Source: Phycisphaerales bacterium (GTDB lineage: Bacteria; Planctomycetota; Phycisphaerae; Phycisphaerales; UBA1924). Taken from it: 64,000 nucleotides of DNA. The stretch covers positions 252,226 through 316,225 of the forward strand of contig JAJDDK010000007.1 in NCBI GenBank assembly GCA_029260345.1, written 5' to 3'. A program made the translations under genes and the position numbers. Of this stretch, positions 1 to 64,000 are shown piece by piece (position 1 is the first letter of the stretch; the number at the start of each line of letters is the position of its first letter). The notes under the pieces were generated by a model. The model saw nothing but the letters and a program-made list of their open reading frames with translations. It was not told the DNA's origin and made no database searches.

Positions 1-713
1 ATGACCTGATCGCGCTGCCCGGTGTCGGCCGCTACACCGCTGGCGCGATCGCCAGCATCGTGTTCGACCAGCCCGCGCCGATCGTGGATGGCAACGTCGC
101 GCGCGTGCTGCTCCGCATCGAAGGCAACACCATCGATCCGCGATCGACTGACGGCTCACGCTGGCTCTGGAATCGCGCAGCGCAACTCGCACAGCGCGCT
201 TCGCACACCTCGGACGTCGCCGCGTTCAACGAAGGCATGATGGAGCTCGGAGCCACGATCTGCACGCCGCGCTCGCCCAAGTGCGGCCAGTGCCCCGTCG
301 CCTCCCTCTGCCGCGCGCGCCGCGATGGTCTCACCGGCACAATCCCGCCCACAAAGAAACCAGCCCGCGTCACCACCATCCACCATGACTGCCTTCTCTT
401 CGTCGACGCTCGCGGCCGCCGTCTCGTACGGCAGCGATCAGACGACGGTCTCTGGGCGGGCATGTGGCAGCCGCCGACGCTCGAAGGCAACGGCAAACCC
501 GCCACCAAAAAACAAATCGAAACCTGGCTCGGCGCCCCGGTCAGCCGCGTCGCGGCGTTTGAACACCTCACCAGCCACCGGCGCGTGAAATTCCGCATCT
601 GGCGCCCACAAACGTCACAAGACACGTCACTGCCCGGCGACTGGCGCACCGCTCGCCAGATCGAACGCCTCGCGCTCTCCAACCCGCACCGCCGCATTCT
701 GCTTGAGCTCTAA
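1..713 (+). CDS. mutY: A/G-specific adenine glycosylase MutY (5' partial)
   Basis: DNA repair glycosylase that removes adenine mispaired with 8-oxoguanine. The gene is cut by the window start; the visible frame (codons from base 3) gives 236 residues. It opens inside the helix-hairpin-helix motif LPGVGRYTAGAIAS, followed by the catalytic-Asp segment VDGNVARVLLR. A four-cysteine iron-sulphur loop follows (CTPRSPKCGQCPVASLC plus upstream context), which is diagnostic for MutY/endonuclease III. The C-terminal ~110 residues resemble the NUDIX-like 8-oxoG recognition domain of MutY (LLFVDARGRR, GLWAGMWQPP), which separates it from plain Nth. It is followed by a 247-base gap before rpsA. Confidence 0.93.
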   Translation, partial: DLIALPGVGRYTAGAIASIVFDQPAPIVDGNVARVLLRIEGNTIDPRSTDGSRWLWNRAAQLAQRASHTSDVAAFNEGMMELGATICTPRSPKCGQCPVASLCRARRDGLTGTIPPTKKPARVTTIHHDCLLFVDARGRRLVRQRSDDGLWAGMWQPPTLEGNGKPATKKQIETWLGAPVSRVAAFEHLTSHRRVKFRIWRPQTSQDTSLPGDWRTARQIERLALSNPHRRILLEL

Positions 714-734
714 CAAACTTTTTTCAGGCAGGAT

Positions 735-762
735 TTGCCGATCGCTCTGGTGTAGGTAGACT
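735..762 (+). promoter_or_regulatory. Possible sigma-70 promoter upstream of rpsA
   Basis: TTGCCG (735-740), a 16-base spacer and TAGACT (757-762) lie about 200 bases before the rpsA start. This leaves a long untranslated leader, common for S1 genes. The match is only moderate and rests on eye inspection. The rest of the 714-960 gap shows no convincing gene. Confidence 0.3.
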
Positions 763-960
763 GGGCGGTTCGCCGCTTGAAGAGACGGCGACTCCACAAC
801 CGGCGGCCTGTCTGCGAACGAATCGGGCATGTGGCTCGATCGCGGGTCGTCTGTGACACTCGAACCGCCCCATTGGGGCCGGCGGCCGGCAGTTCCCGGT
901 TGTCGTCAGGGATGCGGGCGGGCAAGGCTCGAACCGTTCCCCGGAAAGGCCAACGAAAAC

Positions 961-2745
961 ATGATCGATGAAACACTGATTGCGTCATTGGGCGCATCGG
1001 AGTCTGAGGTTGATGCGCTTCTGCGCGATGCGTTCGGCAGCGAAATCGCCGCCGGCGACATGGACCCGCTGCTGGAAGGCGCGATTCAGGACTTCGAGCC
1101 CGGCTCGCTCATTGAGGGCGAGATCGTCGGTTACGCCGGCGATGATGTGGTCATTGAAGCAGGTCTCAAGTCCGAAGGCCTCATCCCCAAGGATGAGTTC
1201 GACGACCCCGCAGACATCAAAGTCGGCGAAAAGATCACGGTGCTCCTCGAGAGCATCGACGAAGACGGCAGCATTTCGCTCTCCAAGCGCAAGGCGGATC
1301 GCATCCTCAACTGGAAGCGGATCCTCGAAACGCACAAAGAAGGCGACATCATCGAGGGCATCGCGACCCGCAAGATCAAGGGCGGCTTGCTCGTCGACAT
1401 CGGCGTGCCGGCGTTCCTTCCCGCGTCGCAGGTCGACATCCGTCGCCCGCACGACATCGGCGAATACATCGGCCGCAAGGTGCGCGCTGAAATCCTGAAG
1501 ATCGACGAAGAGCGGCGCAACATCGTCGTCTCCCGCCGCAAGCTCATCGAAGCGGAGCGCGAGGACGCGAAGAAGCGTCTGCTCTCGACGCTCACCGAGG
1601 GCGACATCGTCAAGGGCGTCGTCAAGAACATCGCGGACTTCGGCGCCTTCGTCGATCTCGGCGGCATCGACGGCCTCTTGCACATCACGGATATGTCGTG
1701 GGGCCGCGTGAATCACCCGTCCGAAGTCGTGCGCTACGGCCAGGACATCGAGGTCAAAGTCCTCAACATCGATCTCGAGAAAGAGAAGATCGCGCTTGGC
1801 CTCAAGCAGAAGGAAGTCAGCCCGTGGGAAGAGATCGAAGGGAAGTACCCGGTCGGCTCCCGCGTCAACGGCAAAGTCGTCAACATCGTCTCCTACGGCG
1901 CCTTTGTGCAGCTTGAGGAAGGCATCGAAGGCCTCGTCCACATCTCCGAGATGTCATGGACGCGCCGCCTGAATCATCCGTCCGAGATGGTCAACGGCGG
2001 CGACGAAGTCGAAGTCGTCGTCCTCGACATCGACAAGAACAAGCAGGAAATCTCGCTCGGCATGAAGCAGATCGAGGTCAACCCGTGGGAGCTCGTCAGC
2101 GAGAAGTACCCCCCCGGCACGGTCATCGAAGGCGAAGTGCGCAACCTCACGAACTACGGCGCGTTCGTCGAAATCGAGCCCGGCATCGACGGCCTGCTGC
2201 ACGTCTCCGACCTTTCCTGGACGAAGAAAGTCGCGCACCCCAACGAAGTGCTCACCAAGAGCGAAGCCGTCAAGTGCGTCGTTCTCGAAGTGGATCAGGA
2301 GAAGCAACGCATCAGCCTCGGCATGAAGCAGCTTCACGAAGATCCGTGGGTCAACGCCATCCCCGGCGCGTACCAGCCCGGCATGGTCGTGCGCGGCAAG
2401 GTCACTAAGATCACCAACTTCGGCGTCTTCGTCGAACTCGAAGATGATCTCGAGGGCCTGCTGCACGTCTCCGAACTCGCCGACCACAAGGTGGACAATC
2501 CGCAGGACGTGGTGAAGGCGGGCGAAGAGGTGGACGTCAAGATCCTCCGCGTCGATTCCGACGAGCGCAAGATCGGTCTCAGCCTCAAGCGCGCTCAGTG
2601 GGGCGCCGGCGACGACCGACCCGCCGGTGGCGGTGGCGAACAACAACCCGCACGCGACTCGGGAACCCCATCCCCCGCCCGCGGCGGCATGGACGAACAC
2701 GGCGCCCTTGGCACCGACAAGATCAAACTGCCGGGTCAGGAATAA
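961..2745 (+). CDS. rpsA: 30S ribosomal protein S1
   Basis: RNA-binding protein of the small ribosomal subunit that helps recruit mRNA. The 594 residues contain six S1/OB-fold repeats: two divergent N-terminal ones (starting near SLIEGEIVGYAGDD and DIIEGIATRKIKGG) and four canonical ones, each with a G-x-V-x-x-I-x-x-[FY]-G-[AV]-F-V core and a G-L-[LV]-H-[IV]-S/T-[DE] end. Six repeats is the full bacterial S1 complement. The tail is low-complexity (Gly/Pro/Gln rich), as is common. The in-frame opening extends upstream to 829, but the ATG at 961 is chosen because GGAAAGG lies about 10 bases upstream and the protein then starts MIDETLIASLG. It is followed by a rho-independent terminator. Confidence 0.96.
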   Translation: MIDETLIASLGASESEVDALLRDAFGSEIAAGDMDPLLEGAIQDFEPGSLIEGEIVGYAGDDVVIEAGLKSEGLIPKDEFDDPADIKVGEKITVLLESIDEDGSISLSKRKADRILNWKRILETHKEGDIIEGIATRKIKGGLLVDIGVPAFLPASQVDIRRPHDIGEYIGRKVRAEILKIDEERRNIVVSRRKLIEAEREDAKKRLLSTLTEGDIVKGVVKNIADFGAFVDLGGIDGLLHITDMSWGRVNHPSEVVRYGQDIEVKVLNIDLEKEKIALGLKQKEVSPWEEIEGKYPVGSRVNGKVVNIVSYGAFVQLEEGIEGLVHISEMSWTRRLNHPSEMVNGGDEVEVVVLDIDKNKQEISLGMKQIEVNPWELVSEKYPPGTVIEGEVRNLTNYGAFVEIEPGIDGLLHVSDLSWTKKVAHPNEVLTKSEAVKCVVLEVDQEKQRISLGMKQLHEDPWVNAIPGAYQPGMVVRGKVTKITNFGVFVELEDDLEGLLHVSELADHKVDNPQDVVKAGEEVDVKILRVDSDERKIGLSLKRAQWGAGDDRPAGGGGEQQPARDSGTPSPARGGMDEHGALGTDKIKLPGQE

Positions 2746-2781
2746 GAACCAACTGGTTCATCTGAATCGCGCATGACAATG

Positions 2782-2814
2782 CCCGAGGCGCCCTAAGGCG
2801 TCTCGGGTTTTTTT
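2782..2814 (+). terminator. Rho-independent terminator of rpsA
   Basis: An 11-base stem (CCCGAGGCGCC / GGCGTCTCGGG, one G-T pair) with loop CTAA is followed directly by seven T. It lies 36 bases after the rpsA stop. Confidence 0.92.
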
Positions 2815-2868
2815 GTGGGGCCGTCGCCTCGAAGGCTCGGCTAGGCTTCTGTCAGTGATCAATCTCAA

Positions 2869-2967
2869 TCAGCACAAGACAATGAACGTCAGCACCGTCA
2901 GGACCAGAATGCGGAATCGGTTGTCGGTCATCGCCAGCGGCTTCAGGTTTTGGACGGCGGTCATCAT
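2869..2967 (-). CDS. Putative 32-residue single-helix membrane peptide
   Basis: A small gene on the minus strand, not recognised as a known family. It reads MMTAVQNLKPLAMTDNRFRI, then a hydrophobic stretch LVLTVLTFIVLC to a TGA stop. Three things support it: a strong Shine-Dalgarno (GGAGAG six bases before ATG), third codon positions that are almost all G or C (about 28 of 32), and a sensible topology with a charged N-terminus and a C-terminal membrane segment. It is divergent from the following secreted-protein gene. Function is unknown; candidates are a small membrane protein that modulates a partner, or a type I toxin-like peptide, with no direct evidence for either. Because it is so short, chance cannot be excluded. 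Confidence 0.5.
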   Translation of the reverse strand: MMTAVQNLKPLAMTDNRFRILVLTVLTFIVLC

Positions 2968-3001
2968 GCTCACTCTCCGATTCTTGGGTTGTCTGAGAAA
3001 C

Positions 3002-4879
3002 ATGGTTCAACCGCTGTGCCAAACCCGTGAAGAAAGCGCCAAACCCGCTTTGCGAAGCGCCAGAGTGGGTCGGCCGTCCGAGAACCGAAACCGCGCGCTG
3101 CCCCGGCGCGACAGCGCGTTGCGTGCAATCAACACACGTTTGGCTCGCACGACGCTTGCGGCTCTCGCGCTCCTCACGTTCGCCGCGTTACCGGCCGCTG
3201 GGCAACCCTCCGCCGCGGACACGATGCAGGCGTATCGGACTGTCGAAGGCTGGATTCGCGCGTGGGATGTGCCCGCCGAAGCGCAGCTTCTGGACCCGCC
3301 GGAGACGACCGCCGCATGCGTGACGTTGCGCCTGTCCGGGCGTGTGATGGGTCGCGCCACGGCGACAACCGCCGGGCAATCGTTATGGGAAGCGGCGCGG
3401 CGGGCTTGGCAGGAGGCGGCGTCCAACCTTCCCGTGGAGCGCGATGCGCTGCGTCAGGAAAATCTGCGCGCTTTGGCGCCGCAACTGATGATTGATGTGC
3501 AGCTCGCCGGACCGATGACGCCGATCACGGCGGGGTCGCTTCAGGAAGCGGCGCAGAATGTTTCACCGGGCAAACAGGGCGTCGCGGTGCGCGCCGGCGA
3601 GCGCATCGAAGCGGTGTTTCCGGGGTTCATGCTGTCAACGAACATGACGCCGGGTGATGGTTTGATTGCGGCTCTCGGGATGCTTGGTCTGCCGCCGCAG
3701 GATTTGGCGGTGCTGAAGCGCGATGCGGGGTTGATCCTCTATCGCTTCGATGTGCAGCATGTGGCACAGGCAGCGCCGGGCGAGCCGCCGATTTTTCTGA
3801 CGCGCGGCGGGCGCACGGTGAAAACGCGGCAGATCACGCCGCGGACGCTGCGCGATTTCGGCGATCAGCTCGCGGCGAATCTCGTGCGAAGGCAATGGCC
3901 CGGCGAAGAGCCATTCGGCCTGCTCGGCACGTATCAGCCGTGGCTCGACGAATTCGAAGATGCAGCGCCCGCAAATGCGGCGGATCAGGCGCTGGCGGCA
4001 CTGGCGCTGGCGCGCTGGGCGCAGGTGTCTCGCAATCGCGAAGACATGCATGAGGCCTCCGTCGCGGCGGCGCAGTGGGTGCTTCAGAAACTCGCGGATG
4101 TCGGTGAGGGCGAAACGTCACCCAATGAAGACGCGGTGGCAAGTTCGCTGATGGCGATGGCGTATCTCACGTTTTTGAATCCGAATCAGACAGCGCCGAA
4201 TCAGGGCGCGCCCGCGTCCGCAGCGCCGCCTCAAAACGGCGCGGCGAATCCGCCGGTCGTCGAAGCGATTCGCGTGAATGCCGTCGCAATGGCGGCGCGA
4301 GCGCACAACAACGAAGGCCTTGCGGAGGATGCGAACAATCGCATTCGTGCATTGTTTCAAAACACGCCGCCTGCGCAGTTACCGTCACTCATGCCGTGGC
4401 TCGGCTGGGCTGAGCTTGCTTTGCTTGATGATGAAGAGCGCGTGCCATCCGCGATTGCGCTGCGCGAGTTTCGTGATCTTGTCGAAGAGCATCAACTCTC
4501 GCTGCTTGATGTTTCATCGAGTGGCGATGAAGACCTCGCCGGTGGGATCGTGTTCACCAGTGGCGGCGCCGCGCTGCCGACGTGGCAGTCCATCCGGCCG
4601 CTGATCTTTCTCGCAACGATGCTTGGCGATGAACGGCTGACATCCCCGGATGAACGAGCCGCGCATCTTGTTCGGCTTCTGGAAGGGCTGCGCTTTGTGC
4701 AGCAACTCACCGTCGATGAGGCTGAATGTCACATGTTTGCGAATCCGGATCGCGCCCTCGGCGGCGTGCGTCTGGCCTTGTGGGACCAGCGCCAACCGGT
4801 GGATTCCACAGCGCTGGCCCTGCTTTTGGTCGCGGAATCGCTGGAATCCGTCGAAAAAATGACTGGCGCGTCTCGATAG
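3002..4879 (+). CDS. Secreted protein, N-terminal AMMECR1-like region and helical C-terminal half
   Basis: A predicted exported protein of about 590-625 residues; function unknown. A signal sequence (LARTTLAALALLTFAALPAAG, cut before QPSAAD) lies about 40 residues into the frame from ATG 3002, so a later start (GTG 3065, TTG 3119 or TTG 3140) may be the real one; none has a good ribosome site. The first ~180 mature residues follow the pattern of AMMECR1 domains: a VTL-x-x-x-G-R strand, a helix, ID-V-x-L-x-x-P-M-x-P-I, GKQGVAVRAG and a helix ending in a 'GL' turn. The second half is helical and rich in Ala/Leu, with LAALALARWAQ-type repeats reminiscent of alpha-alpha toroid proteins. The AMMECR1 link is by eye only. 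Confidence 0.75.
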   Translation: MVQPLCQTREESAKPALRSARVGRPSENRNRALPRRDSALRAINTRLARTTLAALALLTFAALPAAGQPSAADTMQAYRTVEGWIRAWDVPAEAQLLDPPETTAACVTLRLSGRVMGRATATTAGQSLWEAARRAWQEAASNLPVERDALRQENLRALAPQLMIDVQLAGPMTPITAGSLQEAAQNVSPGKQGVAVRAGERIEAVFPGFMLSTNMTPGDGLIAALGMLGLPPQDLAVLKRDAGLILYRFDVQHVAQAAPGEPPIFLTRGGRTVKTRQITPRTLRDFGDQLAANLVRRQWPGEEPFGLLGTYQPWLDEFEDAAPANAADQALAALALARWAQVSRNREDMHEASVAAAQWVLQKLADVGEGETSPNEDAVASSLMAMAYLTFLNPNQTAPNQGAPASAAPPQNGAANPPVVEAIRVNAVAMAARAHNNEGLAEDANNRIRALFQNTPPAQLPSLMPWLGWAELALLDDEERVPSAIALREFRDLVEEHQLSLLDVSSSGDEDLAGGIVFTSGGAALPTWQSIRPLIFLATMLGDERLTSPDERAAHLVRLLEGLRFVQQLTVDEAECHMFANPDRALGGVRLALWDQRQPVDSTALALLLVAESLESVEKMTGASR

Positions 4880-4977
4880 GCCGAACTGTTCGGAAACCGG
4901 CGCCGCTGAGGTGCGTATGAATTGGGTCCGAAGACGCTCACACGAGTGAGTGTCACACGTCTCGGAAGGAGATTTCT

Positions 4978-5838
4978 GTGCGACCGATCACTCCCCTCAT
5001 TGCGTGCCTGGCGCTCGCGGCGCCGACGTTGCTTATCACGACTGACGCTGCGGCGCAGGTGCGCCGGTCGCTCGACCCCCGCCGCGCCACGGCGGAAGCG
5101 CTGCTCAAGCCCATGACGGTGAACTTCACCGACGCGAAGCTGCTGGACGTCATGACGTTCTTGCAGGATTTCACCGGCGCACAGTTTGACGTGATGTGGA
5201 TCGACGATCGCAACGCCGATGGGCTCGACCCGGATCGCACCGTGTCACTTTCCGTCACGGACATGACGGCGCTGTCGGTGCTTGAGCGCGTGCTTGAGCG
5301 CACGTCCGAAGGCTTCGAGCCGGCGACGTGGCAGTTCAGTGAAGAAGGCGAATTGCAGATCGGACCAAAGACGCGTCTGAACGCTTACGCAGAGCTGCGC
5401 CTGTACGACATTCGCGATCTGCTCTTTCAAGTTGAATCATTCACCGATGTGCCGGACCTCGGTCTTGGGCAGATCATTCAGGGTCAGGGCGGCGGCGGTG
5501 GCGGTGGAGGATTCGTGGTGACGCCCCGCGATCGCGGCACGCCCGAAGAAGAAGCCGAAACAATCATCAACCTCGTGATCCAGTTCATCGAGCCTGACCA
5601 GTGGCGCGCCAACGGCGGCGACGGCGGCTCCATCACGTACTACCAGGGCAATCTGCTCGTGCGTGCTCCGGATTACATCCAGCGTCAGCTCGGCGGGTAT
5701 TCCTTCTGGCCTGCCGAGACCGTTTCGCGCGGCCAGCGCATCAGTGAACGCAAACGCACGAACGCCATCGAAAATACCGGCGGCGAAACGACGCCGGTCG
5801 TCGCGGACGAGAAGTCCAGCGAAACAAAGCAGAACTAA
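4978..5838 (+). CDS. Secreted STN-domain (secretin N0-like) protein
   Basis: A predicted exported protein of 286 residues starting at GTG with AAGGAG seven bases upstream. It has a signal peptide (MRPITPLIACLALAAPTLLI...AAAQ). Residues ~35-120 fit the STN/N0 fold found at the start of secretins and TonB-dependent receptors: MTVNFTDAKLLDVMTFLQDF, then SLSVTDMTALSVLERVL. The beta-strand-rich remainder (LRLYDIRDLL, a glycine run, IEPDQWRANGGD..SITYYQGNLLVRAP) is a pattern repeated in many planctomycete secreted proteins. It lacks a secretin pore domain, so it is not a complete secretin. It is probably periplasmic or cell-surface; partner unknown. A terminator follows. Confidence 0.8.
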   Translation: MRPITPLIACLALAAPTLLITTDAAAQVRRSLDPRRATAEALLKPMTVNFTDAKLLDVMTFLQDFTGAQFDVMWIDDRNADGLDPDRTVSLSVTDMTALSVLERVLERTSEGFEPATWQFSEEGELQIGPKTRLNAYAELRLYDIRDLLFQVESFTDVPDLGLGQIIQGQGGGGGGGGFVVTPRDRGTPEEEAETIINLVIQFIEPDQWRANGGDGGSITYYQGNLLVRAPDYIQRQLGGYSFWPAETVSRGQRISERKRTNAIENTGGETTPVVADEKSSETKQN

Positions 5839-5864
5839 GGCGGCGCTACGCAAACCGCTCTTGG

Positions 5865-5894
5865 CCCGCGGCTTCACGTCGCGGGTCTTTTTTT
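5865..5894 (+). terminator. Rho-independent terminator after the STN protein gene
   Basis: A six-base GC stem (CCCGCG / CGCGGG) with a nine-base loop is followed by TC and seven T, 27 bases after the stop codon. Confidence 0.85.
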
Positions 5895-5918
5895 GCGCGC
5901 ACGCGGTACGCTGATGGC

Positions 5919-6572
5919 TTGTCCATAGACACAATCATTGTGTGCCCGCTTGAGATTGAACACCGCGCTGCAACGCGCGCAGCGAACGGGCGCGCTAAGA
6001 TCATGACCACCGGCCCCGGTCCCAACTGCATGCGCCGCACGTTGAATCAAGTCCCATCCGGTTCGTTTCGCCGCATCATTTTGTTCGGCGTCGCCGGCGG
6101 CTTGTGCGAAACGGAGCCTTCGCCAGAGATTTCATATGTCGTGAACCCCACAACCGGCGAGCGATGGACGTCGCCATTGTCATCATCCAGCGGCGCCACC
6201 GTCGCCGGCGTCGATACTCCCCTGCTCACCCCGACCGACAAACGCGCCATGCATGAGCGCACCAATGCACAACTCGTCGACACCGAGTCGCACGTCTTCG
6301 CAGCGCATTGCACAAGTCATCACTGGAACTGGGCCATCATTCGCGGCGTCAGCGATGGCCCGGATGAATCGCTCCCTGCCTGCGTCGGCGGCTGGGTCGG
6401 CGACGATGGACGCACGCGTGCTGGTCGAGTCGCGCGAGATCTCCTCATGAGACCTGCCCTGCTCCAGCGCGTCAGGCGCCTCGGCCGATCAACCTCTCGC
6501 GCGCTCGATGCGGCTTCAGTCCGTCTCGACGCGCTCCTGAACACCGACGCGGATACGATCGCCCCTTCATGA
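5919..6572 (+). CDS. Nucleoside phosphorylase-family protein
   Basis: A 217-residue protein of the PNP/UDP/MTAN superfamily, whose members cleave N-glycosidic bonds of nucleosides or related substrates. Visible marks are the N-terminal strand IIVCPLEIEHRA, the glycine-rich phosphate loop FGVAGGL, the substrate-binding Glu segment LVDTESHVFA, and IIRGVSDGPDE, which carries the conserved acidic residue of the family. It most resembles the short hopanoid-associated or futalosine-type phosphorylases rather than classical PNP. The exact substrate cannot be told. The start is TTG at 5919, giving the usual strand directly at the N-terminus. Its stop overlaps a possible upstream start for nadD, so the two are probably one operon. 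Confidence 0.75.
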   Translation: MSIDTIIVCPLEIEHRAATRAANGRAKIMTTGPGPNCMRRTLNQVPSGSFRRIILFGVAGGLCETEPSPEISYVVNPTTGERWTSPLSSSSGATVAGVDTPLLTPTDKRAMHERTNAQLVDTESHVFAAHCTSHHWNWAIIRGVSDGPDESLPACVGGWVGDDGRTRAGRVARDLLMRPALLQRVRRLGRSTSRALDAASVRLDALLNTDADTIAPS

Positions 6573-6640
6573 ATCCCTTGCACCGCGCATCCGGTCAGCA
6601 GAAAACGTGGTCGATCGAACCGCCAATTCCAGACGAGGTG

Positions 6641-7273
6641 ATGACGCTGCTTATCTTCGGCGGCGCCTTTGACCCGCCGCACAATGGGCATGTGCAGTTG
6701 CCCGCTCGCGTGATGGAGGAGATCGATGCGGACTGGCTACTCTACGTGCCCGCAGCGCACGCGCCGCTCAAGAAAAAAGGACCAATCGCCAGCGGCGCCG
6801 ATCGCCTCGCGATGCTCCATCGCGCACTGGACGGACAGAGCCGCACCAGCGTGACGGACGCCGAGCTCTTCCGCGGCGGCACGAGCTACACCCTCGAAAC
6901 GCTGCGGCAACTGCGAGGCCGCCTCCCGGACGACATCGCCATACGGCTCCTCATCGGCGCCGATCAGGCCGCATCGTTCCACCGCTGGCGATCGCCGGAG
7001 GAGGTCATTGAACTGGCTGAGCCGGTCGTGATGCTCCGGCCCCCGGAGGAAACGGCCGAGACGCTGCTGGATCGCCTCAGCGCCCACTGGCCGCTCGACG
7101 AACTCACGCAATGGGAAAACCGAATCGTCGAAATGCCAATCAGGAATGCGAGTTCGACGCGCGTCCGGGAGATTCTGCGCGAGGAAGGGCCGCAGTCACC
7201 GAGCCTCGCGCGGCTCGTCCCCGCCCCAGTGTTGCAACACATCGCCGAACACCGCCTATACGCTAGTCCCTAA
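6641..7273 (+). CDS. nadD: Nicotinate-nucleotide adenylyltransferase
   Basis: Joins nicotinate mononucleotide and ATP to form deamido-NAD in NAD synthesis. The nucleotidyltransferase signature GGAFDPPHNGH is at residues 7-17. The family C-terminal motif appears as R-N-A-S-S-T-R-V-R-E, matching ISSTxIR. The length of 210 residues is normal for NadD. The frame is open to an ATG at 6569 that overlaps the upstream stop, but starting there adds 24 unconserved residues. The ATG at 6641 follows ACGAGGTG and puts the signature at the expected place. Translational coupling from 6569 remains possible. Confidence 0.95.
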   Translation: MTLLIFGGAFDPPHNGHVQLPARVMEEIDADWLLYVPAAHAPLKKKGPIASGADRLAMLHRALDGQSRTSVTDAELFRGGTSYTLETLRQLRGRLPDDIAIRLLIGADQAASFHRWRSPEEVIELAEPVVMLRPPEETAETLLDRLSAHWPLDELTQWENRIVEMPIRNASSTRVREILREEGPQSPSLARLVPAPVLQHIAEHRLYASP

Positions 7274-7283
7274 GGAGCGACCT

Positions 7284-8237
7284 ATGACGACTCGGCTGAC
7301 CTCACTCTTTCTGCTAATGCCCCTCGCCGCATTGCTGACCAGTTGCACATACTGGTCGCACCGCGAATTCCAGACGGTGGCGACACAGGAAGAAGTCTTT
7401 ACAGCACGTGCTGATGATCCGTATTCCGATTGGGTGACCGCCGCGGCATGGCCAGCGCTGCGCAACAATCTGACGGCCGCTGAGCGCGCTTATGACGAAT
7501 CACCAAACGATGAAATGGCGATCATTTGGCTGGGGCGACGTCAGGCGTATCTCGGGTTCTATCACGAAGCAATTGCGACATTCTCCGACGGCCTGACGTC
7601 ACATCCGAACAGCTTCAAACTGCGGCGCCATCGCGGCCATCGGTTCATCACCGTCCGGCAATTCGACCGCGCCGTGGATGATCTCTCCCGCGCAGCGCGC
7701 CTTGCGGCGGACCATCCGGACGAAACTGAACCGGACGGCGCGCCCAACGCACTGGGCATTCCCCGAAGCACGACGCAAACGAACATCTATTACCACCTGG
7801 CGCTCGCGCACTACCTGCTCGGGGATTTCGAACAGGCTCGCGATGCATGGCAGGTATGCCTTGATTTATCGCAAAACGATGACATGCGTATAGCGACCAT
7901 GTACTGGCTGTACTTGACCAATCGACGCCTCGGCGAAAATGGCGCCGCGGCGGAGATCGTGGCCAGTGTGTACGAATCCATGGACATCATCGAGAATTTC
8001 GATTACCACGAGCTGCTCTTGATGTTCAAAGGTGTTGTTGAGCCGGAAGACGTCTTGGACTTCGATTCCGGGACCGGAGTGCAACAGGCAACGCGTGCGT
8101 ACGGCGTCGCGATGTATGATTACTTTGCAGGCAAGAAGAAAGAAGCGAACAAACTTCTCGCGCAGATTGTTGCGGAAGCAAACCCCGCCGCGTTTGGCGC
8201 GATCGCCGCGGAAGTGGATTTCATTCGGCTTGATTGA
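7284..8237 (+). CDS. TPR-repeat lipoprotein
   Basis: A predicted membrane-anchored lipoprotein of 317 residues. The signal peptide MTTRLTSLFLLMPLAALLTSC ends in a lipobox (L-T-S-C). Tetratricopeptide-like helical repeats follow (IIWLGRRQAYLGFYHEAIAT, LRRHRGHRFITVRQFDRAV, IYYHLALAHYLLGDFEQAR). TPR proteins act as scaffolds; the partner is unknown. An AAGGAG site lies six bases before the ATG. It begins ten bases after nadD stops and is likely cotranscribed with it. Confidence 0.88.
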   Translation: MTTRLTSLFLLMPLAALLTSCTYWSHREFQTVATQEEVFTARADDPYSDWVTAAAWPALRNNLTAAERAYDESPNDEMAIIWLGRRQAYLGFYHEAIATFSDGLTSHPNSFKLRRHRGHRFITVRQFDRAVDDLSRAARLAADHPDETEPDGAPNALGIPRSTTQTNIYYHLALAHYLLGDFEQARDAWQVCLDLSQNDDMRIATMYWLYLTNRRLGENGAAAEIVASVYESMDIIENFDYHELLLMFKGVVEPEDVLDFDSGTGVQQATRAYGVAMYDYFAGKKKEANKLLAQIVAEANPAAFGAIAAEVDFIRLD

Positions 8238-8272
8238 ATGGATATCGCAAAGAAGCGATGTGACAACGCTGC

Positions 8273-8677
8273 TTATTGATCGTGCCGCGACTCAGGCGCC
8301 AGCATGAGCGGGCCTGCGGTCATCGTCTCAAGCTGCAATTCCGGGAAGCGCTCATACACCTGCTGCTGCGTCAAACCATCCGCAAGAATCGCACCTGATG
8401 CATCCGTCACGGTGTAGCGCGGCCCATCGGCGCCTGCGCTGACGCGCAGCACATAGTCGCGCCCTTCAAACGAGCCAAGGCTCGATGGCAGGTCTGCCTT
8501 CGAATACGCCAACGCCGCCTCATTTTTGAACCCCGCGTTGGAAGGTTCCGGATCAATGCGGCTCGTCACCCAAAGAAACCCAAGCGCCACTGCCAGAGCC
8601 GTCCCCACACGCATCAAGACCGGTTTCACATCGCGAAGTGACGGGCGAGGCGCATCATCAGGTCGAGGGAGTTTCAT
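8273..8677 (-). CDS. Single-pass membrane protein of unknown function
   Basis: A 134-residue protein with a short cytoplasmic N-terminus (MKLPRPDDAPRPSLRD), one membrane helix (VLMRVGTALAVALGFLWVT) and an ~85-residue exterior domain (YVLRVSAGADGPRYTVTD, then DGLTQQQVYERFPEL). The exterior part reads as a small mixed alpha/beta domain. I do not recognise the family. The frame extends to 8731, but the ATG at 8677 places the start just ahead of the membrane helix; no strong ribosome site supports either. It is convergent with the TPR lipoprotein gene and divergent from tRNA-Glu. Confidence 0.65.
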   Translation of the reverse strand: MKLPRPDDAPRPSLRDVKPVLMRVGTALAVALGFLWVTSRIDPEPSNAGFKNEAALAYSKADLPSSLGSFEGRDYVLRVSAGADGPRYTVTDASGAILADGLTQQQVYERFPELQLETMTAGPLMLAPESRHDQ

Positions 8678-8797
8678 GCAGGATCTATCGGCCGAATCCG
8701 TGGAGGAGTTGCGTCCGAGAATGATGCTCAAGAGGCCGAGGTTTGTCCTGCCTGCCAGAGCCGCTAGAATCCCCGCCTACCGGCCAACCAGCCAGAT

Positions 8798-8872
8798 GGC
8801 CCCATCGTCTAGCCTGGTCCAGGACGTCACCCTTTCACGGTGAAGACAGGGGTTCGAATCCCCTTGGGGTCA
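8798..8872 (+). tRNA. tRNA-Glu (anticodon TTC)
   Basis: A full cloverleaf. The acceptor GGCCCCA / TGGGGTC has one G-T pair and discriminator A. The D arm is intact. The anticodon stem is TCACC / GGTGA with loop CTTTCAC and anticodon TTC at 8834-8836. The T arm is CAGGG-GTTCGAATCC-CC type with loop TTCGAAT. CCA is not encoded. The gene for a tyrosine recombinase on the opposite strand ends inside it, so its 3' half is the attachment site of the island. Confidence 0.95.
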
Positions 8873-8880
8873 TTTCTCGT
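8835..8880. other. Inferred attachment site at tRNA-Glu 3' end (att)
   Basis: The recombinase gene reads through the tRNA T arm and acceptor stem (its last residues, MTPRGFEPLSSP, are the antisense of the tRNA). That is typical of elements integrated at a tRNA 3' end. The exact core cannot be set because no second copy of the tRNA 3' segment was seen in the window. Confidence 0.55.
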
Positions 8881-10139
8881 TTCTGCGACAAGTCGCGACG
8901 ACTTGCGTCGAAGCGCATTGAGCCTTTATTTCCAGACACTTGCATCGATTGCTTCGCGTCCTTGCATTTGGGCGCCGCTGGGTGCATCGCCGCTTTTGTA
9001 GCCATTCGGTCGCCGCTTTTGTCGCCATTTTGGATTTCCGCCACTGCCCGTTCAAAGTCGGCATCGGTCACCTGAAGGTAGTGCCCAGCGGCAACCGCGG
9101 ACGTGTTTCCCATCCACGAGCAAACAGTATGGAGTGGGTACTCCGCAGCGAGCTCGGTCTGACGGGTTGCTCGCATGTTGTGCCAGATTCGAGGCCAAGG
9201 CGTCAATCCGGCGCGCTCAACGATCCGGCGCAGTTGAGTGTTCGGATTGCTGAGCTTTCTGACTGACGGCAGCACGAATTCCTCACCCGGTTCTGCTGCA
9301 TCGAACATCTCCATGACATGTCGACGTAGCTCGGGGAAGAGTGGAATGAAACGAGTGGACTTGCCGTGCCCATCAGTCTTGATTGATCGAATTCGGATCC
9401 GATTCCGCTCAAAGTCAACATCCGCCCACGTCAATGCAAATGCTTCGCTGGGAACGCGCAATCCGCCAAACCTCGAAAGTGCAATGAGGAGGCGCCATTC
9501 GGCGTTTGGAGCCGCATCCATGACCCGAGCGACCGACTCTCGATCTACGAATCGCTGCCGGTCCGCGTTGGCCTGGACACCAGCCTTGATGCCGGAGAAT
9601 GGATTCTCATCAATGAGCTTCCAGCGAACGGCATTGGCAAAAATCATGCGCGCAGTCTTTACCCGCTTCGCGACCGTTGCGTCGGCAAGCCCTCCATCGC
9701 GCATCGAGCGTTTCCATTCCGCCGCGTCCCCCGACTTGATCAGAGCAAGACGCCGCTCCCTGCTGAATTGATCAAGGAGCGCTTTCTCCGTTTGGCGATA
9801 AGTCGTCTCAGTGCCGCGTTTGACTGTGAGCCGATCGAAGAACGTGTCCAGCAGCGCCCCAAGCGTCAAATCGCGCCGCTCGCGTTCCTCGACCAACCCG
9901 ACTGCGGCAATGCGTTTGTAGGGCTTGTCCGGCAACGCACCGAGCCAACGTGCCATCTCCGAGTCGATCGGGATGCCAGCGATCTTGGCGGCATTCAATT
10001 CCGCGATGCGCAGCCGAAACGTCTCAGCGACCTTCTTGGACGGCCGACCGATCCGGATGGACCTTCGCTTACCGTCGCCATCGTTGAAGGTGATCCGCTT
10101 CAGTCCATTCTTATCGACTGTGAGTCCAGCCATTCTCAA
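8835..10139 (-). CDS. Tyrosine recombinase (phage-type integrase)
   Basis: Catalyses site-specific integration and excision of the island. It has 434 residues: an N-terminal arm-binding/SAM-like region (MRMAGLTVDKNGLKRITFND...; core-binding part ~115-190) and a C-terminal catalytic domain with the family residues in order. These are Arg in GGLRVPSEAFALTW, His-x-x-Arg in WHNMRATRQTEL, and Tyr in AAGHYLQVTDADF. The last residues overlap tRNA-Glu on the other strand, which fits integration there. It is the first gene of the island as read from the tRNA. Minus-strand genes of the same module follow upstream. Confidence 0.93.
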   Translation of the reverse strand: MRMAGLTVDKNGLKRITFNDGDGKRRSIRIGRPSKKVAETFRLRIAELNAAKIAGIPIDSEMARWLGALPDKPYKRIAAVGLVEERERRDLTLGALLDTFFDRLTVKRGTETTYRQTEKALLDQFSRERRLALIKSGDAAEWKRSMRDGGLADATVAKRVKTARMIFANAVRWKLIDENPFSGIKAGVQANADRQRFVDRESVARVMDAAPNAEWRLLIALSRFGGLRVPSEAFALTWADVDFERNRIRIRSIKTDGHGKSTRFIPLFPELRRHVMEMFDAAEPGEEFVLPSVRKLSNPNTQLRRIVERAGLTPWPRIWHNMRATRQTELAAEYPLHTVCSWMGNTSAVAAGHYLQVTDADFERAVAEIQNGDKSGDRMATKAAMHPAAPKCKDAKQSMQVSGNKGSMRFDASRRDLSQKREMTPRGFEPLSSP

Positions 10140-10187
10140 CCTCGTGATCGATCAATCTTGAGTCGCCGATTTTGCACAATGACGCAT

Positions 10188-10634
10188 CTAGGCGCAAGTC
10201 GCTGCACCAGTATCTGCAGTTTGAGTCGTTTCAGCGACATCGCTCGGACACCCAGCCAGGCCGACACCAAGCAGCGCGTTGGCGGTGATCAACATCTCGG
10301 ACGGGGCCTCCGGCACGCCGACGCCTCGGTCGAGACACTCCTTAAGGAGGCGAATACACCCGACGTCGATCGCTCGTTGCCTGTCTCGGGCGCTCGATTT
10401 GAACGGCCCATGACGGAATGCTGCGGCGCGCGCCGCCTCGAATGCTTCACGCTGCCGGCGCAGCGCTTCGGCCTTCACGTCGATCCATTGGTCGCGAATC
10501 TCTTGGCGGAGTCCTTCTGGTAGTCCACTTCGCGGCTCGAAGACACGCCATTTGGCAGAACTCTCGTTAGGAGGTTCGATCCACCCCCCCGCGCAAGCCA
10601 GCGCATCCAACACCTCTGATGCGGCGCGGATCAT
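10188..10634 (-). CDS. Hypothetical protein of the integrative element
   Basis: A 148-residue protein, mostly helical and charged (LRQEIRDQWIDVKAEALRRQ, AFEAARAAAFRHG). No recognisable domain. Its ATG overlaps the stop of the upstream ATPase gene by four bases (ATGA), so the two are translationally coupled and probably act in the same process of element replication or maintenance. The role is inferred from position only. Confidence 0.65.
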   Translation of the reverse strand: MIRAASEVLDALACAGGWIEPPNESSAKWRVFEPRSGLPEGLRQEIRDQWIDVKAEALRRQREAFEAARAAAFRHGPFKSSARDRQRAIDVGCIRLLKECLDRGVGVPEAPSEMLITANALLGVGLAGCPSDVAETTQTADTGAATCA

Positions 10635-12397
10635 GGGACCTCCCCGACTATCACAAACTCAGGCTCATCTTCAGAGAAGGATTGCATTGAACCGTTCCAA
10701 CCGTTCGACCGCGCGCCACCGACCACGACAGCATCTGAATGCGGCTTCTGGCGGATACGGTCGCGCGCCTCGGAAGGACCCGAACCGCGCGCGTCCGTTC
10801 GGTGTTGCCCCCCTTCAGTCGCCTGTAGAGAGGACTTTGCACTGTCGGACGGTTCGCACGCTTCCTCGCGCCGTTCCTCTAATCTCCTTAACGTGAAGAC
10901 TCGCTTTCGCGATTTCTCGGAGGCGCTCTGCTGGTCTGGAGTCACGACGTGCACGCCGCACGCCGAGAGCGCCGGGGCGACACGGCGGAGTTCGCCAGAA
11001 AGTCCACGAGCACTGCGTGGCCAACCTCGTGGCGGTTTCGAGTCGATCGGGGCAAGACGCTCAAGCAGGGCGCTCGCGTTACCTTCCCACTCGGCTTGGT
11101 TTCCACCCATGAAATCGCGGACCGCGGACGCCACCGGCGATGAATCAACAACGTCCGCCGCAACGCGGCTTGCCTGCTCGGTAAATCGCTCGAGTGCGCG
11201 AGTCCCGTTCGCATCATCGAGGGCGGCGACGATCATCGCGAAGTCCGCCATCCGCGGCCAGCTTCGGGGCTTCACGTTGGGAAGTGCCGCGAGCGCCCTC
11301 GAAACGAGCGTGAAAAGGCCGCCGAGTAGTCGGGGACGCATCTTTTCAAACGCCGCCAAGATCTCGGCTTCCGACCGCCTTTTTCCTGAGCCGATTGGGG
11401 GGAGCTCAATCACAAGGAGTCGCTCTCCGAGGTCGCCGCGCAAGGCGCCCGCATCAATCGTTGTGAGCGCAATGACCCTCCGAAACGCGAGCACGGAAAC
11501 ATTTGAATCGGAGTAGAGCCGCCGGCGCAAGTATCCGTCGCCGCTCACAGCCCGACAAAGCGCATCGCTGAACCATGCAGGCAGGCCGGAGACATTGTCG
11601 ATCCCGATCGCCCATCCTGCGCTCGCCTGCACCGCCCATGTTTCGGCGTCCTTTGGGCACGAGCGAATGGGCACTGGCGATGGGTCCATAAGCTGTAGCA
11701 GCATCTTCATCAGGGTGGTCTTGCCGGCGCCCTGCTGGGCTGCGATGAACGCAATCGGATGCGGGATGTCGGGCATGAGCGCGGCGACGAGCCACGCCTT
11801 GAGCAGCGGCCAGTCCTCAGGAGAGATGTTCACCAGTGACTTCAATTCGCCAAGGACGCCGTCTTGCTCCGGCGCCGGCATGGCTGAAGTCAGCTCGGTT
11901 CGTCTAAAGAGAATTGGTGATGAGTCCTCGATTCGCCATCCTGCTGCATCGATCCGCACGATGCGCCCAGATTTGTCTCCTAAATCGACGAGGATGGCGT
12001 CATCGCGCCGGGCAACCCTGAGATGCAGTTCGCACGGCTGCTGCTGCTGGCAATGGCCTTCGATCACGCCGAGCGCATCTGCCAGCGCGGCATTGCTCGC
12101 AACGCGATTCTCTCGCTCGAAGAACAATCGCGCCAGTTCCGCTCGAACGGAATGCCGACCGCCCCTCAGTGGCAGGGCGATGCGCAGTCCATCCCGCCGC
12201 AACAGGAAAGGAGCTCCATCCTGATCTTGATGCATGGTAAAAACGGATCGGGCGATCTCGAGAAGTCGCATAGCTGCGCTCTTGCGCTCATCTCCCACTT
12301 TCAAGAGTTCACTGGTGGAGTGAGGTTGCAAGCTCGCGGACAGTTTGCATTCCCGCTCAATCCGGGACAAAGTCCTATTGACGAGGTTCTCGGTCAT
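10631..12397 (-). CDS. Mobile-element ATPase (primase/helicase-like, P-loop)
   Basis: A 588-residue protein with a P-loop near residue ~225 (FIAAQQGAGKTTLMKMLL). A Walker B-like region follows (WAIGIDNVSGLPAWFSDAL), then a sensor-like strand (VIALTTID) and an Arg-finger-like segment (LRGDLGERLLVIELP). The order matches the ATPases of phage and integrative-element replication proteins (D5/SF3-like primase-helicases). The ~200-residue N-terminal part shows no clear catalytic primase motif. The C-terminal tail is low-complexity and polar. It overlaps the neighbouring genes by four bases on both sides, forming a three-gene unit. It likely supports element replication or stability; specific activity is not proven. 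Confidence 0.72.
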   Translation of the reverse strand: MTENLVNRTLSRIERECKLSASLQPHSTSELLKVGDERKSAAMRLLEIARSVFTMHQDQDGAPFLLRRDGLRIALPLRGGRHSVRAELARLFFERENRVASNAALADALGVIEGHCQQQQPCELHLRVARRDDAILVDLGDKSGRIVRIDAAGWRIEDSSPILFRRTELTSAMPAPEQDGVLGELKSLVNISPEDWPLLKAWLVAALMPDIPHPIAFIAAQQGAGKTTLMKMLLQLMDPSPVPIRSCPKDAETWAVQASAGWAIGIDNVSGLPAWFSDALCRAVSGDGYLRRRLYSDSNVSVLAFRRVIALTTIDAGALRGDLGERLLVIELPPIGSGKRRSEAEILAAFEKMRPRLLGGLFTLVSRALAALPNVKPRSWPRMADFAMIVAALDDANGTRALERFTEQASRVAADVVDSSPVASAVRDFMGGNQAEWEGNASALLERLAPIDSKPPRGWPRSARGLSGELRRVAPALSACGVHVVTPDQQSASEKSRKRVFTLRRLEERREEACEPSDSAKSSLQATEGGQHRTDARGSGPSEARDRIRQKPHSDAVVVGGARSNGWNGSMQSFSEDEPEFVIVGEVP

Positions 12398-12840
12398 CGC
12401 GCCTCCTTTGGCACAAGCCGATCAATCGCCTCTCTAAGCGCAAAAACGACGCAGGAACTGAGACCACGGGCTTCGATGTAATCTGCGCTCCATCGCACAG
12501 TGTGAGCCAACGCTTGTTCGGCCCGCAATGCAATCAATGCATCGATGGCAGCGCATTGGCGTACCGGTTCGGACTCGCGGAATCTCTGAAGATCATCAAT
12601 CGCATCTACAGCGCATGGGCTAAGTGCAGCGATTGCTTCGGGCGTTGGTGCCGCAAGCTGGAGAAATAAGCTCCGCCCAAGCTCACGGTATATCAATTCG
12701 TCGAAGAGCTCGTCGGGACCGAGACCTGAGTTCAGCACTCGAAGGATTAGGGACCGATCGTCAGCAAACGCCGCAAGCGCGGCGGCCTCGAGTGGACGAG
12801 GGGCATACAGCGGCCCAAGAGATTGTGGTATCGTTCTCAT
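12394..12840 (-). CDS. Hypothetical protein of the integrative element
   Basis: A 148-residue, largely helical protein (LRVLNSGLGPDELFDELIYR, then ALIALRAEQALAHTVRW). I do not recognise the family. Its stop overlaps the ATPase start (ATGA). GGAG lies about ten bases before its ATG. It is the first gene of the three-gene unit with the ATPase. Confidence 0.65.
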   Translation of the reverse strand: MRTIPQSLGPLYAPRPLEAAALAAFADDRSLILRVLNSGLGPDELFDELIYRELGRSLFLQLAAPTPEAIAALSPCAVDAIDDLQRFRESEPVRQCAAIDALIALRAEQALAHTVRWSADYIEARGLSSCVVFALREAIDRLVPKEAR

Positions 12841-13042
12841 TGCTATTTTCTCCGCCGCCGCGCAGGTGACAGCCCGTCGGCGGCAATTGCGACTTCAGGA
12901 CAAATCAGAATTAGGCATTGTCTGACTCGAATGGCTCTCAGATTGCTAACGAGCCGGCGGCTGAACACGACTCATTGCAATCCTCACCGGGACTGGGGGC
13001 ACGACCAATTCTGGAGAAGGAGTCAAGCTTCGCTCTGGTGAG

Positions 13043-13228
13043 TCATGCTGCATCGCCAGCAATGCGTTCCAACTCTGTGAGCGGAATACGAACGGCACGG
13101 TCAATCCGGACGGCGCGGATTCGACCAGTCGCGAGCAGCTCATCGAGCTTGCGTACAGAAATGGAAAGTCGCCTCGCCGCTTCCTCTCGCTTAACGAGGA
13201 TGCGATCGGAGTCTCTGAGCTCTTGCAT
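13043..13228 (-). CDS. Excisionase-like / helix-turn-helix DNA-binding protein
   Basis: A 61-residue protein with a MerR/excisionase-type HTH: ILVKREEAARRLSISVRKLD, followed by the wing ATGRIRAVRIDRAVRIPLTE. Such proteins bind att-side or promoter DNA and steer excision or element gene expression. The frame is open to 13357, but the ATG at 13228 has GAGG upstream and removes an unconserved extension. It sits between the ATPase unit and a cluster of 10-bp tandem repeats just upstream of its start, which are plausible binding sites for it. Confidence 0.8.
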   Translation of the reverse strand: MQELRDSDRILVKREEAARRLSISVRKLDELLATGRIRAVRIDRAVRIPLTELERIAGDAA

Positions 13229-13340
13229 TGCGTTTCCCTCTTCGGGGTGGTGTGGCTTTGAGCATCCCATTGATGCATCAACACCACTGTTTACGCAAAA
13301 AGGCCAAGAGCGAAAGATGGTATCGCCGAATCGTCGTTCC

Positions 13341-13390
13341 GAATCACTCGAAATCACTCAGATTCACTCAGATTCACTCAGAATCTCAGG
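13341..13390. repeat. 10-bp tandem repeats upstream of the HTH gene (iteron-like)
   Basis: Five consecutive 10-base units: GAATCACTCG, AAATCACTCA, GATTCACTCA, GATTCACTCA and a decayed GAATCTCAGG. The 10-base period puts every copy on the same face of the helix, as in iterons or arrays of protein-binding sites. They lie about 110 bases upstream of the HTH gene and run up to the end of the next minus-strand gene. Confidence 0.8.
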
Positions 13391-14363
13391 AATCACGACC
13401 CTCAAGTTTGACAGCTCTGCGAATGCGATCACCATGCTCTGGGTAAAGATTTGAGACCTCTTGAATGCAATAATACAATCGTTCATTCTTCTTGAACGTG
13501 CTTGGCAATTTGCCTTTACGCTTGCGTTGGCAAAGCGTATTCGCGCTGAGCAACTCACCCGTGGCATTCTCAAACCACTTCCCCGTTCGAAATTGCCCAG
13601 AATCCCGAGGATCCAATTGCCCCGTTGCTCGATCGCTTCCATTTTCTCCGAAGATTTCCGGAGTAGCTTCACCGGCTGCGGAAATAGTGGGCTCCGAAGA
13701 TTCTGACGAGCGATCTTCATGAATGGACTTGAGCGTTTTTGAATTTTCGTCGATTGGACTCGGCTTTGGCGGACAGCGAAGAATCGACTGAAGCTCAACC
13801 AAGCACTTCTCTGCACTATTCCACTGCTGGGCGTGACCCACCCAATCCTCACGCATTCGTTGCAGGAATTCTGATTCGTAGGTGGACAACCCGCCTACTG
13901 CGTCGCCAGCTAATTGTCCCAGCCCTTGATCCCTCTCTCGATCATCCGACGTTGGTTGAGGATCATGCAAAGTAGAGGGGGTGATTGCGTCTTCGAGGCA
14001 CGGAATCCGCCCAGGGCGCCAAACCGGTCCGAATTGCGCTGGATGAAGAATCGCCACCATGAAACCTAACGCGTCAATTGACTGCGCTATCAGGCGCTCC
14101 TCAGCTTTATCGTGGCATATTGCCTTGATATTCTCAGACAAGTACCGCCTAACCGATCCAATGGCGTCGCGGAGCCCTTCGTTGTGAAATGCGGCGAGAT
14201 TCTTGGCTGACGGTTCTCCATCCAAGAAATTTGCCGGCGCAGGGCCGCGCGCTTCCTTATCGGAAAGCGCCCTAAAGGCACCAATCCGCTCAAGGACGTT
14301 TTCAATCTTGCTGGCCGCCGTGTCTCTGGAATATGTCGATGAAGTCCATTTCATCATCGACAC
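13386..14363 (-). CDS. Hypothetical protein of the integrative element
   Basis: A 325-residue protein with no family I can name. The N-terminal ~130 residues are helical (IENVLERIGAFRALSDKEAR, IKAICHDKAEERLIAQSID). A polar linker follows. The C-terminus (LPSTFKKNERLYYCIQEVSN, then GDRIRRAVKLEGRDS) is basic and could bind nucleic acid. The start is GTG 14363, with two ATGs three and four codons in as alternatives. Base composition is more AT-rich than the core genes, fitting acquired DNA. Confidence 0.6.
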   Translation of the reverse strand: MSMMKWTSSTYSRDTAASKIENVLERIGAFRALSDKEARGPAPANFLDGEPSAKNLAAFHNEGLRDAIGSVRRYLSENIKAICHDKAEERLIAQSIDALGFMVAILHPAQFGPVWRPGRIPCLEDAITPSTLHDPQPTSDDRERDQGLGQLAGDAVGGLSTYESEFLQRMREDWVGHAQQWNSAEKCLVELQSILRCPPKPSPIDENSKTLKSIHEDRSSESSEPTISAAGEATPEIFGENGSDRATGQLDPRDSGQFRTGKWFENATGELLSANTLCQRKRKGKLPSTFKKNERLYYCIQEVSNLYPEHGDRIRRAVKLEGRDS

Positions 14364-14453
14364 ATTTTAGGGTGGCGTTCGCCGCAGGACATCTCTGGCC
14401 GCCTGGGCGCTAATCAGTACAAATCATTGCGATCCCCCCCAGAACGACCGTGT

Positions 14454-14684
14454 TTAGCGAGTCACTGCCCGGAGGAGTCTTTCTATCTCTCGCTCAATTC
14501 GCCTGTTGGACATGTCCCGAAGCCCGTGCTTCAGCGCATTGCGGCTCGACCGAGCCTTGCCCAATTCAGTCCTCGGACCCGTTGAGTGATCCCAGGGTCT
14601 CGTGCGCTGTGCCGCGCGGCGGAGCGAATCCAACCCTTTGGGGGTAATTCGGTAAGGCCGCTTGCCCTGATTGTTGGTGGCCAT
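14454..14684 (-). CDS. Small basic protein of mobile-element type
   Basis: A 76-residue basic protein with the element-associated motif TGPRTELGKARSSRNALKHG in its centre, which recurs in small proteins near integrases in planctomycetes and alphaproteobacteria; the function of the family is not known to me. The ATG at 14684 has AAGGA eight bases upstream. Its first 119 bases overlap, in another frame, the end of the larger gene 14566-15216. The strong ribosome site and recurring motif argue that it is real. Confidence 0.68.
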   Translation of the reverse strand: MATNNQGKRPYRITPKGLDSLRRAAQRTRPWDHSTGPRTELGKARSSRNALKHGLRDMSNRRIEREIERLLRAVTR

Positions 14685-15216
14685 TGAGCAATCCTTGTTC
14701 GTTTGCGCCGCTTTGATTCTCACTCGCATGCCGGCCATCCGAGGGCCCATTGATGATTTGTTGCTGCCCGACGTTGATCTGACGGCCGTTGATCAGATTG
14801 ATCGCTTGTGGCTCTCGAATCGCCTGCCATGCCTTTGCCTGTCGGATGGAGGTCCGCATCGCTGACTCAAGCGCCTCGTTGTAGGGCTTGAGAAGCTCCG
14901 GCAAGAACTCCGAGCATGTCTCGCGCGTCAGCCGCGCAATCCTCAAGTGCTGCCAAAGCATCTGCATCGCCAGCATCTGCTCGACCGGATTGCGCGGCGC
15001 CATCTCCTCTAGATATCGCTCAACAAATGAGCTTGCGTCTGGTGACAATCGCTCTTCGCCAAGCGATGCAAAGTGAAAACCCGTCGTCTCGTTTTGGACT
15101 GAGTGATCGACAAGCGCATTGACAAGGAATTTTCTGAACTCCTTTTCCGCCTCAGTTTGCTCTGAATTTCCTGCTTCACTCGTTAGGGACGCGTCTTCGC
15201 TTTGGTCTGAATCCAT
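14566..15216 (-). CDS. Hypothetical protein of the integrative element
   Basis: A 216-residue protein. Its central helical region (ASSFVERYLEEMAPRNPVEQ, MLAMQMLWQHLRIARLTRET) resembles small unannotated proteins common in genomic islands. The tail (GRQINVGQQQIINGP...) is polar and low-complexity. No function assigned. The last ~119 bases overlap the 76-residue gene in a different frame, so the final 40 residues may not be conserved. The start ATG has no good ribosome site; a 40-codon frame ending over the start may couple its translation. Confidence 0.6.
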   Translation of the reverse strand: MDSDQSEDASLTSEAGNSEQTEAEKEFRKFLVNALVDHSVQNETTGFHFASLGEERLSPDASSFVERYLEEMAPRNPVEQMLAMQMLWQHLRIARLTRETCSEFLPELLKPYNEALESAMRTSIRQAKAWQAIREPQAINLINGRQINVGQQQIINGPSDGRHASENQSGANEQGLLNGHQQSGQAALPNYPQRVGFAPPRGTAHETLGSLNGSED

Positions 15217-15305
15217 GCGAGAAAGTTTACGTTTGCGAAGCGCTGTCCATGGCTGGAATCTGAAATATGCAATTGCCGGCGGCGATTCGAGTTAGGGCCG
15301 TGCAT
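15183..15305 (-). CDS. Possible 40-residue leader peptide
   Basis: A short frame (begins MHGPNSNRRRQLHISD, ends KAKTRP) with an excellent Shine-Dalgarno (GGAGGTG, eight bases before ATG). It ends 33 bases inside the start of the 216-residue gene, so ribosomes finishing it would be placed at that gene's ATG. Codon use is not strongly biased; that weighs against a conserved protein but not against a coupling leader. Confidence 0.35.
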   Translation of the reverse strand: MHGPNSNRRRQLHISDSSHGQRFANVNFLAWIQTKAKTRP

Positions 15306-15432
15306 TTCCCTGTCACCTCCAAGCGATTTGGTGCGTGTCTAGAAAAAAATCGCATAAATGCTGCAACTACACGACGCGTATTGAACCCTCTAGTCACCGC
15401 CAGGGTTCTCACCACTGATTCTGTCCGAGGAG

Positions 15433-16662
15433 TCATCGCCACAGCTTCCACCGACGCTGTACGAACAGCTGAAGCAATTTCGCAAGGAGCATTCCTGCGA
15501 AGACCCAAGTGAAGCGTGACAACACTGGTTCGATGGTCGCAAACGCCCCTGGCGCCAATGCGATCACACCAAGCCGGCCGATCAATAAGCCACAAAGGCA
15601 CACAATGATCCCCAGCAATAAGATGTCTTCATCAACTGTGGTCTTACTGGATACGCTCGATTTTTCGACCGTCAGCACTCCGAGCCGCCAATCCAATGAC
15701 CATCCTCCCCCATCGTGCTCCTTTGATCCCAAGTGCTGTTTAATCGATTTTCCAAGTTGGTTCCGGTCGATTTCTTGTGGCGCGCGCTCCACCAAAAACC
15801 CGAACTTCTGAATGACAAACGATTCGAGGTCAGCCTCTGAACTAAATAACCAAGGACATCGAATTGTGCTGCAACGTGTCCGAAAAAACACATCGCACAT
15901 ACTCACCAGTTCTTTCGTCAGCGCCATATCTTTGTGGCCAATCACTGTCTCGGCATCTACGATTTCACGAAACCACCGCAAAGATGGATTCACCGCTACC
16001 TTGCCACGCCAGTTGGCAATCGCGCTCTCAAGCATGATTGTTCCGGGACACTGAGCAATCACCTTGGTCACATTTGCGTGCACTGCCGGTACGCCCACAC
16101 CCTTGTCGAACCGCATCTGAAGATCGTGCTTGGCTGCTGTCAGGAAGCTCTCCTCGGCCAAATCAACGATGAGCAGTACACCATCACTCGCCATGCAGTC
16201 ACACACTTGACCGATCAACGAGTGCTGCTTCACGGCACTCGCCAGACGATCCACGCGGTCGCCGACATATGAGATAAGATGGTGAAACGCGGCCAGCGAA
16301 ACTACCACTTGCGGCCTTCTCTTGCGGCACTCCTCTAATCCTGCAACCAGGCTCTCAGCCTTTATCCATTCCACAGGCGATGCCTGCGTCGCATCGACGT
16401 GCATTTCATCACACAGCTCGATCGCGGTGAGATTCAGATAGCCCGACTCCCGCAATTTCGAGGAGAGTATCCCGGTACCGGCCATCAGATCGATGATTTG
16501 CACTGAGGTTCGATCCCATCCACGGTTCTCACAGAGTGCGTTGATTATCGCGATCACCGCAGACAATTCGATGGCTCTTGCGTGTGGAAATGACGTAAGA
16601 GCCGCTCTGTACCCAGCGGCCTTGCGAGCAAACCGCTGTAGCTCTAGGTCTCTTGTTGCCAT
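15433..16662 (-). CDS. Class I SAM-dependent methyltransferase with C-terminal membrane anchor
   Basis: A 409-residue protein. Motif I is IIDLMAGTGILSSKLRE near residue ~57, followed by an acidic strand end (LTAIELCDEM) and a motif IV-like strand (VVVSLAAFHHLI), giving a Rossmann methyltransferase. The C-terminal ~70 residues carry two hydrophobic helices (ILLLGIIVCLCGLLIGRLGV and FTWVFAGMLLAKLLQL), suggesting membrane anchoring beside the transporter encoded upstream. The start at ATG 16662 is preferred over 16707; it overlaps the permease stop by 19 bases. It is fourth in the ABC operon. The substrate is unknown; coupling to an imported small molecule is only an inference. Confidence 0.72.
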   Translation of the reverse strand: MATRDLELQRFARKAAGYRAALTSFPHARAIELSAVIAIINALCENRGWDRTSVQIIDLMAGTGILSSKLRESGYLNLTAIELCDEMHVDATQASPVEWIKAESLVAGLEECRKRRPQVVVSLAAFHHLISYVGDRVDRLASAVKQHSLIGQVCDCMASDGVLLIVDLAEESFLTAAKHDLQMRFDKGVGVPAVHANVTKVIAQCPGTIMLESAIANWRGKVAVNPSLRWFREIVDAETVIGHKDMALTKELVSMCDVFFRTRCSTIRCPWLFSSEADLESFVIQKFGFLVERAPQEIDRNQLGKSIKQHLGSKEHDGGGWSLDWRLGVLTVEKSSVSSKTTVDEDILLLGIIVCLCGLLIGRLGVIALAPGAFATIEPVLSRFTWVFAGMLLAKLLQLFVQRRWKLWR

Positions 16663-17426
16663 GCCAAAGCCCTTCCCGCGATGATGTCCACAGCCAATAC
16701 AAAGCACACGGAAACTGCGCCGAACGCGAGAATGTGAGCGTACATATCCGGAAGCTGATTTGTGCTATACAACCGTTCGACTGCTCTGCCGATTCCACCA
16801 CCGGTGCTCAGGAAGTAGTCGAGCGCCACATGGAGCGCGAGGGCCATGGGCAAGACAATGCGGAGATTCGACAGCACTGATCCGAGGATTTCATAGAGCA
16901 GCACATGACGAACATACGTCCGCCGACTCATTCCCCACAATCGCATTAGTCGGTAGCGCTGGTGATTCGCCAGTCTCACAGATTGCGCAAGATCTGTTGC
17001 CACAAGAAGTGATACCGCGAGGCCGATCAATGGCAGGAGAAAGCCGCGAATCCCGAAGAGCACCAGCGCAACTGGAATGAGTATCGTCACGGGCACTGCG
17101 CGCATCCCAGTGAGCAACAGGTAGAGCCCACTGAGTTGCTTGAACATCAACCCAATGACCACACCGACAGGAACGCCAACCACAATTCCCATGAATACTG
17201 CGAAGATCGCTTCTCTGAACGTAATTGCCATCGAAACCACGCCGCCCCAACCGATACGTGGGACGGCGGCAGCCACGTCTGCAAGGCTCGGCCAACGTGG
17301 TCCTAGCAGACCTGCCTGCGCCGTGAGCTCCCAGATCCCCAATGCGACCGCCACAGGAAGGAGCACACCCAACACGGCAGTGATGACCCTAGTTGAGCCG
17401 GATCTCATGGAGAGAGTACTCATCAA
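16644..17426 (-). CDS. ABC transporter permease (SsuC/TauC/ThiX-like)
   Basis: A 260-residue inner-membrane permease with about six helices. The EAA-type cytoplasmic loop near residues 170-190 (RLMRLWGMSRRTYVRHVLLY) identifies the BPD_transp_1 family. The closest types are permeases for sulfonate, nitrate or pyrimidine precursors, which pair with NMT1/SsuA-like binding proteins as here. The gene overlaps the upstream ATPase by 38 bases and the downstream methyltransferase by 19. Start ATG 17426 or 17423. Confidence 0.88.
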   Translation of the reverse strand: MMSTLSMRSGSTRVITAVLGVLLPVAVALGIWELTAQAGLLGPRWPSLADVAAAVPRIGWGGVVSMAITFREAIFAVFMGIVVGVPVGVVIGLMFKQLSGLYLLLTGMRAVPVTILIPVALVLFGIRGFLLPLIGLAVSLLVATDLAQSVRLANHQRYRLMRLWGMSRRTYVRHVLLYEILGSVLSNLRIVLPMALALHVALDYFLSTGGGIGRAVERLYSTNQLPDMYAHILAFGAVSVCFVLAVDIIAGRALAWQQET

Positions 17427-18030
17427 TGAGCCCCCTGCTGTGTGTGGTCATTACAGTACATGCACCCTCCTGCGCCCGATCCTGAAGAAGGCCTAGTGCG
17501 TTTGCTGTGCCCTCGAATGAAAGATTTGAGAGTGTCTCATCCAACAGAAGCACGGGCGGGTTCAACTCAAGGCCCAAGCCCAGACATATCGCTGCCCGTT
17601 GGCCACTCGACAACTGTCCGGGTCGGTTCGTGAGGCAGTCTTTCAGTTTTGCCGAGGGAAGTATCTTTTCAGCCATCTCAATAGCGCCAATGCGCCTCGC
17701 ACTCCTCGACACCCCCTTGCTCACACCATGTCGAGATCCCAGGAACACCGACAGATTGAGTTCGATGCTGTGCCACGGCATCAAGAGTTGGCGTAGGTCC
17801 GTAGGGACGAGCAGCACACGGGTACCATTCGCAAGTCGGGGCGCTTTCGCACCGCTCGGCAAGAGTCCCGCGCTCATTCGCAGCAGAGTCGACTTTCCAG
17901 ATCCGTTCGGCCCCGTAAGGGCGTAGGTCTTGCCGCGCTCGAGGGTGATAGAGGGGAGGCGAGCGCCTGCAAGCCGCACGTACTCTGCGGGTGGAGTTGG
18001 GTCTTGGAGCGTTAGGAGTACGTCGTTCAC
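17389..18030 (-). CDS. ABC transporter ATP-binding protein
   Basis: A 213-residue ABC ATPase that powers the neighbouring permease. Walker A is GPNGSGKST (residues ~40-48), the signature is LSSGQ, Walker B is PVLLLDETLSNL, and the switch His is in VMTTHSRG. All catalytic parts are present, although the protein is shorter than the usual ~250 residues and its Q-loop area (VLLVPTDLRQLLMPWHSIEL) matches drug/taurine-type importers. The start overlaps the binding-protein stop by four bases. Confidence 0.9.
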   Translation of the reverse strand: MNDVLLTLQDPTPPAEYVRLAGARLPSITLERGKTYALTGPNGSGKSTLLRMSAGLLPSGAKAPRLANGTRVLLVPTDLRQLLMPWHSIELNLSVFLGSRHGVSKGVSRSARRIGAIEMAEKILPSAKLKDCLTNRPGQLSSGQRAAICLGLGLELNPPVLLLDETLSNLSFEGTANALGLLQDRAQEGACTVMTTHSRGLIDEYSLHEIRLN

Positions 18031-19001
18031 TGCGGTACCCGAACGATGTCGACGATGTCCACGGAATCTGGAATCAATCCAATCTCTTGAAGGCGAAGGG
18101 CGGTTCGAATAATGGTGTCTCGATCCGTCTCATCGGTGCCGGTTGCATCCACCCACGTAGCCGCTTGAGCAGTTTGCTCGGAGATCCCTAGCCTGTCAGC
18201 CAAGATTCGACGAGCTGACTCTGGATTGTCCGCTATGAATTCGATTGCCTCGTTCCAGACGCGAAAGAAAGCTTCGGCGGCTTCCTCATCCTCTGCCAAG
18301 AAGTTCTGCGAGACGGCACTGACGCCAATCGCACTTGGCTCTGCCAACCACGGGTAAAGTCCACCCGAGAGCTCGCGATAACGCTGACTTGTTAGCGCCT
18401 GCGATCGAAACGGTTCGTATAAGTGTACTACATCAACGTCACCCCGATCCAGCGCTGGCAGGTGTTCAGGGGGTGGCAGAGGATTGAATGTAAACGTTGA
18501 TGTATCCAGGGAATTGTCCTCTAAGAATGCAGCTACAAGTGCCTCAGAGGTTACGCCTGGGTAAACCGCGACTCTGGCGCTGGCCGGAATGTCTCTGAGC
18601 GTGCCGATTGGTCCATCTCGCAAGACGATGAGAGATTCAAACGCTGGATCTCTCAACATTCGACTGTGCGAAAAGATCAAAGGGACCTCGCGAAAGGACG
18701 AAGCCCGGTTGATCAAGTCAGGCAATGAGACCGCAGGAAGAATGTCAGCATCGTGGTTGATCAATGCCTCTACCATGAGAGGGCTACTCTGAACGTCGAT
18801 CGTCTCTACGCGGAGTAGATTGCGTTCGTACAGCCCTTGTTCCTCAGCAATCCAATGCGGAAGAGACGCGATAATCGACGGAGGAGTGACGATGCGGATG
18901 TCGTACTGCCGAGGCGGCCGAAAGACAATCACCGCAACGACCAAGCCAAGCAACACGATTAGGGCTACGAGAATGTGGCTACCAGTTCGTGTGTTAGCCA
19001 T
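18027..19001 (-). CDS. ABC transporter substrate-binding protein (NMT1/SsuA-like), membrane-tethered
   Basis: A 324-residue solute-binding protein of the NMT1/THI5/SsuA fold: IRIVTPPSIIASLPHWIAEE-type first lobe, then GLYERNLLRVETIDVQSSPLMVEALINHDADI. The middle ligand segment is SARVAVYPGVTSEALVAAFL. The N-terminus has a membrane helix (LVALIVLLGLVVAVIVFRPP) without a lipobox Cys, so it is probably anchored. It heads the operon: GGAG lies about seven bases before ATG. The substrate is not known; relatives bind sulfonates, nitrate/bicarbonate or pyrimidine precursors. Confidence 0.85.
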   Translation of the reverse strand: MANTRTGSHILVALIVLLGLVVAVIVFRPPRQYDIRIVTPPSIIASLPHWIAEEQGLYERNLLRVETIDVQSSPLMVEALINHDADILPAVSLPDLINRASSFREVPLIFSHSRMLRDPAFESLIVLRDGPIGTLRDIPASARVAVYPGVTSEALVAAFLEDNSLDTSTFTFNPLPPPEHLPALDRGDVDVVHLYEPFRSQALTSQRYRELSGGLYPWLAEPSAIGVSAVSQNFLAEDEEAAEAFFRVWNEAIEFIADNPESARRILADRLGISEQTAQAATWVDATGTDETDRDTIIRTALRLQEIGLIPDSVDIVDIVRVPQ

Positions 19002-19011
19002 GCACGCTCCA

Positions 19012-19035
19012 ATTTACTAGGGTTAGATTTACTAG
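19012..19035. repeat. Direct repeat ATTTACTAG x2 in the ABC operon promoter region
   Basis: Two perfect copies of ATTTACTAG (19012-19020 and 19027-19035), 15 bases apart start to start, lie just upstream of the binding-protein gene. On the minus strand TTGAGC, 17 bases, TAGTAA overlaps both copies and could be a promoter, but its -10 would be very close to the start codon. The repeat may be an operator. Confidence 0.4.
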
Positions 19036-19600
19036 TGCTCAATTAGTTTACATTTTCCATTTGACTCTCGCCCCGCGACGTAACCTAGCCATTCTCTCTA
19101 AGTTTACCACCTTACCTCAGTGCGGGAGACCGATCTACCCGTCATCTGTCCCCCAGAACCCAGCCCACCCTGATTGATAGCCTCGGGGTCGGAGGAATTC
19201 TGATTGACAAGACGAGGGGAGACTCTGGCAGCCCACTGCTTGCCCTCACCACCTGAGTAATCTGAATAACAACAAGAATTAGAGGCAGGAATGTGCCCAT
19301 AGTCACGAATGGAACGACCTAGCCGATCCACGAGACCAAACTGCCTGCTATCAAGGCCAATTTCGGGCTGAACGACATCAAGAGTGCTCTCCGCTGCAAT
19401 CTGATCCCTGCCGACTCCACGGGCACGAGAGCAATTAGAATCACTCCTACAGCTTCGAATCCACATACCTTTGTCAACTTTGCCGCAATTGCCTAAACGT
19501 GCATCCAGTGCGTAAGAGTAGCAAATAGAGTGGCGCGAGACCGCGCGGCTCGGATCGAGAGGGTCATTGTGTACGACTGAATCTCAACAACCCACTCTAC
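19036..19600. other. Intergenic region without recognisable gene
   Basis: About 560 bases of lower GC with many stops on both strands. No gene, RNA or mobile element was recognised. It separates the minus-strand transporter operon from the plus-strand defence operon and may be a junction between two acquired segments. Confidence 0.5.
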
Positions 19601-19879
19601 TCACCAATCGACATCAACCAATATAATCTGGTTGTGCCAAATCCGATCGCCTACGAACCAATTGCGCACCGGCTGCTCTCCGATATGACGAATGAGCAGC
19701 TCTGCCCCTTTCTCCAACTTCCCAAGTTGAGGGCCAACAGATTCGCGCAACTCCTCCAAATTCTGAGCCACAAGATTGTAACGCATTGGCGATTTTGTGA
19801 AATCGTCATTGATTGTTGGCTTGAGGTCGTTCAAACGCGCATCGGTCCAACCAAGACGAATACGGAGTGCGCACGATGA
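19601..19879 (-). pseudogene. Possible 3' remnant of a protein gene
   Basis: On the minus strand, a frame open from beyond the helicase start reads IRLGWTDARLNDLKPTINDD and continues through NLEELRESVGPQLGKLEKGA and RHIGEQPVRNWFVGDRIWHN to a stop at 19601. It looks protein-like, but it has only a TTG inside (19834), no ribosome site, and upstream it collides with the helicase gene. It is best read as the surviving end of a truncated gene; chance is possible. Confidence 0.25.
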
Positions 19880-22800
19880 CTCGACTTGAAGACCTCACCA
19901 CCGGTGCAACGGTCTTAGGAATTTTGCCGACGGAACCAGTGACGGTTGTCAATGCAAACTGGATTGGCACGAGTGCGATTGATCTTGTATTTAAGGATGC
20001 CGAGGGTCGCGTCCATAACAAGCTACTCTACCGAGACGATGAGTCTCGCCTTGAGATTCATGCGGCCACTCGTCCCTGGTCATTCGATGCCCCAGGCGAC
20101 CTGTTTCGATTGGTCTCGGAAGCCACACGCATACGTCTTGCAGCGCTTTTTGACCCATTGCTCGCAGTTCATTCATCGCTCGTTGAACCACTTCCGCACC
20201 AGATCATCGCTGTGTACAAGGAGATGTTGAGCCGTCAGCCACTCCGATTCTTGCTCGCGGATGACCCTGGTGCTGGCAAGACCATTATGGCTGGATTGCT
20301 AATCAAAGAGCTCATGGCAAGGGGCGACCTTGAGCGCTGCCTCATCGTGTGTCCGGGGAGCCTCGTCGAACAGTGGCAAGACGAGCTCGACAGCAAATTC
20401 CACCTGCCGTTCGAGATCGCGACTAACGACAAACTCGAAGCGGCCCGGACGGGGAACTGGTTCTTTGAGAATCCTCTCACGATTGGTCGTCTGGACAAAC
20501 TCAGCCGCGACGAAGATCTCCACCCGAAGCTCCGCGCGAATCAATGGGATCTGGTCATTGTCGACGAAGCCCACAAGATGTCGGCGAGCTTTTATGGCAA
20601 CGAGGTCAACTACACGAAGCGCTACCGGCTCGGGCAGCTGCTCTCCGGCCAGACCCGACACTTCTTGCTGATGACTGCGACTCCGCACAACGGCAAGGAA
20701 GAGGACTTTCAACTCTTCATGGCGTTGCTGGACGGCGATCGGTTTGAAGGAAGACCCCGCGACGCTGTACACACCACGGACTGCTCCGACCTGATGCGCA
20801 GGCTCGTTAAGGAGCAGCTGCGCAAGTTCGATGGAACACCGCTTTTCCCAGAGCGTCGGGCGTACACCGTCGGATTCACATTCTCAGACCGGGAAGCTCA
20901 ACTCTACAAGGATGTCACCGAGTACGTCCGCGAAGAGTTTAATCGCGCGGAACAACTGGAGAACGACGGCCGGAAAGGCACCGTCGGATTCGCACTCACC
21001 GTCCTGCAACGCCGCCTCGCTTCGTCGCCAGAGGCCATTTATCAGAGTCTTCGACGCCGGCGGGAGCGTCTCGAAAGTCACCTGCGCGAAGCACAGATTC
21101 TCGCCCGTGGAGGTAAATCGGTGGTCCTTGAGAAACTCAAGACCCGCCAACTATCTGAAGAGGAACTTGAAGACCTCGACTCTTCGGATGAACAATCGGC
21201 TGAGGAGCGGGAGGAGACCGAGGAGGCGGTCCTCGACGAAGCCACCGCGGCCCGTACGATAGAAGAGCTTGAGATTGAGATTGAAATTCTGAAGCGGCTG
21301 GAGGCCTCCTCGCTCGCGTTGCGTCGAAGCGGTGTCGATAAAAAGTGGGACGAGCTCTCTCGGCTGCTTCAAGACCAACCCGAGATGTTCGACGCCGCTG
21401 GATATCGCCGCAAGCTCATCATTTTCACAGAGCATCGCGACACGCTCTCATACCTGAAGGATCGAATCGGCACGCTCCTCGGTAGGCCGGAGGCAATTGT
21501 CTCGATTGTCGGTGGCATGGGGCGCGATCAGCGCAGAGCTGCCGAAGAGTCTTTCCGTCACGACAAAGAAGTGCAGGTGCTACTCGCGACCGATGCTGCC
21601 GGCGAGGGCATTAACCTTCAGCGTGCGCACCTAATGGTGAACTATGACCTGCCGTGGAACCCCAATCGCCTGGAGCAGCGTTTTGGTCGAATTCACCGAA
21701 TTGGACAAACCGAGGTTTGCCATTGCTGGAATCTGGTTGCGCACGAGACTCGTGAAGGCGATGTGTACCGACGCTTGCTGGAGAAGCTTGAAAACCAGAG
21801 AGCGGCCCTCGGCGGCGAGGACGCCGTGTTTGATGTCCTAGGACGCCTCTTTCACGGAACGTCGCTGCGGCAGTTGCTCGTCGAAGCAATCCGATACGGC
21901 GAGCAACCGGAGGTTCGCGCGCGGCTCGAGCAGGCGATTGACAATGCCACAGATCGAGCCCATTTACGCGAGCTGATCGAAGAGGACGCTCTCGCACGCG
22001 ACTCCATGGATAGCCGCAAAGTGCAGGAGGTCCGCGAGGAGATGGAGCGCGCGGAAGCCCGCCGACTCCAGCCGCACTTCATCGAGGCGCTGTTTATGGA
22101 CTCTTTCAAACGAGTGGGCGGTCAAATCAGCCAGCGCGAACCTCGGCGTTTCGAAATCACCCGAGTACCGGCTTCAATCCGCAGCCGGGATCGTCAGATT
22201 GGGCAAGGCGCTCCGGTCCTTCATCGCTATGAACGAGTTACATTCGAGAAAGAACTGATCAATGTCCTAGGGAAGCCCTCGGCTGCGTTCGTGTGCCCAG
22301 GACATCCCCTTCTCGATAGCGTGGTAGATGTCGTTCTAGAGCAGTACAAGCCGCTATTGAGACAAGGAGCAGTCCTCGTCGACCCGAGCGATGGCGGCGT
22401 CGAACCGAGAGTGCTGTTCTATCTGGATCACGCCATTCGAGATTCGGTGCAGACACGTGATGGGCAGCAGCGCGTCATCTCGCGACGGTTACAGTTCGTT
22501 GAAATCTCGAAGAATGGAGATGTCCGTGCAGCGGGGTCTGCCCCGTACCTCGACTATCGACCCGCATCAAGCGTGGAATTCGCCGCGCTCGCGCCTGAGC
22601 TTGATCAAGCCTGGCTTATGGACAACCTGGAATCGATGGCTCTCGCCCATGCCGTCGAGCACATCGTACCCGAGCACATCAAGGAAGTGAAAAGTCCACG
22701 CGAGGAGCTCATTGAGAAATCCATGGTCGCAGTGCGTTCAAGGTTGAAGCGAGAGATCGCCTACTGGGATCACCGCGCCGAGGAGCTCAAGATGCGGGAA

Positions 22801-23400
22801 CAGGCTGGTCACTCACCGCGGTTGAACTCCCGCATGGCTCGGCAGAGGGCTGACGACTTAGAAGCGCGTCTCAAGAAGCGCCTGGATCTCCTTGAGCAGC
22901 AAAGACAAATTTCGCCTAGTCCTCCCGTCGCATTTGGCGGTGCTTTGGTGATCCCGCTGGGCCTCGTTAGTAGATATCTAGGCACGTCCACAGACCACGA
23001 TGGTGTTGATCCTGCCGAGCGACTGAGAATCGACCGCATCGCAGTCGAGACAGTTGTCCAGACTGAGAAGTCATTCGGCCGTGAACCAACGGTCATGCCT
23101 CACAACAACGAGGGATACGACATCGAAGTTCGCGATCCTTTGGAGCCCGGCCGGCTGCGTTTCATCGAAGTCAAAGGCAAAGCGGTCGGCAAGAATACTG
23201 TGACCGTCTCGGCGAGCCAGATTCGTTGCTGCTGCAATGCTCGCGACCAATGGACACTCGCAATAGTCCTTGTCGACGGAGAGGCAGCCATTGGCCCGAA
23301 GTATCTCCACGGCCCATTCGACCAGGCCCCAACATTCGCTGAAGTCGGTCGGAACTTCGATGTCAATGCTCTACTTGCGGATGCGGAGGATCCTGCATGA
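19876..23400 (+). CDS. SNF2/DEAD-like helicase with C-terminal DUF3883 (defence-associated)
   Basis: A 1174-residue superfamily 2 helicase. Walker A is ADDPGAGKTIMAG (~residues 128-140), the DEAH box is VIVDEAHKM (~227-235), motif III is LMTATPHNG (~265-273). The second RecA lobe carries LLATDAAGEGINLQ and the arginine-rich NPNRLEQRFGRIHRIGQ. The C-terminus (~1040-1140) is a DUF3883 module with NNEGYDIEVRDP and FIEVKGKAVG, a PD-(D/E)xK-like arrangement. Such helicases form the first gene of helicase-methylase-ATPase anti-phage loci. The ATG at 19876 has GGAG eight bases upstream and is preferred over GTG 19867. Its stop overlaps the next start by four bases, so it heads a long operon. Confidence 0.9.
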   Translation: MTRLEDLTTGATVLGILPTEPVTVVNANWIGTSAIDLVFKDAEGRVHNKLLYRDDESRLEIHAATRPWSFDAPGDLFRLVSEATRIRLAALFDPLLAVHSSLVEPLPHQIIAVYKEMLSRQPLRFLLADDPGAGKTIMAGLLIKELMARGDLERCLIVCPGSLVEQWQDELDSKFHLPFEIATNDKLEAARTGNWFFENPLTIGRLDKLSRDEDLHPKLRANQWDLVIVDEAHKMSASFYGNEVNYTKRYRLGQLLSGQTRHFLLMTATPHNGKEEDFQLFMALLDGDRFEGRPRDAVHTTDCSDLMRRLVKEQLRKFDGTPLFPERRAYTVGFTFSDREAQLYKDVTEYVREEFNRAEQLENDGRKGTVGFALTVLQRRLASSPEAIYQSLRRRRERLESHLREAQILARGGKSVVLEKLKTRQLSEEELEDLDSSDEQSAEEREETEEAVLDEATAARTIEELEIEIEILKRLEASSLALRRSGVDKKWDELSRLLQDQPEMFDAAGYRRKLIIFTEHRDTLSYLKDRIGTLLGRPEAIVSIVGGMGRDQRRAAEESFRHDKEVQVLLATDAAGEGINLQRAHLMVNYDLPWNPNRLEQRFGRIHRIGQTEVCHCWNLVAHETREGDVYRRLLEKLENQRAALGGEDAVFDVLGRLFHGTSLRQLLVEAIRYGEQPEVRARLEQAIDNATDRAHLRELIEEDALARDSMDSRKVQEVREEMERAEARRLQPHFIEALFMDSFKRVGGQISQREPRRFEITRVPASIRSRDRQIGQGAPVLHRYERVTFEKELINVLGKPSAAFVCPGHPLLDSVVDVVLEQYKPLLRQGAVLVDPSDGGVEPRVLFYLDHAIRDSVQTRDGQQRVISRRLQFVEISKNGDVRAAGSAPYLDYRPASSVEFAALAPELDQAWLMDNLESMALAHAVEHIVPEHIKEVKSPREELIEKSMVAVRSRLKREIAYWDHRAEELKMREQAGHSPRLNSRMARQRADDLEARLKKRLDLLEQQRQISPSPPVAFGGALVIPLGLVSRYLGTSTDHDGVDPAERLRIDRIAVETVVQTEKSFGREPTVMPHNNEGYDIEVRDPLEPGRLRFIEVKGKAVGKNTVTVSASQIRCCCNARDQWTLAIVLVDGEAAIGPKYLHGPFDQAPTFAEVGRNFDVNALLADAEDPA

Positions 23401-26400
23401 CGTTCTCCGCATCGGCGAAAGTACAGACTCGCCAAAGTCCACCGCCGTATTTCGATCAGGTGTGTCGGGAAGCAACAGAACTCTGGCGTAAGTTGGACGA
23501 GGATCCTGTTCTGGCGGGCCCTTGGCGGCAACTGTTCAGTCAGGTGCAGAGCCCAAGACATGTGCTGTCAGAGCTGCTTCAGAACGCCGACGATGCCGGT
23601 GCAACGGAGGCGTCAGCAAGTCTACACGATGGCAGTTTCTGCTTCCGCCATAGCGGATCCGACTTCACCCATCAGCAGTTCATCTCCCTCTGCCGATTCG
23701 GATTCTCGAACAAGCGAAATCTCCACACCATTGGATTTCGTGGCATTGGATTCAAGTCTACGTTTAGCTTGGGCCCAGATGTGACGGTGCTCACTCCGTC
23801 GCTGGCCGTTCGCTTCAACCAAACTCGGTTCACGAAGCCGGAGTGGATCGCAGACGGTGAGCCGTCTTCCGATACGCAGATCAGGGTCGGGCTTCAAGAC
23901 GAGCACAGGGAGGCTGAGCTTCGGAAGAATCTGAAAGATTGGACCGAGAGCCCAACGTCGCTGCTGTTCTTCTCAAACATCCGGTCGCTCGAGATCGACG
24001 GCCAACGGATTGAGCGCAAGACAATTGATAAAGGACCTATCCCACGATCCGAATGGGTCGAACTCTCAACCATACCAAACAACCCGCTACTGGTCGTTTG
24101 GTCGGAGTACGAGGACTTTCCTGAAGAGGCAGTCGCAGAGATTCGGAAGGAACGGTTCAGCGAGGAAGTAGAACTTCCACCGTGCCGAGTTGAACTTGTC
24201 CTTGGCCTCCCGTTCACTCAAAGACTGTTCGTGGTACTGCCGACTGGCGTCAAGCCGAACGTTCCATTCTGCTGCAACGCTCCCTTTGTTCAAGACCCCG
24301 CTCGCCTCGGGATCAAGGAACCGTCTGTCTCACCGACAAACAGGTGGCTCCTCGACAGGCTTGGTGCGCTGGCGGCCGAGTCGATGTCGACGTGGCTGGG
24401 CAACGCGACGATTCCACTTTCAGAACGGGCCAAGGCATACGAACTTCTGCCTGAAGTGTCCGAGGAACGTGATGACACTGACTCAGTCGTGACCGAGATC
24501 ATCTGCTCCAGCATGGACGACTCACTCTCAGAGTCTCCAGTCCTGCTCACGGAGAATGGAGAAGTTCTCCCGGCCAAGGAGTGCTTTGCTCCACCGAGGC
24601 CGCTCTATCGTGTCTGGACCGCCACGCAACTGCTTGAAGCGTTCGGTGGCACACAAAGCGACCTGCTCTCGCATGCCGTCACTGACCCCCATCGCATCCG
24701 ATTGTCTGAGTGGGGGTGGCTGGACCGCACAAGCGGACAGGACATCCTTCACGCGCTGGAGGGCGGGACACGACCCTCGCGCCCCGACTCATGGCCCGCC
24801 GTGGCGGAGTTGTGGCAGTTCATTTCGCGGCATGTGCGATATGACCATGGTGGCAAGACCCGCCGGCGGCTTGCGATCATCCCGGTTCTCAACAGCGACG
24901 ATCTGGCCCCGGCAAACGACGTGGTGCGCGTCTCAGACACCCGTCGAGGTGTGAGAACCGATGATTGGCGATTCATCATCGACGGGCTCTGTCAGTTGCA
25001 CCCCGATTGGATTGAGGCCGTTCAGAGTGCCAGCGAAACGGATGCTCTCTTCGGCGGACTTGGCGACATGCTTGGCGAGCTGGGTCTCGCCGACCCTACC
25101 CCAATTGACCGCGTGATTCGGCATCGCGCCGAGACTTTCTTCGACAGCGAGGAGCTTGACCGCGAGGAGTGCGTCAGATTCGCTCACCTGCTGGCGGCCC
25201 TTGATGCGACTTCGCCCGAGTGCTTTGAGTTCGTCACGCGCGACAACGTGCGACGCACGTCAGATGACAGCCTGTTCGTGGATGATGGGGCGTTAGAGCA
25301 ACTCGTCCCTCCGGCCTGGGCGGACGAACGATTCCTGCACGAAGACTACGAGGCGGAGTTCGTTCACTGCGCTCGTGACCAATGGTCGTCGTGGTCGCGG
25401 AGCACGAAGTCGGGCCTCAGCACAGGTTCATTCTTCGAGACTAACTCCCAGACGCCATGGAACTGGACCAAGCGGGATGCCGAGCAGTTCCTTGAGTCGC
25501 GAGGCGTCGGTCGGCCGAGCACCTATCACTACCGGACGCCATCATTTCAGATTACTGATCACGACTTCGATCGCAGGCTGAGACCATTCTGGGAGAAGCT
25601 CGCACTGAATGATCAGACTATCTGGGCGCGCGTTCTCGAACGCATCCTGCTCGCGCCGCCGCACGAGCGAGCGAAGGTCCTGTATGCCGAACTGCACGAG
25701 TGCTGGGGTGCGTATACACGTCGCGTGCAATGCGGCACCATTCCAGCCAAGTGGCTGGTGTCTCTACGCGGGCTCGTCTGTATCCCAGATACGCACGGAA
25801 AGCTGCGTGAGCCCGCGCAGCTGCTGCTGCGGTCGCCCGACACCGAGCCGCTGTTGGGGGCAGAGGCGTTCGTCTCCGCGGAACTCGATACCCCGGCGAA
25901 CCGCGAGCTGCTGCTCCTTCTCGGCGCCCGTGCAACTCCTGCGGGGGCGGATTCGATTCTGAATCGCATCCGAGCGCTTTCAGAGGCGGAGACCCCTCCT
26001 CTTACGGAGCTCGGGAAGTGGTATGACGCGCTCGACCGGGTCTTGGGGCGCCGTCGTCCAGATGACTTGGAATTGATCCGCGAAGCCTTCAGCGATCAAT
26101 CGCTCATCTTCACCGAGCAGGGCGAATGGGCTTGCCTTGGCGAAGTGTTTCAGCGGCTCTACGAGGACGATCCGCCGGGCCTGCCGACGGTTCATCCAGA
26201 GTTCCGGCAGCTCTCAATCTGGTCCGTCATCGGCGTGTCGGAGAGGCCATCCCCGGACCTCCTTGTCGATTACGTCGACGGCTTCGACTCCGGCCAGAAG
26301 CTCGACGGTAACCAATTGAAGCGTGTCCGAGCTGTCCTTCGGGAGCAGCCCTCGCGCATCTGGAATGAATGCGGCCACTGGCTTGCGCTCGACGGCAACT

Positions 26401-27665
26401 GGCGTCCGGTGTCCGACCTGGAGCTGGTGCTCTTCGATGACGCCGCTGTCCGCGTTCGAGAGCTCTTCGCGCCAATCAAGTCAGCGACCGCAGACTGCCG
26501 CTCACTGAGGTCTGAAGCACGACACCATGAGTGCTTCGCCGAGCTTCGCGACCTTGCGGCGAGCCTGACCTACCGGCCTGCGGAGTCCCAGGGTGACATG
26601 CCGCCCGCGGAGCAGCGGCAGTGGCTCCGGGAGACCGGGGAGTTCTTCTCGCGACTCCATAACGACGATGAGACGCTCCGCGATCAGATACGCGCGAGCG
26701 GCGGCAGGCTGGCAGAGACCGCGTGGCAGTCGTTCCAGTTGCTAAGCGTGCTCCCGTACCTCGATGGGTCACCTGCGGGCCAGGCCCATGAGCCAGTCGT
26801 CTTGTGGGACGAACGCACGCTCTACGTCAAGGAGGGATCGGCGGCTCGCGTGTGCGATGCCGTCGTCGCAGAGCTCTCTCGATGCTTCCCATCAGAGGCT
26901 GTACAGCGTGCTCTTCGCTCCTGCTACGAGCGAGACGCTGCATTCATCGCCGACTACCTCGCCGAGCACTTCGAGTTTGACGACGTTCTCGATCCCAAGA
27001 CCCCCGAAGCCGACACAGATCAATCGGGCGAGGAGAAGCCAGAAGCGCCGCGGGAGCCCACGAGCGAGGCACCCCAGCAGCCTAACCAGTCGCCGGAAGT
27101 CAGCGATCCAAACGCATCAAGTACCGACGCGGATCCCACCGATCAGGCAGCCGACGAGCCAGATTCCAGCCCCGGTGATTCGACAGTCGACGAACCAGTC
27201 AATATCGACGACGCGGGCGAGCAAGGTGAAGAAGAACCGCCGGACCCGGACGAGGCCGATCCGCAGCCCGAACCAACCCGCAAACCACCAACACCTCGCC
27301 AAGGGCCGCTCATCGCTCGGTTCGCCAAGAGCAAGGGGTTCCGGCCAACCGGAGTCAAGAACGAGTGGGCCCACCAAGACGGGAGCCGCCTGGAGCACAC
27401 GAGCGACATCTTCCCTTGGGTCCACAAGGACGGCGACCGAGTCATCCAGCGATTCTGGATCGCGGAACAAAGTCTGACACGCTCGGGCATCGACCTCGGC
27501 TCGGACGTCTGGGAGATGCTCCGTAAGCACCCCGAGCACTGCTCCTTCGTGCTGAGCGAGGACGAGCGACCGCTTGTCCTCCCGGGCACGACCTTGCTCC
27601 GCATGGTCCAGGGTGAGTCTCTTGAGTTGTTCGCGTCTCGATACCGCCTGAGGCGACCGGAGTAA
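23397..27665 (+). CDS. Sacsin-like GHKL (HSP90-type) ATPase protein
   Basis: A 1422-residue protein. Its N-terminus has an HSP90/sacsin-type ATP-binding fold: N-box SELLQNADDAGATEA at residues ~58-72 and the glycine loop TIGFRGIGFKSTF at ~111-123. The long middle region is alpha/beta without a named domain. An acidic, Pro/Asp/Glu-rich linker (~1185-1305) leads to a C-terminal domain (GFRPTGVKNEWAHQDGSRLE, then FPWVHKDGDRVIQRFW). Bacterial sacsin-like proteins are frequent in defence islands, as possible sensors or chaperone-type switches. The ATG overlaps the helicase stop (ATGA), so it is translationally coupled. It is not part of the minimal helicase-methylase-ATPase trio and is best seen as embedded. 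Confidence 0.82.
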   Translation: MTFSASAKVQTRQSPPPYFDQVCREATELWRKLDEDPVLAGPWRQLFSQVQSPRHVLSELLQNADDAGATEASASLHDGSFCFRHSGSDFTHQQFISLCRFGFSNKRNLHTIGFRGIGFKSTFSLGPDVTVLTPSLAVRFNQTRFTKPEWIADGEPSSDTQIRVGLQDEHREAELRKNLKDWTESPTSLLFFSNIRSLEIDGQRIERKTIDKGPIPRSEWVELSTIPNNPLLVVWSEYEDFPEEAVAEIRKERFSEEVELPPCRVELVLGLPFTQRLFVVLPTGVKPNVPFCCNAPFVQDPARLGIKEPSVSPTNRWLLDRLGALAAESMSTWLGNATIPLSERAKAYELLPEVSEERDDTDSVVTEIICSSMDDSLSESPVLLTENGEVLPAKECFAPPRPLYRVWTATQLLEAFGGTQSDLLSHAVTDPHRIRLSEWGWLDRTSGQDILHALEGGTRPSRPDSWPAVAELWQFISRHVRYDHGGKTRRRLAIIPVLNSDDLAPANDVVRVSDTRRGVRTDDWRFIIDGLCQLHPDWIEAVQSASETDALFGGLGDMLGELGLADPTPIDRVIRHRAETFFDSEELDREECVRFAHLLAALDATSPECFEFVTRDNVRRTSDDSLFVDDGALEQLVPPAWADERFLHEDYEAEFVHCARDQWSSWSRSTKSGLSTGSFFETNSQTPWNWTKRDAEQFLESRGVGRPSTYHYRTPSFQITDHDFDRRLRPFWEKLALNDQTIWARVLERILLAPPHERAKVLYAELHECWGAYTRRVQCGTIPAKWLVSLRGLVCIPDTHGKLREPAQLLLRSPDTEPLLGAEAFVSAELDTPANRELLLLLGARATPAGADSILNRIRALSEAETPPLTELGKWYDALDRVLGRRRPDDLELIREAFSDQSLIFTEQGEWACLGEVFQRLYEDDPPGLPTVHPEFRQLSIWSVIGVSERPSPDLLVDYVDGFDSGQKLDGNQLKRVRAVLREQPSRIWNECGHWLALDGNWRPVSDLELVLFDDAAVRVRELFAPIKSATADCRSLRSEARHHECFAELRDLAASLTYRPAESQGDMPPAEQRQWLRETGEFFSRLHNDDETLRDQIRASGGRLAETAWQSFQLLSVLPYLDGSPAGQAHEPVVLWDERTLYVKEGSAARVCDAVVAELSRCFPSEAVQRALRSCYERDAAFIADYLAEHFEFDDVLDPKTPEADTDQSGEEKPEAPREPTSEAPQQPNQSPEVSDPNASSTDADPTDQAADEPDSSPGDSTVDEPVNIDDAGEQGEEEPPDPDEADPQPEPTRKPPTPRQGPLIARFAKSKGFRPTGVKNEWAHQDGSRLEHTSDIFPWVHKDGDRVIQRFWIAEQSLTRSGIDLGSDVWEMLRKHPEHCSFVLSEDERPLVLPGTTLLRMVQGESLELFASRYRLRRPE

Positions 27666-27671
27666 TCAGGT

Positions 27672-28643
27672 ATGGCTAAGAAGAAGCGAACAAAGAAGAA
27701 GACCGGACGGGCACGCCCCCAACCAACCGCAGAGCGCCGCATCATGTTCTATCGCATTGATTGCGGCCGCGATGATGCGGGAACGCCGATCGCCTACGCA
27801 CCAGGTCCGGCGTTGAACCACATCAATGGGCTGCCATGGACCAACACAGGCCGCTATCAGCCAGCGTCCGATGGTGACGTTGTCTGTTCATGGGTCGATC
27901 GCAGTCAAGCCAACCAGCAAATGCGTTTCGCGACGGTTCGACGGGCGAGCCTACCTCTCGTCGAGAACGGGAGCGGCACCTTGTCTCCCCTGAACATCGC
28001 TGCGAACGCTGGCCTGAGCGAGATCACCCACCTGGTCTTCTTCCCGAACAACATCCTCGGCGCCGTCTTCAACTTCTACGGCCCGCGTCCCACGCGCTTG
28101 GCCGCCTATCTAAAGGCACGGGTTCCGAACACGCCGCTGGACCTGACGATCAATCCACTCATTCGCACGGACATCACTGAAGAGCTTGACCGCTTCGAGA
28201 CTCTCAGGGTCGTCAATCTGAAGATCCGCCCGTCCTATACAGAGACCATCGCTCAGGCGGACGAGAGTCTCGGCCAGTCATTTGCTGCCGCGCAATCTGC
28301 GGTTACAGATCAGGCCGAGGAGGTCGCCCTTTCTTTGTCCGCTGGTCGGAAGAAGAGAGCTCACCTCGGCGACTCGCTGATGGGATTTGTTCGCCGGATG
28401 GTGGGCCGAGACGACCTTCACGAGAACGCCATGCAATTCACTATGAGTGGCCTGGACACTGAGACTCAGCGGTCTGCAACGCTCGACCTGCTCAGTGACA
28501 AGCTCGTGAGCACAAAGCGCATCATCAAGCAGAGCCAGCGATCCCGAGCACTCGACACCGAGTCGGCCTACGCCGCGGTCCAGGAGGCATACAACGAACT
28601 CCACGACCAGCTTCAGGCGGCTGCTGCAGCGGAGTTGGAGTGA
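27672..28643 (+). CDS. Defence-operon protein of unknown family (323 aa)
   Basis: A basic N-terminus (MAKKKRTKKKTGRARPQPT) precedes IMFYRIDCGRDDAG and an alpha/beta body (SEITHLVFFPNNILGAVFNF, YGPRPTRLAAYLKA, LRVVNLKIRPSYTETI). The C-terminal ~110 residues are helical. I do not recognise the family with certainty; it recalls the soluble partners of two-gene membrane systems in size and layout. It starts seven bases after the sacsin-like gene, and its stop overlaps (TGATG) the start of a four-helix membrane protein, so these two are probably a functional pair. Confidence 0.75.
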   Translation: MAKKKRTKKKTGRARPQPTAERRIMFYRIDCGRDDAGTPIAYAPGPALNHINGLPWTNTGRYQPASDGDVVCSWVDRSQANQQMRFATVRRASLPLVENGSGTLSPLNIAANAGLSEITHLVFFPNNILGAVFNFYGPRPTRLAAYLKARVPNTPLDLTINPLIRTDITEELDRFETLRVVNLKIRPSYTETIAQADESLGQSFAAAQSAVTDQAEEVALSLSAGRKKRAHLGDSLMGFVRRMVGRDDLHENAMQFTMSGLDTETQRSATLDLLSDKLVSTKRIIKQSQRSRALDTESAYAAVQEAYNELHDQLQAAAAAELE

Positions 28644-29167
28644 TGGCAAAGAAGAAGGACAAGCCACTGCGCAGCTTCTGGGCAAGCCACTTCCTCTGGT
28701 GCGAGTTGGCTGTTGTCGCAATCGCCTGGGGTCTCTTTGTGGCCTGGGGCGTCCGGTGGGGCGGGCATGATCAGCTAATCGATTTCATGGCAGACCGTCG
28801 AGGTACGATCTACGGTGTTCTCGCTGGCATCTTCGGTTCACTGCTTGGCTTCGCGATCGCGGCGGAAGCAATCGTGCTCAGCCTGTCCGGCAGCGACAAG
28901 CTCTCTGTAGTCAGAAGCAGCAAGCACTACCCAACGCTCTGGCGAGTCTTCCGCTGGACGATTCGGACACTCGCTTTGGCAACAGTCGCTGCCTTGATCG
29001 CACTACTACTCGATCGAGACAAGCAACCGTGGATGGCGTGGCTGTACGGGTGCGCGTTTTTCACGTTCCTCGCTATCGCACAACTCGCCCGTACCATTTG
29101 GGTGCTGGAACAGGTCGTGCACGTTGTCTCGACTCCAAGCACGAAGGAATCGAGCAACAATGGCTGA
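28643..29167 (+). CDS. Four-helix membrane protein, candidate defence effector
   Basis: A 174-residue integral membrane protein. Predicted helices are CELAVVAIAWGLFVAWGV, GTIYGVLAGIFGSLLGFAIA (running into EAIVLSL), TLALATVAALIALLL and AWLYGCAFFTFLAIAQLA. It starts with a basic MAKKKDKPLR. The ATG overlaps the previous stop and the end overlaps the methylase start by eight bases. In several anti-phage systems the second gene is a small membrane protein that damages or signals at the membrane. Such a role here is inference from context. Confidence 0.75.
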   Translation: MAKKKDKPLRSFWASHFLWCELAVVAIAWGLFVAWGVRWGGHDQLIDFMADRRGTIYGVLAGIFGSLLGFAIAAEAIVLSLSGSDKLSVVRSSKHYPTLWRVFRWTIRTLALATVAALIALLLDRDKQPWMAWLYGCAFFTFLAIAQLARTIWVLEQVVHVVSTPSTKESSNNG

Positions 29168-32129
29168 CACATCTCCCCGCCGCAAGAAGCTCATCGAGGT
29201 CGCCCTCCCTCTCGAGGCCATCAGCGAGGAGTCGTCGCGTCGCAAACGCAAGGCACCCAAGGGATATCCTACGACGCTGCACTGGTGGTATGCCCAGCGC
29301 CCGGTAGCTGCATGCAGAGCTGTCATCTTCTCTTCGCTCGTCGACGACCCATCCTCCGACCCCGCCTTCCGCAACGCCGACGGCACAGTCGATGAAGATC
29401 GCGCCGGCCTCCGCCGCACCGAGCTTTTTGATCTCATCGAGCAGCTCGTCCTGTGGGAAAACTCCAACAACCCAGCCGTCATCAACGCCGCCCGCGCCGA
29501 GATCGCCGCCTCGGTCGTCAGCAGCAAGGTCGAGCTCGGCGAGCTGCAGAAAGACACCATCGTCTTCGGCAAGAGCGAGGGCAAGCCGCACCCGGACGGC
29601 CCGATGGCCGACGACGGCGGCACGGCATGGCGGGTCATGCTGCGTCGCTCCAAGCCCGAGATCGTCAACCACGTCCTCGCGACCTACGCCCCGCTCGTGC
29701 TCGACCCCTTCGCCGGCGGCGGGTCCATCCCCCTCGAAGCCCAGCGGCTCGGCCTGCGGGCCCACGCGTCCGACCTCAACCCCGTCGCGGTCCTCATAAA
29801 CAAGGCTCTGATCGAGATCCCGCCGAAGTTCGCTGATCAGCCGCCGGTGCACCCGGACGCCGAGACCAAGACCGGCTGGTCGGGGGCGTCGGGCCTGGCC
29901 GAGGATGTCCGACGCTACGGCCAGTGGATGCGCGATGAGGCCGAACAACGCATCGGGCGCTTCTACCCCAAGGTGAAGATCACCGAAGCGATGACGAAAG
30001 ACCGCCCGGACCTGAAGCCCTATGTGGGGCAGGAACTCACGGTGATCGCCTGGCTATGGGCGCGGACAGTCACGTCCCCCAATCCCGCGTTCGCAGGCGT
30101 TCATGTCCCGCTGGCCGCCTCGTTCTGGCTCAGCAAGAAGAAGGGCAAAGAGGCGTGGGTCAAGCCCGTGGTCGATCGCGAAGGCAAAGCGTGGTCGTTC
30201 AAAGTCATGGTCGGGAAGCCAAGCGACAACTTTGATCCATCAACTGGTACGGTGAAGCGTGCGGGCGGCACATGTCTGCTCAGTGAATCGCCGATGCCGT
30301 TCGATCACATTCGGGAAGAAGGGAAAGCGGGTCGGATGCAGCAACGGCTCATGGCCATCGTCTGCGAAGGTCATCGCGGGCGAATCTATTTGGATCCGTT
30401 GCCGGAACAGGAGCAGATCGCACAGGAAGTCATTGCGGACGACTACCCCATCACTGATCTGCCCGAGAAAGCACTGGGCTTTCGCATCCAGCTCTACGGC
30501 ATGGACCAGCACTGGAAGCTCTTCACCCCGCGGCAGTTGACGGCGTCGGTAACGTTCAGCGATCTGGTGGGCGAGGCGCGGGCCAGGGCCCTCGCCAATG
30601 CCACCGCCGCCCAACACCTCGACCCCAGGGCCTATGCCGACGCAGTCGCGACGTATCTCGCGTTTGCGGTGAGCCGCATGCTTGATTACAACAGCGCTTT
30701 TGCTACATGGCGGGCTAAGGACAACGCCATGCGATCGACCATAGGAAAGCAAGCCCTTCCGATGGTCTGGGACTTTGCAGAGGCCAATCCACTTGCAAAG
30801 TCAAGCAGCGGCTGTGTCCCTGCATGCAAGGTCGTCGCTTCAGCCGTCGAGCTTCTTCCAGCTGGGATCCCCGGGGCGGCAACACAGGCTGATGCATCTC
30901 GCCCTTCACTGTCGGGTGAATATGTGTGCTGTACAGATCCTCCTTATTACGACAATGTCGGCTATGCCGACTTGTCGGACTTCTTCTTTATTTGGCTTCG
31001 TAGGTCGCTAAAGGACGTCTATCCTGACTTGTCTGCCACAGTTCTCACTCCGAAGTCTGACGAGATCATCGCGTCTCCGTATCGACACGCCGGAGGCGCT
31101 GCGGAAGCTCGGCAGTTCTTTGAGAGCCGACTAGGAGACGCGTTCTTTCACGTGCGAGAGCACGCCGATCCATTTGGCCGCATTACGATCTTCTATGCAT
31201 TTAAGCAGTCGGAATCCGATGATACTGGCGATGCCAGCACAGGATGGGAAACGTTTCTCACTGCAGTCATCAATCGCGGATTGGTAATCCACGCGACTTG
31301 GCCCATGCGTACCGAGGGCGATAATCGTCAGGTTGGTATTGACACCAATGCATTGGCATCATCAATCGTCCTGGCATGCTCACCACGTCCAGGTGGCTCA
31401 CCAATGGCGACGCGGCGTGAGTTCGCCGACGCCCTGCGTGCCGAGCTGCCCGAAGCAATCCGCCACCTTCAGTCGGGCAATGTGGCGCCGGTGGACCTAG
31501 CGCAGGCCTCGATCGGGCCCGGCGTCAGCGTCTTCAGCCGCTACAGCAAGGTCGTCAACGCAGACGGCACGCCCATGAGCGTGCGCGAGGCGCTGCAACT
31601 GATCAACCATGTGCTCGATGAAGCCCTCACAGAACAGGAAGGCGACTTCGACGCCGAGACACGCTTCGCCCTCAAGTGGTTCGAGCAGTACGGCGTGAAG
31701 GAGGGCCCCTTCGGCGACGCCGAGACGCTCGCCAAGGCGATGGCGGTGAGCGTGCAGGGCGTTGTGGAGTCGGGTGTGGCGGTGAGCAGGGCCGGCAAGG
31801 TTCGTCTGCTGCGTTCGGACGAGCTCGACCCCGCGTGGGACCCGCAGACCGACACGCGCCTGACGATCTGGGAGGTGTCCCAGCACCTGATCCGCGAGCT
31901 TGAGCAGAGCGGCGAGCCGGCCGCCGCGGACCTGCTCCGTCGCGTCGGCTCCGGAGCCGGACAGACCGCACGCGAGCTCGCCTACCGCCTATACCAGACC
32001 TGCGAGCGGAAGAAGTGGGCCGACTGGGCCCGCAGCTACAACGGCCTCGTCGTGTCGTGGCCCGAAATCGAAAAGCTGGCACGCGAGCGGCCCCGCACGG
32101 AGGCAGCAGCGCAGTCAGAAATGTTCTAA
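29160..32129 (+). CDS. DUF1156 adenine-specific DNA methylase (defence-associated)
   Basis: A 989-residue amino-methyltransferase of the type found in anti-phage islands. The N-terminal DUF1156 block is visible as KLIEVALPLEAISEESSRR followed by HWWYAQRPVAACRAVIFSSL. The SAM-binding motif LDPFAGGGSIPLEA is near residue ~180. The catalytic motif CTDPPYYDNVGYADLSDFFF, with DPPY, is near ~593, giving the gamma/alpha-type order with a long insertion. It probably marks host DNA while the helicase and ATPase act on unmarked DNA; that role is inferred. The ATG at 29160 is favoured over 29124 and overlaps the membrane-protein gene. Confidence 0.9.
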   Translation: MADTSPRRKKLIEVALPLEAISEESSRRKRKAPKGYPTTLHWWYAQRPVAACRAVIFSSLVDDPSSDPAFRNADGTVDEDRAGLRRTELFDLIEQLVLWENSNNPAVINAARAEIAASVVSSKVELGELQKDTIVFGKSEGKPHPDGPMADDGGTAWRVMLRRSKPEIVNHVLATYAPLVLDPFAGGGSIPLEAQRLGLRAHASDLNPVAVLINKALIEIPPKFADQPPVHPDAETKTGWSGASGLAEDVRRYGQWMRDEAEQRIGRFYPKVKITEAMTKDRPDLKPYVGQELTVIAWLWARTVTSPNPAFAGVHVPLAASFWLSKKKGKEAWVKPVVDREGKAWSFKVMVGKPSDNFDPSTGTVKRAGGTCLLSESPMPFDHIREEGKAGRMQQRLMAIVCEGHRGRIYLDPLPEQEQIAQEVIADDYPITDLPEKALGFRIQLYGMDQHWKLFTPRQLTASVTFSDLVGEARARALANATAAQHLDPRAYADAVATYLAFAVSRMLDYNSAFATWRAKDNAMRSTIGKQALPMVWDFAEANPLAKSSSGCVPACKVVASAVELLPAGIPGAATQADASRPSLSGEYVCCTDPPYYDNVGYADLSDFFFIWLRRSLKDVYPDLSATVLTPKSDEIIASPYRHAGGAAEARQFFESRLGDAFFHVREHADPFGRITIFYAFKQSESDDTGDASTGWETFLTAVINRGLVIHATWPMRTEGDNRQVGIDTNALASSIVLACSPRPGGSPMATRREFADALRAELPEAIRHLQSGNVAPVDLAQASIGPGVSVFSRYSKVVNADGTPMSVREALQLINHVLDEALTEQEGDFDAETRFALKWFEQYGVKEGPFGDAETLAKAMAVSVQGVVESGVAVSRAGKVRLLRSDELDPAWDPQTDTRLTIWEVSQHLIRELEQSGEPAAADLLRRVGSGAGQTARELAYRLYQTCERKKWADWARSYNGLVVSWPEIEKLARERPRTEAAAQSEMF

Positions 32130-32196
32130 TGGATGAGCAGTCGCAGACCACACGTCAAAGAGGCGATGACGTCCGGGTTTGAATGGAGACCCCAAG

Positions 32197-33960
32197 ATGG
32201 CGTTTCAGACACCAATCACTATTAGGGACGCATTGGGATGCATTGAGGATCGCAAATATGCGCTTCCAGCCATTCAGCGTGAATTCGTCTGGCCTCCAGA
32301 GAAAATTTGCGCGCTCTTTGACAGCCTGATGAGGGGGTACCCGATCGGCTCATTCCTGTTCTGGCACGTGCAAGAGGAATATTGCCGCGAATTCAAGTTC
32401 TACGACTTCATGCGGGAGTATCACGAACGGACAAATCGCCATTGCGACCCGCTTGAGATCACTCAGCCGCGCTCATTGACTGCAGTTCTTGATGGACAGC
32501 AGCGCCTGACGGCGTTCAATATTGCGTTTCGCGGAAGCATGGCGACCAAAGTCCCCCGAAAACGGCGGAACAATCCCAATGCATACCCCAAGAAGCGACT
32601 CCATCTCAATTTGCTGGGTGAGGCGGGCGAGAACGAAGCGAACCTGAAGTATGACTTCCGCTTTCTCACCGAAGACGCCGCGCGTGAGCGAACCAGCAAT
32701 CAGCTCTGGTTCCCCGTTCCCGATGTCATGCAGCTGAAGAACACAAGCACTGCGATTAACAGATTCCTCATTCGTGAGGGGATCTCTGATAATGAGACGG
32801 CGTTTGAATTACTCGCAGGCTTGTATGATCTGCTCAATCGCGATGCCACTGTTGTCTATTTCTTGGAGAAAGAACAGGACCTCGACAAGGTTCTCAATAT
32901 CTTCATACGCGTCAACAGTGGGGCCACGCCGCTGAGCTACTCCGACTTGTTGATGAGCATTGCGACAGCCTCCTGGAAAGATCTTGATGCGCGCGATGCG
33001 ATCCACAATCTCGTGGACGACCTCAATGAAACTCGAGATGGCTTTGCGCTGAGCAAGGACTTCGTCCTCAAAGCCGGGTTAATGCTTACGGATATCAGCA
33101 GCGTGGGATTCAAGGTTACCAATTTCAATGCGCAGAATATGGCCACGCTTGAGGACAATTGGGACCGAATCAGTAGCGCCCTGCATCTCACCGTCCGTTT
33201 GGCAGCCCAGTTTGGGTTTTCCGAGCACACACTCTCTGCCGACAGTGCACTCCTACCGATCGCCTATTCCCTCTATCAACGAAGACTCTCGGATTCGTAT
33301 CTCGCGAGCGTCCAACACAAAGAGGACCGCGAAGCGATTCGCGGATGGCTCACTCGCTCTTTGCTGAAGTCAGGTGTTTGGGGCTCAGGTCTGGACACAA
33401 CCCTCACCGCCATCCGTAGCGTGCTCGGCAAGCACGGAGAGTCACGGTTTCCGGTGGAGGAGATCGAAGCCGAGATGGCGCGCCGAGGCCGAGGGCTTCA
33501 ATTCTCAGACGAAGAGATTGAGGATCTCACCGAAGTCTCTTATGGCGATCGGCGCTGTTTCCCCCTGCTGTCGATCCTGTTCCCGTTTGTAAACCTCCGG
33601 GATGAATTTCACATTGATCACGTTTTTCCGCGGTCGCGCGTCACCCGCCGAGAGTTGAAGAAACTCGGAGTCGACAGCGTAGATGCGGATGTCATGCAGG
33701 AGCAGCGAGATCTACTCCCGAATCTGCAGCTTCTCCCGGGGGCAATGAACCAGTCCAAAGGAAGCGAAATGCCGGCCGCATGGCTTGATCGGGAGTTCAC
33801 AAGGCCCGGAGAAAAAGACGCCTACTGCGAGCAACATGCTTTGGGGGCGATTCCCGATAGTCTGTCGGACTTTGAGTTGTTCTATTCCAACCGGCGAGAG
33901 CGGCTCAATCAACTCATTCGAACGGCTCTTGGCTCTTCGAAGTCAACCGTGGAAGTGTAA
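32197..33960 (+). CDS. DUF262 / HNH (GmrSD-like) nuclease-type protein
   Basis: A 587-residue protein. The N-terminal DUF262 (ParB/sulfiredoxin-like) has the PAIQREFVWP motif and the nucleotide-binding VLDGQQRLTAF near residue ~98. The C-terminal half has a DUF1524-type HNH segment, FHIDHVFPRSRV (~470), followed by LPNLQLLPGAMNQSKG, as in GmrSD type IV modification-dependent restriction enzymes. Fusion of both domains in one chain is the usual active form. ATG 32197 with GGAG upstream is preferred to TTG 32179. It lies between the methylase and the DUF499 gene and may be an accessory nuclease. Confidence 0.88.
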   Translation: MAFQTPITIRDALGCIEDRKYALPAIQREFVWPPEKICALFDSLMRGYPIGSFLFWHVQEEYCREFKFYDFMREYHERTNRHCDPLEITQPRSLTAVLDGQQRLTAFNIAFRGSMATKVPRKRRNNPNAYPKKRLHLNLLGEAGENEANLKYDFRFLTEDAARERTSNQLWFPVPDVMQLKNTSTAINRFLIREGISDNETAFELLAGLYDLLNRDATVVYFLEKEQDLDKVLNIFIRVNSGATPLSYSDLLMSIATASWKDLDARDAIHNLVDDLNETRDGFALSKDFVLKAGLMLTDISSVGFKVTNFNAQNMATLEDNWDRISSALHLTVRLAAQFGFSEHTLSADSALLPIAYSLYQRRLSDSYLASVQHKEDREAIRGWLTRSLLKSGVWGSGLDTTLTAIRSVLGKHGESRFPVEEIEAEMARRGRGLQFSDEEIEDLTEVSYGDRRCFPLLSILFPFVNLRDEFHIDHVFPRSRVTRRELKKLGVDSVDADVMQEQRDLLPNLQLLPGAMNQSKGSEMPAAWLDREFTRPGEKDAYCEQHALGAIPDSLSDFELFYSNRRERLNQLIRTALGSSKSTVEV

Positions 33961-33975
33961 GAGGGCCAGAGTCGT

Positions 33976-37263
<3,288 letters not shown>

Positions 37264-37585
37264 CCTTCGCCTATGACAGAGCGTGCACGATTCACGTTCT
37301 TAGCTACGGAATCATTTTCGGCACCTTCGACCACTCCTGCTGCGTCTAAACCTCTTCCACGCATCGGTGCAGATTAATTTGTGGCGCTGTATGGGTGCGC
37401 ATGGATCGAAGTGAATCACTGCCATCTAACGAGCTATTCGCCCAACTAAAGACCGCATTGTCAATCACTTGACCAGTCGTTGTGGTCTTGCTAATTCGGC
37501 GCGCCCAGCACTTGTCTAGTCGCCCCGTGCCGATTCGAGAAATCCTGTTTTGACTCATGTGTCAAATCCAAGCATCGACATAAAT
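37264..37585. other. Gap between the defence operon and rtcR
   Basis: About 320 bases with no convincing gene or RNA. Both flanking genes end here (convergent). No clear hairpin-plus-T terminator was seen. Confidence 0.5.
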
Positions 37586-39211
37586 TCATCCTCCATCCAT
37601 TCTGCATAGCGCATCCCAATCCAAGCCAAACCGCGCAAGGTATTTCCGCACCCGATCTGAATCATTTGTTGACTTGCGACGCATTCGTGAGGCCGCGAAT
37701 AATTTGCGACCGGCTTCCGAGAGCGATCGTGACTCACGGCACACGGTAATGACGAGCTCAAGCTGGGGGCGGTCGAAGAGGTCGATGGTTTCAAGCTTCT
37801 CAGGTGACAGGACTTCTTCGAGCAGGCTGAAGTGGCTCCCCTGTGCGCGGGTTCTCCATGCGACGCCGAGTCGATCAATTTCCAACTTGACGACGTCGTC
37901 GTTGATGCGGCCGCCGGGCGCCAGCGTCGCCATGCGGGTGATCGAGGCGCTGAGATCGCGAAAGTTGCCTGACCAGTACGCATCCGACGATGTCGCGAAA
38001 GTGACGTAGCGGCTCCGCGCCTCACGGCTGAAGCGGACGAGCTGGCCGCGCTGTTTGGCGTGGGCATCAAGCTCGTAGTCGATGTTCGGCTCGATATCCT
38101 CCGGGCGATCGCGGAGCGACGGCAACTGGAAAGTCCACAGGTTAATGCGCGCCAGCAAGTCCTCGCGGAACTCGCCTTTCTCGACCTGGGTCAATAAGTC
38201 GCGATTGGTGCCGGCGAGTAATTGGAACTCGCTGCTGGACTCTTTGTCCGACCCCAGCGGAAGGAAGCGCTTCTCTTCGACTGCGCGCAAGAGCATCGCT
38301 TGTTCGTCGAGACCGAGTTCGCCAATTTCATCGAGGAAGAGCATGCCTTGGTTAGCGCTACGCAGCAGACCTTGCCGGTCTGATGTGGCGCCGGTGAAAG
38401 CGCCCTTCTTATGGCCGAACAGTGTGGACATGGCGCCGTCGCCGCGAAGCGTGGCGCAATTGACTTCGACAAGTTCGCCTTCAACGAGGCGGCGGTGTTT
38501 TCGCAACTCAAAAATACGGCGCGCAAGGCGAGACTTACCGGCGCCCGTCGGGCCAGTGACGAGAATTGGGTCAGTCGTTCGCGCTGCGACATGCTCGATT
38601 TCTTCGATGAGCCGATTAAAAGCCTTGTTGCGCGTTTCAATGCCGTCTTTCAGTGAAGCAATGGCGTCTTCGTGCTCGCGCTCGAATCGTGATGCGAGGC
38701 GATCGTACTTTGACAAGTCGAGATCGATGACCTGCAAGACGCCTGCGCCATCGGCCTTGGCGCGCGGCGGGCCGGTCTGAATCAATTTGCCCGGAAAATA
38801 CCGCGCCTCCGCCAGCAGGAACTCACAAATTTGCGCGACGTGTGTGCCGGTCGTGATGTGAAGCAGGTAGTCCTCGTTGTCCGTGTCGAAGGGATACGCC
38901 GCGACGAAGTCGTGCAACGTCGCATAGACCTCTTGAAAGTCCCATGGGTCTCGAAAGTCGACCTGATGGAGGATGACTTCCGTCTCGGGTGACACCGACT
39001 TGATGTCTTCGGTCACGACGTCGGCGAGCTTGGACCAGCGCTTGCCGCACAGCAGATCAAGGCGATCGACGAGGAAGTCTTCGTGCTGGCACAAAGACAC
39101 CGTTGGCCGCCAGCGCTCCCAGCGCTTGTGCCCTTTGCCCATGTCGAGGGACGTGCCGAGCAGTCCCAGCACCACCATCCGCCGGTCTCGAGATTCAGAC
39201 TCGTGCGCCAT
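37586..39211 (-). CDS. rtcR: RtcR, sigma-54 activator of the RNA-repair operon
   Basis: A 541-residue bacterial enhancer-binding protein that switches on rtcBA-type operons. The N-terminal CARF-like RtcR domain (MVVLGLLGTSLDMGKGHKRW, then YLLHITTGTHVAQICEFLLA) senses a signal linked to RNA damage. The central AAA+ domain has Walker A GPTGAGKS, the sigma-54-contacting GAFTGA loop and LFLDEIGEL. A C-terminal helical region follows. It closely follows the E. coli RtcR pattern throughout. ATG 39211 has AGGA eight bases upstream and is preferred to 39232. It is divergent from rsr, with a sigma-54 promoter in between, the classic arrangement for control. Confidence 0.96.
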   Translation of the reverse strand: MAHESESRDRRMVVLGLLGTSLDMGKGHKRWERWRPTVSLCQHEDFLVDRLDLLCGKRWSKLADVVTEDIKSVSPETEVILHQVDFRDPWDFQEVYATLHDFVAAYPFDTDNEDYLLHITTGTHVAQICEFLLAEARYFPGKLIQTGPPRAKADGAGVLQVIDLDLSKYDRLASRFEREHEDAIASLKDGIETRNKAFNRLIEEIEHVAARTTDPILVTGPTGAGKSRLARRIFELRKHRRLVEGELVEVNCATLRGDGAMSTLFGHKKGAFTGATSDRQGLLRSANQGMLFLDEIGELGLDEQAMLLRAVEEKRFLPLGSDKESSSEFQLLAGTNRDLLTQVEKGEFREDLLARINLWTFQLPSLRDRPEDIEPNIDYELDAHAKQRGQLVRFSREARSRYVTFATSSDAYWSGNFRDLSASITRMATLAPGGRINDDVVKLEIDRLGVAWRTRAQGSHFSLLEEVLSPEKLETIDLFDRPQLELVITVCRESRSLSEAGRKLFAASRMRRKSTNDSDRVRKYLARFGLDWDALCRMDGG

Positions 39212-39254
39212 TGATTGTTCCTCGGCCGACATGTATATCGAAAATAATCATTTC

Positions 39255-39270
39255 TGATACCAAAATATCA
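39255..39270. promoter_or_regulatory. Inverted repeat, candidate RtcR enhancer site
   Basis: A perfect inverted repeat TGATA-CCAAAA-TATCA lies ~125 bases upstream of the sigma-54 promoter, at the distance usual for enhancer binding. It also lies close to the rtcR start, so it could serve autoregulation. A single copy only; binding is inferred. Confidence 0.4.
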
Positions 39271-39379
39271 ACTATTTCCGGATGCGGATCTCGCTCGCTG
39301 GCGACTTCAGAGACAATAAACGGCGATCACGGGCAAAGAACAGCGATTTTCAGATTTTCCTCGGTCCACCGACTTCGAT

Positions 39380-39395
39380 TGGCACGGCCTCTGCA
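39380..39395 (+). promoter_or_regulatory. Sigma-54 promoter of the rsr-Y RNA-rtcBA operon
   Basis: TGGCACGGCCTCTGCA matches the sigma-54 consensus (TGGCACG-N4-TTGCA) at all but one position, with the -24 GG and -12 GC exactly ten bases apart. It lies 50 bases before the rsr start and faces it, opposite the rtcR gene, whose product needs such a promoter. Confidence 0.9.
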
Positions 39396-39444
39396 ATGTC
39401 CCCCTTCGGCCGCGATGTTCGCGGCAATCGAAAGGACGCATGGC

Positions 39445-41007
39445 ATGGCCAACAAGACCCTCTTCAATTCGACTCGTGGCCGCATGGCGGCGCCGGCGAA
39501 CTCGATCAACGAGGCTGGCGGCGCGTCGTACTCGATGGATGGGAAGCACCAGCTCGCGCAGTACGCGGCGACCGGGTGCATGAACTCCACGTTCTATGCG
39601 AGCGCCGCGACTCAGCTCGACACGGTGCTCAAGTTGTGCACGCAAGTTGAGCCGGAGTTCGTCGCTCGCACGGCGCTCTACTGCCGCAACGAAGGCCACA
39701 TGAAGGATCTCCCGGCGCTCTTGTGCGCCTGGCTGTCAGTGTCATCGCCGGGTCTGCTCGCCGAAGTCTTCGATCGCGTAATCGACTCGCCGAAGATGCT
39801 CCGCAACTTCGTGCAGATCATGCGTTCGGGCGTGGTTGGGCGCAAGTCGCTCGGCACACTTCCGAAGCGTTTGATTCGTCAGTGGCTTGAGAGCCGCAGC
39901 GATGAGCAGATCTTCTTCGGTTCGATCGGCGCTGATCCGTCCTTGGCGGACGTCATCAGGATGGTTCACCCGAAGCCGGCGACAGCGAGCCGTGAAGCGT
40001 TGTACGCGTACTTGATTGGACGCGACCACAGCGCGGAGTCGCTCCCGGAGATCGTGAAGTCGTACGAAGCCTTTAGGGCGGGTGCGACTTCCGACGTTCC
40101 GGACGTTCCGTTTCAGCTGCTCACGTCGCTTCAGCTTGACGGCGCGGCGTGGAAGGACATCGCGAAGCGCTCGCCGTGGCAGACGACGCGTATGAACTTG
40201 AACACCTACGCGCGCCACGGTGTGTTTGACGATCCGGAGGTGGTGTCAGTCGTTGCCGCGAAGCTTTCTGATCGATCGCTCGTTCAGCGCTCTCGTGTGT
40301 TTCCGTACCAGCTCCTCACGGCGTATTCGATGGCGAATGCGTCTCTTCCGCAGGAGATTCTCGCGGCGCTCGAGGCCGCACTCGAGATCGCGTGTTCGAA
40401 TGTGCCGTCGATTCCGGGGAAGACGTATGTGTTTGTCGATGTCTCCGGTTCGATGCACTCGTCGATCACGGGGTATCGCAAGGGCGCGACTTCGAAGGTG
40501 AGCTGTGTGGACGTCGCCGCACTTGTCGCGGCGTGCGTGCTTCGCAGGAATCCGACGGCTGAGGTCATCCCGTTCAGCAACGATGTGGTGTGGACGAAGC
40601 TCAATCCGCGCGACACGGTGATGACGAACGCCCAGAAGCTTTCGTCGCTCCCGGCGGGCGGCACCAACTGCGCTGCGCCGCTTCTTGAACTCAACCGCCG
40701 CAAGAAGGAGGCGGACACGGTGATCTATGTCTCGGACAACCAATCCTGGATGGACACGACTCCGACGATGTGGCGTCAGGGATCCGGGACCGCGAAAGCC
40801 TGGGAGGAATTCAAGGCGCGGAATCCGAAGGCGCGCATGGTGTGCATCGATTTGCAGCCGTATGGGGCGCTCGTTGCAAAGGATCAAGCGGACGTCTTGA
40901 ACATCGGCGGCTTTTCCGACGCCGTGTTCAAGGTCATTGGAAAGTTCGCCACGCGGAGCGATGACGCGAGGCACTGGACGAACGTGATCGAACGCATCGC
41001 GATTTGA
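39445..41007 (+). CDS. rsr: Rsr, TROVE-domain Ro60 ortholog
   Basis: A 520-residue ring-shaped RNA-binding protein that holds Y RNAs and misfolded RNAs. The N-terminal ~310 residues are the TROVE HEAT-like ring (HQLAQYAATGCMNSTFYASA, then FVARTALYCRNEGHMKDLPA). The C-terminal von Willebrand A domain carries the MIDAS motif VDVSGSMHSS and the Thr/Gly loop GGTNCAAPL. ATG 39445 has AAAGGA upstream; the long in-frame extension from 39103 runs through the promoter and is ruled out. It is the first gene of the RtcR-controlled operon, and two Y RNAs, its expected ligands, lie directly downstream. Confidence 0.96.
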   Translation: MANKTLFNSTRGRMAAPANSINEAGGASYSMDGKHQLAQYAATGCMNSTFYASAATQLDTVLKLCTQVEPEFVARTALYCRNEGHMKDLPALLCAWLSVSSPGLLAEVFDRVIDSPKMLRNFVQIMRSGVVGRKSLGTLPKRLIRQWLESRSDEQIFFGSIGADPSLADVIRMVHPKPATASREALYAYLIGRDHSAESLPEIVKSYEAFRAGATSDVPDVPFQLLTSLQLDGAAWKDIAKRSPWQTTRMNLNTYARHGVFDDPEVVSVVAAKLSDRSLVQRSRVFPYQLLTAYSMANASLPQEILAALEAALEIACSNVPSIPGKTYVFVDVSGSMHSSITGYRKGATSKVSCVDVAALVAACVLRRNPTAEVIPFSNDVVWTKLNPRDTVMTNAQKLSSLPAGGTNCAAPLLELNRRKKEADTVIYVSDNQSWMDTTPTMWRQGSGTAKAWEEFKARNPKARMVCIDLQPYGALVAKDQADVLNIGGFSDAVFKVIGKFATRSDDARHWTNVIERIAI

Positions 41008-41016
41008 GTTTGGGCG

Positions 41017-41044
41017 CGGCCCCCGGCAATCGGGCCGGGGGCCG
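41017..41044 (+). promoter_or_regulatory. Strong hairpin after rsr
   Basis: A perfect 11-bp GC stem (CGGCCCCCGGC / GCCGGGGGCCG) with a six-base loop starts nine bases after the rsr stop. No T run follows, so it is more likely an mRNA 3'-end stabiliser or a processing/attenuation element that separates rsr mRNA from the Y RNA part than a full terminator. Confidence 0.75.
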
Positions 41045-41074
41045 ATGGCCAACTCACACTGAAGGAGAACGAAT

Positions 41075-41232
41075 AAGCGCAGGCCTTGCGAATGCCGGTG
41101 GGACTACAGGTCAACATCCTCGTGGACGCGGGTTCGAATCCCGCTCGCCCCACTTCATTCACTCTTGGGGCGGTAGCTCAGCTGGTAGAGCGCGTAATTG
41201 TCTCATCAACACTTGTCGCAACCCTGCGTTTT
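41075..41232 (+). ncRNA. Y RNA 1 with permuted tRNA-mimic domain
   Basis: A Ro-binding type RNA found by pairing. The outer stem is 41075-41083 (AAGCGCAGG) with 41223-41231, then TTGCGA (41086-41091) with TCGCAA (41216-41221), unpaired CC opposing C. An internal loop (ATGCCG / CAACACTTG) and an upper helix GTGGGAC (41098-41104) with GTCTCAT (41199-41205) follow. A tRNA-like domain comes next in permuted order: T arm 41128-41144 with loop TTCGAAT, acceptor 3' strand TCGCCCC (41145-41151), a 15-base cap, acceptor 5' strand GGGGCGG (41167-41173), TA, and D arm 41176-41191. This is the layout known for bacterial YrlA RNAs, where the Ro-binding stem replaces the anticodon arm. A T run follows the last stem. 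Confidence 0.85.
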
Positions 41233-41272
41233 CAAGACAAATCTGGGTGACCAAGACATCATCCATTCAGCA

Positions 41273-41409
41273 TTGCGGCGAATGCCTGAGGAACTACATC
41301 AGATTCGTGCATTGCGGGTTCGAGTCCCGCTCCGGCCTTGCCGGGTAGCTCAATTGGTAGAGCATCGATGGCCCTAGGCCATGTGTTTCTCAAATCCTTG
41401 TCGCCGCGA
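41273..41409 (+). ncRNA. Y RNA 2 with permuted tRNA-mimic domain
   Basis: A second Y RNA of the same plan. The outer stem is TTGCGGCGA (41273-41281) with TCGCCGCGA (41401-41409), nine pairs. The internal loop ATGCC / AATCCTTG shares ATGCC and CTTG with Y RNA 1. The upper helix is TGAGGAAC (41287-41294) with GTTTCTCA (41385-41392). The tRNA-like part is a T arm 41314-41330 with loop TTCGAGT, an acceptor-like stem TCCGGC/GCCGGG with a three-base cap (41331-41345), TA, and a D arm 41348-41363. An additional six-pair hairpin (41368-41382) lies after the D arm. It ends one base before the tRNA-like gene, so tRNA 5' processing would also trim this RNA's 3' end. Confidence 0.85.
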
Positions 41410-41410
41410 C

Positions 41411-41483
41411 TGCCCCGTAGCTCAGTTGGAAGAGCGCCGCGCTACGAATGCGGAAGCCGCAGGTTCGAATCCTGCCGGGGCCA
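41411..41483 (+). tRNA. tRNA-Arg (anticodon ACG)-like gene in the RNA-repair operon
   Basis: A normal-order cloverleaf. The acceptor TGCCCCG / CGGGGCC pairs at six positions, but the first pair is a T-C mismatch. The D arm is GCTC/GAGC. The anticodon stem is CCGCG/TGCGG with loop CTACGAA and anticodon ACG (41444-41446). The T arm GCAGG/CCTGC has loop TTCGAAT. The discriminator is A; CCA is not encoded. It abuts Y RNA 2 and lies 32 bases before rtcB. It may be a working tRNA, a decoy or a processing signal; the mismatch at the acceptor end is unusual for a working tRNA. Confidence 0.8.
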
Positions 41484-41515
41484 TTCCTACTCTCTCCTTA
41501 CTCTCGGAGATCGTC

Positions 41516-43015
41516 ATGTCTGACTCACCAACTCATCCGTTCATCGAGACCGGCGACGCGACGGCGATTCTGCCGCTGCCAAACGATCAGAAGCCGATCA
41601 CCGTGATCGGAACGGACGCGATCCGCCGCACGTTTGACGATGGCTGCATGCGTCAGGCGATCAATTCGGCGATGGCGCCCGGGGTTTCAAATCTCGTTTT
41701 GAATCCGGATGCGCACGTCGGCTATGGCACGCCGGTCGGCTGCGTGATGACGAGCCCATCGCACATTTATCCAGGCCCAGTGGGCGTGGACATCAAGTGC
41801 TCGATGAGTTTGCTGGCGTTTAATATCGATGAGGATGCCGTGCGTGACAAGCGCACGCGCCGTGCGCTCATTGATGCGATCAGCGAGCGCACGCCGACGG
41901 GAACTGGTCGTGGCCAGCGCAATGTGGCGAAGTCGCGCCCGGTTGATCTGGCGCTTGGCACGCAAGCGGTCTCCGAGGGCGCCTCTCAGGATGTGTGCGA
42001 GCAGCTCGGCATTCCGGTTCACTGGGCGTCACGCTGTGAGGACAGTCAGCACACCGGGCATGATGGCTCATCAGACACGTTGCGCGCGCGGCTTGAGCGG
42101 TTGTCCTCAAGCGGCCGCAACAAGCAGCGGATTCCCGCGACGATGGGCCAGCTTGGCTCATATGGTGGCGGCAATCACTTTGGCGAGTGTGAAATTGTGC
42201 GCGTCGATCCTTCGGATCGCGCCCGCGCCGTCGCCGAGACGTTTGGTCTGCGCGACGGCGGCGTTGCATTCCTCTCCCACTGCGGCTCGCGCGGCTTCGG
42301 GCACGATCTGGCAAGTGGTCATTTCAAGTCGCTCCAAGAGCACTTCACCCAGTGGGGCATCCCGCTGCCGGGTGGCGATCGTCAGCTTGTTCATGCGCCG
42401 CTTGGCTCGCCGGAGGCGAATGCGTATCTCGATGACATGGCGCTCGGCGCGAACTTCGCGACAGTCAATCACCTCCTTATCAATGCGCTTGTGCTTGAAG
42501 CGTTTCAGGAGGTCTTCCCCGGCATCAATGGAGATCTTGTCTACTTCATCAGTCACAACATCGCGCGGCGGGAGCCGATCGACAATCGCATGGAGTGGGT
42601 GCATCGCAAGGGCGCCACACGCGCGTTCCCGGCTGGACACCCGGGCCTCAATGGCACGCCGTTCGAGAACACGGGTCACCCGATCCTTCTGCCGGGCAAT
42701 CCGCAGGCGGGTTCCGCAGTGATGGTGGCGGACCCCGATGCGCGCAAGTCCTGCTTCAGTGTGAATCACGGCGCCGGTCGCATTATGGGCCGCCGCGCTG
42801 CGGCTCGGACGCTCAATCAGAGGGAGATCAATCAGTCGTTTGACGACACGGACATCTTGACGAACTGCCGCAACTATCCGATTGACGAGGCGCCGGCGGC
42901 GTATAAGAACTTTGATGAGGTGCTCACGTCCGTGAAGCAGGCCGGGCTGGCGAGTGAGGTCGCGCGGCTGCACGCGCGCTTTGTGATCAAGGACGGCGAC
43001 AAGGCGGATGATTAA
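41516..43015 (+). CDS. rtcB: RtcB RNA ligase (2',3'-cyclic phosphate / 5'-OH)
   Basis: Joins RNA ends left by tRNA-cleaving toxins or damage, using GTP and Mn2+. It has 499 residues. Metal- and GMP-binding motifs are present: NPDAHVGYGTPVGC, PVGVDIKCSM, LGSYGGGNHFGECE, SHCGSRGFGH and the GMP-linking His region FSVNHGAGRIMGR, plus WVHRKGATRAFPAGH. ATG 41516 follows CGGAGA; the in-frame extension back to 41381 runs through the tRNA gene and is not used. It is the third protein gene of the rsr operon, followed by rtcA after 11 bases. Confidence 0.97.
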   Translation: MSDSPTHPFIETGDATAILPLPNDQKPITVIGTDAIRRTFDDGCMRQAINSAMAPGVSNLVLNPDAHVGYGTPVGCVMTSPSHIYPGPVGVDIKCSMSLLAFNIDEDAVRDKRTRRALIDAISERTPTGTGRGQRNVAKSRPVDLALGTQAVSEGASQDVCEQLGIPVHWASRCEDSQHTGHDGSSDTLRARLERLSSSGRNKQRIPATMGQLGSYGGGNHFGECEIVRVDPSDRARAVAETFGLRDGGVAFLSHCGSRGFGHDLASGHFKSLQEHFTQWGIPLPGGDRQLVHAPLGSPEANAYLDDMALGANFATVNHLLINALVLEAFQEVFPGINGDLVYFISHNIARREPIDNRMEWVHRKGATRAFPAGHPGLNGTPFENTGHPILLPGNPQAGSAVMVADPDARKSCFSVNHGAGRIMGRRAAARTLNQREINQSFDDTDILTNCRNYPIDEAPAAYKNFDEVLTSVKQAGLASEVARLHARFVIKDGDKADD

Positions 43016-43026
43016 GGCAGCCATTC

Positions 43027-44052
43027 ATGAGTTCAGACCTCATCCACATTGACGGTTCATTCGGCGAGGGCGGCGGACAGATCCTGCGCACGTCGCTGGC
43101 GCTGTCCGTCGCAACGGGCCGACCATTCCGCATCGAGAACATCCGCGCGAATCGATCGAAGCCGGGCTTGCTGCGCCAGCATTTGACGGCGGTGCAGGCG
43201 GCGACGGCGATTTCGGGCGCCCGTGTTGTCGGCGACGCGGTGAACTCCACCTGTATTGAGTTTCATCCGGACGAACTCCGCTGCGGCGATTATCACTTTT
43301 CAATCGGCACCGCTGGCAGCACCACGCTTGTGCTTCAGACGATTCTTCCAGCACTCATGCTCGGAGAGGCGCCATCAACAATCTCGCTCGAGGGCGGCAC
43401 GCACAATGCCTATGCACCGAGCGTTCATTTTCTCACGCGCGCGTTCTTGCCCCTCGTCGAACGCATGGGGCCGCGCGTTTCGATTGAGCTGGAGCGCCAC
43501 GGCTTCTATCCGGCTGGTGGCGGGCGCATTTGCGCGCGCATTGAGCCGGTCAAGAAGTTGACGCCGTTGACGCTCTTGGAGCGCGGAGATGAAGTTCGCC
43601 GCAGCGCGACGGCAACGGTCGCCAATCTTTCCGGCGATATCGCCAAGCGCGAGCTTGCCATCATTCAGCAAAAGCTCAGCTTCCCCGATGAGGCGCTGAA
43701 GATTGAACAGATCAAGGATGCGATTGGTCCGGGCAATATCCTCAGCATTGAGATCGAGTCGGAGCACGTGACCGAAGTCTTTACCGGCTTCGGCGAGCGC
43801 GGCGTCGCGGCCGAGCGGATTGCAGCCGAGACCGCCAAAGACGTGCGGCGTTATTTGGGTTCAACAGCGCCAGTTGGCCGACACTTGGCAGATCAGTTGA
43901 TGATTCCGTTTGCGCTTGCTGGCGACGGTGAGTTCCGGACGGGCAGACTGTCAGGACATTCGGAGACGAATCTCGAGACAATCGGCTGGTTTCTCCCAAG
44001 CCGCTTGGAAGTCGTTAACCGCGACGACTCTGTTGACATTCAGGCGCAGTGA
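43027..44052 (+). CDS. rtcA: RtcA RNA 3'-terminal phosphate cyclase
   Basis: Converts RNA 3'-phosphates to 2',3'-cyclic phosphates with ATP, producing ends that RtcB can join. It has 341 residues, the usual length. Visible marks are the N-terminal DGSFGEGGGQILRTSLALS, the HGFYPAGGGRI segment, and the active-site His within APVGRHLADQLMIPFAL. It follows rtcB by 11 bases and closes the operon. No clear terminator was found after it. Confidence 0.97.
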   Translation: MSSDLIHIDGSFGEGGGQILRTSLALSVATGRPFRIENIRANRSKPGLLRQHLTAVQAATAISGARVVGDAVNSTCIEFHPDELRCGDYHFSIGTAGSTTLVLQTILPALMLGEAPSTISLEGGTHNAYAPSVHFLTRAFLPLVERMGPRVSIELERHGFYPAGGGRICARIEPVKKLTPLTLLERGDEVRRSATATVANLSGDIAKRELAIIQQKLSFPDEALKIEQIKDAIGPGNILSIEIESEHVTEVFTGFGERGVAAERIAAETAKDVRRYLGSTAPVGRHLADQLMIPFALAGDGEFRTGRLSGHSETNLETIGWFLPSRLEVVNRDDSVDIQAQ

Positions 44053-44515
44053 TCCGCCGAGTTGGAAAATGCCCAAGCCGCGCGACCGGAGCTGACTCAA
44101 GATCCTCAATTGCAACGACCTTAGATTGATAAAACCCGCATCAATGAGCAACTGCGGCCGACCAATGCGCCTCAGGATGGGCATCTTGCGACCCAACACG
44201 ATGGAATCCTCCGGAAACGCCAAAGTCTGAAACCATGATTGCGGTTGATTCTGCAATCACTCTTTCGCGCTGAGAGCCAATGGCGATTTATTGGTTCACC
44301 GATTTGATTGGCGGTTGAGTCACGAGCGGCACGGTCATCGCCGTCTATCGCGCGCCCTGAGAGCAACTCTCAAGCCGGCACGGCTCGACACGCTGGCCAT
44401 TCGCCACTTGCGGGAATTTCACAGCCGTTTAGTATTTGAAACTTTCTCTGGCTTCGGCGCCTCGGTAAAATCTCAAGGACGTCTATACCTGTTTTCTAGC
44501 TTGAGGAGTGACATT
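44053..44515. other. Intergenic region after rtcA
   Basis: About 460 bases. A minus-strand frame (43951-44256) overlaps the end of rtcA and is not convincing. No RNA gene or repeat was recognised. Confidence 0.45.
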
Positions 44516-45988
44516 GTGTTCCTACATGCTAAGCATTCGCTGAACGATCGCATTAATTCGATCCTCCTGAAGTTCCATTCCCGTCACATCTTCCCATTGA
44601 TCGCGGCTGCTAGTTTGCTACCGGCAATTCAGACACAAGCAGGGTCGCCAGTTCATGTTCAAGATTTGATGTCGCAAGACAGCGATCCCTTTGATGGTTT
44701 TGGCAAGTACGTCGATGTTGATGGCGACACTGCGATCATCAGCGCTGACGGCACATCCGAAAGCGGGGTCGGCGCGGGCGCCGCATTCATATTTGTCAGA
44801 GATGGTGGCGGGACCTGGTCTCAACAAGCCAAGCTCCTGGCGAGTGATGGTTCATTCAATGACCGTTTCGGATTCGCAGTTGCTATCGATGGCGATGTCG
44901 CCGTCGTCGGCGCGTTTCATGACGATGACGCTTGTCCGGGGAGCACATTGTGCAATTCAGGCTCCGCATATGTCTTTGCTCGTGATGGACAAGGTGTCTG
45001 GACTGAACAGCAGAAACTTACGGCCAGCGATGCTGCGGGTGGTGATGAATTCGGATTCAATGTCGCCATCTCCGGCGACACAATTTTGGTGGGAGCTCCT
45101 GAACGAGATGAATTCGGCGAAGCATCCGGCGCGGTTTATGTCTTTACTCAGAACACATCGGGAACATGGGTTGAGACGGGAAAACTTGAGATTCAAGACC
45201 CATTGGAATCTGATCGAATTGGAACGCGAATTGAACTGGAAGAAGGATTAGCTTTTGTTCAAGCGCGGCGTTCCCAAGACCCAATTGTGGACAATGGAGG
45301 CGCCGTGTACGTATTTCGATATGAGGGCGAGAGCTCTTGGGTTTTCGAAACACGATTGTTGGCGTCCGACTCTATGTTCAATGATGTTTTTGGCTCGTCG
45401 ATCTCGTATCGCGATGGAATAGCGGCATTCGGCGCTATTGGCGTTGATGGGCGATTCGGCAGCGCTGGAGCGGCATACGTCTTTGAGCGCGTCAGCCCGG
45501 GAAATTGGAACGAACTAGACAAGTTATCCGCCAGCGATTCGGCGTTTGGTGACGGCGGCTTCGGAATGTCAATCGCCGCATCTGATGGGCGGGTCATTGT
45601 TGGCGCTTATACAGACAACAATGAGAATGGCAATGATGCTGGCGCCGTCTACGTCTATGAACGAACGTCACCGACGAAATGGACAGAAGTCGCCAAAATA
45701 TTGACGCACGATGGCGTCGAAGATGATCTTTTTGGACATTCTCTTGGAGTCGTTGACAACTACCTGATTGTTGGCCAGCAAGTTCGCGAAATGAATGGGA
45801 TGCAAACCGGCACGGTCTATGCCTATCGACTTTGCCCCGCAGATATCAACAACAGTGGACAGGTCAACGGCTCTGATCTCGCGATTCTGCTTGCTCAATG
45901 GGGCGGCATCGGACCCGCTGATCTCAATTTCGACGGCGTCGTCAATGGCGTTGATCTTGCGGCGCTTCTGAGTGCTTGGGGGCCGTGA
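44516..45988 (+). CDS. Secreted FG-GAP repeat protein with dockerin-like tag
   Basis: A 490-residue exported protein. GTG 44516 has GAGGAG eight bases upstream and places the signal sequence (HIFPLIAAASLLPAIQTQAG) near the N-terminus. The body is a beta-propeller of FG-GAP-type repeats, each with V-x-G-D-x-A-[IV]-[IV]-x-[AG] and GAAYVF-like edges (e.g. ISGDTILVGAPERDEFGEAS). The C-terminus carries the calcium-loop-like planctomycete tag CPADINNSGQVNGSDLAILL followed by a second copy ending LSAWGP. Likely cell-surface adhesion or scaffolding; ligand unknown. It converges with the next gene. Confidence 0.85.
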   Translation: MFLHAKHSLNDRINSILLKFHSRHIFPLIAAASLLPAIQTQAGSPVHVQDLMSQDSDPFDGFGKYVDVDGDTAIISADGTSESGVGAGAAFIFVRDGGGTWSQQAKLLASDGSFNDRFGFAVAIDGDVAVVGAFHDDDACPGSTLCNSGSAYVFARDGQGVWTEQQKLTASDAAGGDEFGFNVAISGDTILVGAPERDEFGEASGAVYVFTQNTSGTWVETGKLEIQDPLESDRIGTRIELEEGLAFVQARRSQDPIVDNGGAVYVFRYEGESSWVFETRLLASDSMFNDVFGSSISYRDGIAAFGAIGVDGRFGSAGAAYVFERVSPGNWNELDKLSASDSAFGDGGFGMSIAASDGRVIVGAYTDNNENGNDAGAVYVYERTSPTKWTEVAKILTHDGVEDDLFGHSLGVVDNYLIVGQQVREMNGMQTGTVYAYRLCPADINNSGQVNGSDLAILLAQWGGIGPADLNFDGVVNGVDLAALLSAWGP

Positions 45989-46034
45989 TCTGCCGCATCC
46001 AGTGGTATGAATTGAGCTTTTCTCTGGAGCTCTA

Positions 46035-49000
46035 CTAGGAACTCCAGTTTGCCAGCAGCGCCGCCAAGTCGGCGCCATCCACCGTGCCGCTGTTGTTCAG
46101 ATCGGCGGATCCACTTCCACCCCACTGCGCCAAGAGGGCGGCCAAATCGGCGCCATTGACCAAACCGTCTCCATTGAGATCTCCAACCAAGAGATCCTCA
46201 CACTCATCAGGCACACCGTTCTCATTGACATCAAATGAGAATCGGGAGGCGATGTCACACGTGTCGAACACGCCATTCGTGTTGCAGTCGCCGGCGTCGG
46301 CGGTCCATTCCATGCCGTTGAAGCCAAAGGTGTAAACGACGCCCGGGCCGATACCCATCGTGTTCGTCAATGCCTCTTTGGCGCCGATTGCGACCAGATC
46401 GCCCCTGATTGCGACATCTGAGCCGACGTATGAGCCATCGACGGCGGATTCTGGCGTCAGTTTTGACTCCTCATTCCACATGCCGACTCCACTCTCGCGA
46501 AAGATGTAGGCAGCGCCGAAGACCTCAAAGCCATCGGTGTGGAAAACGGCGCCGACGACGAGGGCATCATCGCTGAGCGCCATGTTTCCGCCGAACAGAT
46601 CACCAAAGAAGCCGTCTGATGGCGTCAAGGTAGATTGCGACTCCCATACGCCGTCCATGTTTCGCACATAGATCTCAACCTTTCCAGATCCGAATCCTGA
46701 TGGTTGCATGGCCGCCACAAAGGCGGTGTCGCCTCGAATGGCCACTGATTGTCCGAAGGCGTCGGCCTCAAACGGCATGGCCAACGTCACCATCTGATCT
46801 TCGTTCCACAATCCGCCTGAAGAACGCGTAAAGAAATGCGCCGAACCGCTGTTGTCAATGGTGATATCAGAACCCGGGGCGCCAATGACCGCTCGTTCAC
46901 CATCGAACGCAATAGAGGTCCCAAATTGGGAAACGAACTCTGCATCCTCCGGATACAGCTTCGTTTCAAGACTCCATTGCCCCGGCGTCACGCGACGATA
47001 GACATACACCGCACCGGATTGCTCATCCGTTTCCTCGACAAATTGAAGTTGTGCTCCCGCAAGTAGCACATCGTCGACGAGCACAAGCGCATCGCCAAAG
47101 CGATAACTGACGTCAGTGTTCGCGATTCGCGCCTCTTCAACCCAATCACCATTTGACTGTCGTTCGAAGACGTAAACCACTCCCTCTTCATCAGGGCTTG
47201 ATCCGTTTCTCGGAGCCGAAACGGCAAGTAGCGGACCAGAGATATCAACGTGCCATCCGAAATCGCGACCAGAACCAGCGTCACTGGCCACGAGCTTTTG
47301 AGTCTCAAGCCAGGAACCGTTTGATAGGCGCTCGTAGACGTAGACGGCCCCGGACGCGTTGCCAAAGTCGTCAATGCGCGGCGAACCGACCGCCATCACA
47401 TCGCCTTCGATGTCGATCGCAATTCCAAAGTGATCGAGATTGGCGCCATCGCTTGCTCGGATCTCTTGTTGAAACGGCGTGGTCACAACGCTGAGGTCAA
47501 ATGGCGCCGCCGCCCCGGCCGGCGGATCAAACTGCGCCCCCTCGGTCGTCATCGCTTCTATGTAGAACTCAGCCGTGTCATCGCACGACATTGGAGGAAG
47601 AGCGCTGGCAAAGATGCCCGGTGACACAATGGAGGCTGGCAAAGCCGCAAATCCACCACCGTTCAACGAGAACCACACCGTCACTTCGTCTTCAATGACC
47701 GTTCCGGTGCACGCCATTTCCGACACGATGAACTCAAAAGGAGTCGGCTCCCCCGGAAGAGCCACCGTGGGCTGCGATCCTTCGAGATAGATGAAGTTGA
47801 GCTGATCCGGAACCGAAAAGTCTTCGATTACGAGCGACAGATCATTTCCAATTGATACTGCGCCGGAGCCGAATCCACGCGCCGCGAACGCATTCCACAA
47901 ATCACAGGAATTCGCTCCACCATTGGTCACTTCGTCGGCCAGCACAATTGCAAAGCGGCTCTGCAACATGTTCGGCGCAAACGTGGTCGTGAGTTTCATT
48001 CCGTCCAGGACGAGACGCAACATGGTCTCATTGCCGATCTCAGGCCCGAACTTTTGAATCAGGCTCGCCCGACAATCCCAAAGGGCGCTGCACCACACCT
48101 CACCCATGTTGTGAGAATTTCCGGGATTCTTGTTCGCGATTGAGTACGAAATTGGCACTCGCGCATCAACTTCGAATTGGACTGGATCAATGTCCGCATA
48201 CGTCAATGGATTGATGTCGAAGCTGGTCGCGTACGGCAACCGGCGAACGCCAAAATAGTAATTGTCGATGAACGGCAAACCGATCACTTCGAAGGTCGAA
48301 TAGCCGCCCATCGGATAAATCCCATCCACTGGATCGCTGGTTTCGGCAAGAAGCGACAATGACACAAAATCGCTCCACCCTTCATTCAAACCATCCGCCT
48401 GCGGTCCGAAAAGCCCGCCGTGCAGTCGATTCGAAACGCCATGCTGAAACTCATGCAAAGCAATCTGGTTGTCAATCGCCGAATCCCGATCTGGATCCGG
48501 GCCGTCAAACAACGCAAACTCGGCTCGTGCCAGCGTGCCGTCGAGCCCACTGCTGAAGAATCGAGCGTTGTTCGAAATCTCGCTGTCGTGAATATCAATC
48601 TGAATCGCATCGCCGGGGGCGCCGCCCTGCCCGAAATTATTCATTTGAAAATTCCCGAACGCCGGTGTGAAACCAAGCTGATACAAGCGATCGTGGAACC
48701 AATTGGCCATGTAGAACACCTGCGTGATCGCGGCGTCCTGATTGACGGATGGCGCGCTCATCAAATCGACGGGAAAATCAAAGACGCGAAATGGCGAACC
48801 CTGCGGCCGTGGCAAATCAGGAAAATTGTCGGCATCAAGATCAGTGTGCGCATTGGCATTGTTGCCGATCGGCTCATTCACGCCAGGCGGAATCCAACCC
48901 TCCGGACTCGCCATCGGATCCAGGCTGGAAGTAGTCAGAAGCACACGCGAGACCACCGCCGGCTGGACGCCGTTTGGCGCCGCCGGGCCGGGCGTCATCG

Positions 49001-49937
49001 GCGCCGGACTGTCATCAGTCCAGACTCGAAACGTGGCGTCCTCGGCAGCGCCACTGCGCCCAAGCGCATGGCGAGACAAGAGCGCCCCTGATTCTGCATC
49101 GACAATGATTTCATACCGCTCATTCTGGCCGGCCGGTGAAATATGCACCAAGTATGCGGGCCGAATGATCGACTCGGAGACTGGGAAATAGACGCGTTCG
49201 ACCTCTGAGACTCCAGCAACGTGCGGACGCGCGTCGAAGAGCGCGGCGCCGCGCCCGTTTGTTCGATCCAATTTGGTGGCGTTCATCTCCTCTACAGGCA
49301 CTGTGTCAGAATGCAATGCCGCGCTACGGAGCGCATCGAATTCCGACAGTCGATGTAAACTGACCGCCTGGGGGGTGGAGTCGACTGGTAGGAGTCGACT
49401 GCCGATGGAGATTAATTCTCCCTGACGTGTGAAATTCGCTCGCAAGTCACATCCGATGAGAGGGGCGCCATTGATGACCTGTTGCAACCAGATCGTGCGG
49501 ACCCCATTGTGCGTTGTCACGGCGTCTCGCGCAACAATCGTCGACTGAAGGACATCGCCATCCACGCCAAAAAGGACGCTGTGTCGATCAAGATAATTTC
49601 GAACGATGGCGCGATTTGATTCATCGCCAACGCGAGGTTGTGTCAGTCTACGTCCAAGCGAACCAAGAAAATCCGGTGTTCCCCAAATCGAGTTGTAATC
49701 AATGCGCGCGACTGGAAATCGTTGAACAATGTCGCTGCCGAGCTTCTCTCGCGCTGCTTGCCGGTTTGATTCGAGTCTCTCCGTTCGCAATTGCCCGACT
49801 GTTGGGTTGTCAATTCGAATATCGAAATCTGGAAGCGACGCAAGAGTTCCTGCCTGAAAAGCAAGGTGCAGGACGCACGCCACCATGAAGGCCGTCAAGG
49901 AACAGCGCGAGAGCGGCTTTGAAACAGCAGAATTCAT
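46035..49937 (-). CDS. Secreted M36 (fungalysin-type) metalloprotease with FG-GAP repeats and dockerin-like tag
   Basis: A 1300-residue exported zinc protease. ATG 49937 has AAGGGA upstream, giving MNSAVSKPLSRCSLTAFMVA as the signal. An FTP-type propeptide (~90-240) precedes the M36 catalytic domain, with ALHEFQHGVSNRLHGG (HExxH) and the third ligand in GLNEGWSDF. After it come FG-GAP beta-propeller repeats (IDIEGDVMAVGSPRIDDFGN and similar) and a C-terminal tag (GDLNGDGLVNGADLAALLAQ plus a second copy). It probably degrades external proteins and is retained on the cell surface. The same repeat and tag types are in the adjacent genes. Confidence 0.92.
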   Translation of the reverse strand: MNSAVSKPLSRCSLTAFMVACVLHLAFQAGTLASLPDFDIRIDNPTVGQLRTERLESNRQAAREKLGSDIVQRFPVARIDYNSIWGTPDFLGSLGRRLTQPRVGDESNRAIVRNYLDRHSVLFGVDGDVLQSTIVARDAVTTHNGVRTIWLQQVINGAPLIGCDLRANFTRQGELISIGSRLLPVDSTPQAVSLHRLSEFDALRSAALHSDTVPVEEMNATKLDRTNGRGAALFDARPHVAGVSEVERVYFPVSESIIRPAYLVHISPAGQNERYEIIVDAESGALLSRHALGRSGAAEDATFRVWTDDSPAPMTPGPAAPNGVQPAVVSRVLLTTSSLDPMASPEGWIPPGVNEPIGNNANAHTDLDADNFPDLPRPQGSPFRVFDFPVDLMSAPSVNQDAAITQVFYMANWFHDRLYQLGFTPAFGNFQMNNFGQGGAPGDAIQIDIHDSEISNNARFFSSGLDGTLARAEFALFDGPDPDRDSAIDNQIALHEFQHGVSNRLHGGLFGPQADGLNEGWSDFVSLSLLAETSDPVDGIYPMGGYSTFEVIGLPFIDNYYFGVRRLPYATSFDINPLTYADIDPVQFEVDARVPISYSIANKNPGNSHNMGEVWCSALWDCRASLIQKFGPEIGNETMLRLVLDGMKLTTTFAPNMLQSRFAIVLADEVTNGGANSCDLWNAFAARGFGSGAVSIGNDLSLVIEDFSVPDQLNFIYLEGSQPTVALPGEPTPFEFIVSEMACTGTVIEDEVTVWFSLNGGGFAALPASIVSPGIFASALPPMSCDDTAEFYIEAMTTEGAQFDPPAGAAAPFDLSVVTTPFQQEIRASDGANLDHFGIAIDIEGDVMAVGSPRIDDFGNASGAVYVYERLSNGSWLETQKLVASDAGSGRDFGWHVDISGPLLAVSAPRNGSSPDEEGVVYVFERQSNGDWVEEARIANTDVSYRFGDALVLVDDVLLAGAQLQFVEETDEQSGAVYVYRRVTPGQWSLETKLYPEDAEFVSQFGTSIAFDGERAVIGAPGSDITIDNSGSAHFFTRSSGGLWNEDQMVTLAMPFEADAFGQSVAIRGDTAFVAAMQPSGFGSGKVEIYVRNMDGVWESQSTLTPSDGFFGDLFGGNMALSDDALVVGAVFHTDGFEVFGAAYIFRESGVGMWNEESKLTPESAVDGSYVGSDVAIRGDLVAIGAKEALTNTMGIGPGVVYTFGFNGMEWTADAGDCNTNGVFDTCDIASRFSFDVNENGVPDECEDLLVGDLNGDGLVNGADLAALLAQWGGSGSADLNNSGTVDGADLAALLANWSS

Positions 49938-49959
49938 TTGGAAATCCCTTGAGATAGAT

Positions 49960-52878
49960 TCAGCCCCAATTCGCCAAGAGCGTTGCAAGATCTGAGCCGT
50001 TCACTTGACCATCAGCGTTCAGGTCTGCGGAACACGACGCCGGAGGAGCATCACAAGGCCCCCATTGCGCGAGAAGCGCGGCCAAATCCGAACCGTTGAT
50101 GACGCCGTCCCCGTTGAAGTCGCCAGTGGAGGCAAACGCAATGCCCATCATGGTCGGCTCGACCAAGAGGAATGCGTTTACTCCGGTGGGCACGCCGATG
50201 ATCTGCACTTGATCAAATGTTCCGCTGAGCCCGTTTGTTGCTGTCAAGAACCAAAGCGGTGGTCCGCCGCCAACCGGCGCATCGAGCAGTCGTAATTCGA
50301 GTCGCCCGCCACGCACAATGGCGCCGTTGACATCGAGGAGATCGATTTCTGCAGTCGAACCCTGGATCTCGATTTCCAGCATCGAATCAGATTGAAGCGA
50401 CACATCTCCAACCACGGAAAGCACACCGACAGAATCACCCGGAGTCATGTCTCCGTCTACAACAGTCACTGATGCGTTTATCACTCCTTCGCCCTCTACG
50501 ACACCGCCCTGAACCACAATGTTTGGCGCTGTGATGCTTGCGCTATCAAGAAGGGTCAGTTTGACGGTTTGGCCGATTTCAGGCTGTTCAAGAATCACGT
50601 CGCCATTTGACTGCACGGAGCTTTGAGCGCCACTCAATTCGAGCGTCGCTGATCGTGGGCCAAGCACGATTCCATCGGAATCCAAGTGCCCACCGTCGGT
50701 GACAGTCGTCGTTCCGGACTCAATCAAAAGTGATGACGTCAGTGAGACCATTGAGTCCATGTCATTGACAGAGAGGGTTCCAACCCCATTGCCAAGAGCT
50801 GCACCGCTGCCGAGCGACATTGAGTCAGCGCTGAGCAGGGCGCCTTGCTGCACGAGGATGCTTCCATCACCGCCAAACCGCCCGGCTGTGACCTCGCCAT
50901 CGCCGATCAAGGCGCCGCTCGCGCCGCTGATAGTCAGGATTCCGTTGTAGTAGGCCCCGACCCGAGCGGTCTCATTCGAATTTGAGCAAAGAACATCCCC
51001 GTCGAAGATGTTCAAAGCCGTTTGGTTTCCAGGCGAACCTTCGACTTCGAGAGTTCGAAAACCTGACGAAGATTGAAGCGACAACGTCGCTGCTGACAGA
51101 TCGAGCGAGACGTCCGCGCCATCCGTGGCCTGCAAGGCGACTGCGGCCGCGGGATTCGGTGACTCGACGGTGTATGGGCCCGATTCCTGCGGCGGAAAAA
51201 CCACACGACTTGAACTGGTCGGAACACTCCCCTGGCTCCAGTTTTCCGGCGTCGCGAAGAGGCCGTCGCCAGCGGCCCAAGCGACATCGACGGGGTCCGT
51301 GATCAAGAATTTGACGACTGCTGAATTGAAGTCCGGAAGAAAGAGTGTCGCCATCACCTGCGACACATCGGATTGGCCTTCCAAATCGAGCTTCACAATT
51401 GAGTGCAATTCGACATTTTCAACAGGTACGTACTCCGTCCCGTCGCCCGAGACATCGAAGTACTGATTTCCTTTGACAATCTGTTGGATAACGTCCGTCG
51501 GATAGCGAACGAAAACACCATTTGAATCAAACGACGGTGTTCCGAGGCTCGCCTGGAATGCAAGCCGTTCGGCTTCGTCGATGTCAGCGATTGTAAACGT
51601 CCGAAAGAAGAGATTGTCGGGCCCGGGCGCCACATCGCGCTCACGTGAAACCACCGTGATGCCTGATCCAGCGTCTTCGAACAACACACGATCGGTCTGA
51701 GACGAGATTCCCGGGCCGGTAATGAAGGCTTCGAAAACGAATCGACCGCTGTCGCCAAACGCGAATCCGCTGGCGAAATCTTCAATGACAACGCCGGGGT
51801 CCATTCCGGGGATCTGCGTGCTTTCGCGCGCAATAAGTTCGAGAGTTCCAGATCGGTCACTCCAAAAACCTTGATCTTGGTCAGTCGTCACTCCTGGCCC
51901 AAAGATGTCCGCGTAGAACACGATTGAGCCATCGCGATTCACAAATGGCTGCCGCAAGACTGAAAAAACGAAGCCCGGCTGAACCCCGGGCGCCGGCGAG
52001 CCTCCCCGCAGCAGGAGTTCGAGCGAGCCGCCGCGGTCCGACCACATGCCTTGCGCGTTGAACTGATTTAAACCCGGCCCTGTAAGCCCAGCCGCGAAGG
52101 CAATGGAACCACTTTCATCCATTCGAAAACTGGGTATTGACGTGAACTCAACACCGGCTGGCACATCCGGCGCCTGCATACCCGGAAGCGCGATGGACGC
52201 CAGTGTGCCGTTGATTGACTTAAAGATTCCAAAAGCCGTTTGCTCAAGATCGACGAATTCGCCGGCAAATGCCACTCCGCTGTCGTCAGCGAATTGATTC
52301 CGAATGAAAAGCGTGAAGTTTGCGGCCGGGTCAGCACCGGGCGGATTCGCGCCCTCTCTGGCCACCAACGCAAGTCCATTGCTGTCGTAGAACCAGACTG
52401 TTCGTTCGTCCGTTGGATTGATTAAGGGGCCGTCCAATTGTGCATAAAAGGACAGTTCACCAAGATTGTTGATTCGCAGGTTGCCCGAAATGTCACTTGA
52501 CGTATCTGAAATCCCCGTCAACGTCACGCTTGGCGCGAATCCTGGCGCATGATCGCCGTGGCGCACAATAAGACTGAGATCGCCTGAGACATCCGACCAA
52601 AGACCCAGATCGGTGTCACCGGTCACGGTGGGGCCGCCGATGCGGCCGCGAAATCCAACCTGACCAAGACTGTTCGACACCACTTGGTCTAGCGTCGTGA
52701 AAACAATTCCGGGTCCGGTTCCAGGCGCCTGTTCAGCATTTGTTCTGGCAATGACAGATGCGGAAATATTTGGCGCCGCCGGGTCAGCAAATGCATCGAA
52801 TCCGGAACCGCCAAAAGAAGCACCGATGGCGATGACAAGCGCATTGCGCAGATAAGGGAACGAACTGTTCAGAATCAT
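49960..52878 (-). CDS. Secreted NxxGxxAF-repeat / autotransporter-like protein with dockerin-like tag
   Basis: A 972-residue exported protein. It has a signal sequence near residues 8-30 and about eight tandem ~65-residue repeats with the N/D-x-x-G-x-[VIL]-x-F core (e.g. NNLGELSFYAQLDGP, DESGSIAFAAGLTGPG, NRDGSIVFYADIFGPG), matching the NxxGxxAF repeat family. A beta-helix region (GTTTVTDGGHLDSDGIVLGP, then ATLELSGAQSSVQSNGDVIL) and a double tag (GDFNGDGVINGSDLAALLAQ ... LANWG) follow. The start has GAGAGG upstream. It ends 23 bases before the M36 protease start on the same strand, so the two are likely cotranscribed. Confidence 0.88.
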   Translation of the reverse strand: MILNSSFPYLRNALVIAIGASFGGSGFDAFADPAAPNISASVIARTNAEQAPGTGPGIVFTTLDQVVSNSLGQVGFRGRIGGPTVTGDTDLGLWSDVSGDLSLIVRHGDHAPGFAPSVTLTGISDTSSDISGNLRINNLGELSFYAQLDGPLINPTDERTVWFYDSNGLALVAREGANPPGADPAANFTLFIRNQFADDSGVAFAGEFVDLEQTAFGIFKSINGTLASIALPGMQAPDVPAGVEFTSIPSFRMDESGSIAFAAGLTGPGLNQFNAQGMWSDRGGSLELLLRGGSPAPGVQPGFVFSVLRQPFVNRDGSIVFYADIFGPGVTTDQDQGFWSDRSGTLELIARESTQIPGMDPGVVIEDFASGFAFGDSGRFVFEAFITGPGISSQTDRVLFEDAGSGITVVSRERDVAPGPDNLFFRTFTIADIDEAERLAFQASLGTPSFDSNGVFVRYPTDVIQQIVKGNQYFDVSGDGTEYVPVENVELHSIVKLDLEGQSDVSQVMATLFLPDFNSAVVKFLITDPVDVAWAAGDGLFATPENWSQGSVPTSSSRVVFPPQESGPYTVESPNPAAAVALQATDGADVSLDLSAATLSLQSSSGFRTLEVEGSPGNQTALNIFDGDVLCSNSNETARVGAYYNGILTISGASGALIGDGEVTAGRFGGDGSILVQQGALLSADSMSLGSGAALGNGVGTLSVNDMDSMVSLTSSLLIESGTTTVTDGGHLDSDGIVLGPRSATLELSGAQSSVQSNGDVILEQPEIGQTVKLTLLDSASITAPNIVVQGGVVEGEGVINASVTVVDGDMTPGDSVGVLSVVGDVSLQSDSMLEIEIQGSTAEIDLLDVNGAIVRGGRLELRLLDAPVGGGPPLWFLTATNGLSGTFDQVQIIGVPTGVNAFLLVEPTMMGIAFASTGDFNGDGVINGSDLAALLAQWGPCDAPPASCSADLNADGQVNGSDLATLLANWG

Positions 52879-53211
52879 CGATTTACCTCTCTTTTACCGA
52901 GCGTAACACAGCCACCCATTGGCAGGAAATCAAATTCTCGAGCAAGGAGTTAGTGCGTGCTCACTATACGGCGAGGCCTGGTGAGAACCCCATATTGCCG
53001 AGACAGAGCCAGTTCAATTTCGGTTTTTTGGATTTTGTATGAATTGCCATCGGGCCGGCGCAATGCTGAGAGTTTCATGCGACCGCGAGATTCAGGCTCA
53101 AAATTGATGCTTGATTCGATGAATCTCAAACCTTCGGCCATGCGTTTCGATCGAAACGCAGTACTTGTTCGACAGAGATGATCTGCGAGCAATCACGATA
53201 GAACCAGTTGA
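52879..53211. other. Gap upstream of the NxxGxxAF protein gene
   Basis: About 330 bases. A minus-strand frame from ATG 53141 (MAEGLRFIESSINFEPESRG, ending near 52950) could encode ~63 residues, but it has no codon bias and no ribosome site. No RNA gene recognised. Confidence 0.4.
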
Positions 53212-53949
53212 TCAAGCTGCATGTTGCAATCGCACAGGATGGTCTCGATCGTTTCTTCGGTCCATTCCCACAACAACCATTCCCTCAAGCTCAAGTGATA
53301 CGAGTGCTTTTCGCACTGCTGTGCGCGTGGCGCCTGTGAGTCTCGTGAGCGCGGATTCAGATGGCGCAGTGTTTTCCGGGAAATCCAAACGCAGGCTCTC
53401 GATGACGCTAACGCGAAGATCGCCTTTGCGAATAATTCGCTCTCTGAAATCCGGATTCCGCTTGAGCAACCAACCAACAGGCCGCAGTGCGTCAAACTTC
53501 GGTGTGACGAGAGAAGCCCACAATCCCCAGCGCTTTGAGATTTCTGACGCTCGGCGTTTGGCGATTTGTGCAAGCGCTCCCCCATCGCGTTGAATAACGG
53601 CTAAAGGCTGAGGCTTTCCGATACCCGCGCAAACTTCGGAGACGATCAGTAGATCTCGCGAGGCGCCATTCGCAACTGCTTCTTCGATGATCAAACCGAG
53701 CACCGCCTGAAACTCCTGTTCAAGTTCTTCGAGGGCAAGACGCTTGAGCCGATGCCGCGCTACGAACTGCCCGTACGAGACCAGCCACGTCACGGACAAC
53801 GGGAGTAGACGCGAGTTCTCATGGCATTGACGCGCCGTACGAAGGAACAGTCGCTCTAAATCAGGGGACTCGCCGCTCGGTTCGCAGGCGAAGAGGACTC
53901 CGACCTGAGCCCAATCAGGTTCCAAGTTGCCAGGGCGTTCTGCGGCCAT
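53212..53949 (-). CDS. Winged-helix (GntR-like) regulator with novel N-terminal domain
   Basis: A 245-residue protein. The C-terminal ~60 residues form a winged helix: SESALTRLTGATRTAVRKAL, then VSLELEGMVVVGMDRRND. The N-terminal ~170 residues are helical (ARQCHENSRLLPLSVTWLVS, LALEELEQEFQAVLGLIIEE), perhaps for dimerisation or ligand sensing. Target genes are unknown; neighbouring secreted-protein genes are candidates by position only. Confidence 0.7.
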   Translation of the reverse strand: MAAERPGNLEPDWAQVGVLFACEPSGESPDLERLFLRTARQCHENSRLLPLSVTWLVSYGQFVARHRLKRLALEELEQEFQAVLGLIIEEAVANGASRDLLIVSEVCAGIGKPQPLAVIQRDGGALAQIAKRRASEISKRWGLWASLVTPKFDALRPVGWLLKRNPDFRERIIRKGDLRVSVIESLRLDFPENTAPSESALTRLTGATRTAVRKALVSLELEGMVVVGMDRRNDRDHPVRLQHAA

Positions 53950-54346
53950 TCGTTTACTCGAATCAATCTTGAGGATTCACGATGCTCTTCAGCAAGATTG
54001 CGGTCCAAAGCAAAGTTGAATCCGAGTCTCCCGTCATGTTGACCGCCTCAGCAAATTGAGAGTTTCTCAGTAGCGACGGCCATATGACACCGCAAGTATA
54101 CAGATCGATTTGGCACGCGGTGGCCTACTGGCGTCCGAGATCGAAAGAGCAAGCCGAGCGACGTAGCCCCAGGCTGCGAATTGGTACTCGGTTTGGAAAT
54201 GAGGAGTGGGCCTTTGCTGGATGCGGGCCGGCGACCAACAAATCCTGGGGCCGGATCCGAAATTGGGCCCAAGTGCGTTGAGGCTGGCTTTTCCGATTCC
54301 GGATCCATTCGTTCCAGCTCGAATGAATCGTCGTTCAAGGCTGGCG
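53950..54346. other. Region without confident gene
   Basis: About 400 bases. Overlapping minus-strand frames (54048-54338, 54067-54510) look like low-complexity or shadow translations. No clear gene, RNA or repeat. Confidence 0.4.
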
Positions 54347-54586
54347 CTATTCACCTGCGAGCAGCTTGCGAACGGCCTCCGCGCGTTCCTGGTCCGAGAG
54401 AGGCAAACGCTCCAGCATCGCCATGGCGTCCACAAGCGCGCCGCTTTTTGCGCCGCGCGAATCAGAAACTTCACTCTTCCCCGGGGAAAACTGCTGTTGT
54501 TCAGACCCACTTGGGGTCACTTTTTCATTCGGCAGCGACGTGCAAACTTCTGCGTCGCTGCTTATTGCGCCTTTATTTTCAAACAC
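54347..54586 (-). CDS. Small hypothetical protein
   Basis: A 79-residue protein starting at GTG 54586 with GGAG ten bases upstream. The N-terminal half is polar; the C-terminal half is a helical module, ALVDAMAMLERLPLSDQERA followed by EAVRKLLAG, a pattern seen in other small planctomycete proteins. Function unknown. It stands alone between the regulator and the kinase gene. Confidence 0.6.
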   Translation of the reverse strand: MFENKGAISSDAEVCTSLPNEKVTPSGSEQQQFSPGKSEVSDSRGAKSGALVDAMAMLERLPLSDQERAEAVRKLLAGE

Positions 54587-54902
54587 TTACACGAATTCTC
54601 CGGCGATCATTTCTTTACCGACGATTTCGAGCGTTCGGCAGGGCTTGGTTTTTCATTGCCGCTCGGTCAGCGCCGATGCCACGAAGGTCGGCACGTCTTC
54701 GGATGCCCACCTCCACGGCAATCTTTGGAGACGCCTCGTCACGAATAACTTTGAGTCTCGGGGCCACGGCGGCGATCAAGGAGAAGCCTCGTCTCCGGCG
54801 TCATGCGCTCTGCCAATTGACTCTCTGATGAATTCGTCAGTTGCCTTGGGTCGCCAAATTCCATGTCATGATGTCGTTCCCTTATCAATCTTACGATTCA
54901 TT
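54587..54902. other. Region without confident gene
   Basis: About 315 bases between the small minus-strand gene and the kinase promoter. Frames present are shadow-like; nothing else recognised. Confidence 0.4.
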
Positions 54903-54932
54903 TTGAATTATCTCATAGCCCCCTTGTAGAGT
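54903..54932 (+). promoter_or_regulatory. Possible promoter of the Ser/Thr kinase gene
   Basis: TTGAAT (54903-54908), an 18-base spacer and TAGAGT (54927-54932) lie 29 bases before the kinase start. A reasonable sigma-70 match by eye. Confidence 0.4.
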
Positions 54933-54961
54933 GAACGTCACAAACGCTCCCCAAGGCATGC

Positions 54962-57238
54962 ATGGGACAAAAGCAACATCAATCAGTGAAGCGGTCCAAC
55001 ACCGACGGTTCCAATGACCACATTGGCGCCGCTGATGATTCTGCTCCGTTCTTCGACATCAAAGATTGCCCCACGGTCGGCAGGCTTGAACCGGGCGCCA
55101 TGGTCGGGCGATATCGCATTGTTGGCGAGATCGGTTCGGGCGGGATGGGAATTGTCTACGAAGCCGTTCGCGAAGATCTCCAGCGGCCCGTTGCGCTCAA
55201 GACCCTTCTCGCAAGCGCCCGCGCCGGAAGCGCTGATCGCCTGCGCCGTGAAGCTGAAACACTTGCGCGCCTGGATCATCACGGAATCGCGGCGGTGATT
55301 GACGCCTTCACTGAAAGCGACCGCTTTTGGATTGTCATGGAATTGGTGAATGGGCGACCGATCACTGAATCATCGTCCGAGCGATCGGTGCGGGTCGCCT
55401 TGCGGTTGTTCCTCGAAGTGTGCCGCGCCGTCGATCACGCGCACTTGCGCGGCGTGGTGCATCGCGATCTGAAACCGGCAAATATTCTGGTTGATACCGA
55501 CAATCGGCCGATCGTGCTGGACTTCGGCCTTGCGCGACTGGTGGAGGAGGGCGCCGACGAGCGCGTCACCCAAACAGGTCAATTTGTCGGCACATTGGCG
55601 TACATGAGTCCGGAGCAGACCACGGGCCAGGACGCGGCGATTGATGTGCGCTCGGATGTCTATTCGCTTGGCGTCGTGCTGTATGAAATGCTCACGAGGG
55701 CGCTACCGATCGAAGTGCCGACGGGGTCGCTGGTCCGGGCAGCACGCGCGATCGAACATGCCCAGCCCATGGTTCCGAGCCGGCACAATGCCGCGCTCAG
55801 AGGCGACATCGATCAGATCCTCCTCAAGACATTGGAGAAATCACCCAGCCGCCGATACGAATCCGCAGGAGCGCTGGCGCAAGACATCGAACGCCACCTG
55901 GAGCATCGGCCGATTGAAGCGCGGCCGCCGACGCCGCTGTATCGAGCTTCGCGCTATGTGCGCCGGCATCGGGCGCTGGTGTTCGGCGCCGGCGCCACGA
56001 TTTTCGCACTCATGATTGGACTCGTGATTGCAACGACGCAAGTGATTCGTGCGCGTGATGCGGAACGCCGAGCGACCGAGCGATTCAATGACGTGCGCTC
56101 GCTGGCGAATACTGTGATCTTTGATCTTCATGACGCCATCGCGGACCTGCCTGGCGGAACGGCGGCACGAGCGATGCTGGTGGAAAACGCACTTCAGTAC
56201 ATGGACCGGCTGGCGAACGATCCGCCTGCGGACGATCCGATGTTCCGGTTAGAGCTCGCGCGTTCATTCGTTCAACTCGGCGCCGCGTTGTATGGATACG
56301 GTGGAGTTGGACTTGGCCGGTCGGACGAGGCGCATGCGGCCTTTTCGCGTGCGCTTGAAGTGCTGGAGGCGCACGAGCACGATCCTGCGTGGCTGTCAAT
56401 CAAGGGTGTTCGCGTTTTGGCCCAAGCCGTTCGCGGCGAGCGGCAATCGCGAACGAACGACGAGAGCGGTGAACATATCTATGCGACTCGTAACCCCGCA
56501 ATGATCCGAGAGGCGGCGTTGTGGCGCCGAATCGTGGACTCACCGGAGGCGACCGATGCGGATCGCATCGCGCTAGCGGTCATCAATGCAGGACAGGCCC
56601 AGTATGCGTTCGCGCTCTCAAGCGCCAAGAACGCCATGGAGTTTTTCCAGGACGCCTGGCGCACGTTGGATTCACTCGATGATCCCACCACATACGAAGC
56701 ACGCACCGCAAAAGCTGACCTTGCGAGCGATCAGGGGCGCGCGCTACGCCTGCATGATCGTTCCGGTGAGGCGATCCCATATCTGGACCGTGCGATAGCT
56801 GGATACCGCGAACTCTTTCACCGTGATTCTGATGATCGTCGAATTCTCAGTCGGCTGAGTAGCGCTTTGGCGTCGCGGTCTTTGGCTGGGGCGTCGCGAG
56901 GCGAGCCGCAGACGGAGGCAATGGCCGATGAGGCTGTGCGCCTGGCCCGTCAACTGTGTGAAATGGATCCGACGGATCGCCGCGCTATTCGGCGTCTTGA
57001 GGTTGTTCTCGCGTGGACCGGACGCGCCCTGACGCAAATGGCGCAGAACGCTGATATCGCGCCGTCGGAGCGCCGCCGGTTGTATCGCCGGAGTCTCGCC
57101 ATGACGAAGGAAGCGCTCGGATTGGTGATTCAGCGTCGCGAGCGCGGCGAGCTACCGGAGTGGGAAAGCCACTACCCGGCGGAGATGACGGAAGACATCC
57201 GTCAAACGGAAGCGGCGCTCTCTGCGATCGACGGCTGA
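54962..57238 (+). CDS. Transmembrane Ser/Thr protein kinase with TPR-like tail
   Basis: A 758-residue PknB-type kinase. The glycine loop EIGSGGMGIVYEA and VAIK-like VALKTL are near residues ~55-80. The catalytic loop is HRDLKPANIL, DFG is in VLDFGLARL, and APE is replaced by MSPEQ, as is usual. After the kinase domain (~50-325) there is one membrane helix (VFGAGATIFALMIGLVIATT), then a ~370-residue helical, TPR-like exterior region (FVQLGAALYGYGGVGLGRSD and similar). Planctomycetes have many such kinases, often paired with ECF sigma factors; one lies about 2 kb downstream. The start has AAGG upstream. Confidence 0.93.
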   Translation: MGQKQHQSVKRSNTDGSNDHIGAADDSAPFFDIKDCPTVGRLEPGAMVGRYRIVGEIGSGGMGIVYEAVREDLQRPVALKTLLASARAGSADRLRREAETLARLDHHGIAAVIDAFTESDRFWIVMELVNGRPITESSSERSVRVALRLFLEVCRAVDHAHLRGVVHRDLKPANILVDTDNRPIVLDFGLARLVEEGADERVTQTGQFVGTLAYMSPEQTTGQDAAIDVRSDVYSLGVVLYEMLTRALPIEVPTGSLVRAARAIEHAQPMVPSRHNAALRGDIDQILLKTLEKSPSRRYESAGALAQDIERHLEHRPIEARPPTPLYRASRYVRRHRALVFGAGATIFALMIGLVIATTQVIRARDAERRATERFNDVRSLANTVIFDLHDAIADLPGGTAARAMLVENALQYMDRLANDPPADDPMFRLELARSFVQLGAALYGYGGVGLGRSDEAHAAFSRALEVLEAHEHDPAWLSIKGVRVLAQAVRGERQSRTNDESGEHIYATRNPAMIREAALWRRIVDSPEATDADRIALAVINAGQAQYAFALSSAKNAMEFFQDAWRTLDSLDDPTTYEARTAKADLASDQGRALRLHDRSGEAIPYLDRAIAGYRELFHRDSDDRRILSRLSSALASRSLAGASRGEPQTEAMADEAVRLARQLCEMDPTDRRAIRRLEVVLAWTGRALTQMAQNADIAPSERRRLYRRSLAMTKEALGLVIQRRERGELPEWESHYPAEMTEDIRQTEAALSAIDG

Positions 57239-57428
57239 AAAAGTCGGTGATTTGAAAAGAACACATTCGCAGCGCAAAAGCGACTCTCCAAAATCCTTGT
57301 CCAAGTGAGCAGAGATCGCGTCCGGCCGATTGAGGGCGCTTTGCGCTTGCTCGGTGTTGTGGAGACACCGAGTTTTCGAAATCAAAGGACGAATGCCACT
57401 CAAACAGAGGGGCACAAGGAGGACAAAA

Positions 57429-58979
57429 TTGAAAGTCACATTTTTTTCGTTGAAGTGCCTCGACTCAACGTTGGCGAGTGCGAGTGTATTGGCGTTCAGT
57501 GTCTCCATCGCGAGCGCCGGAACAGGCCAATTCGGCGGATTTGGATCCCTCACGACAATTTTCGCAAACAGCGGAGGAAATGGCCCGAGTGACATCACTC
57601 AGGCAGATCTTGACGGCGACGGGCGCCTTGATCTCATCTCCGTCGGAGGGGGCAGCATCGAGCTCTTTTTCGGCGACGGAGGGGGCGGCTTTACGCACAA
57701 TGTGATTTCAATCAATGGGGCCGGTGAAGGTGTTGTCATCGGCGACTTCAATGGGGATGGGAACGCTGATATTGCGGCGAGTCGAAGAGGCCTCAGTGAT
57801 GTAGCAGTCCTGATCAACGATGGCTCGGGCGCATTCTCTCAGGCGTTTTTTGGTGTTGGGGCTGGTCCAAGCGATATCGCGCAACTCGATATCGATGGCG
57901 ACGGCGACGTCGACCTCATCGTCGTTAATGAGAACGCATCCGCACTGACCGTTCTATGGAATGACGGGACGGGTCAATTCAATACGTCTGAGTCCATACC
58001 ATCGGGCGGGTCGAGCCCTCGCGGCATTGATAGCGCGGACCTCGACGGCGATGGTCACCCAGACTTTGTCACCACGACCGTTGACAACAATTCAATCCAT
58101 GTGCATTTGAATGATGGGAATGGCGGGTTCGATCTTGTGTCATCACACGCGGCGCCAACAAGTCCATGGGAAGTCATTCTCAAGGACTTTGATTCCGATG
58201 GAGATATGGATATCGCTAGCGTGTCGCGAAGCGGCGGACAAGCTGCGAGGATCTGGCTCAATGACGGGAACGGCGCATTCGCCCAGAATCAGACCGTGCC
58301 GCTCGGTGATTGGTCGGAGGATGTGGTCGCCGCCGATCTCGATGGCGATGGCGACATCGATCTCGCGGCGGCGCTCATCAATACAGGTCAAGCGGCCGTC
58401 ATTCTCCTCAACAATGGAACGGGAAGCTTCACCGCTCTCTCTCCGACTTCGATGGGCGGATCTGTCAATTGTGTCGCTCTTGCAGACATTGATGGAAACG
58501 GCTCGCCGGATCTAATCGCAGGCCTGCGCTCTTCCGGACGAGTCTCCTACCGTTCGAATCTGACGGATGTCATCCCCCCTGGCGCGTTTGCGCTTCTCAC
58601 TCCACAAAACAAGATGGCAGGTTTAGCCTTGCCCGAATCACTCGCGTCATGGGACCTCGACGCCGCGTTTCGCTGGACGCGTGCGAACGGCTTCACGGTT
58701 GACTACGAAATCGCGATCGCGACTGATTTCGGCATGACCAATGTCGTCGCGGGCGCTGGCGATCTGGCCGAGCGCACTTTCGCGATGCCGCTTGGTGTGC
58801 TTGAGGCCGCAACCACGTATTACTGGAGCGTCACGGCGACCAACCAGGCAGGCGTCACCATCGCATCACCTGAAGTCGCATCATTTACAACCGGAGCGCC
58901 AGCCGACTTCAACGGCGACGGCGTGGTCAACGGGGCTGACCTCGCCTCGCTGCTGGCGAGCTGGGGAATTGTCGAATGA
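57429..58979 (+). CDS. Secreted VCBS/FG-GAP repeat protein with dockerin-like tag
   Basis: A 516-residue exported protein. TTG 57429 is chosen because a near-perfect AAGGAGG sits six bases upstream and the signal peptide (MKVTFFSLKCLDSTLASASV...ASAG) then starts the protein. Repeats of the VCBS/FG-GAP type follow, each with D-x-D-G-D-G-x-x-D-[LI] calcium loops (DLDGDGRLDLI, DFNGDGNADIA, DIDGDGDVDLI). A fibronectin-III-like segment (PLGVLEAATTYYWSVTATNQ) and the tag ADFNGDGVVNGADLASLLAS end the protein. It is likely surface-located. Confidence 0.88.
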   Translation: MKVTFFSLKCLDSTLASASVLAFSVSIASAGTGQFGGFGSLTTIFANSGGNGPSDITQADLDGDGRLDLISVGGGSIELFFGDGGGGFTHNVISINGAGEGVVIGDFNGDGNADIAASRRGLSDVAVLINDGSGAFSQAFFGVGAGPSDIAQLDIDGDGDVDLIVVNENASALTVLWNDGTGQFNTSESIPSGGSSPRGIDSADLDGDGHPDFVTTTVDNNSIHVHLNDGNGGFDLVSSHAAPTSPWEVILKDFDSDGDMDIASVSRSGGQAARIWLNDGNGAFAQNQTVPLGDWSEDVVAADLDGDGDIDLAAALINTGQAAVILLNNGTGSFTALSPTSMGGSVNCVALADIDGNGSPDLIAGLRSSGRVSYRSNLTDVIPPGAFALLTPQNKMAGLALPESLASWDLDAAFRWTRANGFTVDYEIAIATDFGMTNVVAGAGDLAERTFAMPLGVLEAATTYYWSVTATNQAGVTIASPEVASFTTGAPADFNGDGVVNGADLASLLASWGIVE

Positions 58980-59125
58980 GCCGCGCGATGGTGCGGGGTG
59001 TGGGGGGCAAAGTGTTCGATTTTTTTGCTTCAAAAGAATCGACGGATCGTGACGGAACTCTTCTCCTCGCGTTGGTGAAGGGGAGGCCCGCGTGAGGCTG
59101 CTGCTCCCGCGCGGGTGACTCCGTG

Positions 59126-59169
59126 GCAGAGGGCCGGTTTCTTGCCGCGATCGCGGACCGGCCCTCTGC
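59126..59169 (+). terminator. Nested palindromic terminator after the VCBS protein gene
   Basis: A 13-bp perfect stem (GCAGAGGGCCGGT / ACCGGCCCTCTGC) encloses an inner 12-base palindrome CCGCGATCGCGG. T-rich CTTATTTAGATT follows. A strong transcription stop; the inner palindrome is unusual. Confidence 0.75.
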
Positions 59170-59242
59170 TTATTTAGATTCTCATGTGAGCCGCGCCATT
59201 ACAATTTGCGGCTGCCCCAGATCTTTGGTCGGAGTTGCAACC

Positions 59243-59956
59243 GTGGATCAGGCCCCGCTTCGCCATGAGATTGAGCCGGACTCGCCAGCGGATCGGTTCC
59301 CCACGACGCAGGTGACGCTCTTGTCACGCCTGGCGCGCTCGGGGCCGGACCAACTGCAACAGGCGCATCGGCACATCATGGCGGTCTACGCCGAGCCGCT
59401 GGCGGCGTATGTCGGCACATCGCGATTCCGTGATCTGGGTGAACCGGTGGAACTGGTGTCCGGCTTCTTTGCGGATCGGCTGGGAAAAGAGCAGTTCCTG
59501 GCGACGTGGCTGGACTCCGCACAACCGCTGCGGCTGTGGTTGATCGGCGCTTTTCGGAACTACTGCCGCGAACGGATTCGAGAACGGGCGCGTTGGCGAC
59601 GCCGCGCCTTTCGCGCCACCGAATCCGAAGTCGAGGAACGGACCGCCGAGCATCTCTTCAATCAACATGCGGCGGTCGCGGTGGTCCGCCGAGCGCTCGT
59701 CATCGCTGAGGACGGCTGCGAACGTGATGACTTGCGCGAACATTGGCGCGTGTTCACGTTGCGGCGCCTGCGCGACCGGTCCATCCGGGACGTCGCGGCG
59801 TCAACGGGGTTCAGTGAAAGTCGCGTCGTTGTCATGGAGCGCACTGCAGCGAATCGAGTGCGCGACGCGATTCGCGGGCTGCTGGCTTGGGATGGCGGCA
59901 GCCCGACGGAGATTGAGCTGGAGATTCAAGCATTAAAGGAGTCACTGCGCCCATGA
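59243..59956 (+). CDS. ECF-like RNA polymerase sigma factor (divergent)
   Basis: A 237-residue protein with sigma-70 family shape: a region 2-like segment (QLQQAHRHIMAVYAEPLAAY, ADRLGKEQFLATWLD, LRLWLIGAFRNYCRERIRER) and a region 4-like HTH (RLRDRSIRDVAASTGFSESR, then VVVMERTAANRVRDAI). The -10-contact residues are not well conserved, so it belongs to the atypical ECF groups common in planctomycetes. GTG 59243 has GGAG eight bases upstream; the extension to 59123 runs through the terminator and is rejected. It overlaps the next gene (ATGA). Confidence 0.75.
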   Translation: MDQAPLRHEIEPDSPADRFPTTQVTLLSRLARSGPDQLQQAHRHIMAVYAEPLAAYVGTSRFRDLGEPVELVSGFFADRLGKEQFLATWLDSAQPLRLWLIGAFRNYCRERIRERARWRRRAFRATESEVEERTAEHLFNQHAAVAVVRRALVIAEDGCERDDLREHWRVFTLRRLRDRSIRDVAASTGFSESRVVVMERTAANRVRDAIRGLLAWDGGSPTEIELEIQALKESLRP

Positions 59957-60447
59957 CGTTGCACAACCACCAACTTTCCGATTCATCATGCCGCATGGAT
60001 GACGCGTCTCGCGCACTCACACCATCGCAAGCAATGGATCTGTTGTCGCTGGGCGCGGCAGGCCCGGCGCGCCCCGTCGACCTTGTCATTGAACGATTGG
60101 CTCGAACCAACGGCGCTGCATCAATTGCGAAAGCCGTGGCTGCTGCGTTCGACCTTGAGATTGATCAGATTCTTGACGACCGCGCCTCGCTTGTGTCGTT
60201 GCGATCGGCCAAAGATCAGGCAAAGCGGCAAATCGAGGCGAATGGCAACGACGTTGTCGCCGTCGCTTTGTACTTTCTGGCGGTCAGCGCCGGGCTCGCA
60301 TATCACAACGTCAATCTCAGTTCGCGCGCTGGCGATGAATTGCTCGAAGCCATCATTGATCTGGGCGAAGCGAGCCCCGCGCCATGGCGCGCCATGTTCC
60401 GCACAGCGGCCATACATCTGGCTGATTTGTCGAGCGCCTCGAACTGA
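59953..60447 (+). CDS. Hypothetical protein coupled to the sigma factor
   Basis: A 164-residue helical protein (ALTPSQAMDLLSLG, SIAKAVAAAFDLEIDQIL, DVVAVALYFLAVSAGLAYHN). No membrane segment long enough to be certain. Its ATG overlaps the sigma factor stop by four bases, so an anti-sigma or partner role is possible; no zinc-binding anti-sigma motif is visible. Family not recognised. Confidence 0.65.
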   Translation: MTLHNHQLSDSSCRMDDASRALTPSQAMDLLSLGAAGPARPVDLVIERLARTNGAASIAKAVAAAFDLEIDQILDDRASLVSLRSAKDQAKRQIEANGNDVVAVALYFLAVSAGLAYHNVNLSSRAGDELLEAIIDLGEASPAPWRAMFRTAAIHLADLSSASN

Positions 60448-60773
60448 ACTGCGGCGATTCGCGCCGACGACTGCGAATCGACGGTCAATTGGCATCTTTG
60501 CTGCGTGCTTTGCTCGGCGTGGCCACCATAATGGCCTAGGCGGATGTAACCTCATGCTTGAAGGCAAGGTGCAGATCAGACCTTGTAAAACTACGTAAGT
60601 CGGTAAGCTCATCGACCGGCGAGATCGAGTGAGATTCACTAGGCTTATCGTCATCAAGGGGTGACTGCCCTTCATGTCGGACGCGGCCCCCTTTCGGACA
60701 TGTCCCGACGTGTGTATTCGGTCATGATTCCATGGTGTCCGGCCGTCGAGCCGCGACACGGGGTAACAAACGC
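60448..60773. other. Intergenic region before the flotillin operon
   Basis: About 325 bases. It probably holds the promoter of the flotillin operon, but no convincing -35/-10 pair or RNA structure was identified. Confidence 0.4.
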
Positions 60774-61352
60774 ATGATGAATGTCCTGTTTAGCAATGGC
60801 GCCGCATGGTTCACCGTGCCGGCCATCCTCGGCACGCTGTTGTTCGCGTTGCGCGTGGTGTTGATGCTCATTGGCGGCGATGCGGATGGCGGCGACGCCG
60901 ATTTTGACCTTGCCGATGGCGACATCGAACTCACGGATTCAGGTCATGCGTTCGAGGTGCTCTCCATCCAGAGCCTTGCTGCCTTTTTCATGGGCTTCGG
61001 TTGGGCGGGGTTCGCGGCGAGCGAAGGCTTCAATTGGCCGCTGGCGTCCAGCATTCTGATTGGCGTGCTGTTCGGCGCGTTCCTGGTCTGGGTGCTCGCG
61101 CTGATGCTCAAAGCAATTCACGATCTGCAATCGAGCGGCAACGTTTCGATTCGCGGCGCGCAAGGGCTCGAAGGCGATGTGTACACACGCATCCCCGAGA
61201 AAGGCGCGGGGCGCGGTCAGGTGCGGCTGATTATTCAAGGTCGTCAACGGATGTACACCGCCTTCACCGAGGGCGACACCATTGAGAGCGGCACGCGCAT
61301 TCGTGTGGTTCAAGTGAACGACGACAACACCGTCACCGTCGCGCGCGTCTGA
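60774..61352 (+). CDS. OB-fold membrane protein (NfeD/YuaF-like), flotillin partner
   Basis: A 192-residue membrane protein. Hydrophobic segments are FTVPAILGTLLFALRVVLML, then an acidic stretch (GGDADGGDADFDLADGD), SLAAFFMGFGWAGFAAS and SSILIGVLFGAFLVWVLALM. The C-terminal ~70 residues form a small beta OB-fold (GAQGLEGDVYTRIPEKGAGR, ending VQVNDDNTVTVARV). NfeD-like proteins are usually encoded beside flotillins and act with them in membrane microdomains. ATG 60774 or 60777. The flotillin gene follows after 30 bases. Confidence 0.82.
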   Translation: MMNVLFSNGAAWFTVPAILGTLLFALRVVLMLIGGDADGGDADFDLADGDIELTDSGHAFEVLSIQSLAAFFMGFGWAGFAASEGFNWPLASSILIGVLFGAFLVWVLALMLKAIHDLQSSGNVSIRGAQGLEGDVYTRIPEKGAGRGQVRLIIQGRQRMYTAFTEGDTIESGTRIRVVQVNDDNTVTVARV

Positions 61353-61382
61353 CGGATTGATTCAAGAAAAGGAGCGGCGTTG

Positions 61383-63017
61383 ATGAATCGACTTCTGCTG
61401 GCCCAAAGTGCGGCGGGCGATGGAAATCCGTGGCTGATACTGATTCCCCTCGGCGCGCTCGGGCTGCTGCTGCTGTTCGGGCTGTTGTACCTGACGTCGC
61501 GCTACAAGCGATGCCCCAGCAACCGCGTGCTCGTGATCTTCGGCCGCGTCGGCACGAACCGCGCTGCACGCTGCCATCACGGCGGCGGCGCCATGGTGTG
61601 GCCGCTGATTCAGGACTACGCCTTCCTCAGCCTCGAGCCGATGGTCATTGACATTCCGCTCGAAGGCGCGCTTTCGCTGAACAACATTCGCGTCAACGTT
61701 CCTGCGACGTTCACGGTTGGCATCTCCACCGATCCGGTGCTGATGAACAACGCCGCGGAACGACTCTTGATGTTGGATGACCGCAAGATCCGCGATCAGG
61801 CGCAGGACATCATTCTCGGCCAGCTTCGTCTCGTCATCGCGACTTTGTCGATCGAAGAGATCAACAAGGATCGCGAGAAGTTCATGGCGCTGATCAACGA
61901 AAACGTCGCGCAGGAAGTGAACAAGATCGGTCTCGACCTGATCAACGTGAACATCCGCGACATCACGGACGAGAGCGGGTACATCTCGGCGATCGGCAAG
62001 CGAGCCGCAGCGGAAGCCATCAACCGGGCCAAAGTGGAAGTGGCACAGCAGCTTCGCGAGGGTGACGTCGGCGAAGCGGTCGCTGATCGTGAACGCAACG
62101 TGCGCGTCGCCGAGGAAATCGCGACCTCGATCGAAGGCAAGAAGCAGGCGGAACGCAGTCAGCGCGTGGCGATCGCCGCGTTTGAAGCCGAGGCGGTGGT
62201 TGGCGAAGTCAGCTCCAAGCGCGACCAAGAAATCGCCACGGCGGAACGTGAGGCGGAAACGGTCGCGGCGCAGAAGCGCGCCGAACAGGGCCAGCGCATC
62301 GCCGTTGCGACGGCCGAAGCCCGCGCGATCGAGGGTGAGAACAAATCGCAGGAAGAAATCGCGCAGTACAACGCCAACCTTGCGGAAGTGCGTGCCTCGG
62401 CGAGTCAGCGAGCTGGCGTGGCATCCGCCAAAGCGGACGAACTTATTCTGCAAGCGGAGCGCGAGCGAGAGCTGGCGCGCCTTTCGAAAGAGCAATTGGC
62501 GCCGCAGGAAATTGAGAAGCGGCGCATTGAGATCGCGGCTGAAGCGGAAGCCGAGCGCACACGGCGCGAGGCGAAAGGCGATGCGGACGCGATCCTCGCC
62601 AAGTACATGGCCGAAGCGGAGGGCATCCAGAAGGTGCTCGAAGCCAAGGCGCAGGGCTATCAGCGCCTGATCACCGCGTGCGGCGAGAACATCCACGTCG
62701 CGCCGACGCTGCTGCTGATCGAAAAACTCCCAGAGATCGTCGCTGAGCAGGTGAAGGCGATTCAGAATCTGAAGATCGACAAGATCACGGTGTGGGATTC
62801 CGGCGGTGGCAACACCGGTGACGGAGCACAGGGCGCGACGGCGGGATTCCTGTCCGGCCTCATTGGCTCTTTGCCAGCCGTCCATGATCTGGCGGAGCAG
62901 GCCGGGATCGATCTGCCGCCGGCGTTTGGGAAGGTCCGCCCGGTTCGATCCGAGGTCCGAAAGAAAGAATCCGGCACGGAGCCAACATCCGAAGGCCGCG
63001 ATGGCAGGAGCCATTGA
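61383..63017 (+). CDS. Flotillin-like protein (FloA/FloT/YqiK family)
   Basis: A 544-residue membrane scaffold protein. It has an N-terminal helix (PWLILIPLGALGLLLLFGLL), an SPFH/band 7 domain (~45-200; CPSNRVLVIFGRVG, ERLLMLDDRKIRDQAQDIIL, EEINKDREKFMALINENVAQ) and a long coiled-coil rich in Glu-Ala repeats (~215-440; AEAEAERTRREAKGDADAIL). The C-terminus (PEIVAEQVKAIQNLKIDKIT) is the oligomerisation segment of flotillins. ATG 61383 has AAGGAG eight bases upstream. Confidence 0.95.
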   Translation: MNRLLLAQSAAGDGNPWLILIPLGALGLLLLFGLLYLTSRYKRCPSNRVLVIFGRVGTNRAARCHHGGGAMVWPLIQDYAFLSLEPMVIDIPLEGALSLNNIRVNVPATFTVGISTDPVLMNNAAERLLMLDDRKIRDQAQDIILGQLRLVIATLSIEEINKDREKFMALINENVAQEVNKIGLDLINVNIRDITDESGYISAIGKRAAAEAINRAKVEVAQQLREGDVGEAVADRERNVRVAEEIATSIEGKKQAERSQRVAIAAFEAEAVVGEVSSKRDQEIATAEREAETVAAQKRAEQGQRIAVATAEARAIEGENKSQEEIAQYNANLAEVRASASQRAGVASAKADELILQAERERELARLSKEQLAPQEIEKRRIEIAAEAEAERTRREAKGDADAILAKYMAEAEGIQKVLEAKAQGYQRLITACGENIHVAPTLLLIEKLPEIVAEQVKAIQNLKIDKITVWDSGGGNTGDGAQGATAGFLSGLIGSLPAVHDLAEQAGIDLPPAFGKVRPVRSEVRKKESGTEPTSEGRDGRSH

Positions 63018-63215
63018 ACCCGATTCTTGTGGTTGAATCGTCAATCTGAACCGGCCGGGCGAACAACGTCCGGCTGGTTCTCGTTGTAGTTTCGGCGCTG
63101 GGACCGGCGGTTGGTCCAAGGTCGTCCGGAAATCGGTCGATTGGTAGTGAAGCGAGCCGCGCCGAAGCGGCGACGCCACAGTCTCGATGGTCAGCACACC
63201 TGGTGGGAGTTTGTG

Positions 63216-63788
63216 ATGAAGAGCGGCAGGATGAATTTCGTTCTGGGCATGACGGTCGGCGGCATTCTCATGGGTGGCGGCATGCTGCTCGGAGGGATGA
63301 CCCAGCAGAGCGGCGGTGACGCCCAGTTCGGCAAACTTCGCGCTGAAGAAATCACGCTGACTGATTATCTCGGGCGCAAGGAGTTCATGAAATTCCGCGC
63401 CACTGAGATGGGCGGTCTGATCACGGTTCTTGATCGAAATGGCAAGGAAGTGCTCGCGATGGGTGTGGCGAGGCAAACAGCGCCAACGGGAAATTCGCAG
63501 AACGAAATTATTGAGAATGTGAAATACACGGGTGTCATGGACGTGAAGACGAGCGACAACGTGCTGCTGATGCGCCAAGGCGGCAATCAGTACGGCGGAT
63601 TCAGCTCGATCAAGAACGCCCAAGGACGCGACGTGGTGACGATCACGTCACGTGAGGACGGGAACGGCATCGTTGGCGCGCACGATCGCGGCGGCACCGT
63701 TGTTGGAATCATGATCGGTCTGCCCGAAGGCGGCGTGTTCCAGAGCCAGGACCGGCGCGGCAACGTGCTCGGCCGCATTCCCGGCTGA
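63216..63788 (+). CDS. Single-pass membrane protein of unknown function
   Basis: A 190-residue protein with one N-terminal helix (MNFVLGMTVGGILMGGGMLLGGM) and a beta-rich exterior domain made of repeats that read as short strands and Asp/Asn turns (FMKFRATEMGGLITVLDRNG, DVVTITSREDGNGIVGAHDR, GVFQSQDRRGNVLGRIPG). It resembles beta-solenoid-like repeat proteins; family not known to me. ATG 63216 has GGGAG seven bases upstream and is preferred to 63111. Confidence 0.72.
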   Translation: MKSGRMNFVLGMTVGGILMGGGMLLGGMTQQSGGDAQFGKLRAEEITLTDYLGRKEFMKFRATEMGGLITVLDRNGKEVLAMGVARQTAPTGNSQNEIIENVKYTGVMDVKTSDNVLLMRQGGNQYGGFSSIKNAQGRDVVTITSREDGNGIVGAHDRGGTVVGIMIGLPEGGVFQSQDRRGNVLGRIPG

Positions 63789-63801
63789 TCCAGTCGCTCA
63801 C

Positions 63802-64000
63802 TCAGAGCTTGTGCTTGGGCGGCCATGTCCAGGCCGGGCCGTTTTTCTGTTCGTAGCGGTCCCACAATTCAATCCAGTAACTGCGGAATCGGTGTTCGCC
63901 GAATTGCTCGTAGTGCGCGCGCACTTGCTTCTCCACTTCGCGATCAGTTCCTTCGAATCCCAGCGCCTCGCGACCGTGTTTGATGGTTTCGGTGTCGATC
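63802..64000 (-). CDS. Protein C-terminus, 5' end beyond the window
   Basis: A minus-strand frame with stop at 63802-63804 and open through the window end. It reads IDTETIKHGREALGFEGTDR, EVEKQVRAHYEQFGEHRFRS and YWIELWDRYEQKNGPAWTWP, ending PKHKL. Helical, charged and without recognisable domain in the visible 65 residues. Because it is partial, no product can be named. Confidence 0.6.
   Translation of the reverse strand, partial: IDTETIKHGREALGFEGTDREVEKQVRAHYEQFGEHRFRSYWIELWDRYEQKNGPAWTWPPKHKL

Follow-up and report, generated by a model that had tools for sequence, protein, structure and literature searches.

Among the closest described systems is the Salmonella operon rsr-yrlBA-rtcBA, in which two Y RNAs lie between rsr and rtcB; RtcR is activated there by damaged tRNAs, and YrlA is described as not being cut in that organism (PMC7790460). 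A Y RNA of D. radiodurans tethers Rsr to PNPase (quoted in PMC7790460). Other studies touch on tRNA genes. A TROVE gene is described in 20 of 29 archaeal tRNA clusters (PMC6333295), and in Anabaena a stress-induced trn operon of 26 spare tRNAs is co-regulated with rtcB under TrcR (PMC10272220). A Listeria phage carries an Rsr-like gene near tRNA genes, with strongly transcribed regions proposed to be Y RNAs (PMC12282133), TROVE proteins of jumbo phages have already been published, and phage tRNAs have been proposed to escape anticodon nuclease (PMC10264068).

The locus analyzed here lies in a stretch of 64,000 nucleotides from a Phycisphaerales bacterium, which we call the window. It resembles the Salmonella YrlA locus in the position of the Y RNAs between rsr and rtcB, the permuted tRNA mimic, the presence of more than one Y RNA, and RtcR/sigma-54 control, but differs in having two full mimics in a row, a real tRNA directly after them, an extra hairpin in the second Y RNA, and a planctomycete host. 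The Anabaena trn system similarly places spare tRNAs and rtcB under one stress regulator, but at separate loci and under a repressor in place of RtcR, and the terms Rsr and Ro60 are absent from that report (PMC10272220).

Two permuted Y RNAs between rsr and rtcB

The intergenic gap between rsr and rtcB measures 508 bp (41008-41515). The original prediction placed in it a tandem pair of Y RNAs whose tRNA-mimic domains are permuted, and proposed a covariance-model search as a check. That search bears the prediction out, as both copies score above the cut-off of the Rfam YrlA model, the second by a marginal 0.6 bits (Table 1). Four Rfam matches pass the curated gathering thresholds in the whole window, namely the two Y RNAs and two tRNAs, one at 41411-41483 and one distant (8798-8872), and across the genome of the window only these two copies pass the YrlA cut-off. 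A covariance model of our own (R1), built from 26 YrlA hits that we chose, gives 112.6 bits for Y RNA 1 and 94.7 bits for Y RNA 2, scores that are not independent because both window copies went into the model. ARAGORN calls no tRNA within either Y RNA; a circularly permuted tRNA gene was rejected on this ground and because the Y stem replaces the anticodon arm, and a tmRNA was rejected because the two copies score 25.5 and 20.3 bits where the cut-offs are 47. With the score, the covarying Y stem closing a permuted tRNA-like domain, and the adjoining Rsr gene all in place, the sequence evidence identifies the two RNAs as genuine YrlA family members in a little-studied host.

Both copies show the predicted order of T arm, acceptor 3' strand, cap, acceptor 5' strand, and D arm, and their outer strands pair as the long stem that had been proposed, here the Y stem. 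Each copy runs from the Y stem 5' strand, with CGAATGC, through the inner stem, the T arm, and the acceptor 3' strand to the cap, and continues with the acceptor 5' strand, the D arm, the inner stem 3' strand, CTTGTCG, and the Y stem 3' strand. In Y RNA 1, the stems comprise an outer CGCAGG/CCTGCG and a lower TTGCGA/TCGCAA, followed by the inner stem and the permuted mimic. The canonical fold with its tRNA-like helices lies within 1.5 kcal/mol of the minimum for both Y RNAs, and the minimum-energy fold of Y RNA 2 is non-canonical, with its T and D arms mispaired. Single-sequence folding energies (z -1.04 for Y RNA 1, z -3.00 for Y RNA 2) are weak evidence for these RNAs and not decisive alone. 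The best similarity to a tRNA is 36.5/49 (Asp) for Y RNA 1 and a tie at 33.5/47 for Y RNA 2, matches so low or tied that no specific mimicked tRNA can be assigned. A Y RNA with tRNA-type base modifications is said to have been described by Chen and co-workers in 2014.

Comparative evidence comes from an alignment, made without structure, of 26 YrlA sequences, consisting of the two window copies and 24 sequences from 21 loci of the same phylum. Changes on both sides are seen in 26 of the 31 predicted pairs, and 97.1% of the pairing cells hold a pair. The pairs reach a covariation score of 0.643, whereas shuffled partners give 0.177 and slid partners 0.09-0.12; as the alignment itself served to derive the structure, the comparison with slid versions is tilted in its favor. 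Covariation across the 26 sequences is strong, and the absence of compensatory stem changes in relatives, which had been named as grounds for abandoning the prediction, is not what we find. The two window copies had also been said to covary with each other. This is real but small: 6 of the 31 pairs differ on both sides and 1 on one side, while 19 are identical and 5 gapped or unpaired.

Table 1. Coordinates of the RNA elements, genes, and promoter of the repair operon in the window
Feature	Position	Strand	Support
rtcR, sigma-54 activator, divergent from rsr	37586-39232	-	NCBIfam RNA_repair_RtcR 808.9 bits, cut-off 650; Pfam RtcR 276.5 bits
Sigma-54-like -24/-12 promoter TGGCACGGCCTCTGCA	39380-39395	+	11/12 consensus positions
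rsr, bacterial Ro60	39445-41007	+	vWA_Ro60 74.1 bits, TROVE 30.6 bits
Hairpin after rsr stop	41018-41043	+	Core CCCGGCAATCGGGCCGGG 41022-41039
Y RNA 1 (YrlA type), with outer stem	41078-41228	+	RF02553 75.6 bits at 41085-41225
Y RNA 1 T arm	41128-41144	+	
Y RNA 1 acceptor 3' strand, cap loop, acceptor 5' strand	41146-41172	+	
Y RNA 1 D arm	41176-41191	+	
Y RNA 2 (YrlA type)	41275-41410	+	RF02553 69.6 bits, cut-off 69
Y RNA 2 T arm	41314-41330	+	
Y RNA 2 acceptor strands, very short cap	41332-41345	+	
Y RNA 2 D arm	41348-41363	+	
Y RNA 2 extra hairpin ATGGCC-CTA-GGCCAT, between D arm and Y stem	41368-41382	+	
tRNA-Arg(ACG), anticodon loop CTACGAA	41411-41483	+	ARAGORN; RF00005 61.9 bits
rtcB RNA ligase	41516-43015	+	Pfam RtcB 344.7 bits
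rtcA RNA 3'-phosphate cyclase	43027-44052	+	NCBIfam 437.9 bits, cut-off 352

Operon proteins and promoter

The surroundings of the Y RNAs are those of an RtcR-controlled RNA-repair operon, with a divergent rtcR, a sigma-54 promoter motif, rtcB, and rtcA. The sigma-54 promoter of the original prediction is matched by a putative site 65 nt 5' of the rsr ATG, scored against a sigma-54 consensus. A site matching at least 10 of the 12 positions is present at 31 of 48 divergent RtcR/Rsr loci, against 0.26 expected by shuffling, and 17 of the 48 fall below that level.

The Rsr protein lies far under the NCBIfam Rsr cut-off (83.3 vs 900 bits), and its TROVE match is weak. A profile of 25 relatives matches the D. 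radiodurans Rsr structure 2nvo (E 7.2e-35), the AlphaFold2 model has a pLDDT of 85.5, and its 13 best Foldseek matches are all Ro60/TROVE structures. The protein is a diverged member of the Ro60 family. Its distribution in the order is patchy, with a match at E <1e-80 in 26 of 400 genomes.

Directly 3' of the rsr stop lies a strong GC hairpin without a T run; its 18-base core occurs once in the window and is identical in the relatives L128, L129, and L130. Immediately beyond rtcR and pointing toward it, PADLOC finds an Hma anti-phage system (HmaA, HmaB, HmaC), accompanied by a HEC-05/GmrSD-like gene (19867-37263). HmaC has an N-terminal HEPN_Swt1 domain, of a type common in RNases, and thus a possible source of RNA damage adjoins the repair operon.

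A tRNA-Arg of a distinct lineage in the operon

The tRNA-Arg(ACG) gene abuts Y RNA 2, with 0 nt between the end of the model match and the tRNA start, which falls 4 nt after the Y core stem (4 to 13 nt in L128, L129, and L130). Two more tRNA-Arg(ACG) genes occur elsewhere in the genome, with scores of 65.7 and 70.2 bits against 61.9 for the operon copy, and the latter differs from both in its anticodon stem and in having the loop CTACGAA for CTACGGA (A37 for G37). It also has a T1.C72 acceptor mismatch where relatives have A1-T72 or G1-C72, and together with the lower score this suggests that the copy may be weak or decaying. Among 17 matches to a tRNA-Arg(ACG) pattern in 10 genomes, 15 fall in called tRNAs; the 4 operon copies among these all have CTACGAA, and 10 of the 11 non-operon copies have CTACGGA, the sole exception, in G399, having CTACGAA. 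Among relatives, seven loci (L128, L129, L140, L154, L173, L197, L380) carry a tRNA-Arg(ACG) that either neighbors a Y RNA or follows shortly after rsr, and all share the CTACGAA loop with the window; the copies of L154, L173, L197, and L380 are additional to the 4 operon copies above. Calls of Arg(acg) by ARAGORN at L079 and L199 were discarded as false, being placed on Y RNA sequence.

The CTACGAA lineage recurs at the operon site in five genera of the family. Within the same family, 14 loci have a near-full Rsr match, the window included (two have one TGA in the Rsr frame, and G769 and G743, with partial or weak Rsr, are excluded); tRNA-Arg(ACG) is present at 5, degenerate at 1, and absent at 8, one of which has tRNA-Pro and tRNA-Leu there. 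The operon tRNA-Arg is thus not required. Odd D arms are a further observation: the operon tRNA-Arg of L173 has one, and two tRNAs (Asp, Arg) after Rsr in L197 (4429-4578) have D arms of the GGG...CCC type. The genome of the window also contains, at a contig end, a run of tRNA-Glu, Asp, Ala, Leu, Leu, Arg, and Tyr (G000 C1:1-1100, L110), all of which except Tyr are duplicated by a gene of the same anticodon elsewhere in the genome.

Y RNA cassettes at other Rsr loci

To place the pair in context, we used 80 Rsr loci from named genomes, which are the best 80 of 581 and therefore lean to near relatives, and several of which lie on short contigs. A pattern search in these best 80 of 581 finds 253 Rsr-stem cassettes on the Rsr strand and 7 on the opposite strand, against 10 in one base-shuffled copy of each of the 80 loci. 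With 5 cassettes of long body removed, at least two cassettes are found at 68 of the 80 loci, and at least two with a full T-plus-D mimic at 33 of the 80. The remaining 248 cassettes were sorted into classes that are rough, since the patterns miss some T and D arms: 82 with no tRNA-like part found (median body 21.5 nt), 64 with a T arm, 100 with T and D arms, and 2 with a D arm only. A search with R1 in the window and the same 80 loci yields 301 matches at E 0.01 or better; all but 1 of the 300 matches listed are on the Rsr strand, and some of them span tRNA junctions.

Minimal Y RNAs, with the Rsr stem and without a tRNA-like part, are seen at L128 (11634-11693) and in its relatives, and are the first cassette after rsr in several loci; the pattern search finds no minimal Y RNA in the gap of the window. 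In the same phylum, YrlA matches are tallied in 98 of 392 genomes at E 0.001 or better and above the cut-off in 5 of 392, the tally below the cut-off being unreliable because many weak matches span tRNA junctions; matches of about 20-40 bits in tRNA arrays were discarded as counts for the same reason.

Set beside these loci, the Y RNA pair of the window is a small example of a common arrangement. The original prediction had called two Y RNAs plus a tRNA under one sigma-54 promoter little described. For the two Y RNAs this does not stand, as the Salmonella operon and the 68 of 80 loci make them an already known kind of arrangement. For the tRNA it may hold, in that we found no report of tRNA genes within bacterial rsr-rtcBA operons in the literature covered, which does not extend to the main Y RNA papers. 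The spare operon tRNA and the link between Rsr and tRNA sets are the less ordinary part and the one worth following.

A proposed repair-plus-resupply role and its alternatives

The sequence shows the RNAs with their permuted mimic fold, the order of the genes, a promoter motif, and a Ro60 fold. On this basis, the account that we consider probable is an RtcR/sigma-54 repair operon, rsr-Y1-Y2-tRNA-Arg-rtcB-rtcA, that encodes two YrlA-type Y RNAs and one tRNA-Arg(ACG) and would have a repair-plus-resupply role. By analogy with published work on relatives, broken tRNA ends would activate RtcR and switch the operon on, Rsr would bind the conserved Y stems of the Y RNAs, and RtcA and RtcB would mend the cut RNAs and their ends. 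The tRNA-mimic domain lacks an anticodon arm and would act as a tether or gate that anticodon nucleases could not cut. RNase P, needed to release the abutting tRNA, would with its cut at the tRNA 5' end (41410/41411) also trim Y RNA 2 and make its 3' end. The tRNA-Arg would then be a replacement copy, resupplied during tRNA cleavage and restoring lost decoding capacity, and its A37 lineage might evade an anticodon nuclease, an escape of the sort proposed for phage tRNAs (PMC10264068).

Several other readings have to be weighed against this one. The Y RNA matches could be an artefact of tRNA remnants, in which the T arm of one tRNA and the D arm of the next imitate a permuted domain. Such artefacts do occur: the genome holds one further match to the YrlA model, at C1:242-360 with 31.5 bits, which is a false positive that spans the junction of tRNA-Asp and tRNA-Ala, and matches below the cut-off are found in 7 of 14 control genomes. 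Both window copies, however, score above the cut-off, lie clear of any called tRNA, and retain a covarying Y stem, and we regard an artefact as highly improbable. A different question is what the mimic domain does: instead of tethering Rsr to a nuclease, it might act as a decoy, sequestering nucleases that cut tRNA or other proteins that bind it. A mimic with T and D arms and no anticodon would fit this, and Hughes et al. list competitive inhibition of anticodon nuclease as one possibility; the tethering of Rsr to PNPase by the D. radiodurans Y RNA speaks against it, as do the 82 of 248 cassettes classed without a tRNA-like part, a class that includes some whose T arm the pattern misses. We consider a decoy possible but unlikely.

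Closer to an even chance, though still short of it, is the reading that the tRNA-Arg does not serve to replace damaged tRNA but marks a processing site, is a copy in decay, or was inserted by chance. The tight junction with Y RNA 2, the similarly short spacing in the three relatives, and the absence or degeneracy of the gene at most of the same-family loci speak for this reading. Against this stand the recurrence of the CTACGAA lineage at the site across five genera and the large tRNA sets that adjoin Rsr elsewhere. Returning to the repair-plus-resupply role, a tRNA of a diverged lineage beside the mimics, together with the large tRNA sets by Rsr in other phyla, opens two questions to direct testing: whether the module replaces tRNAs destroyed by a nuclease, and whether the spare tRNA resists it.

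tRNA sets beside Rsr more widely

Within up to 10 kb on each side of Rsr at the best 80 of 581 loci, at least 1 tRNA is called at 26 loci, at least 5 at 14, and at least 10 at 11; 286 tRNAs share the strand of Rsr and 14 do not, counts that include one false call (L199). At three loci, from Acidobacteria, the tRNAs represent every one of the 20 amino acids. As a control, recA loci of 38 genomes have 11 tRNAs in 662 kb and no more than 2 at any one locus, whereas the Rsr loci have 280 in 769 kb, a contrast that is inflated because these are 38 of 40 genomes hand-picked from the 80 and hold 10 of the 11 loci with at least 10 tRNAs. When the set is limited to the 58 loci flanked on either side by 2.5 kb or more, arrays of at least 10 tRNAs are present at 8 of 15 loci without RtcR vs 1 of 43 with RtcR (Fisher p 2.6e-5); an exclusion between RtcR and arrays was set aside as confounded by ancestry, since 9 of the 11 array loci, judged from their record titles, belong to Acidobacteria (including Blastocatellia and Pyrinomonadaceae).

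The one complete chromosome with both RtcR and an array is that of Adhaeretor mobilis (L132). With 150 of 221 candidates scored, it has at least 72 tRNA genes, 28 in the array and 44 elsewhere by coordinates, and the array is thus a second tRNA set. A GC hairpin that resembles a terminator and is followed by a T run separates this array from rtcA, and co-transcription of the two is not supported.

Among 46 viral Rsr pieces, some of them near-duplicates, 18 have at least 5 tRNAs, and the 385 tRNAs are all on the Rsr strand; a Y RNA match of at least 60 bits is present in 20 of the 46, and 10 have both a Y RNA and at least 5 tRNAs. These phage arrays resemble the bacterial Rsr loci in combining Rsr, tRNAs on the Rsr strand, and Y RNA matches, but differ in belonging to phage genomes and in that no RtcR match was found in the 46 pieces. 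The archaeal clusters likewise have a TROVE (Ro60) gene among tRNAs; they differ in belonging to Archaea, and the passage on them makes no mention of Y RNAs, RtcR, or rtcBA (PMC6333295). We tentatively raise, as an idea that is rather less probable than not, that Ro60/Y RNA loci are broader tRNA-crisis modules, shared with phages, which would combine repair by RtcAB, sorting by Rsr and the Y RNA mimics, and resupply of replacement tRNAs that differ from the housekeeping copies in the anticodon loop and are perhaps nuclease-resistant, ranging from one tRNA-Arg, as in the window, to near-complete sets of about 30 tRNAs.

Bacteria normally use the ACG anticodon for tRNA-Arg, GCG being unusual; a tRNA-Arg with a GCG anticodon is found in the Rsr-linked arrays of L081, L132, L172, L193, and L200.
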